DNA of 45,506 bases from NCBI GenBank assembly GCA_012799135.1, contig JAAZLW010000015.1:1-45506 (forward strand), read 5' to 3'. How positions within the stretch are numbered: the first letter of the stretch is position 1; every line of letters begins with the position of its first letter. The translations under genes were made by a program, and so were the position numbers. Positions 1 through 45,506 of the stretch are shown piece by piece. The notes beneath the pieces were generated by a model. The model was not told where the DNA came from. It did not search any database and was given only the letters and a program-made list of their open reading frames with translations. Origin of the DNA: Bacillota bacterium (GTDB lineage Bacteria; Bacillota; Limnochordia; DTU087).

Positions 1-27
1 TAAGATCAGAACCTGCAGATAAAGAAT

Positions 28-67
28 GGGCAGACAACGACCTCATTTTACATAGTCGTGTCTGCCC
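28..67 (-). terminator. Long hairpin downstream of the sugar-phosphate isomerase gene
   Basis: The arms GGGCAGACAACGAC and GTCGTGTCTGCCC pair over 13 bp with a single bulged A and enclose a 13-base loop. The hairpin lies about 110 bases past the stop of the minus-strand gene, so it could end that transcript. The minus-strand flank is ATTCTTTA rather than a clean U tract. A second small hairpin (CCCTAG, five-base loop, CTAGGG) sits at 94-110. Bases 1-175 hold no gene that I can see. Confidence 0.35.
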
Positions 68-175
68 GAGATGCTCGCTCATTCGATGGTAAGCCCTAGA
101 CGCACTAGGGCCTCGCCCATTCTGGCTGCAACCTATCAAAGTGTCGGCGAAACCCGCTTATTTTTCTATGTCTGA

Positions 176-1045
176 CTATGCCCACCTAACCCCCGAGAAC
201 TTGCGAAAAGCCTCCATGCTGACCTTGATGGACTCGATTTCACCTAGCTGGGAATGATCCTGTTCCAGGATAATGTACTCAAGATTGGGTGCCACCTTCG
301 CTGCATCGATGATTTCCTGGATAGGCAAAGTACCTGTTCCAATCTCGGTAAAACACAAGGGCTCCAAAGTGGAGACAAAAACATCCATAGAGATATCTTG
401 CTTGGGATCGATCAGGCCATCATACATTACCTTGGGTTGTGGAGCGCTTTTGGGGAAATCCTTCTGGTGAAGTAGCAGAAGGCGATCTTTGTACTTCTGG
501 ATCAGCTCCAGCGGGTTTTGGCCTCCCCGAATCATCCAATAAGTATCCATCTCCAAAAACACTAGCTCCGGGTCGGTATTCTCCATGATGATATCATAGA
601 CTGTTCTATCCCCGAAGGTTTGGAACTCTTGATAATGATTATGGTAATAATAGCGCATACCACGTGCCTGACACATCTCGCCGATCTTGTTAAAGAGTTC
701 ACATCGTCGCAATACGAAATCAATGTCACCATAAGGGAAGAACTCAATATCTGTGCCTATCTGAGGACTACCGATAGCCTGATGATAATCTAGGATTGGA
801 TCTAGTAACTCCGGTTTGAGAGGATTGACATGACAACCCACGATCGACATGCCCAATCGGTCTAGCGCATCCTTCATTTTGCTTGCAGGGACACCGAATC
901 CAATACCAGAATCCTCGGCAGCATTATGGTTAGCTGCTTCAATATACTTATACCCAGCCTCTGCAACCTGGTCGAGAGTGCCATAGGGATCGGCCTGTAA
1001 TGATTGCCTGACCGAATATAGCTGTAAACCTACCCTTAGTGCCAC
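176..1045 (-). CDS. Sugar-phosphate isomerase/epimerase, TIM barrel (AP endonuclease 2-like)
   Basis: The protein opens with RVGLQLYSVR, the usual first strand of the xylose-isomerase-like TIM barrel family (IolE/EboC-type isomerases and epimerases). Likely metal ligands follow: HNH in YYYHNHYQEF, the Glu of FLEMDTYW, HQKDF, and a C-terminal ILEQD. These enzymes use a divalent metal to isomerise or epimerise sugars, inositol derivatives or hydroxypyruvate; the substrate cannot be told here. I place the start at the GTG three codons inside the ORF track start because GGAGG then sits nine bases upstream. At about 289 residues it is family-typical. It stands alone, with a tRNA gene upstream on the same strand that has its own terminator. 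A second, different member of the family is at 25653-26474. Confidence 0.85.
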   Translation of the reverse strand: MALRVGLQLYSVRQSLQADPYGTLDQVAEAGYKYIEAANHNAAEDSGIGFGVPASKMKDALDRLGMSIVGCHVNPLKPELLDPILDYHQAIGSPQIGTDIEFFPYGDIDFVLRRCELFNKIGEMCQARGMRYYYHNHYQEFQTFGDRTVYDIIMENTDPELVFLEMDTYWMIRGGQNPLELIQKYKDRLLLLHQKDFPKSAPQPKVMYDGLIDPKQDISMDVFVSTLEPLCFTEIGTGTLPIQEIIDAAKVAPNLEYIILEQDHSQLGEIESIKVSMEAFRKFSGVRWA

Positions 1046-1184
1046 GAGAACCACCCTCCAGTCATATTTGGTGAACCCACTATCTACAGCGGACTAGACT
1101 TCTGAATGCAATTCAGCATCTCTACTTGGTGTTTTCTACCTACCTGAACCCTTTCCTCCCAGGCGCTCGCAGTCAGACAGCAAC

Positions 1185-1221
1185 AAAAAAGTGCCACACC
1201 TGATATGATCAGACATGACAC
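1185..1221 (-). terminator. Intrinsic terminator of tRNA-Arg
   Basis: On the minus strand a 13-bp stem rich in G-U pairs (GTGTCATGTCTGA with TCAGGTGTGGCAC, loop TCATA) is followed directly by TTTTTTG. It begins eight bases past the CCA end of the tRNA, so it is the tRNA terminator. Confidence 0.85.
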
Positions 1222-1228
1222 CTTCTAG

Positions 1229-1304
1229 TGGCGCCCCCGGCAGGAATCGAACCTGCGACTAACAGTTTAGGAAACTGCTGCTCTATCCCCTGAGCTACGG
1301 GGGC
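1229..1304 (-). tRNA. trnR-CCU: tRNA-Arg, anticodon CCU, CCA encoded
   Basis: The minus strand folds as a full cloverleaf: acceptor GCCCCCG/CGGGGGC, D arm GCTCAGGGGATAGAGC, anticodon arm GCAGT-TTCCTAA-ACTGT, T arm CGCAGGTTCGATTCCTGCG. The discriminator is G and the 3' CCA is encoded. The loop TTCCTAA gives anticodon CCU, which reads the rare Arg codon AGG. The gene is a single transcription unit with a promoter about 50 bases upstream and a terminator just downstream. Confidence 0.97.
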
Positions 1305-1350
1305 GTATCTATGCTGTTCAATTCCTTCCCATGGGAATTGCAGTGTCTTT

Positions 1351-1379
1351 ATTTTACCCTAACTCCAACCCACAGTCAA
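1351..1379 (-). promoter_or_regulatory. Sigma-A-type promoter for tRNA-Arg
   Basis: On the minus strand TTGACT, a 17-base spacer and TAAAAT match the housekeeping -35 and -10 boxes at 5/6 each. Transcription would start near 1344 and give a ~40-base 5' leader that contains the palindrome AATTCCCATGGGAATT-like sequence before the tRNA. Confidence 0.75.
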
Positions 1380-1490
1380 CCAGGATCGGCACGTAAGGCA
1401 ACCACGTGTATGAAGTAACCCCCCGATTCCTGTCAAAGGCCATTGAATGAAAGAGTTCTATTCGCACCCCATCCCCGCTTCTACACAAAG

Positions 1491-1522
1491 TTATCCACAG
1501 GTTATCCACAGAATGTGGATAG
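1491..1522. other. Cluster of three DnaA-box sequences in the gmhB leader
   Basis: Two perfect TTATCCACA nonamers (1491-1499 and 1502-1510) are followed by TGTGGATAG (1514-1522), an inverted box with one mismatch. TTATNCACA is the consensus DnaA box. The stretch 1305-1634 has no gene: the first part is the tRNA promoter and leader, the middle is this cluster, and 1560-1615 is T-rich. The ORF track extends gmhB across the cluster from a TTG, but I place the start downstream. No dnaA, dnaN or rpmH lies in the window, so this is more likely a DnaA-binding regulatory or titration site than the replication origin. Confidence 0.7.
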
Positions 1523-1634
1523 ATCAAACTTGTGTTTCGGGAACCCGCGTTTGTGGCGTGCCTTTGTTTCTATTTCGTTACAAAATCTTACTATGTCATC
1601 GTATTTGCATATGATGGAGAGAGAGGTGAGATCT

Positions 1635-2237
1635 GTGCCGCAGCAAGTACAAACCAGAGCCGCGGTATTCCTCGACCGCGACGGAACCATCATTGAAGAA
1701 GTGAACTATCTAAGGGACTCGGCTGAAGTGCGAATTATCCCTGCAGCTATAGAGGGCTTACTCATCCTGCAAGAGCATTTTCCATTGGTTATTATCACTA
1801 ATCAGGCAGGCATCGCCAGGGGTTATCTCGATGAAAACCAACTCGATCAGATCCACGGTCATCTAAGGGCACTACTGGCTCAATCAGGGATCTCCTTGGC
1901 GGGTATTTACTATTGTCCCCATCATCCCCAAGCCGGTTATCCTCCCTATCGACGGAACTGCCGGTGTCGGAAACCTAAACAGGGGATGCTGCTAGCGGCA
2001 GCCGCGGATCTGGCTTTGGATCTATCTGTTTCCTATACCATCGGTGACAAGCTATCAGATATTGCTGCTGGAAAGAGTGCAGGCACACATACCATACTTG
2101 TCCGCACCGGCTACGGGAAAGGACATGAGCATCAGATATCGCGAGAAGGCATCTTCCCGGATTATATATCAGATGATCTACTTGACGCAGCTGCTTGGAT
2201 CATGGAATCACAGGGAAGATTAACTAAGAGAAGGTAG
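1635..2237 (+). CDS. gmhB: D-glycero-D-manno-heptose-1,7-bisphosphate 7-phosphatase (HAD)
   Basis: A HAD-superfamily phosphatase of the histidinol-phosphatase/GmhB group. Motif I is FLDRDGTI with the nucleophile and acid/base Asp pair, motif II is IITNQAGIARG, and IGDKLSDIAAG carries the acidic motif IV. Between them a zinc loop CPHHP...CRCRKPK fits the Cys-x-His...Cys-x-Cys site typical of GmhB. It removes the C7 phosphate of heptose bisphosphate. The ORF track starts at TTG 1443; I prefer GTG 1635 because AGGTGAG lies six bases before it and 200 residues fits the family (about 180-200). ATG 1611 and 1614 are alternatives. The nearby hddA and hddC genes make the heptose role more likely than histidinol phosphatase. 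Confidence 0.85.
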   Translation: MPQQVQTRAAVFLDRDGTIIEEVNYLRDSAEVRIIPAAIEGLLILQEHFPLVIITNQAGIARGYLDENQLDQIHGHLRALLAQSGISLAGIYYCPHHPQAGYPPYRRNCRCRKPKQGMLLAAAADLALDLSVSYTIGDKLSDIAAGKSAGTHTILVRTGYGKGHEHQISREGIFPDYISDDLLDAAAWIMESQGRLTKRR

Positions 2238-2263
2238 TGGCTAGTTAGCTGCTCTATTTCGTC

Positions 2264-3343
2264 CTATCGGATATTATACTCATCACGAAAGCGCTCTAGG
2301 CATCGGTCAACCATCACCTGTTGCTCCCCGAGTTCCCGGAACTTCAGGATAAACTTACGGGTAGACCAGCCATAGCTCTTACCCTCCCGCTTGATGTAAT
2401 ACCTCAAGAGCAAGTGGATGATCTTATGGGGATAAGCGAGCAAAGCATAGAGTACGGTAATCTCCTCCAAAGTCAAGGGATCTACTTCAGAGTAGCTGTC
2501 CAGTATGAGTTTGACTGCCGAGCAATCCCAGCGACGTTTCTTTAATACATCCCGAAGGAGCTTATATAGATCTGCCACCCGAACATCTCGCCGAACGAGA
2601 TCGAGATCGATTAGGCAATGCTCTCCACTGTCAGTAACCACGAAATTCCGCTCTGCCACATCACCATGGCAAAAGGAATGGGACTTCTGCACCTTTTCCA
2701 CTAGTTGATCATATTGAGAGGTAGACAGCACACACCATCCGTCCTGAGCTCGATCCAATATCCAGGGATAGTACTCGACAAAGGCGCGATCGAAATTGTC
2801 CAAGAAGGGCTTATGATCCAGTGCGTCCCGGAGCTCGACCACCTGACGTAAGCGAGAGCGAAACCGAGAGGGCCAGCGGTTTAGGCGGCTGCGCAGCTTA
2901 CCACCGGGAGGGGCCACAAAACCGACCGAAGCCCGATGGAAAAGAGCTAGAGTCACTGCAGCTCCGGTAATATCCTCGTTAGAGTTGGCGAAAGATGGCT
3001 TGCGCCCTACCAGCCAGTCAGTCAATATGTAGTTGCGGCCCGTTGCGGTTTGGCTGATCATCCTACCTTGCTTATTGCGATACGCTTTAGCAGTTCTGGC
3101 AAAACCTTGCTCCGCCAAGTGATCAAACACCCCTTCCAGAGCCAGCGCTCGCCTGGGCTTTTTGTCAATCTCTTTGAGGCAATACAGGCCTTCCAGAGCC
3201 TTTACCTGATAGACATCTTTGTAGGGGCTGACTGTTTGGGGCGATATGGCATAATTAGCCAAGACCCCCCATAGTTCTGCTCGATCTCTACCCACATAGT
3301 TCACCCTTCCCTTGATCCCCGCTATTTTTATCCTATGCTCCAC
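2264..3343 (-). CDS. CotS-family spore coat kinase-like protein (copy A)
   Basis: An APH/choline-kinase-fold protein of the CotS/YsxE type. Visible landmarks are a Lys in YCLKEI (about residue 57), the catalytic loop FCHGDVAERN (HGD 226-228, Asn 233) and the metal motif LIDLD (245-248), followed by VADLYKLLRD. The C-terminal segment YALLAYPHKIIHLLLRYY matches the FP(H/M)E/KxWxxxxxYY region shared by all copies in this window. In Bacillus, CotS is a spore coat protein made beside the glycosyltransferase CotSA; the phosphate acceptor is not established. All catalytic residues are present. The start is a GTG with TAGG directly beside it, so an internal GTG may be the true start. It is divergent from the GerE-like gene. 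Confidence 0.85.
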   Translation of the reverse strand: MEHRIKIAGIKGRVNYVGRDRAELWGVLANYAISPQTVSPYKDVYQVKALEGLYCLKEIDKKPRRALALEGVFDHLAEQGFARTAKAYRNKQGRMISQTATGRNYILTDWLVGRKPSFANSNEDITGAAVTLALFHRASVGFVAPPGGKLRSRLNRWPSRFRSRLRQVVELRDALDHKPFLDNFDRAFVEYYPWILDRAQDGWCVLSTSQYDQLVEKVQKSHSFCHGDVAERNFVVTDSGEHCLIDLDLVRRDVRVADLYKLLRDVLKKRRWDCSAVKLILDSYSEVDPLTLEEITVLYALLAYPHKIIHLLLRYYIKREGKSYGWSTRKFILKFRELGEQQVMVDRCLERFRDEYNIR

Positions 3344-3493
3344 CCTAAGAATCCGTGTTCTAAAGGCTGAATCTCCAAAAACCAGAACAAACTCCTATTT
3401 CCCTTCAGGAGCTTCGCTCATAGGATTAACTATAGCTCTAATAACGGCAGCAAGTTTCTTTGCCACCGAACCTTGTGTAACGGAGGTGGAAAG

Positions 3494-3718
3494 ATGTCTG
3501 ATGAGAGTGCTCGTTTTGGTAAGCTAACCCCCCGGGAAAGGGAAGTTCTGCAGCTGATCGCCAAGGGCCTGGCGAATGAAGAAATTGCCAAGACCCTTTT
3601 CATCAGTAAGCACACTGTCAAGAACCACATAACCAGCATCTATCGCAAGATGGGTTCGCGCAACCGTACCAAGGTAGCCTTGTGGGCTATACGTTACGGA
3701 CTGATTAGCCTAGATTAG
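3494..3718 (+). CDS. gerE: GerE-like stand-alone LuxR-type HTH regulator
   Basis: A protein of only 74 residues made almost entirely of a LuxR/GerE helix-turn-helix: LTPREREVLQLIAKG, then NEEIAKTLFISKHTVKNHITSIYRKMG. It has no receiver or sensor domain. Bacillus GerE, the last mother-cell regulator of spore coat genes, is also about 74 residues and stand-alone. The ATG is preceded by GGAGG at eight bases; the ORF track start (TTG 3473) is upstream of that site and unlikely. A strong terminator follows 33 bases after the stop. Its place among CotS and glycosyltransferase genes supports a coat-gene regulator. A generic small LuxR regulator cannot be excluded. Confidence 0.8.
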   Translation: MSDESARFGKLTPREREVLQLIAKGLANEEIAKTLFISKHTVKNHITSIYRKMGSRNRTKVALWAIRYGLISLD

Positions 3719-3751
3719 GCGAGGAAAGTAGCCCAGCTATGGAACCCACCT

Positions 3752-3780
3752 CCCAATTCACTGTGAATTGGGTTTTTATT
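3752..3780 (+). terminator. Intrinsic terminator of the GerE-like gene
   Basis: A 9-bp perfect stem (CCCAATTCA / TGAATTGGG, loop CTG) is followed by TTTTTATT, 33 bases past the stop codon. Confidence 0.9.
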
Positions 3781-3790
3781 TGGCAGTCGA

Positions 3791-3813
3791 AAAAAGGGGG
3801 GCAGCCCCTTTTT
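3791..3813. terminator. Bidirectional terminator between convergent genes
   Basis: AAAAAGGGG and CCCCTTTTT pair around a five-base loop. On the minus strand the stem ends in TTTTTT, so it can also stop transcription from the mutase gene; on the plus strand it backs up the first terminator. Confidence 0.75.
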
Positions 3814-3860
3814 GAAATTACCCATCCATCAGTAGACTTGATAGGGTAGCACTGGGGCCG

Positions 3861-3941
3861 CCTCCCTCAAAAAGGGAGGGATGTGGGATGAGCCTTTGCA
3901 GCGGTACAACCCAGCTACGGGTTTTGCCAACCTGCAAAGCT
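3861..3941. other. Unassigned structured intergenic element
   Basis: Two hairpins in tandem. The first is CCTCCCT/AGGGAGG with a five-base loop (3861-3879). The second has an 8-bp outer stem CTTTGCAG/CTGCAAAG (3894-3901 with 3932-3939), and inside it GG...CC and ACCC-AGCTAC-GGGT pairings. Neither is followed by a U tract on either strand. I do not recognise a riboswitch class. It lies just after the mutase stop codon on the minus strand. Confidence 0.5.
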
Positions 3942-3973
3942 AATATATGATTATGTGCCTTAGGAGCTGGCGG

Positions 3974-5413
3974 CTATGGGAGAGAACTCCTATTTTGCCG
4001 TAGGGAGATGAGTCCGTCCCCTACGGTCTGAATCCAGTGGTTCCCTTCCCTCAATATCTCCTCCAGTACATCCTTGGATCTTGCTTCAGCATAAATTCTG
4101 AGTAACGGTTCTGTCCCCGATACCCGAAACAAGATCCAACCATCTTCGCCCAGCTTTAGCTTCAGTCCGTCAAGAGTTTGGGCATCGCTCACAAGCCTCT
4201 GCCCTAGTCTCATAGGAGGCTCTAGCTTAGATAAAGTAAAGCTGGATCGCAATGGGAGATCCAGCCTCTGGTAGAAGCTTGGGCCAAATCGCTGTACCAT
4301 TTCCCCCAATAATGACCGGAGCGGCTTGCCCCTCTGGCAGATATACTCAACCAACATGAGCCCAGCCAGCACTCCATCTCGATCCAATAGATGCTGGGGA
4401 AAGCCGTATCCACCACTCTCTTCTCCGCCCAGAATCACCGATTCTCGTCGGCACAAAGCCGTAATGTGCTTAAAGCCGATCGGTGTTTCTCTTATGTCCA
4501 GTCCATAGCTCCGTGCGGCCTGATCGATGAGTGAGCTGGTAGAAAAGGTCCTAACCACAACCTCCCTCCCGCCCCGATTTTCCGCCATATGGGTCAGCAA
4601 GAGAAGGAAAACCTGATGGGGATTGACATATTCACCCATATGATTAACCACACCCAAGCGATCACCATCACCATCGATGGCCAACCCCAGATCCGCCCGA
4701 TGCCATCTTACCGCCTCCATAAGGGGCTCCAGGTTGGCAGCAATAGGCTCAGGATTCATACCTCCGAAATCAGCTCTGGCTTCATGCCTGAGCCTAATTA
4801 CTTTGATACCACATTCCTCCAGCAACCTATCCAGATAACCCTTGCCCGCGCCATGCATAGAGTCTACCACCACGGTCAAGCCCGCTTTGGCAAACACCGG
4901 CCAATTGAGCTGGTCTCGAATGGCCACTAAGTAAATGGCATCGAGATTGCCGGATAAGATTCCACGATGATTGCGATGATTGCTAGTGACGGACGGGGCC
5001 CGTGCGGGCAACCATGCCTCGATACCGTTAATTACGTCCTGGTCAACGGGGCCCCCGTCAGGGGCCTTAAGCTTCACCCCATTGTACTTTGGGGGGTTAT
5101 GACTGGCTGTAATCATAACCCCCAATCTCACGGGTAGACGAGCTGTGGCCAGAGAAACAACGGGCGTGATTACGGGTTTATCGGAAAGACAGACAGAGAT
5201 GCCATTAGCATGTAATAGTATGGCTAGTTCCCTGGCATATTGGTCAGACAGAAACCGAGTGTCATATCCAACAGTGACTGAGCTGGGCTGCCGGTTCGGG
5301 CCGATTGCCTGTAGATACCCAGCTATGGCTTGGCCTAGCCGCCGTATATTGGCAAAGGTAAAATCATCACCAATAATTCCCCGCCAGCCCTCAGTACCAA
5401 AACGAATCCCCAC
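3974..5413 (-). CDS. Phosphoglucomutase/phosphomannomutase (alpha-D-phosphohexomutase family)
   Basis: All four family signatures are visible: the phosphoserine loop MITASHNPPKYNG, the metal loop IDGDGDRLG, the sugar-binding loop GGEESGGYG, and the phosphate-binding loop FRVSGTEPLLRIYAEA near the C terminus. The protein is about 479 residues, normal for the family. It interconverts hexose 6- and 1-phosphates in the cytoplasm. Directly upstream (14 bases) and on the same strand is mannose-1-phosphate guanylyltransferase, so phosphomannomutase (ManB) is the likely role: mannose 6-phosphate to mannose 1-phosphate. A glucose-specific mutase cannot be ruled out from motifs alone. The start is a GTG with GGAGG eight bases before it. 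It is the last gene of a five-gene operon. Confidence 0.9.
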   Translation of the reverse strand: MGIRFGTEGWRGIIGDDFTFANIRRLGQAIAGYLQAIGPNRQPSSVTVGYDTRFLSDQYARELAILLHANGISVCLSDKPVITPVVSLATARLPVRLGVMITASHNPPKYNGVKLKAPDGGPVDQDVINGIEAWLPARAPSVTSNHRNHRGILSGNLDAIYLVAIRDQLNWPVFAKAGLTVVVDSMHGAGKGYLDRLLEECGIKVIRLRHEARADFGGMNPEPIAANLEPLMEAVRWHRADLGLAIDGDGDRLGVVNHMGEYVNPHQVFLLLLTHMAENRGGREVVVRTFSTSSLIDQAARSYGLDIRETPIGFKHITALCRRESVILGGEESGGYGFPQHLLDRDGVLAGLMLVEYICQRGKPLRSLLGEMVQRFGPSFYQRLDLPLRSSFTLSKLEPPMRLGQRLVSDAQTLDGLKLKLGEDGWILFRVSGTEPLLRIYAEARSKDVLEEILREGNHWIQTVGDGLISLRQNRSSLP

Positions 5414-5427
5414 CGCCTATGCCTCCA

Positions 5428-6498
5428 CTAGAGATACTCCTCCCATCCTGCCTGTCTCAAGCGCCTTAGCAGTGCTTTCACCTCTTGATCCCGATCTTTC
5501 TTGCAAACAAAGAGTACATCATCGGTATCGATGATTATCAGATCACTGACCCCGATCAAAGCTGCCAACTTCCCAGGAGTGGACACTAGGCAGTTTTTGG
5601 TGTCTATGCTCACTGCTCTACCCGAGAATGCGTTGCCCGCCGTATCCATGGCCGACACTTTAGCCAGCGAACTCCAACTCCCAATATCCTCCCAACCAAA
5701 ATTGCCCACCACCATATAGATCTTGGCGGCTTTCTCCAGTACAGCATAATCAAAAGAGATGCGCTCAAAGCCAGTATAGGCCTCCCGCACCACTTCCGCT
5801 TCCTCCGGCCGGCCTATGCTTGCTGTAATCCGCTCCAGCCCTGGCTTTAGCTTAGGATTATGCTCTTTCAATAGATCCACTATCATACCAGCTCGGCCCA
5901 CTACGATGCCACTATTCCACAAGTAGTCTCCCTGTCTAATATATCTCTCGGCTTTTTCGCTGCCTGGTTTTTCCCTAAACCGCTCTACCTTGTAGACGGG
6001 CTGACCATCTTCTACGTAGAGAGGCTTGCCTCGTTTGACATATCCATAGCAGGTTCTAGGTTCATTGGCGGTGATTCCAATCACCACCAAGCCTTCCACA
6101 GTCTCAGCCGCCTTCAAAGCTACTTTGAGCACTTTGTTGAATTCGATTTCATCTAAAATGACGTGATCAGCGGGTAAGAAAGCGAGCACCGCCTCTGCTG
6201 CAAAGGCCGCAATCCTCGCAGCCATTAGACCCATGGCCGGACCTGTATCCCTCACCGCTGGCTCTGTATAGACATTGTGGGCCAGGAGGGGAGTAATACT
6301 GCCGGTGATAGTATCTAGCAGATTCTCATTGGTTGTCACAAATACTCTATCCCATCCTACTAAGGCATTGGCTCGTTCCAGCGCCTTCTCCAAGAGAGTT
6401 TTGTTATCATGAACCATCAAATGCTTAGGGGCCTTTGTCCTCACCCGCGGCCACAACCGTGTACCATTACCCCCCGCCATAACTACGGCATACGCCAT
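5428..6498 (-). CDS. manC: Mannose-1-phosphate guanylyltransferase
   Basis: The N terminus AVVMAGGNGTRLWPRVRTKAPKH is the nucleotide-binding signature of GDP-mannose pyrophosphorylases, followed by FLPADHVI, FREKPGSEKA and YLWNSGIVVG. It makes GDP-mannose from mannose 1-phosphate and GTP. At 356 residues it is the single-domain type without a fused phosphomannose isomerase domain. The ORF track starts six codons earlier at a GTG inside the ribosome binding site; ATG 6498, with GAGGAGG nine bases upstream, is the better start. It is transcribed with two CotS-like genes and a glycosyltransferase upstream and the mutase downstream, tying GDP-mannose supply to that group. Confidence 0.92.
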   Translation of the reverse strand: MAYAVVMAGGNGTRLWPRVRTKAPKHLMVHDNKTLLEKALERANALVGWDRVFVTTNENLLDTITGSITPLLAHNVYTEPAVRDTGPAMGLMAARIAAFAAEAVLAFLPADHVILDEIEFNKVLKVALKAAETVEGLVVIGITANEPRTCYGYVKRGKPLYVEDGQPVYKVERFREKPGSEKAERYIRQGDYLWNSGIVVGRAGMIVDLLKEHNPKLKPGLERITASIGRPEEAEVVREAYTGFERISFDYAVLEKAAKIYMVVGNFGWEDIGSWSSLAKVSAMDTAGNAFSGRAVSIDTKNCLVSTPGKLAALIGVSDLIIIDTDDVLFVCKKDRDQEVKALLRRLRQAGWEEYL

Positions 6499-6603
6499 TG
6501 GCGCTTTCCTCCTCACTCCGGTCCTGCATTCCTATCTACTGCTATAGTGTTGACCATCAAAACACACGTAAGGGCGGAATCTATCCCACATGGTCCTTCC
6601 ATC

Positions 6604-7644
6604 CTATGCAAATGCCTGGGCGAAAGTGTTAAGGAAGCGTAGTCTGAGATTGGGGGATTCCAATTTTCGGTTATAGCGGGCTAAGAAGTGCTCCTCAGGC
6701 CAGGGCTGTTTCTCTTCATAATACTGAAGCCCTATCTGCCAATACTCATGAGGAAACTGCAGAAAGGCCTCCAGTACGGGGTACGCCCGGTAATCCAGGG
6801 GAATAACTGAGCTATAGGCATCAAGAATGAGATAAGCCCGCTCCCATTTCCAACCGACCAGCACAAGATTGCGCAAGAGCAAGTCAGCCAGATCGTGTAA
6901 TCCCAAATCCACCAGACTATAATCGAAATCGAGAAACTTAGGACCGACATCATCCATCAAAATGTTATGGTAGGCCAGATCTCGGTGGCAAAAAGCCCGG
7001 AGTGACAGATTCCGGCAAAGCTCAGCATAGTCGGAATCAGAGAGCTTTTCTAAGCCTCTTACAGCTTGTCGATAATAGCGGTCGAAATCCCGCAGATAGA
7101 GACGATCAAAGGAGCGGGGTACGGACCGTCTCCGGGCGTGACGGGCAAAGGCCTTGAGTTGATCCAGCCGGCGAGAAAAATGCAATGGCCAAAAACCTAA
7201 GAGCCAGCGGGTGTCTGGCACCGGGTCGAACCTGATACCTTGAGAAGCACCATGGAGGCGACCTAATGCCTTGGCCACCGCTAGAGCATCACTGACATTA
7301 AGATAATCGCAATGTCGACCCTTTACCCAGTCCATGAGCAAGTAATGGGAATCTTCCCAGCGGAAGAACCGGGAGCCATCATCGGTGGTAAGCGGTACCA
7401 CCACTGATTTGAACCCCTGTTTATCTAGATCGGCTAGAGAATGAGTGATGTACTCTAGCTCAAACTGAGAGAGACCTGATTCTTTCAGTGCTTTTCGGCC
7501 CAAAGACGTGTCTAGAACATAGATGGGCCCATCTTGGGCAAATCGCCTGACATCCAGGTCATATCGGTCTTCTACCTCTTGGAGAAGCTCTTGGGCTGCC
7601 TTGGCATCCTGCCATTTGCCTTGGGTATCTACGGAAAACAGCAT
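6604..7644 (-). CDS. CotS-family spore coat kinase-like protein (copy B)
   Basis: APH-fold protein of 346 residues with the catalytic loop AFCHRDLAYHN (HRD 220-222, Asn 227) and metal motif FLDFDYS (239-241), followed by HDLADLLLRN. The segment FLQFPHEYWQIGLQYY near the C terminus is shared with the neighbouring copies. All residues needed for phosphotransfer appear present; the position of the N-lobe Lys is less clear (RKALKESG). It starts two bases after the stop of copy C, with its ribosome binding site GAGAGGGTGAAG inside that gene, so the two are translationally linked. Acceptor unknown; the operon context points to a glycan or coat role. Confidence 0.87.
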   Translation of the reverse strand: MLFSVDTQGKWQDAKAAQELLQEVEDRYDLDVRRFAQDGPIYVLDTSLGRKALKESGLSQFELEYITHSLADLDKQGFKSVVVPLTTDDGSRFFRWEDSHYLLMDWVKGRHCDYLNVSDALAVAKALGRLHGASQGIRFDPVPDTRWLLGFWPLHFSRRLDQLKAFARHARRRSVPRSFDRLYLRDFDRYYRQAVRGLEKLSDSDYAELCRNLSLRAFCHRDLAYHNILMDDVGPKFLDFDYSLVDLGLHDLADLLLRNLVLVGWKWERAYLILDAYSSVIPLDYRAYPVLEAFLQFPHEYWQIGLQYYEEKQPWPEEHFLARYNRKLESPNLRLRFLNTFAQAFA

Positions 7645-7646
7645 TG

Positions 7647-8642
7647 CTAACTCTTCACCCTCTCTAGGTTTATCAGAAACGCTTCCTTAGCACCGCTGGC
7701 TGCCACCCATTGCTTTAGACCAAGCCGGCGAGGGCGCCCCCGTTCGTAAGCGAAGCGACCTAATTGCCAATACTCCATGGGAAACTGTAAGAATGCCCTG
7801 ATCAACTGGATTTCTGCTTCCTGGAGAGGAAACCACTTTTTGTACCCCACTAGCAAAGCCTTGGCCCTATCTATCTGCCATTCAGAAAAGTACCGTAATA
7901 GCTTAGCTAGATCATCAACCCTTTCCGCATGAGCCGCGTTATCAAAGTCGATTAACGCTAAATCCCCTTTCCACCGCTTTACGATATTACCCGGTATGCA
8001 ATCTCGGTGGCAGACAGAATGTGCCTGCCGGTCTTGGTTGACAATTTCCTGATAGCAAGTGCGACTTTCTAGCTTTTTTAGAGCTTTTTGGGCGTCTTCA
8101 AGAAAGGCAGGGGCCTTCTTAGTATAAACACGGTCAAAGGCTGCGGCCCCTTCCCTGGCCAATCCCGCGAACCTTACGAGATCACTGTATCGAGCGGTAA
8201 GCTTGCCAGGCCATGCTCCCCATTGGATCCTGGCTGGATGAACAGCTTCGGCGGCAGTGAAACCTTGACTATTATAGTGCAGCCTACCCAAGAGGTTCCC
8301 AACCTGCTCTAGTGTCTCTTTGTCCAGCTCAAAGTCTGTTATTCCTTCCTGCCAAGTAGCCAAGTAATAGAATCGGCCGCCTCGCGTTAGTCCTAACCGG
8401 CCTTGTGTAGTCAGTTGGATCATCTCCGGATGAGGAAGTCCTTTTTGAGCCAGGTATTGAACTAATCTGAAGACAAATGGGAACTCCGAAGCTGGATAGG
8501 CAAAACACTTCAATCGAAAAAGGCCGTGATCTGTCTCTACTTTCAGGCATGAAGATGCCTCCTCCCAGGAGTATAAACTAAGCCCGTACTCGGCCAGCAT
8601 TGCGGCTAGTGGCAATTTGGTCCATTGGGGACGCCTCGCCAT
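7647..8642 (-). CDS. CotS-family spore coat kinase-like protein (copy C)
   Basis: A 331-residue APH-fold protein. Lys in FRLKCF (about 45) is a candidate ATP-binding residue, VCHRDCIPGN gives HRD 212-214 and Asn 219, and LIDFDNA gives the DFD metal motif at 232-234, followed by VDDLAKLLRY. The tail has FLQFPMEYWQLGRFAYE, the same block as copy B. The ATG has GGAGG five bases upstream. It sits 27 bases after a GT4 glycosyltransferase and two bases before copy B. The GT4-then-CotS arrangement recalls cotSA-cotS of Bacillus, though the order and number differ. Confidence 0.87.
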   Translation of the reverse strand: MARRPQWTKLPLAAMLAEYGLSLYSWEEASSCLKVETDHGLFRLKCFAYPASEFPFVFRLVQYLAQKGLPHPEMIQLTTQGRLGLTRGGRFYYLATWQEGITDFELDKETLEQVGNLLGRLHYNSQGFTAAEAVHPARIQWGAWPGKLTARYSDLVRFAGLAREGAAAFDRVYTKKAPAFLEDAQKALKKLESRTCYQEIVNQDRQAHSVCHRDCIPGNIVKRWKGDLALIDFDNAAHAERVDDLAKLLRYFSEWQIDRAKALLVGYKKWFPLQEAEIQLIRAFLQFPMEYWQLGRFAYERGRPRRLGLKQWVAASGAKEAFLINLERVKS

Positions 8643-8669
8643 AGAGCCTCCAACCTCATTTCACTTTGC

Positions 8670-9788
8670 CTAAGCCAATGCTTGATACACCATCCAGGTC
8701 TCGGTAGCCGCCTTGACCCATGAAAACTGGGCCTTGCGTCTATAACCCTTCTGGACCAACTGTTTCCTTAGTTCGTCATCAAGCATGACCCGCAATATCG
8801 CTTCAGAAAGGCTTGCTTCATCATAAGGATCATAGAGTAGACCCCCATCTTCCACAATCTCCGGTATGGAAGACGAGCGGGCAGCTACCACCGGTGTGCC
8901 GCAAGCCATCGCCTCCAAAGGTGGCAACCCAAAGCCTTCGTACAATGAGGGATAGACAAACAGTTCTGCACCACTATACAGATAAGGCATGCTCTCTGTC
9001 GGCACAAAGCCAGGCAAGCTCACTCGTCCTGCCAGGCTCCATTGCTCAACTAAGGTTTTGACCTCTTCATAAGACCCGCCACCGGCACCACCTACCAGGA
9101 CTAGTTGGCAATCATCAGGCAGTCCTGTCAGGATCCGGCGAAAAGCTCGCATCAACCCCACTACATTCTTCCGTCGACTAAATCCCCCCACATTGAGGAT
9201 ATATGGTGCTGCGATTCCCCACTCTTTTTCAACATAGGCCTGAGCCTCTTGGCGGCATATGGGCTTATACATAGGTTCTGCAGCTTCATAGATCACCGCT
9301 ATTTTTTCATCTGGAACACCGAGAATCCGGACCAGGTCCCTCTTAGTGTTAAAGGATACCGCAATGACATAATCCGCCAGATCGACAACCCGAGGTATTT
9401 CCCGCAGGGCTGTTTGCAGATAAGCTTTGCTACAAGTCTGAGGCAACACAAAAGGAATTAGGTCATGAATGGTGACAACCAGTTTTAGCTCCCGTGACCG
9501 CGTGGACGGCAGCCCTATACCATTCTGAGGAATGTGATAGATGTCCAAATCCGTTGCCTGTAAGTCTGGTGATCCCTGCACTTTTTCCCAAAAGCCTCGG
9601 TTCTTACTCTCTCCGGCTGCCAGCTGAAAGCCTTCCTGGACGGTAACCCAGTTGGCCGGTGGATAGACCAATTGATACTGATTCAAGGGATCTATAGATA
9701 GGAGTCCTCGGATCAGCTGGTATGTATAGGTCCCGATACCGGAACCCCGATACCAAAGGGCAGCTCTAGCATCAATCCCAATCTGCAC
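8670..9788 (-). CDS. GT4-family glycosyltransferase (GT 1 of 3)
   Basis: A GT-B fold enzyme of 372 residues. The N-terminal domain opens with IGIDARAALWYRGSGIGTYTYQLIRGL, a glycine-rich acceptor-side loop seen in mannosyltransferases of the WbaZ/MtfB kind. The C-terminal nucleotide-sugar domain has NVGGFSRRKNVVGLMRAF and the EX7E-type motif YPSLYEGFGLPPLEAMACGTPVV. Enzymes of this group transfer hexoses from nucleotide sugars with retention. GDP-mannose is a reasonable donor because manC is in the same operon, but the donor is inferred. It is the first gene of the minus-strand operon GT1-copy C-copy B-manC-mutase, divergent from hddC. Confidence 0.92.
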   Translation of the reverse strand: MQIGIDARAALWYRGSGIGTYTYQLIRGLLSIDPLNQYQLVYPPANWVTVQEGFQLAAGESKNRGFWEKVQGSPDLQATDLDIYHIPQNGIGLPSTRSRELKLVVTIHDLIPFVLPQTCSKAYLQTALREIPRVVDLADYVIAVSFNTKRDLVRILGVPDEKIAVIYEAAEPMYKPICRQEAQAYVEKEWGIAAPYILNVGGFSRRKNVVGLMRAFRRILTGLPDDCQLVLVGGAGGGSYEEVKTLVEQWSLAGRVSLPGFVPTESMPYLYSGAELFVYPSLYEGFGLPPLEAMACGTPVVAARSSSIPEIVEDGGLLYDPYDEASLSEAILRVMLDDELRKQLVQKGYRRKAQFSWVKAATETWMVYQALA

Positions 9789-9950
9789 TGCCTACGCCCC
9801 CCATCTGCCTATTGGAATGTGACACTACAATATATGAGAATCGTCGGCCTTAGGAACCAGGAACCAAACCTTCTGCCATTCACCATCAAGTCCCAGATCA
9901 CATACTATGCCAATGGATATCATCCCCTAGCTAGAGAGGTAGTGATCGGG

Positions 9951-10652
9951 TTGGCATCTGAGCTCCCACCGGCAGTGATCTTAGCCGGAGGTCTGGGCAC
10001 CAGGCTAAGGCCCATAGTGTCTGAACGGCCCAAAGCCATGGCCTTGGTAGCCGGCAGGCCCTTCCTTATCCATCAGCTACAATGGCTGCAGGCTAATTCA
10101 GTGAGATCAGTGATCCTTTGCTTAGGGTACAAGGGAGAGCAAATCGCAAACTACTTCGGTGATGGTTCCAGCCTAGATTTAGCGATCATATACAGCTGGG
10201 AGGAGACCCCATTGGGCACTGCGGGTGCCCTAGCTCAGGCTGTCGACCTGCTTCCCCACGAGTTTCTAGTGGTCAATGGTGACACCTATACTGTCTTGCC
10301 TTTACAGCCCCTTTGGGATGCACACCACGAGTATGGTGCGATAGCCACCTTAGCCGTTGCACCTGCCCAGGATAGTAGTGCCGTCGGTGGCATCGAGCTC
10401 GACCCCGATCACCGCATCGTGGCTTTCCGGGAAAAAGAGTCAGGTGCCAAGCTGGTTAGCATGGGCATCTATGCTGCTACACGCAAACTAGTGGAGCTAA
10501 TCCCGCAAAGTCGCCCATGTTCCTTGGAAAAGGACATTTTCCCACATCTGCCTCGACTCTATGGTTACCTTTCGGAAGCCCGATTCATTGACATCGGGAC
10601 TCCTGCTGGCTATTTGGCCCTAGACCGTTACCTAAGCAGTTCGGGATCATGA
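9951..10652 (+). CDS. hddC: Sugar nucleotidyltransferase, probably D-glycero-alpha-D-manno-heptose 1-phosphate guanylyltransferase
   Basis: The motif AVILAGGLGTRLRPIVSERPKAMALVAGRPFL is the activation loop of RmlA/HddC-like nucleotidyltransferases, followed by VNGDTYT (metal-binding Asp), LVSMGIYA and FIDIGTPAGYL. The adjacent GHMP kinase of HddA type makes the heptose-1-phosphate guanylyltransferase role most likely; a glucose or mannose nucleotidyltransferase is the alternative. The ORF track starts at GTG 9819, but family members begin a few residues before the LAGG motif. TTG 9951 with AGAGAGG eleven bases upstream gives 233 residues, the normal size; GTG 9942 is also possible. The 160 bases before it are the divergent promoter region shared with GT1. 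Confidence 0.75.
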   Translation: MASELPPAVILAGGLGTRLRPIVSERPKAMALVAGRPFLIHQLQWLQANSVRSVILCLGYKGEQIANYFGDGSSLDLAIIYSWEETPLGTAGALAQAVDLLPHEFLVVNGDTYTVLPLQPLWDAHHEYGAIATLAVAPAQDSSAVGGIELDPDHRIVAFREKESGAKLVSMGIYAATRKLVELIPQSRPCSLEKDIFPHLPRLYGYLSEARFIDIGTPAGYLALDRYLSSSGS

Positions 10653-10689
10653 ATTCCTACAACCAATGCCCTTTGGAGGGGGAAATAAT

Positions 10690-11721
10690 ATGATCTTCCG
10701 CAGCAGAGCACCTTTACGGATTAGTTTTTGTGGTGGTGGTACAGATGTATCACCATACCCTGAAGAAAAGGGAGGAGTTGTGTTATCCACCACCATCGAT
10801 AAATATAGCTATGCGACTCTTGTTCCCCAAAGTGAGACAATCATCCAGGTCAAATCCCTGGATTTTGATGTAGTGGCCAAATATGATACCGACCATCAGC
10901 TAGTCTATGATGGTGAGCTGGACCTAGTCAAAGCAGTGCTCAATACCATTTCCGGTGCCAACGATTCCGGTTTTGACCTGTTTCTTCACAGTGATGCACC
11001 ACCGGGTAGTGGCTTGGGTTCCTCTTCTACCATGACGGTGACTATCGTAGGATTGATGCGTCAGTGGCTGCAGAAGCCTTGGACCAACTACGATATTGCC
11101 CAGCTGGCCTACCATATAGAGCGAGAAGTCCTAGGTATCAAAGGTGGCAAACAGGATCAGTATGCGGCCACCTTCGGAGGTTTTAATTTCATTGAGTTCT
11201 ATAAAGACTATACTGTGGTCAACCCCCTGCGCATCTCTCCCATCATTCTTAATGAGCTGGAATACCATCTGCTGCTTTGCTATACAGGAAAGACCCGGCT
11301 ATCTGCCCGCATCATTGAAACACAGGTACAAGGCTATGTGGAAAAACAGGCCACTTCTGTGGCCGCACTGGATGAGCTAAAACAGATTACACTAGATATG
11401 AAAAACGCACTCTTGCAGGGTCGGCTGGATGATTTCGGTACCCTACTACATGATGCCTGGGAGAATAAGAAACAACTGGCTAAGCAGATCACCAACCAGA
11501 GTATCGATCTACTTTACGAAACAGCTAGAAAAAATGGGGCTTTGGGAGGAAAGATCCTAGGTGCCGGAGGAGGAGGCTACCTTTTGGTTTACTGCCCCTT
11601 TGATCAAAAGCACATGATTGCCGAAAAGTTGGAAAACCTAGGGGGCCAAATAGTGAAGTTCGGTTTTGATCAGAACGGGCTACAGACCTGGGAAATAAAC
11701 GACGCCCAGTGTCGCTTCTAA
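10690..11721 (+). CDS. hddA: GHMP-family sugar kinase, probably D-glycero-alpha-D-manno-heptose-7-phosphate kinase
   Basis: The N terminus IFRSRAPLRISFCGGGTDVSPY is the substrate-side signature of the HddA/fucokinase branch of GHMP kinases. The ATP loop is DAPPGSGLGSSSTMTV and the C-terminal glycine motif is GAGGGGYLLVYC. HddA phosphorylates C1 of D-sedoheptulose-derived heptose 7-phosphate. I start at ATG 10690, with GGAGGGGG seven bases upstream, rather than the track start 10666; 343 residues fits the family. It follows hddC by 37 bases on the same strand. With gmhB at 1.6 kb this gives three of the four steps to GDP-D-glycero-alpha-D-manno-heptose; no sedoheptulose-7-phosphate isomerase (gmhA) is in the window. 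Confidence 0.82.
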   Translation: MIFRSRAPLRISFCGGGTDVSPYPEEKGGVVLSTTIDKYSYATLVPQSETIIQVKSLDFDVVAKYDTDHQLVYDGELDLVKAVLNTISGANDSGFDLFLHSDAPPGSGLGSSSTMTVTIVGLMRQWLQKPWTNYDIAQLAYHIEREVLGIKGGKQDQYAATFGGFNFIEFYKDYTVVNPLRISPIILNELEYHLLLCYTGKTRLSARIIETQVQGYVEKQATSVAALDELKQITLDMKNALLQGRLDDFGTLLHDAWENKKQLAKQITNQSIDLLYETARKNGALGGKILGAGGGGYLLVYCPFDQKHMIAEKLENLGGQIVKFGFDQNGLQTWEINDAQCRF

Positions 11722-11788
11722 GCTGCCTGAGTGGAGTATTTCGTTAGTCACCATCCGGCAAGATCCAGCAGGCTCGTGACCTATCTCG

Positions 11789-12733
11789 CTAGAGCTCCTT
11801 AATATACGGTTTACCACTATGAGCTGGGCCTTCTGTATGGCCTATTAGCCCTGATACAACGACAATGGTCAGAATGAATGGTAACATTAAGAAGATCTCA
11901 TTTGGTATAGCAAAACCGGTGCCTTGCAGATTGTCGGCCAACGAAAAAAAGAATCCGAAAAGGAGCGAGGACCACATAACACCAACTGGCTTCCATTTAC
12001 CGAGAATCACCGCCGCCAAGGCAATATAACCACGTCCACCACTCATTAGGTACACAAACCTTGGCATTGTACCAATGGTTAGCTGGGCGCCGGCCGCACC
12101 GGCCAATAGCCCGCTAATTAGCACACCGGCATACTGAATCGGTTCCACTCGCACTCCCAAGGAATCCGCAACTTGTGGCGCTTCACCGACAGAGGTGAAA
12201 CGCAGGCCGAAAACTGTCCGCTCCAGGAGAAACCATCCGACTAAGACCAAAAGGAAAGCGAGATAAACCAATGGGCCCTGGCTAAAGACTGCATTGAGCA
12301 CAGGCCCTATCACAGGAATGGCCTTTAGAAACGGAATCGTGATGGTTGGTAGTTGGGCCACAAACTCACGCGCACTCCCCTGGCTTTGGAAAAGGGCAAC
12401 CAACAGATAACCTGTCAACCCTTGAGCCAAGAGATTCAAAGCTATGCCGCTGACTATGTGATCAACTTTGTAGGTAGTGGTGACTATAGCGTGGATCAGA
12501 GAAACCAAAAGCCCGGCAACCATGGCCCAAATCACGCCAATCCATGGGTTGCCTGTATAGTACGTCCCTGCATAACCGAAGAAAGCACCGATCATTATTA
12601 TGCCTTCCAGTGCTATATTGACTGTACCGGAACGCTCAGAAAAGACACCACCCAACGCGGTAAGCAGCAATGGAGTGGCTTGGACAATACTCTGGTGTAA
12701 TAGGGTCAAATTGAACACACTACCTAAACTCAT
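11789..12733 (-). CDS. nupQ: Nucleoside ABC transporter permease (NupQ/YufQ-type)
   Basis: A polytopic membrane protein of 314 residues with about eight to nine hydrophobic segments. LLLTALGGVFSERSGTVNIALEGIIMIGAF is the family signature of the second permease in BMP-dependent nucleoside importers, and GGRGYIALAAVILGKWKP is the coupling-loop region. Its ATG overlaps the stop of the first permease by four bases, so the two are translationally coupled and probably form the heterodimeric channel. It is the last gene of the six-gene nucleoside operon and ends convergent with hddA. Simple-sugar uptake is an alternative, made less likely by the uridine phosphorylase in the same operon. Confidence 0.9.
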   Translation of the reverse strand: MSLGSVFNLTLLHQSIVQATPLLLTALGGVFSERSGTVNIALEGIIMIGAFFGYAGTYYTGNPWIGVIWAMVAGLLVSLIHAIVTTTYKVDHIVSGIALNLLAQGLTGYLLVALFQSQGSAREFVAQLPTITIPFLKAIPVIGPVLNAVFSQGPLVYLAFLLVLVGWFLLERTVFGLRFTSVGEAPQVADSLGVRVEPIQYAGVLISGLLAGAAGAQLTIGTMPRFVYLMSGGRGYIALAAVILGKWKPVGVMWSSLLFGFFFSLADNLQGTGFAIPNEIFLMLPFILTIVVVSGLIGHTEGPAHSGKPYIKEL

Positions 12734-13785
12734 TTGTTTACCACCTTGTCTACAGCAGCGACTTCACGTTCCTCCGGCCTTTCGGCGACCACTGCCTGAA
12801 TGGCCACGGATAGAATCACTACAGCTTGAATAATCAAGACTACATCCTTGGGCACTCCGGCCGAGAGCTGCAATTCGAGATTGGCACTATTTAGCCCACC
12901 AAAGAGCAATGCTGCCGGTATCAAGCCCAGTGGTTTGTTTTTAGCAAGCAGTGCCACGGCAATTCCCGCAAATCCGGCCCCTGTAGAAAAATTGGCGACC
13001 AGCTTGTGGAAGACGCCTCCGACTATAATCGCACCGGCCAAACCGGCGAAAGCACCGGCCAGCATCATTCCAAATAGCCAGTAACCCTTGATATTCGTTC
13101 CGGCATAGGTAGCCATACGGGGATTTAGGCCAACTGTATTAAGCACAAATCCTTGTTTTGTCCTAGTCAAAAACCAGTGGATAAGAATAACGCAAGCCAC
13201 AGCAATGATGACCGAGATGGTCACTGGGCTTACAGGGTTATTCCATAGTACCGGCAAATGGGCGCTTGGTTTGATCGGATGGGTTTGGGCAGAATAGGAA
13301 CCCTTGTTCAAGGGACCCTTGGTGACCATATAGTTGACGAAGAACTGTGCAATATAGTTGAGCATAATCGTGCTTATTACCTCATGAGCACCGGTATATG
13401 CTTTAAGCAGCCCAGCTACACCCGCAAGTAATGCTCCAAATAACGCGCCCACCACAAGCAGTAAGGGGACTTCGAGAATCCCTGGCAGATCCACATAAAG
13501 GCCAACTAAGACCGCGCCTAGAGCGCCCATGTATAGCTGACCTTCACCCCCGATGTTAAACAAGCCTGCTTTGAAGGCCACTAAGACCGCCATTCCCGTA
13601 AGGATGAGAGGGATTGTATTATTGATTGTGACTGCCAGGCTGTCCAGGGTACCAAACGATCCTACCCAGATTGCCCGCAATGTAAGTAATGGACTGGCCC
13701 CGGTCAATGCCGCCAAGACTAGGCTGATGGCAAGACCTATACAAACGGCGATCAGGGCAGATCCGAAACCACTGGTGATTCTCAC
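12730..13785 (-). CDS. nupP: Nucleoside ABC transporter permease (NupP/YufP-type)
   Basis: A 351-residue membrane protein. An N-terminal hydrophobic segment is followed by PLILTGMAVLVAFKAGLFNIGGEGQLYMGALGAV, the characteristic block of the first permease in this family, and by GAFAGLAGAIIVGGVF and AGFAGIAVALLAKNKPLG near the C terminus. It begins two bases after the ATPase stop codon, at a GTG. It forms the membrane channel with the second permease. The C-terminal 20 residues are charged and probably cytoplasmic. Confidence 0.9.
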   Translation of the reverse strand: MRITSGFGSALIAVCIGLAISLVLAALTGASPLLTLRAIWVGSFGTLDSLAVTINNTIPLILTGMAVLVAFKAGLFNIGGEGQLYMGALGAVLVGLYVDLPGILEVPLLLVVGALFGALLAGVAGLLKAYTGAHEVISTIMLNYIAQFFVNYMVTKGPLNKGSYSAQTHPIKPSAHLPVLWNNPVSPVTISVIIAVACVILIHWFLTRTKQGFVLNTVGLNPRMATYAGTNIKGYWLFGMMLAGAFAGLAGAIIVGGVFHKLVANFSTGAGFAGIAVALLAKNKPLGLIPAALLFGGLNSANLELQLSAGVPKDVVLIIQAVVILSVAIQAVVAERPEEREVAAVDKVVNK

Positions 13786-13787
13786 TA

Positions 13788-15323
13788 CTATCCCGCTTCC
13801 CTTCCCTGTAACATCAGTAATCCGATCTGTTTTAAGTCTGCATTCTTACTGGTAAATGCACCGACGATGCGTCCATTATACATGACCAAAATCCTGTCAC
13901 TTAGGGTGAGTATTTCATCCAACTCCATAGAAATGAGCAGGATCGCCTTACCCTGGCTCCTGGCCTGAAGCAGGTGGTGATAGACGTACTCCATGGCTGC
14001 TACATCCAGTCCTCTAGTGGGCTGATTGGCAATCAACACTTGTGGATCATGATCCAGCTCCCTGGCGACAATAACTTTCTGCTGATTTCCTCCGGAAAGA
14101 TGCCGGGCAGCAGTATTCCCTTCGGGAGGACGGATATCGAACATTTCGATTAGCCTGTCTGACCGCTCCTCTATGGCCTTATGCTTTAGCAAGATGGTTC
14201 CACTGAGTTCAGGCCGTTCTTCGTGACCGATGGTTACATTGTCCTGAATGGAGAGCTCCATAACCAGGCCGGTACGGCGTCTATCCTCTGGGATATAAGC
14301 AATACCCGATTCTCGTTTCGGCCTAACACCACCAAGAGTAACATCTTGTCCTCGGACTAAGATCTGACCACTAGTTGGCTCAATTAACCCTGTCAACATT
14401 TCAGCCAGTTCACTCTGGCCATTGCCAGATACCCCTGCGATACCCAGAATTTCGCCTTCTCTAATCTCAAAGCTAACACTGTCAACCAGAAGATTACCCG
14501 AGGTAACCTCCCGTAATGATAGGTCCCTCACTGTTAGAACCGGCTCCCCGGCTTGAAGCGGAGGTGGTGTGACACTCAATATAACATTGCGGCCGACCAT
14601 AAGAGAAGCTAATTCACTGCTGGTGATTGACTTTGTAGGCAACGTCTTGACTGTCTTGCCCCTACGCATCACCGTGACTTGGTCAGCTATAGACATAACC
14701 TCATTGAGTTTATGCGTAATCAGGATAATCGTTTTACCCTGTTTCTTTAGGTTTCTTAGCATGCGGAAAAGCTCATCAACCTCTTGTGGGGTCAAGACAG
14801 CGGTAGGTTCATCCAATATCAGGATCGAAGCACCTCGGTAGAGGACCTTAAGCAGTTCGATCTTCTGCTGGGTACCAACAGCCAGACCCGCTACCTGGGT
14901 ATGTAAGTCCAGCTGAAAACCTAACTCTGCCGCAAGTTGCCTAACCTCCTCTTCGCCTTTGTGGCGATCTACCCGTAATCCCCGTCTTGGCTCCTGACCC
15001 AGAATAATATTGTCCAATGTAGTAAGCCGTGGAACTAACATGAACTCCTGATGAACCATGCCGATGCCGTGCTCGATGGCTACCCTCGGATCTGTCAGCC
15101 TCACGGTCTTACCGTTAATTCGGATGATCCCGCTATCCACCATATAAAAGCCATACAGAAGGCGCATGAGAGTGCTTTTCCCTGCTCCATTTTCGCCGAC
15201 AACAGCATGAATATCTCCCCGTCTGACCTTTAGGTCTCCGTGGTCTACTGCTACCACTTGGGAAAATCTCTTGACCACCTGGTGCATCTCAACTGCGTAA
15301 GGTGCGTGATTGCCGCTATCCAT
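13788..15323 (-). CDS. nupO: Nucleoside ABC transporter ATP-binding protein (NupO/YufO-type, two ABC domains)
   Basis: A tandem ABC ATPase of 511 residues. The first domain has Walker A GENGAGKST, the Q loop HQEFMLVP and Walker B LLILDEPTAVLT with a following His switch LITHKLNE. The second domain has Walker-A-like GVSGNGQSELA, signature LSGGNQQKVIVAREL and the degenerate Walker B VLIANQPTRGLD. This asymmetry (one canonical, one degenerate site) is normal for sugar- and nucleoside-type double ATPases. I start at ATG 15323 with AGGAGG eight bases upstream; the track begins six codons earlier at TTG. It powers import with the two permeases and the BMP binding protein. Confidence 0.92.
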   Translation of the reverse strand: MDSGNHAPYAVEMHQVVKRFSQVVAVDHGDLKVRRGDIHAVVGENGAGKSTLMRLLYGFYMVDSGIIRINGKTVRLTDPRVAIEHGIGMVHQEFMLVPRLTTLDNIILGQEPRRGLRVDRHKGEEEVRQLAAELGFQLDLHTQVAGLAVGTQQKIELLKVLYRGASILILDEPTAVLTPQEVDELFRMLRNLKKQGKTIILITHKLNEVMSIADQVTVMRRGKTVKTLPTKSITSSELASLMVGRNVILSVTPPPLQAGEPVLTVRDLSLREVTSGNLLVDSVSFEIREGEILGIAGVSGNGQSELAEMLTGLIEPTSGQILVRGQDVTLGGVRPKRESGIAYIPEDRRRTGLVMELSIQDNVTIGHEERPELSGTILLKHKAIEERSDRLIEMFDIRPPEGNTAARHLSGGNQQKVIVARELDHDPQVLIANQPTRGLDVAAMEYVYHHLLQARSQGKAILLISMELDEILTLSDRILVMYNGRIVGAFTSKNADLKQIGLLMLQGREAG

Positions 15324-15346
15324 CTCATGCGCCTCCTGCAAAAACC

Positions 15347-16456
15347 CTAGTTTACTACTGAATAAAGCTCCTGGGGAACCGTGAAGCTCTCGATGAATTC
15401 CTGAGCATTGTCCACAGCCAGTGGGATTTCTAGTTCTTTGTTCCCCGCCCGCATTAGCTCAATGGCCTTATCGACGATTGCCAGAGCTTTGTCAGGCACA
15501 AAGTTCTTAGTGTAACGCATATCGGTGATGCCGGTTGCATTTTCTTGGATACCTACTGCATGGGAGCCGCCCTTAAATGTCCCATCTTGGACATCCTTGA
15601 TAGCCCCAAAGATCACTTCGGGCACATTCTTCAGGGCACTGGTCAACATCATCCCAGGATAGATATCGTCTTGATCGAGGTCAAGACCAATACCCAGGAA
15701 CTGTGGCGGGGTGCCATCTGCTATTGCCTCAATGGCAATCCCAGCTTCTTCGTTTTTCTCCTTGACTGCCTGAAAAACCCCAAGTCCAGTATTAGCCCCA
15801 CTCATCATAATATCTACGTTTTGGCCAATCATGGATAGAGCCAGTGCCTTGCCTCTGGCAGGATCATTAAACGCACCGGCATCCTTCACAACCAATTCAA
15901 CTTGGCTACCGGTCAACTCATTCCATGTTTTGATCCCGGTACCAAGGCCGGCAGTAAAAGCAATAACCGGTGGAATAGACATAGGCTCAACCATACCCAC
16001 CCTACCTGTCTTAGTTGTGGCTGCGGCTACAATACCAGCCAGATAACTGCCTTGACCGGCCCTGATTTCATATGAAGCCAAATTCGGTAAATCCTCTGCC
16101 ACAGAGTCTACCAGCACAAAGTTTACGTCTGGGAACCTGGCTGCAACCTCAGAGATGGCATCTACCATTAGAAAACCCAACGCTACAACCACATCAGCTT
16201 GACGAGCTGCTGTAGTCAGGTTGGGAATAAAATCAGTCTGCTGAAAAGACTGGATGACATTGCCCTTAACTCCAAGCTTTTTCTCGGCCATCTGCACCCC
16301 GAGCCAGCCGCCATCATTAAAGCCCTTATCTCCCAGGCCACCGATATCGGTAACCAGGATAACTCGCAACTCTTCTCCGGAAGCCACCGCAGTGCTAAGT
16401 CCAGATAGACTAAACACCAAGATCAAGATACAAACCAGCATTTTCCTCTTAGTCAT
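15347..16456 (-). CDS. BMP-family substrate-binding protein (nucleoside receptor), no lipobox
   Basis: The mature part starts RVILVTDIGGLGDKGFNDGGWLG, the signature of the PnrA/BMP family that binds purine and pyrimidine nucleosides for ABC import; VALGFLMVDAI and GSYLAGIVAA follow. The first 26 residues form a signal peptide, MTKRKMLVCILILVFSLSGL..., ending in STAVASG. No Cys follows the hydrophobic core, so it lacks the lipid-anchor site usual in Gram-positive members and looks like a signal peptidase I substrate. The ATG overlaps the end of the phosphorylase gene by eight bases. It is the receptor for the transporter encoded immediately downstream. Confidence 0.92.
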   Translation of the reverse strand: MTKRKMLVCILILVFSLSGLSTAVASGEELRVILVTDIGGLGDKGFNDGGWLGVQMAEKKLGVKGNVIQSFQQTDFIPNLTTAARQADVVVALGFLMVDAISEVAARFPDVNFVLVDSVAEDLPNLASYEIRAGQGSYLAGIVAAATTKTGRVGMVEPMSIPPVIAFTAGLGTGIKTWNELTGSQVELVVKDAGAFNDPARGKALALSMIGQNVDIMMSGANTGLGVFQAVKEKNEEAGIAIEAIADGTPPQFLGIGLDLDQDDIYPGMMLTSALKNVPEVIFGAIKDVQDGTFKGGSHAVGIQENATGITDMRYTKNFVPDKALAIVDKAIELMRAGNKELEIPLAVDNAQEFIESFTVPQELYSVVN

Positions 16457-17309
16457 TTACTTTTCCCCCTTTGCTTTGCTTGGCTAATAAGCCAGGATAG
16501 ATATACCGCTTCCCTGTGTGTTTCTTCGTTGCATCCCATTCTGCCAAAATCTTCACCGCGTGTGTCGCCGCCCTAGAGACCTTCTCCTCGACTCCCTCAT
16601 CACTCCAGATATTGTTAATCCGATCCGCCACAATGCCCACAATCATCCCGGCCCGCTTCCGGTATAGCCTGGCCAAGGTAAGTAGAGTCGCTCCCTCCAT
16701 CTCCAGGTTTGTGACTCCCACCCTCTGATAGTGCTCTAGAAGCTGTTCCTTTCCGGGTGCTACATAGTCGTCATAAGCAGGTCTTGCTTGACCGGCAAAA
16801 AAGGACCCAGTGGTAGCCGCCAGTCCCAAATGATAGGAAAACCCCAATTCTTCACAGGCTTGGATCAGTGCCATGACTACATCGTAGTCTGCGTAAGCCG
16901 GGTATTCAGGCCATACATATAGACTAGATGTACCATCAAAACGGACTGCCCCTGCATCAATGACAAGGTCACCACAGTGGATATCAGATTGAATGGAACC
17001 ACTGGTTCCGACCCGGATCAAAGTCTCGGCTCCCAGGCGGGCCAATTCATCCAGTACTACCTCGGTAGAAGGTCCCCCTACACCGGTAGATACAGCGGAA
17101 ATGTCGACTCCCTGATATGTTCCTGTAGCTGTCCGATATTGCCGGTAATTGCCCTTTTCCTCAAACTTGTCCCAGTAACAGGTAATCTTGGGTATCCGAT
17201 CAGGATCACCCGGCAAAAGAACATATGGGGCAAGATCGCCTTTGCGCAACCTGGTTGCATAGGCCACACCCCCTACCTCGGGTCTGTCTGCCGCCGATTG
17301 TGCCATCAT
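16449..17309 (-). CDS. udp: Uridine phosphorylase (nucleoside phosphorylase family 1)
   Basis: Motifs of the NP-I family are clear: VLLPGDPDRIPKI with the phosphate-binding Gly-Asp-Pro, LIRVGTSGSIQ, and NLEMEGATLLTLARL, the Glu-Met-Glu that binds the ribose. It splits uridine (or a related nucleoside) with phosphate into base and ribose 1-phosphate in the cytoplasm. The purine-specific Asp in the usual late position is not evident (GIVADRINN), in keeping with a uridine enzyme, though a purine-specific role is not excluded. ATG 17309, with AAAGG six bases upstream, is chosen over the GTG two codons earlier. It lies between the MtnA-like gene and the nucleoside receptor gene. Confidence 0.87.
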   Translation of the reverse strand: MMAQSAADRPEVGGVAYATRLRKGDLAPYVLLPGDPDRIPKITCYWDKFEEKGNYRQYRTATGTYQGVDISAVSTGVGGPSTEVVLDELARLGAETLIRVGTSGSIQSDIHCGDLVIDAGAVRFDGTSSLYVWPEYPAYADYDVVMALIQACEELGFSYHLGLAATTGSFFAGQARPAYDDYVAPGKEQLLEHYQRVGVTNLEMEGATLLTLARLYRKRAGMIVGIVADRINNIWSDEGVEEKVSRAATHAVKILAEWDATKKHTGKRYIYPGLLAKQSKGGKVND

Positions 17310-17332
17310 AGTCACCCTTTCATCATGATCAG

Positions 17333-17370
17333 AAAGGCCAACCGTCAGTTGGATTCACCGGTTGGCCTTT
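17333..17370 (-). terminator. Intercistronic hairpin spanning the stop codon of the MtnA-like gene
   Basis: A 12-bp perfect stem AAAGGCCAACCG/CGGTTGGCCTTT on the minus strand. Its 5' arm lies in the last codons of the MtnA-like gene, the stop TGA is in the loop, and the 3' arm is followed by only CTGATC. It may be a partial terminator or an RNA-processing/stability hairpin that sets different levels for the first gene and the rest of the operon. Confidence 0.6.
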
Positions 17371-18403
17371 TCTCTACCATCACGTGATTCTTGATATCAG
17401 AAGGGGCAAACACACCATTGGCACAGACAATAGCAGAAATGTACTCAGGGGGAGTGACATCAAAGGCTGGATACTCGGCCCTAAGCTCCGGAATAGTTGT
17501 TGGAACCCCGTTTACCTCTTTCACCTCGTCGGCGTTCCGTTGCTCGATGACGATATCGGCACCGGTATTAATGTTTGGATCCACACCCTCATAGGCAAGT
17601 ACAAAGAAGGGAATTCCATGGGCATGAGCAGCAATGGCATGGAGAAACGTTCCTACTTTATTGGCAATCGAGCCATCCATGGCAACAGCATCAGCTGCAG
17701 TGACATACTTATTAATCTTACCGGCTGCCATCATGTAGGCACTCATACTATCAGTGATTAGAGTTACCGGAATACCCATCTCGTGGATGCTTGGTGCTGT
17801 CAACTTAGCACCCTGCAAATATGGCCGAGTCTCACAAGAGTAAACTGATATCTGCTTGCCGGCCTCCCTGGCAAAGTGAAACATCCATAGAATAGCACCG
17901 GCCGCGTAGCAATGGGTAAGAACAGTATCACCATCATCTAGGAGACTAGCGGCATGGCGTCCTGTCTCGCGGCTCACTTCATCAAAATAAGCTAGATAGC
18001 CTTGGACATGCTGAAGGAGCCTTTCCTCCAAATCAGCCGAGCCACCAAACTTCTCGGCTATCTGCTCAAGCTCATGAATCAAGACCCACAAGCGCTGTCC
18101 GGTGGGCCTGGTATTCCTTAGTCTTTCTGCTGCCTTCTGCAAATGCTGACGACGCTTGTCCATAGAGAATTTGCGAGCAGTATGAGCTGCTTGTACATAT
18201 CCCAACCCAGCAGCTACCGCGACCCCAATAGCCCCTTGGATTACCATATCCTCCACGGCCCTAGCTGTAGCTTCATAATCAGTGCAAGTCAACCATTCCC
18301 TCTCAAATGGGAATTTCCGGCGATCAAGCACTTCCACTTGTCCATCTTGATACTTTAGTGTATTGGCATCGCTAATTAGAATTGGCATCTTGTGTTTGGT
18401 CAA
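17345..18403 (-). CDS. MtnA/eIF2B-family aldose-1-phosphate isomerase (methylthioribose-1-phosphate isomerase-like)
   Basis: Family landmarks are present but altered: GAIGVAVAAGLG (usually GAPAIGVAAA), RPTGQRL, LTHCYAAGA with the catalytic Cys, ETRPYLQGAKLTAP, ITDSMSAYMM, and AADAVAMDGSIANKVGT with the catalytic Asp. MtnA converts 5-methylthioribose 1-phosphate to the ketose; relatives act on ribose 1,5-bisphosphate or 5-deoxyribose 1-phosphate. This copy is the first gene of a nucleoside uptake operon next to uridine phosphorylase, whose product is ribose 1-phosphate, so another aldose 1-phosphate is a plausible substrate. I start at TTG 18403, with AAGGGGAG eight bases upstream; ATG 18436 has no good ribosome binding site. 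Length about 352. Confidence 0.8.
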   Translation of the reverse strand: MTKHKMPILISDANTLKYQDGQVEVLDRRKFPFEREWLTCTDYEATARAVEDMVIQGAIGVAVAAGLGYVQAAHTARKFSMDKRRQHLQKAAERLRNTRPTGQRLWVLIHELEQIAEKFGGSADLEERLLQHVQGYLAYFDEVSRETGRHAASLLDDGDTVLTHCYAAGAILWMFHFAREAGKQISVYSCETRPYLQGAKLTAPSIHEMGIPVTLITDSMSAYMMAAGKINKYVTAADAVAMDGSIANKVGTFLHAIAAHAHGIPFFVLAYEGVDPNINTGADIVIEQRNADEVKEVNGVPTTIPELRAEYPAFDVTPPEYISAIVCANGVFAPSDIKNHVMVEKRPTGESN

Positions 18404-18507
18404 ATATGGATCTCCCCTTTCCATGTCTCGAGCCATCAGAACTTCGCAAGGTTTGGTCTTCAGTTGACCCCTTGGACCTTCCCGTAAATTTCTATATCGT
18501 TCTATTT

Positions 18508-18537
18508 ATCATAGCATGTGCTGACAATTAGTGTCAA
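18508..18537 (-). promoter_or_regulatory. Strong sigma-A-type promoter of the nucleoside operon, with an inverted repeat
   Basis: On the minus strand a perfect TTGACA, an 18-base spacer and TGC-TATGAT (extended -10, 5/6). The inverted repeat TGACA-CTAAT-TGTCA overlaps the -35 box and could be an operator. The ~100-base leader to the MtnA-like start contains nested complementary blocks (AAGGTC...GACC...CCTT) that I cannot assign to a known riboswitch. Confidence 0.8.
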
Positions 18538-18569
18538 CGCTATCACTTTCTGGAAAAGCCGTCGCTAAA

Positions 18570-19691
18570 CTAGTTTCGCTTCACTGCCTCATAGACTAAC
18601 ATCGTCTCCGTCACAGCCTTTTTCCAGGAGTAGCGCTTTACCCATTCCCTGCCCTTCTGTGCGAGCCGGATAGCCGTCTTCCCGTCGGTAATTACCTGTA
18701 CTATAGCCTCAGTCAGTCCCGCCTCATCATAGGGTTCAACCTGCCACGCCCCTTCCCCCACCACTTCCGTCAAAGCTGCAGCATTGGAGGTGATAGTCGG
18801 AGTCCCACAAGCCATAGCCTCCAAAGGCGGCATACCGAAACCTTCATAGAGGGATGGATAGACAAAGACATCAGCAGCACAATAGAATTGGGGTAAATCC
18901 CGGACAGGGACATAACCGGGGAAGACTAGCTGTTTCTCTATGCCTAGGGCTCGAGCCAGTTGCAAGAGCCCCGCTACCTCGGGAGTCGCCCGTCCGGCCA
19001 CGACCAATATAGCCCCTGATCCTACTTCCTTGCAGCTGGCGGCAAAGGCGCGTAGCAGTAATCCCACGTTCTTGCGCAAGCTAAAGCCACCTACATAGAG
19101 GATCAAAGGATTGCCTGTTATGCCATAGCACTCTTCTAGAAACTCTCGGCAGGGGGCTTGCGGCAAAGACACGTAGATAGGCTCAGGTGCCGGATAGATC
19201 ACGACAATTTTCTCCGGCGGTACCTCAAGATGACGAAGAATATCCTTTCTCGAATAATGTGAAACAGTAATTAGCTTATCTGCCCGCTTGGCGATATAGG
19301 GCATTTGCTTTAGGAAGCGGCGGAGGAAAGTAGAATTGCATGTCTGGGGCAAGATATAGGGAATTACATCATGTAGAGTGACTACCACCGGGAAGGGAAC
19401 TTGTTGGGGAAGATTAAGACCATTTTGCGGCATATGGTAGAGATCGATTTTCGCTTCCAACATAGCGCCCATCATATGGGTTTGCTCTACTTGCCAGTCA
19501 GGGTTTTCCGGCACCGCCACTCTGTGCACATTAGGCGCTTCACCCATCATCGTAACGGCCGACTCCGGGCAAAAAAAGAGAAACTCATGGTTAGCTCTGG
19601 TGGCCAATCCTTTAGCCAATTGGTAGGTATATGTGCCGATCCCTGTCCCTCTAAACCAGACGGCTCCCCGGGCATCAATGGCGATCTTCAT
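18570..19691 (-). CDS. GT4-family glycosyltransferase (GT 2 of 3)
   Basis: A 373-residue GT-B enzyme beginning MKIAIDARGAVWFRGTGIGTYTYQLAKGL, nearly the same opening as GT1, with YVGGFSLRKNVGLLLRAF and the EX7E-type motif YPSLYEGFGMPPLEAMACGTPTI. The ORF track extends it 79 codons upstream, but that part overlaps the preceding gene out of frame and has no family similarity. ATG 19691 has GGGG just upstream and leaves a 17-base overlap with the pseudokinase gene, so the two are coupled. Nucleotide-sugar donor not known; GDP-mannose or GDP-heptose are candidates from context. Confidence 0.92.
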   Translation of the reverse strand: MKIAIDARGAVWFRGTGIGTYTYQLAKGLATRANHEFLFFCPESAVTMMGEAPNVHRVAVPENPDWQVEQTHMMGAMLEAKIDLYHMPQNGLNLPQQVPFPVVVTLHDVIPYILPQTCNSTFLRRFLKQMPYIAKRADKLITVSHYSRKDILRHLEVPPEKIVVIYPAPEPIYVSLPQAPCREFLEECYGITGNPLILYVGGFSLRKNVGLLLRAFAASCKEVGSGAILVVAGRATPEVAGLLQLARALGIEKQLVFPGYVPVRDLPQFYCAADVFVYPSLYEGFGMPPLEAMACGTPTITSNAAALTEVVGEGAWQVEPYDEAGLTEAIVQVITDGKTAIRLAQKGREWVKRYSWKKAVTETMLVYEAVKRN

Positions 19692-20715
19692 ACCCCAATT
19701 CATCCCCCAGTAGCCTCTGCCAGTATTCCTGTCGATCTGTTGCTTGCCCCCACTCCCGCCGCAATGTTTCCATAGCCTCCGGCTCATCCAGCTTACGACT
19801 TCCCTTATAGTAATCATAGGCAGCTTCCCAGACCCCTTCAGGAAAGATGCCCAATCCATAGATAAGCCCAAGTTCTGCACGGCAGAGAGGCCGGATGGCT
19901 TGATAAGCGGCAAGTACCCCTTGGGCAATAGCTAATGACCCTTCGGCATATTCATTGATATTCCCTAAAAGAGCAGCTACATCCAGGGCCAGAAGACCCC
20001 AAGTGCTTTTTTTGAGATTCGGAAGCTGTACTTTTCCATCATCAGTTACCCGGAACATTCGGCCATGGCAATTGCCCTGCAAGAGCCCTACTAGTTTTGG
20101 GTCTGTTTCTAAGTCATGAATCCCAATCTCTGTCAATAGATCAACTGAGCAGTGGAGCAACCCAGCCAAATGGTCATAGATTTCCAGGTAAAACAGGTCA
20201 AAGGCTTTAGGATATAATCGATTGAGGGCCATGATTCGGAAAAGATTTAGCTCCTGGCGTTTTGGAATCAATGCCGGTTCGATAGGGTTTGACCTCTCTA
20301 CACCTTCCTGTAAGGACAAGGGCAACTGCTGAGATAGTAAATGCAACTCTGCCAGGACCGATGCGATCCTGACGCCATCTTCCTTTAGACTAAGCTCACC
20401 CCGTCGACCACCCGCCCTAGTACTCATATAGGTCAGCTGATCATTGAAGTAGAACCCCAGATCTCCTGACGAAGTTACCCGTAAGGTCCCCAGCCCGGCA
20501 AGCCCCTGGCCTTGCAAGTAATCCCAACATTGCAGTATAGCAATGGTCTCTTTTGGTTGCTCAGTATGGTATAGCTGAAAAACTCCCTCCCGGGTAAAAA
20601 CCGTATAACAGCCTTCGCCTGGCTCCATGAGTGTTACGTCTAGATTGTAGACAGTCTCCAGCTGCGCAGCCAGAACCTGATTATTTGTGTCTTCGTCCGC
20701 TAACAACCGCAGCAA
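19675..20715 (-). CDS. Degenerate CotS-like protein, predicted pseudokinase (copy D)
   Basis: By length, predicted secondary pattern and position before a GT4 gene this is a CotS homologue, with IFPEGVWEAAYDYYKG in place of the FPxExWxxxxxYY block. The catalytic parts are gone: the candidate N-lobe Lys is Tyr (FQLYHT), HxD reads HGR in GNCHGRMFRV, the loop Asn is missing, and the DFD metal motif is replaced by LPNLKK. The reading frame is intact over about 346 codons, so it is not a decaying gene. It is expected to lack kinase activity and may serve as a scaffold or a regulator of a partner. I start at TTG 20715 with AAAGGGGG upstream; the track start (TTG 20769) lies in a hairpin. Confidence 0.75.
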   Translation of the reverse strand: MLRLLADEDTNNQVLAAQLETVYNLDVTLMEPGEGCYTVFTREGVFQLYHTEQPKETIAILQCWDYLQGQGLAGLGTLRVTSSGDLGFYFNDQLTYMSTRAGGRRGELSLKEDGVRIASVLAELHLLSQQLPLSLQEGVERSNPIEPALIPKRQELNLFRIMALNRLYPKAFDLFYLEIYDHLAGLLHCSVDLLTEIGIHDLETDPKLVGLLQGNCHGRMFRVTDDGKVQLPNLKKSTWGLLALDVAALLGNINEYAEGSLAIAQGVLAAYQAIRPLCRAELGLIYGLGIFPEGVWEAAYDYYKGSRKLDEPEAMETLRREWGQATDRQEYWQRLLGDELGYEDRH

Positions 20716-20767
20716 AGACAGCCACCCCCTTTGCCGGGTCAATGCCTGCACTTGAGCACGGAGACCC

Positions 20768-20801
20768 AAAGGCCGGTCTTATTGTCAAGAAACCGGCCTT
20801 T
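20768..20801 (-). terminator. Hairpin between copies E and D
   Basis: Ten-base perfect arms AAAGGCCGGT and ACCGGCCTTT enclose 14 bases, 30 bases past the stop of copy E. On the minus strand it is followed by GGGTCTCC after a TTT inside the stem, so it is at best a partial terminator or a processing site. It covers the start of copy D proposed in the ORF track. Confidence 0.5.
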
Positions 20802-20831
20802 GCTGATGGCCCCGTATCCCGCAGATAGCAT

Positions 20832-23069
20832 TTACAGGGAGCGCCTCTCCCGGCCCCGACGACGTCTCCCCAAGGGCTCCGGAAAACTCGCCCACTCCAC
20901 TGTTGAACCTCGGGTTCCGGGGCTCGGCGAGATGAGCTCCGGTTGTTTCCCATCCCCAATCATCTTTTCCCCTTCAGCTTCCTCTGCTAGCACTAACTGG
21001 AACGCTATCTCCCGCTCTGCTTCCGGACCTGGCTCTTTTGCAGCCGGTGCAGCTGCTTCCCAGGCCTCTGATACCTTTTCCTCGGATACGGGCATTACTT
21101 GATCGAGTTGGTCGGCGGCTACAGTCAACTGCACGGTGCCCTCTTCACTGTCCTCTGCTTCGGGTGATGCCGCCTTTAATACCATCTCTTGGGTAGCTGG
21201 GCCTCCCCTCAAAACCTCGGGGGGCATTGGTGCTTTGTAGGTTACTTCCTTGCCCTCAACCTGTTCTAAGCCTACCGCATACTCGACTGGGATCTCCATG
21301 CCCGGTTCAATCAACTCCATCGGCTTTACGCCAGGCCCAGTTAGCACCGGCATCTCGTTATCCTGCACGACCCCTCCACGGTCTTCTCTCAAAGATACAG
21401 CCTCTTCTATCGGTACTTCCCGATTGATGTGTTCCATGTCAACGGCTTGATCCAGCCTCACCTCACCTTCTTTCCCCAGTTGTAAGTCAAAAGCCCCCAT
21501 ACCTTCCTGCACCATTACTTCTTCTCCCATATCTGATGGACACTCCCCTACCCCAGCCATGATTGGTATGCTAGGACTCTCTTCTTTGTGGCCTCTTGGG
21601 ATTTCCACAGGGATCTCCACGCCTGGTTGCATAGCATCATCTACCTGCACACCTTCCTGGCTTGGCTCAGAGATGTGCCTTTCGCCCATCCATGCATCAC
21701 CTCCCACAGGTTCTTCTGTGAACATGGCACCGGAGATGGTTTCCAAACGCCTAGCCAAGCTGGCCAATTCATGGCGAAGAGCCCATAGCTCTTCATCTTC
21801 TAGCTGCCCATATTCAGTGTCTTCGTCCCCCCAGTAGAAAGACTGTGGCCAATGGTCTGGTTCTCCAGTGTCCGGCTGGGGTGTCTCGGGTATCTCGTAC
21901 TTGCCCTCGGCCTCTGGATGAGAATCAGCCTGGATCTCGATCTCCGGCACTTCAGATACAACTACCGGCAGCTCTTCCGATTCAGCCTCTACCGACACGG
22001 GCAAAGGATAGGGGATGGTCTGGAACAGCTGTACCGGGCTGTGTACTAGCTTAGATGGCTGGACCTGGGCCAGGGCTTTGGCAAAGGCTTCCTGCTTTGC
22101 GAGTTCATCTATAGCTCTCTCTAAGCGTTCTAGATGAATCTTACCCTGCTCATAGAAGGAGCGAGCCACCTGCCACCCTCGGTTGGACAAGGCACAAAGA
22201 GCCGGCAAGAGAGCCATTTCTTCCCGAGTCAAAGGGTTTGCCTCCTGATAGCTTTTGATCAGAAATAATGCCTTGTCTACATCCCAATCGCTGTGACGAA
22301 TTAGCATTCGCCCCAGGTCATATATCCTAAGATCTGACCGGGCATTATCAAAATCGATTACGTAGATCTTGCCATCATTGCCGGCAATCAGATTGCTGGC
22401 AATGGGGCTCGTATGGCAGGTTGTGATCAGCTCTGCCTCCTGGCTCAGTAGCTCATAATCGCCTTCGTCAAGCAACTGCAATCCAATACCCATTATCCGA
22501 ATGAAATCATCGGCCACCTGACAAAATCGGCGGCCAAACTTACCCCTACGAGCACTTTCCGCCTGTTGTCGATACTTCTCCAAGTCCTCCGCCTGTCGGC
22601 CATATTTCTCTTGCCAGTTAGGTGCTATCTGGCGGTGACACTCCCCCACTCCTCGATAGTCCTGGACTAAGCGATGCATTTCCCCTAGGACTTTTACTGC
22701 CATCTCCAGATGAAATGGATCCTCAGGGTCCACCTCTGTACCCTGCACCCAGGCAGATGCATAGACTAACCCCTGGGGGGTCTCCACATAAGGCGCACCA
22801 TCCTTAGTCAGATGCAGGGGCATACTTCTTTTCCACCCCTTACCGGCTAGGTGCTCTAGGGCTCCGTGGACATAGTCCAATTCTGCCTGGGAATACTTGA
22901 AGAATTTGACCTTTTTCCAACCTTGGCTGGTGTTGACCTTAAATACTCCGTTCTCTTTCTCGACCTGCAATATCCTCAGATCGTAATCATCTGCGATCGA
23001 CTGCAAAACCTGGTATTGGTCCAACACGCTATGAAATCCCAAGCGACGCCGTTTTCTCATTCTGCCCAT
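20832..23069 (-). CDS. CotS-like protein with altered catalytic loop and ~410-residue acidic tail (copy E)
   Basis: Residues 1-335 are a CotS-like APH fold: N-lobe WKKVKFFKYSQAELDYV, catalytic loop TTCHTSPIASN, metal motif VIDFDNA, and ALSNRGWQVARSFYEQG. The HxD Asp is replaced (HTS), while the loop Asn and DFD remain. The remaining ~410 residues are Pro/Glu/Val-rich, low-complexity and acidic, with loosely repeated blocks (PGVEIPVEIP, PGMEIPVEYA, REVPIEEA) and a very basic end, GRRRRGRERRSL. Such tails in spore coat proteins often mediate assembly; this one I do not recognise. I start at ATG 23069 with GGGAGG about eight bases upstream, not the track start 23162. First gene of the E-D-GT2 operon. 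Confidence 0.82.
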   Translation of the reverse strand: MGRMRKRRRLGFHSVLDQYQVLQSIADDYDLRILQVEKENGVFKVNTSQGWKKVKFFKYSQAELDYVHGALEHLAGKGWKRSMPLHLTKDGAPYVETPQGLVYASAWVQGTEVDPEDPFHLEMAVKVLGEMHRLVQDYRGVGECHRQIAPNWQEKYGRQAEDLEKYRQQAESARRGKFGRRFCQVADDFIRIMGIGLQLLDEGDYELLSQEAELITTCHTSPIASNLIAGNDGKIYVIDFDNARSDLRIYDLGRMLIRHSDWDVDKALFLIKSYQEANPLTREEMALLPALCALSNRGWQVARSFYEQGKIHLERLERAIDELAKQEAFAKALAQVQPSKLVHSPVQLFQTIPYPLPVSVEAESEELPVVVSEVPEIEIQADSHPEAEGKYEIPETPQPDTGEPDHWPQSFYWGDEDTEYGQLEDEELWALRHELASLARRLETISGAMFTEEPVGGDAWMGERHISEPSQEGVQVDDAMQPGVEIPVEIPRGHKEESPSIPIMAGVGECPSDMGEEVMVQEGMGAFDLQLGKEGEVRLDQAVDMEHINREVPIEEAVSLREDRGGVVQDNEMPVLTGPGVKPMELIEPGMEIPVEYAVGLEQVEGKEVTYKAPMPPEVLRGGPATQEMVLKAASPEAEDSEEGTVQLTVAADQLDQVMPVSEEKVSEAWEAAAPAAKEPGPEAEREIAFQLVLAEEAEGEKMIGDGKQPELISPSPGTRGSTVEWASFPEPLGRRRRGRERRSL

Positions 23070-23230
23070 TCCCGTTCCCTCCCGTCGGGATGTCAGCTTC
23101 CATATATTAATATGATAGGACTGAAATCCCTGTGCTTCGTTCACCAAATCTGTGATGGTCAAATATAATAAATACGCACTATAGCCCTGTGTGCCAACCG
23201 GCAGATAGCATCGGAAAGGATGGAGGGCTC
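23070..23230. promoter_or_regulatory. Divergent promoter region between copies E and F
   Basis: AT-rich 161-base region between two outward-facing operons. On the plus strand TTCACC, an 18-base spacer and TATAAT (23148-23177 region) would suit a sigma-A promoter with a weak -35. The minus-strand CATATTAATA could belong to a sporulation sigma factor but the match is poor. I cannot assign a sigma factor with confidence. Confidence 0.3.
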
Positions 23231-24229
23231 GTGACCTTGGAACAGGCGGCCGCCCATCAATTCGGCATTGTCCCGAACAAGATAACAGCAGTACGCCGAG
23301 CCTTTAAGGTTGTCAGTGTTCAAGGCATCTTTGCCCTTAAGAAAAGCCGCCAAAGTAAGACCGGAATACATTTTATCCATGCAGCCAAGGAGCACCTATA
23401 CGAGCAAGGTATGACCAATATCGATCGATATGTCCTTACCCCAGACAAAGCTCCTTATGCAGATGTAGAAGAACACCTGTTTGTGATGAGTGCTTGGGTA
23501 GACAGTCGGGAGGCTCACTATGATGCCCTTAGTGACGTAATCCCGGCAGCAACAGTTTTGGCAATGCTTCACCAAAGTGCCCGAGGTTTTGTCCCACCTG
23601 CAGCACCTGACCGGATTTGGTGGGGCTCTTGGCCCGGTCTCTGGCACGAACGGCTGGAAACACTGCAACAGTATAAAGCCATAGCTCAAACACAAGTAGC
23701 CCCCAGCCGCTTCGATCGACGGTTTCTTCGATATATTGATCGACACTGGGAACAAGGTCGAGAGGCCTTGCAAATCCTGACCGGTTCCGAATACACTAAC
23801 GTAACCGCTCAATACCAGATGGCAGGCTGTATCTGTCATCACGACTACTCTGAGAGGAACGTGCTATTTACCCCCACACATACCGTCCATTTGGTGGATT
23901 TCGATTACTCTATCTGTGACCTCCCTATCCACGATCTGGTGAACTTTCTGAGGCGAGTGGCCAAGTTTACCAGCTATAATGGAGACACAGCCTGCCGGGC
24001 ATTGGCAGCTTATTTGGATATAAATCCCCTATCAAAGGAAGAACTGCAGCTCTTTGTTCCCCTTTGGCTTTGGCCTCAGAAATTCTGGGAAGTTACCTAT
24101 CAGTACTATGGTGAAAAACGCACTCGACCGAGGGGAAAATACTCTGATCGGCTACGCCGCCGCTGCCATACCAGGGAGAAGGAGCGGTGCCTCTTGGAGC
24201 ACATAGCAAGAGCTTTTCAGCTCAGCTGA
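23231..24229 (+). CDS. CotS-family spore coat kinase-like protein (copy F)
   Basis: A 332-residue APH-fold protein with N-lobe IFALKKSRQ, catalytic loop CICHHDYSERN (HHD about 203-205, Asn 210) and metal motif LVDFDYS (223-225), followed by HDLVNFLRR. The tail block LWLWPQKFWEVTYQYY matches the other copies. All phosphotransfer residues are present. The track begins at GTG 23189; I prefer GTG 23231 because GGAGG sits four bases upstream and the start then lines up with the other copies. It is the first gene of a plus-strand operon with GT3 and a small membrane protein. Confidence 0.86.
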   Translation: MTLEQAAAHQFGIVPNKITAVRRAFKVVSVQGIFALKKSRQSKTGIHFIHAAKEHLYEQGMTNIDRYVLTPDKAPYADVEEHLFVMSAWVDSREAHYDALSDVIPAATVLAMLHQSARGFVPPAAPDRIWWGSWPGLWHERLETLQQYKAIAQTQVAPSRFDRRFLRYIDRHWEQGREALQILTGSEYTNVTAQYQMAGCICHHDYSERNVLFTPTHTVHLVDFDYSICDLPIHDLVNFLRRVAKFTSYNGDTACRALAAYLDINPLSKEELQLFVPLWLWPQKFWEVTYQYYGEKRTRPRGKYSDRLRRRCHTREKERCLLEHIARAFQLS

Positions 24230-24271
24230 TAAACTCTACGCCACCCAAATCCGGCTGAAAGGGGAAAGAAC

Positions 24272-25414
24272 ATGGCCAGGATATGCATCGATGCCCGCCC
24301 GGCTGTCATGGCTAGGGGAACAGGTATCGGTAACTATGTATACCAGTTGATCCACTTTCTGGCTGAGCTCGATCAGGAAAACGAATACTACCTGTTATGG
24401 CCTGATGACGGAACTGATCCCTTATTGATGCCACCGAATTTCCACCACCGGCCCATAACTAGGAATAGACGAGAAGAAGCTGTCGAATTGCCCCGCTGGT
24501 TAGAGGAAAGCAAGATCCAGCTCTACCACGCACCGGATAACGGACTACACGCTTTCCCGGCGGCTAGCTGTCCATTGGTAGTGACTATCCATGACCTGAT
24601 CCCCTTGGTCATGCCCGAGACGGTCAGACGCGGCTATCGGCGCACTTTCCTAGAGAAGGTACCAGAAGTGGCCCAACAAGCCAGCCGCATACTTACCGTT
24701 TCCCAGGCAGCTCAACGGGACATTCACAACGTTTTCACTATACCTTATGAGAGAATTCAGGTAATCTACCCTGCTCCAGAGTTAGTCTTTGTTCCCGGTA
24801 ATTTACAGCGGGCTAGGCATAAGCTCTATGTCAAGCATGGGATCGCTCGTCCTTATGTTCTTTACACTGGAGGTCTTAATCCTCGAAAAAACGTAGTGGA
24901 GTTGATCTACGCCTTTGCCAAAGTAAGAAAACACGGGGATAAAAGCCTCCTACTGGTGATCCTTGGCGAGTTTTCCAAAGGTATGGAGGACTTGCCTGGC
25001 CTATGCAGGGCTTTGGGCGTGGATAAAGCCGTTATTTTCCCCGGCTTTGTGCCCATGGAGGATATAGTGACTTTCTATCAAGGAGCAGAGCTCTTTGCCT
25101 ATCCCAGTCTTTATGAGGGTTTCGGTTTGCCCCCCCTGGAGGCCATGGCTTGTGGAATCCCGGTGATTGCCAGCCCGGTGCCTTCCGTAACCGAGGTAGC
25201 GCTACAGGCAGCACTCCTTGTTAATCCTGAAGATACTACTGCTTTGGTCGAGCAATTAGACAGGGGGCTTAGGGATATGCCGTTGCGACAAATATTGAGT
25301 CAAAGGGGCCGTGCAGCCATAGCCCCTTTGAGCTGGGAAAACACCGCCAGACAGACATTGGCGGTATATAAAGAAATTCTGGGCGACTCGACAGAGAAGC
25401 CAAATGGCAGGTGA
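24272..25414 (+). CDS. GT4-family glycosyltransferase (GT 3 of 3)
   Basis: A 380-residue GT-B enzyme with the same plan as GT1 and GT2: ICIDARPAVMARGTGIGNYVYQLIHFL at the N terminus, YTGGLNPRKNVVELIYAFAK, and YPSLYEGFGLPPLEAMACGIPVI with the EX7E-type glutamates. The ATG is preceded by AAAGGGG. It follows copy F by 42 bases, giving the third CotS/GT4 pair of the window, here in the order CotS then GT4. Retaining transfer from a nucleotide sugar is expected; donor and acceptor are unknown. Confidence 0.92.
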   Translation: MARICIDARPAVMARGTGIGNYVYQLIHFLAELDQENEYYLLWPDDGTDPLLMPPNFHHRPITRNRREEAVELPRWLEESKIQLYHAPDNGLHAFPAASCPLVVTIHDLIPLVMPETVRRGYRRTFLEKVPEVAQQASRILTVSQAAQRDIHNVFTIPYERIQVIYPAPELVFVPGNLQRARHKLYVKHGIARPYVLYTGGLNPRKNVVELIYAFAKVRKHGDKSLLLVILGEFSKGMEDLPGLCRALGVDKAVIFPGFVPMEDIVTFYQGAELFAYPSLYEGFGLPPLEAMACGIPVIASPVPSVTEVALQAALLVNPEDTTALVEQLDRGLRDMPLRQILSQRGRAAIAPLSWENTARQTLAVYKEILGDSTEKPNGR

Positions 25415-25419
25415 AGTCA

Positions 25420-25638
25420 ATGAAGCTGGATCCCCGATTCCATCATTGGACCAAGAAGCTGCCGGGCTGTAAGCAATATCGAGGTTTTCTTGAGGTACTG
25501 GAATCCCTTATTCCGCTTTTAGTTGCAGTAGCTACTTTGCTCCTCTTTTTCCTGTTGATGATAAACCCCGGTACTCTGCTGGCCATGATCGTGTTTCTGC
25601 TGGTCCTGGCATTATTGGGCTTTGTTAAAAAATGCTGA
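25420..25638 (+). CDS. Small two-helix membrane protein of unknown function
   Basis: A 72-residue protein with a basic, soluble N terminus (KLDPRFHHWTKKLPG) and two hydrophobic stretches, LIPLLVAVATLLLFFLLMI and TLLAMIVFLLVLALLGFV, ending in KKC. The ORF track begins at a GTG that overlaps the GT3 stop codon; ATG 25420 has AGGTG six bases upstream and is the better start. Tight linkage to GT3 suggests co-expression with the glycan genes, perhaps as a membrane partner. I recognise no family. Confidence 0.6.
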   Translation: MKLDPRFHHWTKKLPGCKQYRGFLEVLESLIPLLVAVATLLLFFLLMINPGTLLAMIVFLLVLALLGFVKKC

Positions 25639-25652
25639 CTAAAGCAGCTTCG

Positions 25653-26474
25653 CTATAGTAGGGGCAAGAGCAGTTCCTTGGCCCGCCTGATATCTTCAAT
25701 CTGCTGTGGGCCACTAATCTCACGCTCGATGGTAAGAGCCCCTTGGTATTTATGTTCCTTGAGTTGGGCGATTAATGCCGGGAAGTTCACCTTGCCTTCC
25801 CCCAGCGGCTTTTCTACACCCAGTCGCTGCCCACAAGTGGGATACTCCCCATCTTTGGCATGTACCCCCTTAATGTAAGGTCCCAATAGATCCATAGCAT
25901 CGAGGGGGTTGGCCTTACCGTACATTATTAGGTTGGCAGGATCGAGATTCACACCCAGGTTATCCAAACCGATATCGTCAAGGGTTCGAACTAGGGTTGT
26001 GGGGGTCTCCTGGCCGGTCTCGAAACAGAAGTCTTGACCATTGCGATTACAGTAAGTAGCGACCTCTCTTAGCGCAATAATAACCTCCCGGTATGTGGGG
26101 TCATTGGGGTTTTCCGGTATGAAACCTACATGGGTAGTTATACTGCCTACCCCCAACCACCGAGCAAAATCAGATGCCCTCTTCAAATCCTGAAGGCGCT
26201 GGGCCCGATAGGTCACCGGCACCACCCCCAGGGTCAAGGGACCGTCATAGAAATCCCAGACTGCAGGACCCGACCAGCCGGCCCACACGGTAGTGATCTC
26301 GATCCCTGTCCTCTTTGCGGCCTTTTTCACTTCTTCGGCCATTGCCTCTGTTAGAATACCTGGTCGCCAACAAGCCAGCTGACAGGTGGGCAGATCCAAA
26401 TCTCTTGCCTTACTTAGGCCTACTTCCGGTTGCTCGGTCAAACCTACGATTATACCCAACTTCATGGCAGCCAA
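25653..26474 (-). CDS. Sugar-phosphate isomerase/epimerase, TIM barrel
   Basis: A 273-residue protein of the xylose-isomerase-like TIM barrel family, beginning KLGIIVGLTEQPEVGLSKARDLDL. Probable metal-binding and catalytic residues are in TTHVGFIP, FCFETGQE, NLDPANL, GVHAKDG and the final TIEREISG. It probably acts on a keto or aldo sugar or a polyol derivative; substrate unknown. The TTG start is supported by AAAGGGG eight bases upstream; an ATG three codons later has no site of its own. It is convergent with the GT3 operon and differs clearly from the family member at 176-1045. Confidence 0.85.
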   Translation of the reverse strand: MAAMKLGIIVGLTEQPEVGLSKARDLDLPTCQLACWRPGILTEAMAEEVKKAAKRTGIEITTVWAGWSGPAVWDFYDGPLTLGVVPVTYRAQRLQDLKRASDFARWLGVGSITTHVGFIPENPNDPTYREVIIALREVATYCNRNGQDFCFETGQETPTTLVRTLDDIGLDNLGVNLDPANLIMYGKANPLDAMDLLGPYIKGVHAKDGEYPTCGQRLGVEKPLGEGKVNFPALIAQLKEHKYQGALTIEREISGPQQIEDIRRAKELLLPLL

Positions 26475-26571
26475 TATCCATACCCCTTTCCAAAAACCTG
26501 TCTATCCCGTTTAACCCAAGTATTACTTCAATTGCTTCGTCGCTGAGGGGAAGATCCCTGGCCCCACGCAA

Positions 26572-26605
26572 TTGCTTTTACCTCTCCTGACGACTACAAT
26601 GTAGT
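26572..26605 (+). promoter_or_regulatory. Promoter and palindrome upstream of queT
   Basis: TTGCTT, a 17-base spacer and TACAAT (5/6) fit a sigma-A promoter. The palindrome ACTAC-AAT-GTAGT covers the -10 box and could be an operator. The start would be near 26607, only about 24 bases before the GTG, leaving no room for a riboswitch on this transcript. Confidence 0.5.
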
Positions 26606-26630
26606 TAGTGTCTAGACAGGAGGTAACAGA

Positions 26631-27089
26631 GTGGATACACGCAAAATCGTCAGGGCAGCACTAATCGCCGCTGTCTATATCCTGCTAGTCTATCTATTCG
26701 CGGGATTTAGTTTCGGCATTTTCCAATTCCGCCCGGCAGAAGCATTGACTCTCCTGCCCATGCTCTACCCTGAGGCAATCCCAGCTCTCTTTGTGGCTGT
26801 GATGTTAAGCAACATCCTCGGAGGGTTAGGACCATGGGATATCTTTGGTGGTAGTCTAGTGACTTTGCTGGCGGCTTGGGTGACTTACCGGTACCGGCAT
26901 ACCTGGATAGCCTATGCCTCTCCCATAGTCTTGAATGCACTATTGATTAGTATCTACCTGCGGCTGATCTTTGAAGTACCTTACTGGCTATCCGTGATAG
27001 GTATAGGCATCAGTGAAGCCATATCGGTGTTGCTCTTGGGTATTCCCCTAGTTCGATTGCTCAAGCGTCGGGGTATCCAATGGCTTTAG
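26631..27089 (+). CDS. queT: QueT-family membrane transporter (queuosine precursor uptake)
   Basis: A 152-residue integral membrane protein with about five helices, beginning IVRAALIAAVYILLVYLFAGFSFGIFQFRPAEALTLLPML. The FRPAEAL...P block and SNILGGLGPWDIFGGSLVTLLAAW are typical of QueT (DUF988), an S-component of energy-coupling factor transporters for preQ1 or related 7-deazaguanines. The GTG start has AGGAGG six to seven bases before it. No ECF module or queuosine synthesis gene is nearby. It sits upstream of the Rnf operon but is separated from it by a likely operator, so it is probably its own unit. Confidence 0.9.
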   Translation: MDTRKIVRAALIAAVYILLVYLFAGFSFGIFQFRPAEALTLLPMLYPEAIPALFVAVMLSNILGGLGPWDIFGGSLVTLLAAWVTYRYRHTWIAYASPIVLNALLISIYLRLIFEVPYWLSVIGIGISEAISVLLLGIPLVRLLKRRGIQWL

Positions 27090-27090
27090 T

Positions 27091-27119
27091 TGTGGATTGT
27101 GTTAATTATCACAACCACA
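27091..27119 (+). promoter_or_regulatory. Palindrome resembling a Rex operator upstream of rnfC
   Basis: TTGTGTTAATTATCACAA (27096-27113) has half-sites TTGTGTTAA and TTGTGATAA that differ by one base, close to the TTGTGA...TCACAA pattern bound by the NADH-sensing repressor Rex. A flanking TGTGG/CCACA extends the symmetry. It lies about 140 bases before the Rnf operon; a weak TTATCA-16-CATAAG promoter would overlap it. Confidence 0.5.
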
Positions 27120-27249
27120 TGGTGAAGCATAAGCTTTCTCGTTTGGCACTATTTGATACACAAAGACCGACAGGAAATAGGGTTCTCAATGGCGAATCTT
27201 AGTCTGGTTAAACTAGTCTTTCAGGCAACAAAGGGAACGGAGGTTGGAC

Positions 27250-28578
27250 ATGAGCATAGCCAAAACCTTTAGGGGAGGTATTCACCCCGTTGGCCATAAG
27301 GAGCTGAGCAGCAATAAGGCCATCACAGTGATGACGCCCCCCGTTGAGGTAATTATCCCTCTGCAGCAACATGTCGGAGCTCCCTGCAAGCCCTTAGTGA
27401 AAAAAGGGGACATCGTCAATAAGGGGCAGAAAATCGGAGATACCGACGCTTTTGTTTCGGCGCCTATTCACGCATCAGTATCTGGAGTTGTCAAGGCCAT
27501 TGAGCCATGTTGGCATCCTACTGGAGCCAGAGTCGAAGGTATAGTAATCGAAAACGATGGTGAAGAACGTCTAGACCCCAGCATCCATCCTCAAAATGAT
27601 CTGGACCAACTAGACGCTCAAGCCATCAGAGCCATTATTCGGGAAGCGGGCATTGTGGGCCTGGGAGGCGCGACCTTTCCTACCCATGTGAAAGTAACAC
27701 CCCCCTCGGATAAACGGATCGATACTCTCATTATTAATGGTTGTGAATGTGAGCCCTATCTCACCTGTGACCATCGCTTGATGGTGGAGCATCCCGAGAG
27801 GATCATCTACGGTACCCGAGTACTCCTAAAAGCCTTGGGGATCAGTAAAGCAGTGATCGGGATCGAGCTAAACAAGCCTGATGCTATAGCGGCCATGGAG
27901 AAAGCAGCCGCTAGCTATCCCGGCATTGAGGTTGTTCCTTTGAAGATCAAGTACCCGCAAGGTGCTGAAAAGCAGCTAATTACAGCCCTCACGGGGAAGG
28001 AAGTCCCAGTTGGCGGTCTGCCGATGGATATTGGCATCGTAGTCAATAACGTAGGGACTGCGGCAGCCATCCAGGCAGCTGTTCAATGGGGAATGCCCTT
28101 GATCGAGCGGGTGGTAACTGTTTCGGGCGAAGGGGTTAGCGAACCCCACAACTTCTTGGTTCGGATTGGGACTCGGTTGAGTGAACTGATTGAGGCCGCC
28201 GGAGGGTTTAGAGGGACACCTAAGCAGGTGATCATGGGAGGTCCCTTGACGGGAGTGGCCCAGTTTGATCTGTCAGTTCCGGTCACCAAGTGCACATCTG
28301 GCATTCTGGCATTCAACCACTTGAGAACAGCCAGGCAACCGGAACCATGCATCCGCTGTGGCCGCTGTGTTGATGTATGCCCGGCCTTTTTGCTACCTGT
28401 AACCATAGTCCGCTATGCTGATGGCGGAAAGCTAGATGCGGCGGTGGAGTGGGGTCTGCTCAATTGCATGGAATGTGGCAGTTGTTCTTATGTATGTCCT
28501 GCTAATCGCTTCTTGGTTCAGTCGATTAAACTTGCCAAACAGGAAGTACAGGCTCAGCGCAGCAAAAAGACCAGCTAA
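27250..28578 (+). CDS. rnfC: Electron transport complex subunit RnfC
   Basis: The first gene of rnfCDGEAB. It begins MSIAKTFRGGIHPVGHKELSSN, typical of RnfC, with IINGCECEPYLTCDHRLM in the NADH/FMN-binding region (NQO1-like fold) and a C-terminal pair of [4Fe-4S] motifs, CIRCGRCVDVCP and CMECGSCSYVCP. RnfC is the peripheral subunit that exchanges electrons with NAD(H). The track start is TTG 27244; ATG 27250 has GGAGG five to six bases upstream. The length (about 442) is normal. Rnf couples reduced ferredoxin:NAD+ oxidoreduction to Na+ or H+ export across the cytoplasmic membrane. Confidence 0.97.
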   Translation: MSIAKTFRGGIHPVGHKELSSNKAITVMTPPVEVIIPLQQHVGAPCKPLVKKGDIVNKGQKIGDTDAFVSAPIHASVSGVVKAIEPCWHPTGARVEGIVIENDGEERLDPSIHPQNDLDQLDAQAIRAIIREAGIVGLGGATFPTHVKVTPPSDKRIDTLIINGCECEPYLTCDHRLMVEHPERIIYGTRVLLKALGISKAVIGIELNKPDAIAAMEKAAASYPGIEVVPLKIKYPQGAEKQLITALTGKEVPVGGLPMDIGIVVNNVGTAAAIQAAVQWGMPLIERVVTVSGEGVSEPHNFLVRIGTRLSELIEAAGGFRGTPKQVIMGGPLTGVAQFDLSVPVTKCTSGILAFNHLRTARQPEPCIRCGRCVDVCPAFLLPVTIVRYADGGKLDAAVEWGLLNCMECGSCSYVCPANRFLVQSIKLAKQEVQAQRSKKTS

Positions 28579-28597
28579 GAGGGAGGGAACTAATCTC

Positions 28598-29542
28598 ATG
28601 CAAGGCAATGCTGTCAAAACTGACACAGAGCTAATCATATCTCCAGCTCCCCATGTGTCGGATCAGGAATCAGTCTCAAGCATTATGTATGGTGTTGTTA
28701 TTGCTTTACTGCCGGCTCTAATCGCATCTATGTACTTCTTCCGTTTTCGAGCTCTTTGGCTGGTTACGGTAACGGTTGGAGCTTGTATCCTCACAGAATG
28801 GGCTTTCCAAAAACTAAGAGGCAAACCTATTACGATTTATGATGGTAGTGCCATTGTCACCGGCATACTTCTAGCCTTTAATCTGCCCCCTTCCATCCCG
28901 GCGTGGATGGCGATAGTGGGCGGGGTTGTATCCATGACATTGGGTAAACATGTTTTCGGCGGTCTAGGGTTTAACCCATTTAACCCTGCCCTAGTGGGTA
29001 GAGCTTTTCTTTTGGCGGCTTTCCCTGCGGCAATGATCACTTGGACAAGCCCTATCGATGGCGTGGCGACAGTGACTCCCCTAGTTCAAATGCAGATGGG
29101 TCGTATCACCAGCAGCTATTGGGATTTGTTCATTGGCAATGTGGGAGGTTGCCTGGGTGAAACATCCGCCTTGGCTATACTGATCGGAGGTCTATATCTT
29201 CTGTATAAGAGGTATATCGATTGGCGCATTCCCGTCAGCTATCTCGGTACAGTGGGCATTATCGCCCTGGCCTTTGGTCAGGACCCAGTCTTTCACTGGC
29301 TGGCAGGCGGTCTCATGCTCGGAGCTTTCTTTATGGCCACCGACATGGTAACCACCCCAATTACTCCTAAGGGCAAGTGGCTATTTGGTATCGGTGCCGG
29401 CATTATCCTTATGGTGATTCGTTTGTGGGGTGGCTACCCAGAGGGCGTATCCTATTCTATTCTCTTAATGAACGGCTTTACACCTCTATTGGACCGTGTG
29501 ACACGGCCGCGAGCCTATGGGGAGGTGAAGACTCATGCGTGA
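28598..29542 (+). CDS. rnfD: Electron transport complex membrane subunit RnfD
   Basis: A 314-residue membrane protein with about ten hydrophobic segments. PAPHVSDQESVSSIMYGVVIALLPAL at the N terminus, DGSAIVTGILLAFNLPPSIP and FNPFNPALVGRAFLLAAFP are family blocks. The Thr in DGVATVTPLVQ aligns with the Thr that carries covalent FMN in RnfD/NqrB. The ORF track starts 54 codons earlier inside rnfC; ATG 28598 with GGGAGGG upstream is the real start. It forms part of the ion-translocating core. Confidence 0.95.
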   Translation: MQGNAVKTDTELIISPAPHVSDQESVSSIMYGVVIALLPALIASMYFFRFRALWLVTVTVGACILTEWAFQKLRGKPITIYDGSAIVTGILLAFNLPPSIPAWMAIVGGVVSMTLGKHVFGGLGFNPFNPALVGRAFLLAAFPAAMITWTSPIDGVATVTPLVQMQMGRITSSYWDLFIGNVGGCLGETSALAILIGGLYLLYKRYIDWRIPVSYLGTVGIIALAFGQDPVFHWLAGGLMLGAFFMATDMVTTPITPKGKWLFGIGAGIILMVIRLWGGYPEGVSYSILLMNGFTPLLDRVTRPRAYGEVKTHA

Positions 29543-30395
29543 GAGCGTAAGATTAGTTGTTGTACTGGGCATAATCGCTACCATATCCGGTGGAGTATTG
29601 GCCTATGTACACCAGACCATGTCTCCCATCATTGAAGAAAACAAAAAGGCCGCTATGGGTGAAGCTATTTTAGAGGTACTACCAGGAGCCATCACCTTTG
29701 AAACACTGACTCTTAAGGGTGACATCGGTAATGATATTGATGTAGCCGGCGGTGGTAATGCAAGTGACGGAACTAGCAGTAGTACTGTCATTGATTCTAC
29801 CAGCGACGGTTCTGTAACTGATGGTACCAGTAGTGGCACTATGGCGGATACCACCACCAGCGGCACCCTAGCTGACGCTACCAGTAGTGGTACCATGACT
29901 GACTCTACGAGCAGCGATACTGCTGATGCTACCAGTAGTAGCACTTTGGCAGATGCCACCAGCGGCAGTACCTTAGCTGATGCTACCAGTGGGGGCTCAG
30001 TGGACGGTACCAGCGGAAGCTCAGTAGTCGTAGACGTGGTTACCACCTATAGAGGCATTGATGCTGACGGCAAGACTACCGGCATAGCCTTTGCCGTTGA
30101 TGGCAATGGGTTTGGTGGTACGATTAGGTTGATGGTGGGCTTCGATCCTGCTACCCGCAAATTGAGCAGGGTCAAGGTCCTCGATCATCTGGAGACCCCA
30201 GGTCTGGGAGCTCGAATCACTGAGCCGGGCTTTTTGGGGCAGTTTGAGAATAAGTCTCTAGATGATGCCTTTACTGCCAAACAGGACGTGGATGCGATCA
30301 CTGGAGCCACTGTCTCTTCCCAAGCCGTGGCTGCCACAATCAAGGCTGCCCTTTCAGAAGTAGAAGCAGACTTGCGAGCAGGAGGTATCCGGTAG
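29535..30395 (+). CDS. rnfG: Electron transport complex subunit RnfG with a nonapeptide-repeat insertion
   Basis: The N-terminal helix VRLVVVLGIIATISGGVLAYV anchors the protein, and DAITGATVSSQAV near the C terminus is the SGAT-type motif whose Thr carries covalent FMN; the FMN-binding domain occupies about residues 168-280. Between the two, residues 78-165 consist of about ten nonapeptide repeats of the type D-x-T-S-S-G-T-x-x. RnfG is usually about 180-210 residues; this one is 286, and the excess matches the repeat block. The gene overlaps rnfD by eight bases and rnfE by one. The frame stays open through the repeat, so the insertion is translated. Confidence 0.95.
   Translation: MRESVRLVVVLGIIATISGGVLAYVHQTMSPIIEENKKAAMGEAILEVLPGAITFETLTLKGDIGNDIDVAGGGNASDGTSSSTVIDSTSDGSVTDGTSSGTMADTTTSGTLADATSSGTMTDSTSSDTADATSSSTLADATSGSTLADATSGGSVDGTSGSSVVVDVVTTYRGIDADGKTTGIAFAVDGNGFGGTIRLMVGFDPATRKLSRVKVLDHLETPGLGARITEPGFLGQFENKSLDDAFTAKQDVDAITGATVSSQAVAATIKAALSEVEADLRAGGIR
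29766..30029 (+). repeat. Tandem 27-bp repeat inside rnfG (ten units)
   Basis: Ten consecutive units, eight of 27 bp and two of 24 bp, encode DGTSSSTVI, DSTSDGSVT, DGTSSGTMA, DTTTSGTLA, DATSSGTMT, DSTSSDTA, DATSSSTLA, DATSGSTLA, DATSGGSV and DGTSGSSVV. Codons vary more than the residues do, so the repeat is old enough to have diverged at the DNA level and is held at the protein level. All units keep the reading frame. Confidence 0.93.
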
Positions 30396-31048
30396 TGAAA
30401 GGCTTAAGACGAGAATTCCTCAAAGGGTTATGGGATGAACATCCGACCTTCCGATTGCTAATCGGCATGTGCCCCACTCTGGCAGTTACTACTGCAGCGG
30501 CTAATGGCTTAGCCATGGGGCTGGCTACTACCTTTGTGTTGGTCTGTTCTTCAGTTATGATTTCCTTGATGAAGAACCTAATCCCCAAGAAGGTGCGCAT
30601 TCCCTGCTATATCATTATCGTTGCCACCTTCGTCACGATTACTGATATGGTACTGGCAGCCAATTTCCCGGATCTGCATAAGATCTTAGGGTTGTTCATC
30701 CCGCTGATTGTGGTCAACTGTATCATCCTGGGGCGAGCTGAGGCCTATGCGTCCAAGATGCCGGTATTTTACTCCCTGATTGATGCCTTGGGCATGGGAG
30801 TAGGAATCACCTGGGGCCTTACATTCCTGGGCGGTGTTAGAGAGCTCTTGGGTATGGGTTCACTGTTCGGGCGGATGATTTTGCCCGAAACGGCTACCTC
30901 CTGGGTAATATTCCTCCTACCACCAGGTGCTTTCTTCACACTGGGGATTATGGTGGGAGCAATGAATCAGATCAACTTTGCTTTGGAGCGCCGCAAGCGG
31001 GAACAAAGGACCGGCTCAATTACCGCCGGTCAGGCTGTTCAGGGCTAG
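30395..31048 (+). CDS. rnfE: Electron transport complex membrane subunit RnfE
   Basis: A 217-residue membrane protein with about six helices. FLKGLWDEHPTFRLLIGMCPTLAVTTAAANGLAMGLATTFVLV and FIPLIVVNCIILGRAEAYA are diagnostic; the two conserved Cys (GMCPTLAV and VNCIILG) are those proposed to hold an iron-sulfur site with RnfA inside the membrane. The GTG overlaps the rnfG stop by one base. The protein forms the pseudo-symmetric ion-channel pair with RnfA. Confidence 0.96.
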   Translation: MKGLRREFLKGLWDEHPTFRLLIGMCPTLAVTTAAANGLAMGLATTFVLVCSSVMISLMKNLIPKKVRIPCYIIIVATFVTITDMVLAANFPDLHKILGLFIPLIVVNCIILGRAEAYASKMPVFYSLIDALGMGVGITWGLTFLGGVRELLGMGSLFGRMILPETATSWVIFLLPPGAFFTLGIMVGAMNQINFALERRKREQRTGSITAGQAVQG

Positions 31049-31066
31049 GAAAGGAAGGTCTAGGAT

Positions 31067-31648
31067 ATGGGAGAACTCGCACTTGTCTTTATTGGTGCTG
31101 TGTTGGTCAACAACTTCGTATTAGTCAGATTCCTTGGCATATGCCCTTTCCTCGGGGTTTCCAAGGAACTTGATACTGCAATGGGCATGGGGATGGCTAC
31201 CACTTTCGTTTTGGTGCTTTCCGGGGCAGCCACCTGGCTCGTGCAAACCTATATACTCGCGCCTTTTGGGATGCCCTTTTTGCAGACTGTAGCCTTTATC
31301 TTGATCATTGCCTCCTTAGTGCAATTAGTTGAGATGTTCCTGCAAAAAACCAGTCCCGGGCTTTATCGTGCTTTAGGCATATTTCTGCCTTTGATTACCA
31401 CGAATTGTGCGGTCCTGGGTCTGGCCATCCTTGTGGCACAGAAGAACTATACACTCATTCAGACCATTGTCTTTGCTTTGGGTACCGGCGCAGGTTTTAC
31501 TTTGGCATTGGCAATGATGGCAGGAATTCGAGAACAGCTGCAGTTTGCCGATATTCCCAAACCATTACAAGGAGCGGGCATAGCGCTAATCACCGCTGGC
31601 TTGATGTCCATGGCTTTTATGGGTTTTTCTGGCTTGATTGCCATGTGA
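31067..31648 (+). CDS. rnfA: Electron transport complex membrane subunit RnfA
   Basis: A 193-residue membrane protein with six helices, starting LALVFIGAVLVNNFVLVRFLGICPFLGVSKELDTAMGMGMATTFVLVLSG. FLPLITTNCAVLGLAIL holds the second conserved Cys. It is homologous to RnfE with inverted topology. A good ribosome binding site (AAGGAAGG) precedes the ATG, 18 bases after rnfE. Confidence 0.97.
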   Translation: MGELALVFIGAVLVNNFVLVRFLGICPFLGVSKELDTAMGMGMATTFVLVLSGAATWLVQTYILAPFGMPFLQTVAFILIIASLVQLVEMFLQKTSPGLYRALGIFLPLITTNCAVLGLAILVAQKNYTLIQTIVFALGTGAGFTLALAMMAGIREQLQFADIPKPLQGAGIALITAGLMSMAFMGFSGLIAM

Positions 31649-31694
31649 CGAGTGAGAATATCGGTCTGAAGCAACGTGTAGGAGGGAAAACTGG

Positions 31695-32525
31695 ATGGCT
31701 AATACAGTCATAGTCTCCCTGGTAAGTATGGGTGCCATGGGAGCGTTGTTCGGAGCCGGGTTAGCATGGGCCTCTCGCAAATTCGCGGTAGAGTCGGATC
31801 ATAGAATAGATGAGATTGAAGCGGTTCTTCCCGGAGCAAACTGTGGAGGCTGTGGCTATCCCGGTTGCCGGGGTTTTGCTGAGGCTGTGGTTACAGCCGG
31901 AGCTGCGGTCAATGGCTGCCCTGTTGGTGGCAGTGCGGTAGCGGCTCAGGTGGCAAAGATTATGGGAGTGAAACTAGAAGACAGCGGTGAACGGCTAGTA
32001 GCACTGGTCCGCTGTGGTGGCGGCCATGCCGAAGCCAAACAGAGAGCAGAATATGTAGGTATAGATGACTGCCGGGCGGCCGTGCTGGTGGGCGGTGGTG
32101 CCAAGGGGTGCGAATATGGCTGCTTAGGGCTGGCAAGCTGTGTAAAGGCCTGCCCCTTTGATGCGATCACGATGGGACCCAATGGTCTGCCCATTGTGGA
32201 TAAGGCTGCCTGCACCGCTTGTGGAAGATGTGTTGCAGCTTGTCCTCGGGACCTGATTGCACTTGTGCCCTGTAATATGCAGGTTCACGTGCTTTGCCGT
32301 TCCTATGACCGTGGAAGACAAGTACGGGACAACTGCCAAGTGGGTTGTATTGGATGTAAGGCCTGTGAGCGGGTATGTGAAGCTGATGCAATCCATGTAA
32401 CTGATTTCCTAGCCGAGATTGATTATACCAAATGCACCAACTGTGGAGCTTGTGCGGCCAAATGCCCGACTAAGGCAATTACCATAGAAGATGGCCGGCC
32501 ACAAGTAGCTTCAGTAGCCAGCTAG
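31695..32525 (+). CDS. rnfB: Electron transport complex ferredoxin-like subunit RnfB
   Basis: An N-terminal membrane helix (VIVSLVSMGAMGALFGAGLAW) is followed by the cluster-binding domain CGGCGYPGCRGFAEAV and then several [4Fe-4S] motifs: CEYGCLGLASCVKACP, CTACGRCVAACP, CIGCKACERVCE and CTNCGACAAKCP. RnfB takes electrons from reduced ferredoxin. The length, 276, is typical. It is the last gene of the operon and is followed by a clear terminator. The order C-D-G-E-A-B is that of clostridial and acetogen operons. Confidence 0.97.
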   Translation: MANTVIVSLVSMGAMGALFGAGLAWASRKFAVESDHRIDEIEAVLPGANCGGCGYPGCRGFAEAVVTAGAAVNGCPVGGSAVAAQVAKIMGVKLEDSGERLVALVRCGGGHAEAKQRAEYVGIDDCRAAVLVGGGAKGCEYGCLGLASCVKACPFDAITMGPNGLPIVDKAACTACGRCVAACPRDLIALVPCNMQVHVLCRSYDRGRQVRDNCQVGCIGCKACERVCEADAIHVTDFLAEIDYTKCTNCGACAAKCPTKAITIEDGRPQVASVAS

Positions 32526-32544
32526 GAAAGATAGCTTGCTGACG

Positions 32545-32569
32545 AGCCGCCTGTGTACAGGCGGCTTTT
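32545..32569 (+). terminator. Intrinsic terminator of the Rnf operon
   Basis: AGCCGCCTGT and ACAGGCGGCT form a GC-rich stem followed by TTTTC, 20 bases past the rnfB stop. Confidence 0.9.
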
Positions 32570-32680
32570 CTGTATTTCAGGGAAACCATTCTGGTAAACA
32601 GGAGATTATGGGAATGAAGGGAAAATATCATATGTAGACCATGGGTAATCATTGGACCAGCAGAGCAAGGAGGAGATAGT

Positions 32681-33172
32681 ATGGATGCCCTGCAGGCAAT
32701 AAGGACCCGACGGAGCATACGCAAGTATGAGGATAAACCAATACCTAAGGAAACACTGGAGGCCATCGTTGACTGTGGTCGCTTGGCTGCTAGTGGCCGC
32801 AATGAGCAGCCCTGGGAGTTCGTCGTGGTAACTGAACCTGAGATCAAACAGAAGATCGCCGAGGCTGCCGATTATGGCAAATTTATCGCGCAAGCGGCGG
32901 CCTGTATCGCTGTATTCTGCCGAGATACAACATACTATATAGAAGATGGATCAGCTGCAACCCAGAATATCCTGGTGGGAGCTTGGGCCTTAGGAGTTGG
33001 CACTTGCTGGATAGCCGGAGATAAGAAACACTATGCACCAACCATCGGGCAAATCGTAGGAGCCCCGACCAATACTAAGCTAGTCTCCCTCATAGCTCTG
33101 GGCTACCCAGCGGAACAGCCCACCAGAACCAAACGACAACTGAACGAAGTCATCCACTGGAACGGCTTTTGA
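32681..33172 (+). CDS. Nitroreductase-family flavoprotein
   Basis: A short (163-residue) FMN-dependent nitroreductase-fold protein. AIRTRRSIRKYEDKPIPKETLEAIVDCGRLAASGRNEQPWEFVVV is the FMN-binding N terminus, with GSAATQNILVGAWALGVGTCWI in the dimer core and ALGYPAEQP at the C-terminal FMN site. Such enzymes reduce nitro, quinone or enone groups with NAD(P)H. The ATG has AGGAG six bases upstream. Substrate unknown; it is a single gene between the Rnf terminator and the lipoprotein gene. Confidence 0.9.
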   Translation: MDALQAIRTRRSIRKYEDKPIPKETLEAIVDCGRLAASGRNEQPWEFVVVTEPEIKQKIAEAADYGKFIAQAAACIAVFCRDTTYYIEDGSAATQNILVGAWALGVGTCWIAGDKKHYAPTIGQIVGAPTNTKLVSLIALGYPAEQPTRTKRQLNEVIHWNGF

Positions 33173-33252
33173 GCGCAATTCGGAATAATCGAAAGGAGGG
33201 AGGGCGTCAGACTCCCACTGCATGTCAGGCGGGATCATAGCGCCCACTATAG

Positions 33253-33729
33253 ATGAAAAGTAAGCGGTTCATGGGCTTGCTGGCCCTCTTACTGCTCACA
33301 CTTACTCTTGCAGGGTGCACAGTGTCCGGAAGAGTACATTTGACCTTTCAGCCTAAGGATGTAGTAGAGCTGACCCTACGGGATGTAGAGATTTACCGCC
33401 GCTGGTATGGATCAGATCCCTATGCTAATAATCTCTCCTTTCGGATCTATGTAAGGGATGATTATATAGGGACCATACCCAGGGATGGTGCGTTTCTTGA
33501 GATCCCAGTTGGGGAGCCCAGGGTTCTTAGCCACTCGGTGCGTTTCTATCCAAGTAAGTACCGCTATCCGCCGGACATACGCATAGAAGTCTGGGACCAT
33601 GGGTATTCGCCTCGGGATAGAACACAGCATGTCGATGATCTATTTATTCCTTACCGGGCGTGGCAGGAACAGTACACCAGCGGTAAACACGTTTACCTTC
33701 GATATGATGTCAAGGTTTATCGATGGTAA
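33253..33729 (+). CDS. Hypothetical lipoprotein
   Basis: A 158-residue protein with a lipoprotein signal peptide, KRFMGLLALLLLTLTLAGC, the Cys at about residue 22 being the lipid anchor. The mature part is rich in Tyr, Arg and beta-strand-like alternation (VELTLRDVEIYRRWYG, FRIYVRDDYIGTIP, HVYLRYDVKVYRW) and is predicted to be a beta-rich extracytoplasmic domain. No family recognised. The start codon has no clear ribosome binding site, while a strong GGAGGGAGGG lies 49 bases upstream. It shows that the cell uses lipoprotein export, unlike the binding protein at 15347. Confidence 0.75.
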   Translation: MKSKRFMGLLALLLLTLTLAGCTVSGRVHLTFQPKDVVELTLRDVEIYRRWYGSDPYANNLSFRIYVRDDYIGTIPRDGAFLEIPVGEPRVLSHSVRFYPSKYRYPPDIRIEVWDHGYSPRDRTQHVDDLFIPYRAWQEQYTSGKHVYLRYDVKVYRW

Positions 33730-33837
33730 GAGCATCTTCCAGTTCCAGGATCGCCAGACGCCCCATGGGTAGCCAATACTTTCCCGACTACTCAAAGGAA
33801 GCATGTCCAAAAAGGAACATACCCACAAACAACAATT

Positions 33838-33865
33838 AGGGAGGGCCCTAGCAGGGCTACTCCCT
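33838..33865. terminator. Hairpin between convergent genes
   Basis: AGGGAG pairs with CTCCCT and, inside, GCCCT pairs with AGGGC around AGC. It lies between the lipoprotein gene and the 5'-nucleotidase gene, which face each other. There is no U tract, so termination is plausible but not clear. No gene is seen in 33730-33916. Confidence 0.5.
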
Positions 33866-33916
33866 GATTGATTGCTACTCCCTGTTTGCTTGGCTATTTG
33901 CTGTGTCTATACACCG

Positions 33917-35437
33917 TTACTCTACTACCACTATACGCCCCGCTACGTCGGGAGCGATAGTGCCCTCATCCACAACATGGCCGGCCACAGCATCTCTAAG
34001 CATCTCACCGGTCTCGACCAGTATGGTAGCAGATTCAAACATGACATAGCCATCGCCGCCTGCGGCGATAAAGTCATTGGTGGCTACTGTATAGAGTCTA
34101 TCCAGATTCAGGGCTTCGTCCCCGACCATAACATCGATCACCCTAGAGCCTGGCTCCCGGGAGGGATCGAACATAAACTCAAGGCCAGACACCTGGAGGA
34201 AGCCTCCATTTTGCTCTGGATAGAGTCTTACACTATGCTCTAAAGCCTCGAGTAGATCTCGACCCCGCATCTCCACTTTGACCAAGGTATTATCAAAGGG
34301 GAGAACAGTATAGATATCGCCGATAGTGATGGCTCCAGCATTGATGGAGGCTCTGATCCCGCCACCGTTATTTACCGCCAGATCAGCGCCGACTGCCTCC
34401 CGCATTATATCGGTAATTAGATCTCCCAGATTAGTCTCTTTCGTTCTAACGTTGGCTCTTTCACCATCCAAGAGGATAGCAGCAGTGCCAATCTCTTGGT
34501 CTAGCTTCTCCTTAAGCTCCTGCCCCCATTTGCCTACCACTCTGGCGGCATTAGGATGATCTGCAACTTCAGCAGTCACTGGCACCAGCTTCCTCGAAAC
34601 ATCAATCACATCTCCATCTTCCAATGTGATCTGAAGATAACCTAGCTCCCGGGCATGTTCACCTGCCTGGACGATATAGGTATTGCCTACTACCACCGGC
34701 TCCTCGATGCGGGTATGGGAGTGTCCCCCAACGATAACATCTATCTCTGGCACCGCTGCAGCCAGCTCCATATCGCCATCGATGCCTAGATGGGTAAGGG
34801 CAATGACGACATCGACTTGGGGTCGTAGATAACCGGCTAGACTCCTAGCCCGTTCAATGGGGTCATTGAGGGTGAGTCCCACCACATTCTTCGGATGCGT
34901 CACCAAAGGAATGTCCGGTGTAGTAAGGCCGATGATACCAACCTTGAGATTACCTACTGACTTGACTACGGCTGAGAATCCTATGGGTTCACCGGTGGTC
35001 TCCTTAAGTACATTAGCTGCTAGAACGGGAAAGACAGCTTCCTGTTGCCGTTCAGCCAAAGCCATCTGTCCATAGTTAAAGTCATGGTTGCCTAAAGTCA
35101 TGGCATCATAAACCATCAAGTTCATGACTTCCACAACAGACCGACCCTCAAACATATTGGCGATATTGGTCCCATGCCAGGCATCCCCGGCATCCAATAG
35201 CAGCACGTTCTTCCCATTACCTTCTCGCAACTCATCTACCAGTGTCGCGACCCGAATCATGCCACCGATGGGTGCTGCATCACTCGCCGGTGCAAAAGGC
35301 TCCAGACGGGCATGGGTATCATTGGTGTGCAGAATCACCAGTGTATCCGCGGCTTGGGCAGTCAAACCAGGCGATACCACCAACAGGGTTATGACTAGCA
35401 TGAGTGAGAACTGCCTAACTCTATACTTCTTCATCAC
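33917..35437 (-). CDS. Secreted 5'-nucleotidase / metallophosphatase
   Basis: A signal peptide (SLMLVITLLVVSPGLTAQAA) leads into a dinuclear metallophosphatase domain with LVILHTNDTHARLEP, LDAGDAWHGT, TLGNHDFNYG, ALTHLGIDG and GGHSHTRI. The C-terminal 5'-nucleotidase domain has NLGDLITDIMREAVGADLAVNNGGGIRAS and TVLPFDNTLVKVEMRG. It hydrolyses nucleotides (or UDP-sugars) outside the membrane. There is no sortase signal, S-layer domain or lipobox, so it is probably released. Length 506 is normal. It could supply nucleosides to the BMP importer at 11.8-16.5 kb. The ATG has GGGGG seven bases upstream. Confidence 0.92.
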   Translation of the reverse strand: MMKKYRVRQFSLMLVITLLVVSPGLTAQAADTLVILHTNDTHARLEPFAPASDAAPIGGMIRVATLVDELREGNGKNVLLLDAGDAWHGTNIANMFEGRSVVEVMNLMVYDAMTLGNHDFNYGQMALAERQQEAVFPVLAANVLKETTGEPIGFSAVVKSVGNLKVGIIGLTTPDIPLVTHPKNVVGLTLNDPIERARSLAGYLRPQVDVVIALTHLGIDGDMELAAAVPEIDVIVGGHSHTRIEEPVVVGNTYIVQAGEHARELGYLQITLEDGDVIDVSRKLVPVTAEVADHPNAARVVGKWGQELKEKLDQEIGTAAILLDGERANVRTKETNLGDLITDIMREAVGADLAVNNGGGIRASINAGAITIGDIYTVLPFDNTLVKVEMRGRDLLEALEHSVRLYPEQNGGFLQVSGLEFMFDPSREPGSRVIDVMVGDEALNLDRLYTVATNDFIAAGGDGYVMFESATILVETGEMLRDAVAGHVVDEGTIAPDVAGRIVVVE

Positions 35438-35562
35438 AAAACCCCCTCTTGTATTCTCTTACCGTAAACTTCCTAATTAGATGTACTGTATAACCCGAAG
35501 GGATTCCTGCTTCTTAGCCCATTCTTCACTGAAGAGCTAAGGCTTTCTATGATGATATGATC

Positions 35563-35590
35563 AAAAACACCCTGGAAAGCTCCAGGGTGT
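35563..35590 (-). terminator. Intrinsic terminator of adk
   Basis: On the minus strand a perfect 10-bp stem ACACCCTGGA/TCCAGGGTGT with a four-base loop is followed by TTTTTGA, 37 bases past the adk stop. Confidence 0.93.
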
Positions 35591-35626
35591 AAATCTCAGG
35601 CGGTGTTCAGGTAGTCTGCTATAACC

Positions 35627-36268
35627 TTACATCTTCGGTAAGATGATTCCATCCAAAACCTCGCTAATATCTGCGAAAATGCCCTCAACACTCTGATCTG
35701 CACCGATAGGGTAGAGTAGTCCACATTGCTCATAGAAATCCCTTAATGGCTTGATCTCCGCCTGATAGACCTCCATCCGGTGGCGAATAGTCTCAGGATT
35801 GTCGTCTTCGCGCTGGATGAGGTGACCGCCACACGGACATCGCTCTAGGCGATAGAACTGGATATGATAGGTCTTGCTGCAGCGATCACAAACCCGCCGT
35901 CCAGATAAGCGGTGGATTACCGAATCCACGGCCAACTCCAGAAGAAAGACTACATCTAGTACTGGTGGATGCTCCTTGAGATATCTATCTAGATGTTGGG
36001 CTTGCAACAAGGTTCTTGGATAACCATCCAAGATCACACTTTCGTAGCGCTGCAACTGGTTCTCGATGATCATGTTCACGATCCCGTCTTCTACCATGTC
36101 TCCCTTACTGAGGGTACCTCTGATGGAGCGACCGATTTCAGTTTGCTCCGCCACCTCGTGCCTCAGAATGCTCCCCATGGACAAATGAACAGCACCGTAC
36201 TTCGTACTGACAAGCCGAGCTTGGGTTCCCTTTCCGGCGCCGGGCGCCCCTAACATGACCATACGCAT
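35627..36268 (-). CDS. adk: Adenylate kinase with a Cys-containing LID domain
   Basis: The P-loop is MLGAPGAGKGTQA, with LDGYPRTLLQA and the LID domain LSGRRVCDRCSKTYHIQFYRLERCPCGGHLIQREDDNPETIRHRMEVY. It interconverts ATP, AMP and ADP. Gram-positive enzymes often bind zinc in the LID with two CxxC-type pairs; here the first is CDRC and the second is the shorter CPC, so zinc binding is likely but the geometry is unusual. Length 213 is typical. The gene stands alone, not in the ribosomal secY-adk-map setting usual in Bacillota, so it may be a second copy. AGGTGGG lies eight bases before the ATG. Confidence 0.93.
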   Translation of the reverse strand: MRMVMLGAPGAGKGTQARLVSTKYGAVHLSMGSILRHEVAEQTEIGRSIRGTLSKGDMVEDGIVNMIIENQLQRYESVILDGYPRTLLQAQHLDRYLKEHPPVLDVVFLLELAVDSVIHRLSGRRVCDRCSKTYHIQFYRLERCPCGGHLIQREDDNPETIRHRMEVYQAEIKPLRDFYEQCGLLYPIGADQSVEGIFADISEVLDGIILPKM

Positions 36269-36411
36269 AGTAGTATCCCACCTGTCTCCTTATTACGACC
36301 ATTAAGGCCGGATTTCCCATAGCAAATACTTATTACCTTCTCCGGAAAGCCGGGTATCCCTTTTTGCAGTTATCCTCATTCCAGCCAGTTCTTCTCAAGT
36401 AGAGCTTTACG

Positions 36412-37992
36412 TTATAGTAGGACTACCTGTTTGGCACCATAGATTCCCGGAATCTCACAGATAGCATCCAACACAGCCGGTGGTAGAGGTGCGTCAGTTC
36501 CCAATACCATTACCGCTGGCCCACCTTGTTTCTTACGCCCCACCTGCATCGTGGCAATATTGATCCCCGCCTCCCCGAGCATGGTACCCACCTTACCTAT
36601 GATACCGGGACGATCTTGATGAGGAGCCACCAGCATATAACCAGTAGGTACAGCATCCACTCGGTAGCCATTGATCTCCACAATCCGTGGAGAATCTGGC
36701 TGAAAAACACTTCCCGCCACAGTAACCTGGCCTTCTGCGGTCTCTGCTTCTACAGCAATCCGGTTATGATAATCATCACCATTGCCCCTGTGGACTGTCT
36801 CCACTTTAACCCCTCGACGGCGGGCCAGGTAATCTGCGTTTACCAAGTTCACATGATCATCCATGATGCGCTCCAGCATACCTTTGAGAATAGAGGTAGT
36901 AATAGGCCCGGTTTTCCAATCCATCAAAGCACCACTGTAAGTCACCCGCAGCCGACTGATACCACCGGCCACTTGGGCCAAGAAAGACCCCAGCTTCTCG
37001 GCTAGTTGGATATAGGGTGCAAGCTTTTCCATAATCTCGGGGGCTATGGTTGCCATATTGACAGCATTATTGGGTAAACCCCCATCGAGGAATTTGGCGA
37101 TCGCCTCTGCCACATCTACGGCTACGTGTAGCTGAGCTTCCTCTGTTGATGCACCTAGGTGAGGGGTGAGTACTACATTAGGGCACTCCAGAAGAGGGCT
37201 GGAAACGACTGGTTCCTGTTCAAATACGTCCACAGCCGCGCCGGCGATTTTGCCTGTTTTAATGGCCTCTGCCAAAGCAGCTTCATCGATTATGCCACCT
37301 CTGGCCACATTGATAATCCGTACTCCCGGCTTCATCAACGATAATGCTTTGGCGTCCAGCAGATGGCGAGTATCTTCAGTTAAGGGCATGTGGATCGTGA
37401 TAAAATCGGAGCGCTCAAGCAGAGTATCTAGGGGGACCAATTCTACCCCCAGTCGATTGGCCTGCTCCACTGAGATATATGGATCATAGCCTAGGCAACC
37501 CATATCAAAGGCCTGGGCTCTTTTGGCCACGGCTGAGCCGATGCGACCAAGGCCCAGGATACCCAGAGTCTTCTGCCTAAGCTCCACTCCCACCAGATGC
37601 TTGCGATCCCAACGGCCATGTTTGAGGCTGGCGTCTCCCTGTGGTATGTTTCGAGCCAAGGCCAGCATTAGGGCCAAGGAGTGTTCTGCGGCAGCTATAG
37701 TATTGCCATCAGGGGCGTTCACTACGACAATCCCCCTGCGGGTCGCTGCCTCTAAGTCAATATTGTCTACTCCCACCCCGGCCCGGCCGATCACCTTAAG
37801 GGAATCGGCTGCCTCAATAACGGCAGCAGTCACTTTAGTCGCACTACGCACGATCAAAGCATCATAGGTTCCGATCCGGGAAATGAGTTCAGCCTCGGTC
37901 CAGCGCTCCGAGATAATATCTACTTGCCAGCCGGGGCGTTGTAGTGCTTCAACACCTGCTTGTCTGACTCCATCTAAGACCAATATCTTCAA
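36412..37992 (-). CDS. serA: D-3-phosphoglycerate dehydrogenase with ASB and ACT domains
   Basis: Long-form SerA, 526 residues. The Rossmann motif is LGILGLGRIGSAVAKRA; catalytic residues are in INVARGGIIDE, the Glu of FEQEP and TPHLGASTEEAQ. An ASB-type intervening domain follows, and the C-terminal ACT domain (APHQDRPGIIGKVGTMLGEAGINIATMQVGR) normally binds serine for feedback control. It makes 3-phosphohydroxypyruvate in serine synthesis. I start at TTG 37992 with GGGAGG ten bases before it; the track start eight codons earlier is inside the ribosome binding region. It follows the aminotransferase gene and lies behind the same glycine riboswitch. Confidence 0.95.
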   Translation of the reverse strand: MKILVLDGVRQAGVEALQRPGWQVDIISERWTEAELISRIGTYDALIVRSATKVTAAVIEAADSLKVIGRAGVGVDNIDLEAATRRGIVVVNAPDGNTIAAAEHSLALMLALARNIPQGDASLKHGRWDRKHLVGVELRQKTLGILGLGRIGSAVAKRAQAFDMGCLGYDPYISVEQANRLGVELVPLDTLLERSDFITIHMPLTEDTRHLLDAKALSLMKPGVRIINVARGGIIDEAALAEAIKTGKIAGAAVDVFEQEPVVSSPLLECPNVVLTPHLGASTEEAQLHVAVDVAEAIAKFLDGGLPNNAVNMATIAPEIMEKLAPYIQLAEKLGSFLAQVAGGISRLRVTYSGALMDWKTGPITTSILKGMLERIMDDHVNLVNADYLARRRGVKVETVHRGNGDDYHNRIAVEAETAEGQVTVAGSVFQPDSPRIVEINGYRVDAVPTGYMLVAPHQDRPGIIGKVGTMLGEAGINIATMQVGRKKQGGPAVMVLGTDAPLPPAVLDAICEIPGIYGAKQVVLL

Positions 37993-38069
37993 ATTAAGAT
38001 ACCCTCCCATCTGCAAGAATCCAACTGAACTATGGCTAGGCCGAGTGCATAGATGAGACCCCGACCGAT

Positions 38070-39209
38070 TTATACCAGAGCCTGCTCGGCAGCTTGGACT
38101 CCCGTCCCTAGCGAAACAGCAGCACCGGCCTTGTACAAAGCCATCTCCAGAGCAGCTATAGCCAAAATCACGTCCAATTCACTACAGTAGCCCATATGCC
38201 CAATGCGGAGGAGTTTGCCCTTAAGCTGTCCCTGACCGCCGGCAAAGGTAACGCCCATATTCTTTTGCAAGATTCCGGACAGATCATTAGCCCCTACCCC
38301 TGTATTGGGGATTATTGCCGTCACCGTATGGGAAGCTACAGAGTCGTCAGCTAAGAGCTCCATCCCCAAAGCCCGGGCACCTGCCCTGGCAGCTGCGGTC
38401 ATCCGAGTATGTCTATGAAAGACATTAGATAGACCTTCAGTCAAAATCAGATCCAAAGCTGCATCAAGACCATAAAACAACGCTACTGCCGGAGTCCAGG
38501 GGGTGTTTTGCTTTGCAAAGCTCTTCCGAGCCTCCAAAAGGCTAAAATAGAAGCGCACCCCGCCATTGGCTTCAATGATCGGCCATGCCTTGGAGCTAAC
38601 ACTGACTAGAGCAAGTCCTGGAGGTAACATCAAGGCCTTCTGGGAACCAGTCACCATGATATCCACATGCCATTCATCAGTGCGAATATCCATGGCCCCC
38701 ATACTGCTAACCGCATCAACTAACAGTAAAGCCTCGGTATCCTTTAGGTAGTTGCCCAAACTGGCGATATCATTGGTGACCCCCGTAGAGGTCTCATTAT
38801 GGGTGGCCAGTACCAGCTTGAAAGGTCCTTCCTTTTCCCAAGTCTCAGTTACCTGCTCCATGTCGAAAGCAGTTCCCCACGGAAACTCCAATCTGGTCAC
38901 AACGGCTCCGTAGGCACTGGCTATCTTGGCAAAACGCTCGCCAAAGTTACCGGTAACCAATGCAAGCACTCGGTCACCAGGTGCTACGGTATTGGCTATA
39001 GCGGTCTCCATACCACCGGTTCCGGAAGTGGTAAGTACATATAGATCATTGGCGGTTTGGAAAACTGTCTTAGCTTTCTCCACGATTTCACCATGGAGAT
39101 TGGCGAACTCTTGGCTGCGATGCCCGATCATCGGTCGATTCATCGCCGCTGTTACCTGTGGTGGCACAGGAGTCGGTCCCGGTGTATAAAGATAGCTTTT
39201 GGTCGGCAT
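38070..39209 (-). CDS. Class V aminotransferase (serine/alanine-glyoxylate or SerC-like type)
   Basis: The N terminus YLYTPGPTPVPPQVTAAM and the cofactor region LLLVDAVSSMGAMDIRTDEWHVDIMVTGSQKALMLPPGL, with the PLP Lys in SQKAL, identify the alanine-glyoxylate/serine-pyruvate group of class V enzymes. Enzymes of this type interconvert glycine/glyoxylate with alanine or serine, and some act as phosphoserine aminotransferases. Placement before serA and behind a glycine riboswitch supports a serine-glycine role. ATG 39209 and TTG 39215 are both possible starts; AAGGAGG is ten and five bases upstream, respectively. Length about 379. Confidence 0.9.
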   Translation of the reverse strand: MPTKSYLYTPGPTPVPPQVTAAMNRPMIGHRSQEFANLHGEIVEKAKTVFQTANDLYVLTTSGTGGMETAIANTVAPGDRVLALVTGNFGERFAKIASAYGAVVTRLEFPWGTAFDMEQVTETWEKEGPFKLVLATHNETSTGVTNDIASLGNYLKDTEALLLVDAVSSMGAMDIRTDEWHVDIMVTGSQKALMLPPGLALVSVSSKAWPIIEANGGVRFYFSLLEARKSFAKQNTPWTPAVALFYGLDAALDLILTEGLSNVFHRHTRMTAAARAGARALGMELLADDSVASHTVTAIIPNTGVGANDLSGILQKNMGVTFAGGQGQLKGKLLRIGHMGYCSELDVILAIAALEMALYKAGAAVSLGTGVQAAEQALV

Positions 39210-39235
39210 GCTCAAACATCCTCCTTAGAAATTAG

Positions 39236-39262
39236 AAAAGGCCAAGCTCTTACCGCTTGACC
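39236..39262 (-). terminator. Intrinsic terminator in the glycine riboswitch expression platform
   Basis: On the minus strand GGTCAAGC-GGTAAGA-GCTTGGCC (one G-U pair) is followed by TTTTC, just 27 bases before the aminotransferase start and after the second aptamer. A terminator here is what a transcriptional riboswitch needs. Which ligand state favours it cannot be read reliably without folding. Confidence 0.75.
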
Positions 39263-39301
39263 TGGTTACAATGAAATAAAGAAGATATTCCCATATCTCC
39301 C

Positions 39302-39476
39302 CTGTCCTTTTGCCTGAGAGATTAACCCTTAAATAAGGATTTGCTCCTTCGGCGCCTGACTGCCAGGTCTCTCCAGAGGTCTGTCCCGCTACAGTTTCCG
39401 TGCCAACAGCACACCTGAGAGTTTAAGGCTTTGGCCCTTGCCCCTTCGGTAGGTTAAGAATCCTTTTTCTGTAACG
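39302..39476 (-). promoter_or_regulatory. Tandem glycine riboswitch
   Basis: Read on the minus strand, the second aptamer has the conserved series CTCTGGAGAGACC, GCGCCGAAGGAGCAAA, AATCTCTCAGGCAAAAGGACAG, which is diagnostic of the glycine riboswitch. The first aptamer (39387-39476) has a P1 stem CGTTACAG/CTGTAGCG, CTACCGAAGGGGCAAG and AACTCTCAGGT; its GGAGAG strand is not obvious, so it is less canonical. The pair precedes a class V aminotransferase and serA rather than the more usual gcv operon. Together with promoter and terminator it fills most of the 460-base gap between the aminotransferase and the FGGY kinase; bases 39546-39670 hold nothing I can identify. Confidence 0.93.
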
Positions 39477-39515
39477 TTCATCCAGTCCAGCCTTGCGTAT
39501 CTTTTTATGTATCTA

Positions 39516-39545
39516 ATTATAAGAACCCCTTCTGACCAATGTCAA
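39516..39545 (-). promoter_or_regulatory. Consensus sigma-A promoter of the glycine riboswitch operon
   Basis: Perfect TTGACA and perfect TATAAT on the minus strand, separated by 18 bases. Transcription would start near 39508, about 30 bases before the first aptamer. Confidence 0.9.
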
Positions 39546-39670
39546 GGGCTTAATGTTGCTGTTATGTTAAATCCACCATCTGCTTCAACCTAATTCAGCC
39601 ACATAGCGCAGGACTTGCCGGGATTTCCCTCGAAAATCTTACCCATACACCCAACGTGGAGGCGGAGATT

Positions 39671-41227
39671 ATGGGCAACTTCTCTACAGAATACATCCTT
39701 GGTGTTGATTGCAGCACCAGCGGAACCAAAGCTTGTCTATGGGACCTAGGTGGAACACTGATCGCCAGTGGTTCATCACCCCATTCGGTGCACCGACCCT
39801 ATCCTGGCTGGTCAGAGCAAGCTCCCAATTGGTATCAAGCATTGATCCAGGCCCTGCATAGGCTATTTGCCCAGACCACCATCCGACCTAGTCAGATTAC
39901 TGCTATTGGCATCACACATCAAAGACATAGCTTCGTGGCAGTGGATCAGGATTACCGTCCCCTTGGACCAGCCATTCTGTGGAATGATGTACGCTGCCAG
40001 GCAGAGATAGAGTTTCTGGCAACCCATATTGGCAAGGAAACCTTGTATCAAGCCACCGGTATCCCTCCAGGGCCCTGGTCCCTGGCCAAGATCCTGTGGC
40101 TAAAGCGTAATCAACCAGATGTGTTTGCCCAGACACATAAATTCCTTTTAGTCCATGACTATCTTGTATATCAGCTCACCGGCGAGCTCTGTACCACAGA
40201 AAGCTCTGCCTCGGCCATGGGCTGTTTGGATATTCTCCAGCGTAACCAATGGGCAGCCCCCATTCTCCAGGCTTTGGAGATTGAACTAGATAAGTTTGTC
40301 CCCTCGATTCAACCGGCCGGTAGCCGCCTCGGGACCATCACTCCAGCTGCGGCCCAGGCTACCAGGTTACCTGTTGGTACACCAGTGATAGCCACCGCCG
40401 GTGATCAGGTCTGTGCTTGTTTGGCTATAGGCCTAACCCATCCCCATCAGGTAGGTGTCAATAGCGGCACATCCTTGACTTTCCAGACCCTTTCGGAGAA
40501 AGCAGCTTTTGACCCAGACTGTCATTACATTTTGGAGATCAGTCCTTTGGGATATTATGCCCCGGAAACGGTGGTTTTTAGCGGAGTATCGGATTTGCTG
40601 CAATGGTATCGCCATGGTTTTGCCCTAGCCGAAGAGCGACAAGCACAGCTTATCGGCCTATCCATCTGGAACATCATTTTCGATGAAGCTGCTGCCATTG
40701 CGCCGGGTTGTGAGGGGTTGATGCTTTTCCCCTTCTTCCAGGGAGTGCAGGCTCCTTACTGGTCCAATGAAGCCAGGGGGTTACTGATTGGACTGAGCAC
40801 CAGTCATACCCGGCATCACGTCGCCAGAGCCATATTGGAAGGCTTAGCTTACGAATCTCGCCGCCAGATTCAGTTGTTGGAATCCGGAACCGGCACCAGG
40901 ATTCGAGAGATTCTGCTATACGGGGGAGCATCCCAGAACCGTCTATGGTGTCAGACTCTAGCCAATATTACAGGACGCAGGGTCAAGGCTTCCGCTGATG
41001 TCGAGGCCTCAGCCTTGGGAGCCGCAATGTGTGCTGCATGGGGCACACAGCATTTCGCCACCCTGGAGGCAGCTATAACTACCATGAGAGCTCCCCAAAG
41101 GAATTTCATTCCCGATCAAGCCCTGTTTGCATTCCATGATAGACTTTATAACCAAGTGTACAAGGTGTTTTATGACAGAATTCAGGACCTTGACTCACTG
41201 CGAGCTAGGCTAGCCTCCCCCTCCTGA
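39671..41227 (+). CDS. FGGY-family carbohydrate kinase (xylulokinase-like)
   Basis: The N-terminal ATPase-fold motif ILGVDCSTSGTKACLWD, GITHQRHSFVAVD and ILWNDVRCQAEIE, the central GTPVIATAGDQVCACLAIGL, VNSGTSLTF and the C-terminal ILLYGGASQNRLWCQTLANITGRRV are all FGGY signatures. These kinases phosphorylate ketoses or polyols; the pattern is closest to xylulokinase but the sugar is uncertain. ATG 39671, with GGAGGCGGAG upstream, is used instead of the GTG five codons before it. Length 518. No sugar transporter or isomerase gene is adjacent. Its 3' end overlaps the convergent membrane-protein gene by 46 bases. Confidence 0.9.
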   Translation: MGNFSTEYILGVDCSTSGTKACLWDLGGTLIASGSSPHSVHRPYPGWSEQAPNWYQALIQALHRLFAQTTIRPSQITAIGITHQRHSFVAVDQDYRPLGPAILWNDVRCQAEIEFLATHIGKETLYQATGIPPGPWSLAKILWLKRNQPDVFAQTHKFLLVHDYLVYQLTGELCTTESSASAMGCLDILQRNQWAAPILQALEIELDKFVPSIQPAGSRLGTITPAAAQATRLPVGTPVIATAGDQVCACLAIGLTHPHQVGVNSGTSLTFQTLSEKAAFDPDCHYILEISPLGYYAPETVVFSGVSDLLQWYRHGFALAEERQAQLIGLSIWNIIFDEAAAIAPGCEGLMLFPFFQGVQAPYWSNEARGLLIGLSTSHTRHHVARAILEGLAYESRRQIQLLESGTGTRIREILLYGGASQNRLWCQTLANITGRRVKASADVEASALGAAMCAAWGTQHFATLEAAITTMRAPQRNFIPDQALFAFHDRLYNQVYKVFYDRIQDLDSLRARLASPS

Positions 41228-41976
41228 AAGAGTGACAAGCCCCGGCGACGCTTTCCCCAGTGTAGAGCTGCAGCCATAAACACTATCAGGCCAAGGCTGC
41301 GGAACCAGGGAAAGGCGATTGGCGCTATAGCTTGGGCCTGCACCATGACGTCATAGAGAGCCCCCACTCCCCAGAAAAACGGGTAGATGATGAGTACACT
41401 CCCGGCCAACCGGTAGACACTCCCATACATGAGCCCTACCATGAACAGTTTCACGAACTCCGTCTGAAACCCCATATGGTGAAAGGAGTAAAAGGCCGCC
41501 GTAATCAAGACTGCGGGAACCACACCAAAGGCTTTCTCGAAAATGGTGAGCTGGAAACTATAGAAAAATACCACTTCGAAAATGCCGGCCAGCATAATAT
41601 AGAAGGCACATCCTAGGGTATGGGCATCAAGGGTTAGTTCCCAGGGACCCCCCCTACCCAGTCGGAAAATGCCTAGGAGCATACCCCCTAAGACCACATT
41701 CCAGACCAAGTACACCTGCCACCCACTTGTGTGTAGGCCAAAGTCCCCCCACCGCCAGCGACGATGGTGAATGAACCACAGGGGAAAGAGTGTACCCACC
41801 AGCCCTAACATAGCTACATCTCGAAGCAGCATACTGATTATTGGCCGGTGATCGATCAAACGACCCATCAGAGCTGAGAGAGCCAGAACAACAAAACCAG
41901 AACCAGCAGCAACTGAAGTATCCAGGGATGGGCGCCACCGCAACATGGTTCTAACTGAGCTTTCCATAGTCTCCAT
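41182..41976 (-). CDS. CPBP-like intramembrane protein with degenerate protease motif
   Basis: A 264-residue polytopic membrane protein with about seven to eight helices. The segment MLAGIFEVVFFYSFQLTIFEKAFG, followed by AAFYSFHHMGF, has the layout of the CPBP/Abi (CAAX protease-like) domain, but motif 1 (EExxxR/F-R) reads EVVFFYS and only one Glu remains; motif 2 keeps the His pair. Catalytic activity is therefore doubtful. ATG 41976, with AAAAGGAG eight bases upstream, is chosen. It may be the last gene of the ADH synthase operon (90 bases downstream) or independent; a small hairpin CCCCAA/TTGGGG lies between them. Confidence 0.6.
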   Translation of the reverse strand: METMESSVRTMLRWRPSLDTSVAAGSGFVVLALSALMGRLIDHRPIISMLLRDVAMLGLVGTLFPLWFIHHRRWRWGDFGLHTSGWQVYLVWNVVLGGMLLGIFRLGRGGPWELTLDAHTLGCAFYIMLAGIFEVVFFYSFQLTIFEKAFGVVPAVLITAAFYSFHHMGFQTEFVKLFMVGLMYGSVYRLAGSVLIIYPFFWGVGALYDVMVQAQAIAPIAFPWFRSLGLIVFMAAALHWGKRRRGLSLFQEGEASLARSESRS

Positions 41977-42065
41977 TCCTTTCACTCCTTTTCACCCGCC
42001 TTTTCACTGCATACCGATCATTTTCCCCAAGGGTTGGGGTATATATTCCGGCACGGCGGACATGA

Positions 42066-42839
42066 TCAAGGCCCCTGCTCAGCCCCATAGCTATCCAGAA
42101 TGTGGCGTATCTGCCCGGCCAGCTTTTCCGGCTGCTCGGCTTGGAATAGGTTCCGTCCAATGGCTACTCCTCTAGCCCCTGCCTCGATTGCTCCCTCGAT
42201 GGAACGCAAGAGGTCAGTACTGGTCTTCATTTTCGGTCCACCGGCGATGATTACCGGTATCCTCACCCCTGCCACCACCTCGCCAAAACTCTCGGGGTCA
42301 CCGGTGTAATTGACCTTGACTATATCTGCGCCAAGTTCTTCTCCGACACGAGCTGCATGAGCAATCTTGCTGGGATCATATTCGCTTTGCTTCGAACCAT
42401 CGCGGACATACACCATGGCCAAGAGCGGCATTCCCCAATTATCACAGGCTTCGGCCACTTGTCCTAGATCCTTTAGCATCTTAGCTTCCTCGGGACTACC
42501 TAGATTGACATGGACGGAAACAGCACTAGCCCCTAGCTTCAGAGCATATTCCGGGCTAGTGACTAGTTCTTTGTGATTGGGATCTGGCGCTAGATCAGTT
42601 GATGCCGATAGATGCAAGATTAGCTCATACTCATGCTCTTCCATCTGATTCAGGTAACGAGCCTGACCTTTATGGACCAAAACGGCATCAGCCCCACCGG
42701 CAGTGACTTGCCTTATGGTAGTCAGAATATCTGTCAGCCCCGGCACACAACCGAGGGATACCCCATGATCCAGCGGCACAATCAGCAATCGATGAGAATG
42801 ACGAAATAGTCTTTGCAGACGGAGCTGTTTTCCTATCAC
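42066..42839 (-). CDS. Class I aldolase of the ADH synthase/LsrF/FbaB group (2-amino-3,7-dideoxy-D-threo-hept-6-ulosonate synthase-like)
   Basis: A 257-residue DhnA-type TIM-barrel aldolase. LLIVPLDHGVSLG is the family opening, with VLVHKGQARY, AMVYVRDG (probable acid/base Tyr) and IVKVNYTGD with the Schiff-base Lys, and a phosphate site IAGGPKM...GVAIGRNLFQ. Archaeal ADH synthase (MJ0400 type) condenses aspartate semialdehyde with a ketose phosphate; GriI of grixazone synthesis is similar and uses DHAP. The gene directly upstream is a 3-dehydroquinate synthase II, the normal partner of both, which fixes the assignment. GTG start, six bases after GGAGAGG. Gap to the partner gene is 11 bases. 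Confidence 0.85.
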   Translation of the reverse strand: MIGKQLRLQRLFRHSHRLLIVPLDHGVSLGCVPGLTDILTTIRQVTAGGADAVLVHKGQARYLNQMEEHEYELILHLSASTDLAPDPNHKELVTSPEYALKLGASAVSVHVNLGSPEEAKMLKDLGQVAEACDNWGMPLLAMVYVRDGSKQSEYDPSKIAHAARVGEELGADIVKVNYTGDPESFGEVVAGVRIPVIIAGGPKMKTSTDLLRSIEGAIEAGARGVAIGRNLFQAEQPEKLAGQIRHILDSYGAEQGP

Positions 42840-42850
42840 ATTCCTCTCCC

Positions 42851-43972
42851 CTATATTTCAATAATGGTCTCCTCAACCTTAATACCCACATGACGTCCCG
42901 GACTGTCCAGATAAGCCAGGAGCTCCTCGCCGGGAGAAACGAGTGTAGCATTCCTCGGTTTTCCATCAATACCCATCACCCGAATATGCCAATCATCCTG
43001 GAGAACAACATTTAGCCTTTGGTCTTGTACTCGACCTTGGATCAAGAGCAAGGGGCGAACCTCGATCTTCACCCGACCTACCGATGCTTCCCGTACCTTT
43101 CCCTTGGTACTAACGGCCATCGCTCGGCTCCCTACCTCAAGGTCAGTGATATATTCGACCCTATCATCAAACATCCAAATATAGGAGTGTACTGCACCGG
43201 CATTGACTCGAAAAGGCCGTAGCTTCATATAAGGCAGAAAGTGTGTCTCAGAGCAAACCAGGATCCCGCCGGAGGAAGTTGAACCCACCAACATGCCCTC
43301 ATCTTGGCCTAGAAGACTGGTAGTATCAATACAACCTCTAAATCCCATCCCAATGTGTCTGACTTCATCCACGATTAGTGGCACCAACTGAATCTGCCGA
43401 TATCTAGCTTCCAGCAAGTATGCGCTCACATTGGCGATCTCGAGGAGATCACTTGTGGAAAGCAAAACTCCATCACTACCTCGCTCCATCACCCCAAAAG
43501 CCACCCGCATTCCTTCCAGGGTAGATTCTTTCTTGAGCAAGATTGTGTCACTCTTTTGCAGACGAGCGATGATCAGCTCCAGTGGAATATTGGTGGGTAA
43601 GTCAAACTCCACGGCCGCGTATTGCCAATCCTCTGCCATTAGCCAGGCTGCTTCCAAGGCTTGCCGATTGGTGATTACCGAGAAAATGCAAGTAGGGTGT
43701 CCCAGGGCTTTGGCCTTGGCCAAGAGCTCTGGCTGAGAAGACATGACAATGTCACTGGAGGCGAGACCTTCGAGCTCAGCCTCGGCTTCAATTTCAACTA
43801 CCCATTGGGTTCGCAAGGGTAAGTTTAGTGCACTTCTTTGCCGGTGAGTGACCACCACCGTGTTCAAAGCGGAACTACTGAAGGTGTCCCAGAAACCACG
43901 GTAGTCGAGACCCATATTCCTTCCATCAAGCCAGATGTGTTGGCCTTTCCCTTGACAATCTGCAACTTGCAT
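42851..43972 (-). CDS. 3-dehydroquinate synthase II (archaeal AroB'/GriH-like)
   Basis: The C-terminal half is diagnostic: VRHIGMGFRGCIDTTSLLGQDEGMLVGSTSSGGILVCSETHFLPYMKLRPFRVNAGAVHSYIWM, then ASVGRVKIEVRPLLLIQG. These blocks define the DHQS-II family, which replaces bacterial AroB in many archaea and in aminohydroxybenzoate pathways. In archaea it deaminates and cyclises ADH to dehydroquinate with NAD+; GriH-type enzymes make 3-amino-4-hydroxybenzoate. The sequence alone does not decide which. ATG 43972, with GAGGTGA eight bases upstream, gives 373 residues; the track start TTG 44011 is less likely. It follows the PaaK-like gene by 45 bases. Confidence 0.88.
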   Translation of the reverse strand: MQVADCQGKGQHIWLDGRNMGLDYRGFWDTFSSSALNTVVVTHRQRSALNLPLRTQWVVEIEAEAELEGLASSDIVMSSQPELLAKAKALGHPTCIFSVITNRQALEAAWLMAEDWQYAAVEFDLPTNIPLELIIARLQKSDTILLKKESTLEGMRVAFGVMERGSDGVLLSTSDLLEIANVSAYLLEARYRQIQLVPLIVDEVRHIGMGFRGCIDTTSLLGQDEGMLVGSTSSGGILVCSETHFLPYMKLRPFRVNAGAVHSYIWMFDDRVEYITDLEVGSRAMAVSTKGKVREASVGRVKIEVRPLLLIQGRVQDQRLNVVLQDDWHIRVMGIDGKPRNATLVSPGEELLAYLDSPGRHVGIKVEETIIEI

Positions 43973-44017
43973 TTCTTCTCTCACCTCTGCGACGCTTGTT
44001 GGGAGACACAACCGATG

Positions 44018-45280
44018 CTACAAGCGTAGATTCTTTTCATAAAGCTTGGCATCAAGCTCTTCTCTGGAGTAGATGTAGCGGGGTTTGCCCACCTCGCCGG
44101 CATCTAACAAAGCTTGCGAACTGTATAAGGTGCCGGGTGGAACAAGGCTGACCTGAATGGGTAGTTGGTATTCTCCCGCATGAGCCATGATTATCTTGCC
44201 TGAGTTCTTCTTGCCCTGAAGTATCTGGCTTTCAACGATGAAATGTAGCCCCATTGGCTCCAAGGGTCCTACTACCCACAACTGTTTACCGGGAATATCG
44301 CTGATCATCTTCTCCAAATCCCAAGGATCAAAGATGCTACCGGCGATCTCCAGACAGTCTTCCTGCCGGCCTCGCACTTCCAATCTGTACTGGGCACCAC
44401 AGGGGCAGGGTTCAAGAACCAACCGGGCCCTGTCCCCGGTCCAATAGCGGACTAAAGGCGTAGCCCGGCGTTTAAGAGTAGATACCACCAAATACCCGAT
44501 CTTGCCCAGGTCCATCGATGCCGTCCCCTGCTCATTTAAAAGCTCAAAGACGAAATCATCCAAGAGAGGATGAAGTCTTCCATAGGCACAATCCAAGGCA
44601 GCTGCACCGAGTTCCGTCATCCCGTAATTGTCATAGACCGGCACCTCCCACAACTCCTGAATAAGCTGCCTACGCTGAGGAGTCAGGGGTTCCCCGGCTG
44701 AGCAAATCGCTCTCAGGTGAGGAAAACCCCGAGTCGGTGATACTCCCATTAGTTCAGCGGTCTTAGCCAGCAGGATGGCTTGTAGGGGTAAAGCCGCTAA
44801 TATGGTCACCTCCAATGATTGCATGATCCTTACTACCCGGGGAAACGGGCTAATAGTCGAGCGAGAGCTAGCCGGTATGATACAAGCCCCCCGCAGTCGT
44901 GCGGCCAAATGAAAGGTATGGGCTATCTGAGATATGGCATAGGGATAGCGAATCAATACTGTATCAGCCGGTGAAAGCTCAACTCCACAGGTGTTGATCT
45001 CTGCTGCAGTATCCATGAGATCTTCCTCGGTGAGCCAAATAGATACCGGTTTTCCCGTAGTCCCAAAAGACTCGTGATAAACAGCTACTTTGTGCCGGGG
45101 TACCGCCAAAAAGCCATATGGTGAGTGCTCTCTTAGATCCTGCTTTGTAGTCAGGCGAATATGAGCGAGTTCCGACAAGGAACGCAAGGGCTCGCTAGGT
45201 AGCCGGCCACTATAGAAGTCGGCCTTCTGAGCATCGCTCAACATTTGATTTACTTTGGTCAAATCGCCACCAATAATCAT
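44018..45280 (-). CDS. PaaK-like adenylate-forming enzyme (probable aryl-CoA ligase)
   Basis: A 420-residue ANL-superfamily enzyme of the phenylacetate-CoA ligase branch. Motifs are HESFGTTGKPVSIW (ATP loop), VYDNYGMTELGAAALDC (A5), YWTGDRARLV (A7) and a Cys-rich turn LEPCPCGAQYRLEVRGRQEDCLEIAG typical of PaaK relatives. Such enzymes activate aromatic acids as acyl-adenylates and usually transfer them to CoA. In this operon the likely acid is the product of the ADH synthase/DHQS-II pair. The final C-terminal domain is shorter and atypical, so activity as an adenylase without CoA transfer is possible. ATG start with AAGGGG upstream; 23 bases after the amidohydrolase gene. Confidence 0.85.
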   Translation of the reverse strand: MIIGGDLTKVNQMLSDAQKADFYSGRLPSEPLRSLSELAHIRLTTKQDLREHSPYGFLAVPRHKVAVYHESFGTTGKPVSIWLTEEDLMDTAAEINTCGVELSPADTVLIRYPYAISQIAHTFHLAARLRGACIIPASSRSTISPFPRVVRIMQSLEVTILAALPLQAILLAKTAELMGVSPTRGFPHLRAICSAGEPLTPQRRQLIQELWEVPVYDNYGMTELGAAALDCAYGRLHPLLDDFVFELLNEQGTASMDLGKIGYLVVSTLKRRATPLVRYWTGDRARLVLEPCPCGAQYRLEVRGRQEDCLEIAGSIFDPWDLEKMISDIPGKQLWVVGPLEPMGLHFIVESQILQGKKNSGKIIMAHAGEYQLPIQVSLVPPGTLYSSQALLDAGEVGKPRYIYSREELDAKLYEKNLRL

Positions 45281-45303
45281 TTATCCTACGCCCCTTCACA
45301 AGC

Positions 45304-45506
45304 TTAGAGCTTCACCAAATCCTGGATGTTTTTACTCAGGATTCGTTCCCGCTCATTCCCCGTAAGGTCGAGTAAGAGGATCTTGGTTAGCTCTACCTCA
45401 GGATGAGAGAGGGGGAATTCCGAGCCGAAAATAACCTTGCTGACCCCGGCCTTTTCTACTGCTGCCTTGATATGAAGAAAGCTACCCGTCGATGTCTCCA
45501 AGAAGA
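45304..45506 (-). CDS. Amidohydrolase family protein, C-terminal part (cut by the window edge)
   Basis: Only the last ~67 residues are in the window; the reading frame is open to base 45506. AGVSKVIFGSEFPLSHPEVEL matches the end of the amidohydrolase-2 barrel (usually FGSDFP), a group with metal-dependent hydrolases and non-oxidative decarboxylases such as ACMSD and salicylate-type decarboxylases. The usual catalytic Asp is Glu here (GSEFP). The final helix ERERILSKNIQDLVKL is typical. The TTG start in the ORF track is not real. It seems to be upstream of, and in the same operon as, the PaaK-like gene. Confidence 0.7.
   Translation of the reverse strand, partial: FLETSTGSFLHIKAAVEKAGVSKVIFGSEFPLSHPEVELTKILLLDLTGNERERILSKNIQDLVKL

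Follow-up and report, generated by a model that had tools for sequence, protein, structure and literature searches.

In the window, meaning the whole 45,506-nucleotide stretch of Bacillota DNA analysed here, one minus-strand gene encodes a 745-residue CotS-like protein. Judged from sequence, its kinase-like half appears to have lost the catalytic residue, and it is followed by a long acidic tail, predicted to be disordered, that ends in a W-x-x-F-P motif. The tailed protein is read as a putative pseudokinase scaffold of the BSK (CotS/YtaA) family that would hold glycan enzymes at the spore coat, and this reading is given a probability of about 0.5. A predicted dead kinase with a conserved disordered tether stands beside glycan genes in most lineages having the tether, which turns the question of its role into the question of what the end motif binds. 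Such a scaffold would tie pseudokinases to spore-surface glycan assembly in uncultured Bacillota.

The gene and the main features of its first half are as follows.

20832..23069, minus strand: tailed CotS-like pseudokinase gene, 745 residues (open reading frame listing and orthologs)
22035..23069, minus strand: CotS/BSK-fold head, residues 1-345 (AF2 model, 2q83 match and TIGR02906)
22404..22418, minus strand: catalytic loop CHTSP, Asp replaced by Ser221 (orthologs)
22338..22358, minus strand: metal motif IDFDNAR, kept (alignment)

The ATG is located at 23069 and the stop at 20832, and this is the sole gene of the interval in the open reading frame listing. The initial annotation had thus marked a real frame but gave no strand. 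An in-frame TTG exists upstream, at 23162; the ATG at 23069 was chosen on account of the GGGAGG ribosome-binding sequence ahead of it and of an in-frame TGA that immediately precedes the ATG in the ortholog of genome G002.

The head possesses the CotS kinase fold, as had been proposed for the first half of the protein. Against TIGR02906 the protein scores 172.2 bits (cut-off 172.7) and, in the genome search, 175.2 bits, with about 175-193 bits for the orthologs, and Pfam APH matches the head at 34.5 bits, above the cut-off of 23.2. The AF2 model of residues 1-345, built from an alignment of 45 sequences, has a pLDDT of 89.9 and a pTM of 0.86. Its closest PDB structure is 2q83, the B. subtilis YtaA/CotI (TM 0.82, E 1.6e-17), which is also matched by sequence profile (4.7e-16). 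In YtaA numbering, the catalytic Asp239 is replaced by Ser in all ten orthologs covering the site, and Lys72, Asn244, Asp257 and Asp259 are all kept, which bears out the earlier proposal of a retained metal motif and a missing catalytic Asp. Lys55, Asn226 and both Asp residues of DFD are invariant across the family orthologs. The structural residues His148 and Asp269 of YtaA correspond to the conserved His132 and Asp251. In the hydrophobic linker (F83, Y90, S151 and Y154), the position of F83 is aromatic, as is mostly that of Y154; Y90 is replaced by His, as in several intact paralogs, and Ser151 by Leu or Val. The four other non-degenerate CotS paralogs in the window all contain the catalytic Asp. 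By the published criterion (PMC2860764), the head is a predicted pseudokinase, in which nucleotide binding may persist.

The second half of the protein contains short conserved islands within an acidic chain.

20835..22028, minus strand: acidic Pro/Val-rich tail, residues 348-745, predicted disordered (composition, charge-hydropathy and coil in the low-confidence full-length model)
22005..22028, minus strand: island LFQTIPYP (columns invariant or near-invariant)
21822..21839, minus strand: island FYWGDE (conserved columns; a WG(D/E/G) island at a like position in a second class)
21729..21791, minus strand: predicted tail helix, residues about 425-447 (alignment and low-confidence full-length model)
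21603..21626, minus strand: PGVEIPVE, the weaker-conserved copy (sequence)
21450..21470, minus strand: island EGEVRLD (conserved columns)
21279..21305, minus strand: island PGMEIPVEY, the better-conserved copy (conserved columns)
20841..20900, minus strand: C-terminal motif VEWxxFPEPL and basic run RRRRGRERR (orthologs and tailed relatives)

Beginning at LFQT (residue 348) and running to the C-terminus, the tail comprises 398 residues with 17% Glu, 10% Pro and 9% Val and a net charge of -58, while the final 12 residues carry a net +6; the Glu/Pro/Val-rich acidic tail with a basic terminus had been correctly recognized. By charge-hydropathy, the tails fall on the disordered side and the heads on the folded side in all seven complete family proteins tested. 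The full-length AF2 model has a pLDDT of only 37.8 and was used for coarse secondary structure alone. In an alignment of eight orthologous C-terminal halves, 40 columns are invariant, so the conservation is not due to chance. Among these columns, 31 lie from LFQT onward, clustered in the islands LFQTIPYP, FYWGD, EVR, PVEY and V-x-W-x-x-F-P-E-P followed by RRR, and the tail between the islands is variable in length and sequence. Third codon positions are the most variable, and the dN/dS of the tail is 0.18-0.39 where not saturated; on this codon evidence, the tail is real protein under purifying selection. The initial annotation was right in calling the tail acidic and of low complexity, but it overlooked the fixed islands and the W-x-x-F-P end. 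Its PG(V/M)EIPVE-like repeats do exist, but "repetitive" is an overstatement, because just two copies occur (residues 482 and 589) and the first is often missing in the orthologs; the second is recognizable in most of them.

A known domain in the tail was rejected, in agreement with the expectation of a novel tail: searches against Pfam and NCBIfam gave no above-threshold family for the tail, DUF6779 being sub-threshold (E=0.04). A tail profile retrieves nothing beyond the window's own family from 73 same-class genomes, and from 300 genomes of the phylum the own family plus three marginal short matches only.

An assembly or frameshift error fusing two genes, the pitfall named beforehand, has a negligible probability. 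The gene is found in all ten other genomes of the taxonomic family, which are separately deposited MAGs; in G001 the gene start alone is present at a contig end, and several others are contig-split within the tail. The fusion of head and tail recurs, with the same synteny, in independent MAGs from several genera, and a like fusion exists in another class. Furthermore, the whole tailed frame has a coding signature and no stops. Full-length orthologs, a tail dN/dS of about 0.2-0.4 and the conserved gene order therefore exclude the artefact.

Around the tailed gene, the gene order in the relatives is constant, with a divergent intact CotS and a GT4 gene on one side and a degenerate CotS and a GT4 gene behind. 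Further out, HddA/HddC, more CotS genes, ManC, PMM and GmhB follow. The nearest neighbours in the window are listed below.

19675..20769, minus strand: downstream degenerate CotS-like partner without HxD or DxD (profile matches and synteny)
18570..19700, minus strand: GT4 glycosyltransferase 3' of the pseudokinase pair (Pfam and synteny)
23189..24229, plus strand: divergent CotS with intact catalytic loop HHD (profile, synteny and alignment)
24272..25414, plus strand: GT4 glycosyltransferase after the divergent CotS (Pfam and synteny)

The degenerate partner at 19675-20769 is kept in ten genomes and always adjoins the tailed pseudokinase. The window contains six CotS-like genes in total. GmhB-, HddC- and HddA-like genes (1443-2237, 3974-6516 and 9819-11721), together with ManC and phosphomannomutase homologs, are situated among the CotS and GT4 genes, which suggests synthesis of a GDP-heptose/mannose glycan for the spore surface. 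In the relatives, HddA lies directly next to the GT4 gene at 18570; in the window they are separated by an inserted block (11789-18436) of a BMP-type lipoprotein, an ABC transporter, a nucleoside phosphorylase and an MtnA-like gene. A GmhA-like isomerase adjoins the cluster of genome G283 and is not present in the window. SpoIVA is found in 10 of the 11 genomes of the taxonomic family, so these organisms are taken as spore formers. CotH is absent from all 11, and for SpoVID the C-terminal LysM-type end alone matches, with no full-length protein above cut-off.

Since the tail profile was nearly empty outside the family, the CotS loci themselves were surveyed, and it was through these head-based surveys that a wider tailed group was found. 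The survey took in regions around CotS matches in a 399-genome sample of the phylum, plus some same-class loci; the genomes are mostly MAGs, and tailed members are undercounted because only the best-scoring CotS regions were covered. It yielded 135 CotS-like ORFs, six with a C-terminal extension of at least 150 residues. Two of the six are fusions of CotS to a GT4 glycosyltransferase in one ORF (G445, locus L158:2066-5017, and G320, locus L153:2321-5023), with an intact HQD loop and a CotSA-like GT4. The other four (G283, G210, G259 and G084), picked by length alone without use of the motif, have acidic tails that all end in W-x-x-F-P (VWKAFPK, VWKPFPPPLPPRG, LSWSKFPTPIKK and VWDRFPDPLD). This end occurs in 0 of the 131 remaining surveyed CotS and in 2 of 2122 background ORFs; when the tailed side also includes the GT4 fusions, the comparison is 4/6 versus 0/129 (P about 1e-6, approximate given the relatedness of the sequences). 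The earlier remark that no CotS protein with such a tail was known thus does not hold, as several other Bacillota families contain tailed CotS proteins that carry this C-terminal motif. Loci L146, L148 and L149, from one genus of family f35, encode CotS with a Lys-rich low-complexity N-terminal extension.

In a second class, that of G259, tailed CotS proteins occur in 9 of 29 genomes, and all nine end in the motif (for example LQWSSFPKPIKE, IKWDDFPKTFPVRK and IQWGNFPKK); the tail of one, G469, includes masked bases. Their tails contain a W-G-(D/E/G) island resembling the FYWGD of the window. Downstream of each of the nine genes comes a second CotS-like gene; wherever its catalytic region was inspected, it is degenerate. 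All nine also adjoin a divergent HddA gene (heptose kinase), after which GmhB and GT4 usually follow. At the G084 locus, no heptose or GT4 neighbours were recognized within 20 kb. Overall, the W-x-x-F-P end is present in all complete family orthologs and in 11 other tailed proteins; in other proteins of the family genomes, the C-terminal motif was found at no convincing E-value. Outside the window's family, 9 of the 11 tailed proteins lack the catalytic Asp, as do 24 of 128 untailed ones, and the two outside tailed proteins that keep it each lack another key residue (Asp257 or Lys72).

In quick trees of the heads alone, the tailed proteins of f1, G084, G283 and f110 group together (SH-aLRT 91 in one tree), and the group includes the untailed CotS of 7647. 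G210 lies inside the group once and outside once, and G259 has no firm place in the first tree. The tail may have had one origin with some losses. The paired tailed and degenerate pseudokinases, in which one partner has a disordered tether whose end is of docking type, are proposed as a new BSK subfamily.

The scaffold reading rests on several connected observations. The catalytic Asp is lost, the tail is under selection with fixed islands amid length-variable acidic sequence, and the same arrangement of head, acidic tail and W-x-x-F-P end recurs in other families. Simultaneously, the synteny with GT4 and heptose genes is conserved, CotS-GT4 fusions exist, and published work (PMC2860764) reports that entry of CotSA into the spore depends on CotS and that BSK genes lie alongside those of glycosyltransferases. 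As the fusions of G445 and G320 indicate, CotS domains and enzymes of this class are able to work within a single chain. In the proposed mechanism, the head would bind the second pseudokinase, an active CotS or else a GT4 enzyme, the flexible tail would provide reach, and the end motif would act as a plug docking on some constant part of the coat or of the glycan machinery. Such docking would concentrate the heptose/mannose glycan enzymes on the forespore surface. The tether to the coat suggested at the outset is accordingly plausible in the light of the fusions and the published CotSA dependence, with the role itself still conjectural. A narrower proposal, that the hydrophobic-x-W-x-x-F-P end is a coat-addressing docking signal common to distant Bacillota classes, read by a constant receptor and directing the pseudokinase scaffold, along with its glycan enzymes, to the surface of the forespore, is tentative and rather less likely to hold than to fail.

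The invariance of Lys55, Asn226 and the DFD residues would also suit an enzyme with altered chemistry that is positioned by the tail. Residues of the Lys/Asn/DFD type are often lost in strict pseudokinases, and SelO, which also lacks the usual catalytic Asp, performs nucleotidyl transfer; non-canonical catalysis of this kind is possible given the retained Lys, Asn and DxD. However, the tailed relatives elsewhere mostly have D257 replaced by Asn or K72 by Ser, Arg or Glu, so catalysis is not common to the tailed group, and this explanation is considered unlikely. An equally improbable alternative is that the tail works by bulk charge, through cation binding or as an electrostatic coat glue, with the short motifs of minor importance. 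The net charge does stay between -54 and -82 in the tails of all complete orthologs, most of the sequence being variable, but neither the invariant islands nor the cross-family W-x-x-F-P end is expected from bulk charge alone, and several second-class tails are weakly acidic over the last 150 residues.

The idea that the tail carries the modification itself, as an acceptor of glycan or phosphate, fares worse and is very unlikely. It draws on the position of the gene within a glycan cluster and on the phosphorylated serine-rich region of the coat protein CotB (PMC7821199). Against it, Ser and Thr make up 8.8% of the tail compared with 7.2% of the head, no Ser is invariant, the single invariant Thr lies in LFQT, and the taxonomic family has no CotH kinase.

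Compared with the BSK family (CotS, YtaA/CotI, YutH, YsxE and BSKC1-7; Scheeff et al., PMC2860764), the tailed protein shares the head fold, a CotS HMM match close to the cut-off, the distribution in spore formers, the link to glycosyltransferases and the repeated loss of the catalytic Asp. In that work, several BSK classes are predicted pseudokinases and BSK genes sit with glycosyltransferases; predicted catalytic activity was lost repeatedly, and a non-enzymatic role has been a question since the first description of the spore kinases. Here, by contrast, a conserved disordered tail of about 400 residues with a W-x-x-F-P end is present, of which the accessible text of PMC2860764 describes no counterpart, and the tailed and degenerate pseudokinases form a pair beside heptose genes. 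In the case of B. subtilis CotS-CotSA, a CotS-type protein is likewise clustered with a GT4-type glycosyltransferase, but that CotS keeps the catalytic Asp (PMC2860764), which the tailed protein has lost, and the window has six CotS-like genes. The G445 and G320 fusions similarly join a CotS domain by a linker to glycan machinery, but their HQD loop is intact, their C-terminal part is an enzyme, and they lack the W-x-x-F-P end. The CotH/CotB/CotG phosphorylation module also combines a kinase-like protein with low-complexity coat proteins, but CotH belongs to another family and is missing here. A literature search of partial coverage, on heptose in spores and on more recent BSK studies, returned nothing relevant.

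Upstream of the tailed gene, a further conserved element is located.

23070..23160, minus strand: near-invariant non-coding DNA of about 90 bp, promoter/leader (92-99% identity in ten relatives)

The element exists as a single copy per genome and is a putative mother-cell sigma promoter, as judged from its bases. An RNA was rejected, with no Rfam family near the gathering score and a fold z-score of 0.32, and coding sequence was rejected owing to a stop in G002. This degree of identity is maintained while synonymous sites in the coding DNA are close to saturation, and among the intergenic stretches compared, the tRNA-Arg region alone is as conserved. CATA-type -10-like sequences occur on both strands of the element. 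Meanwhile, a short element, GCATAGGATATTTTATGA, is conserved in all eight aligned f110 genomes between the divergent HddA and the tailed gene (L251-L257 and L188), and it also fits CATA-type -10 sequences on both strands.
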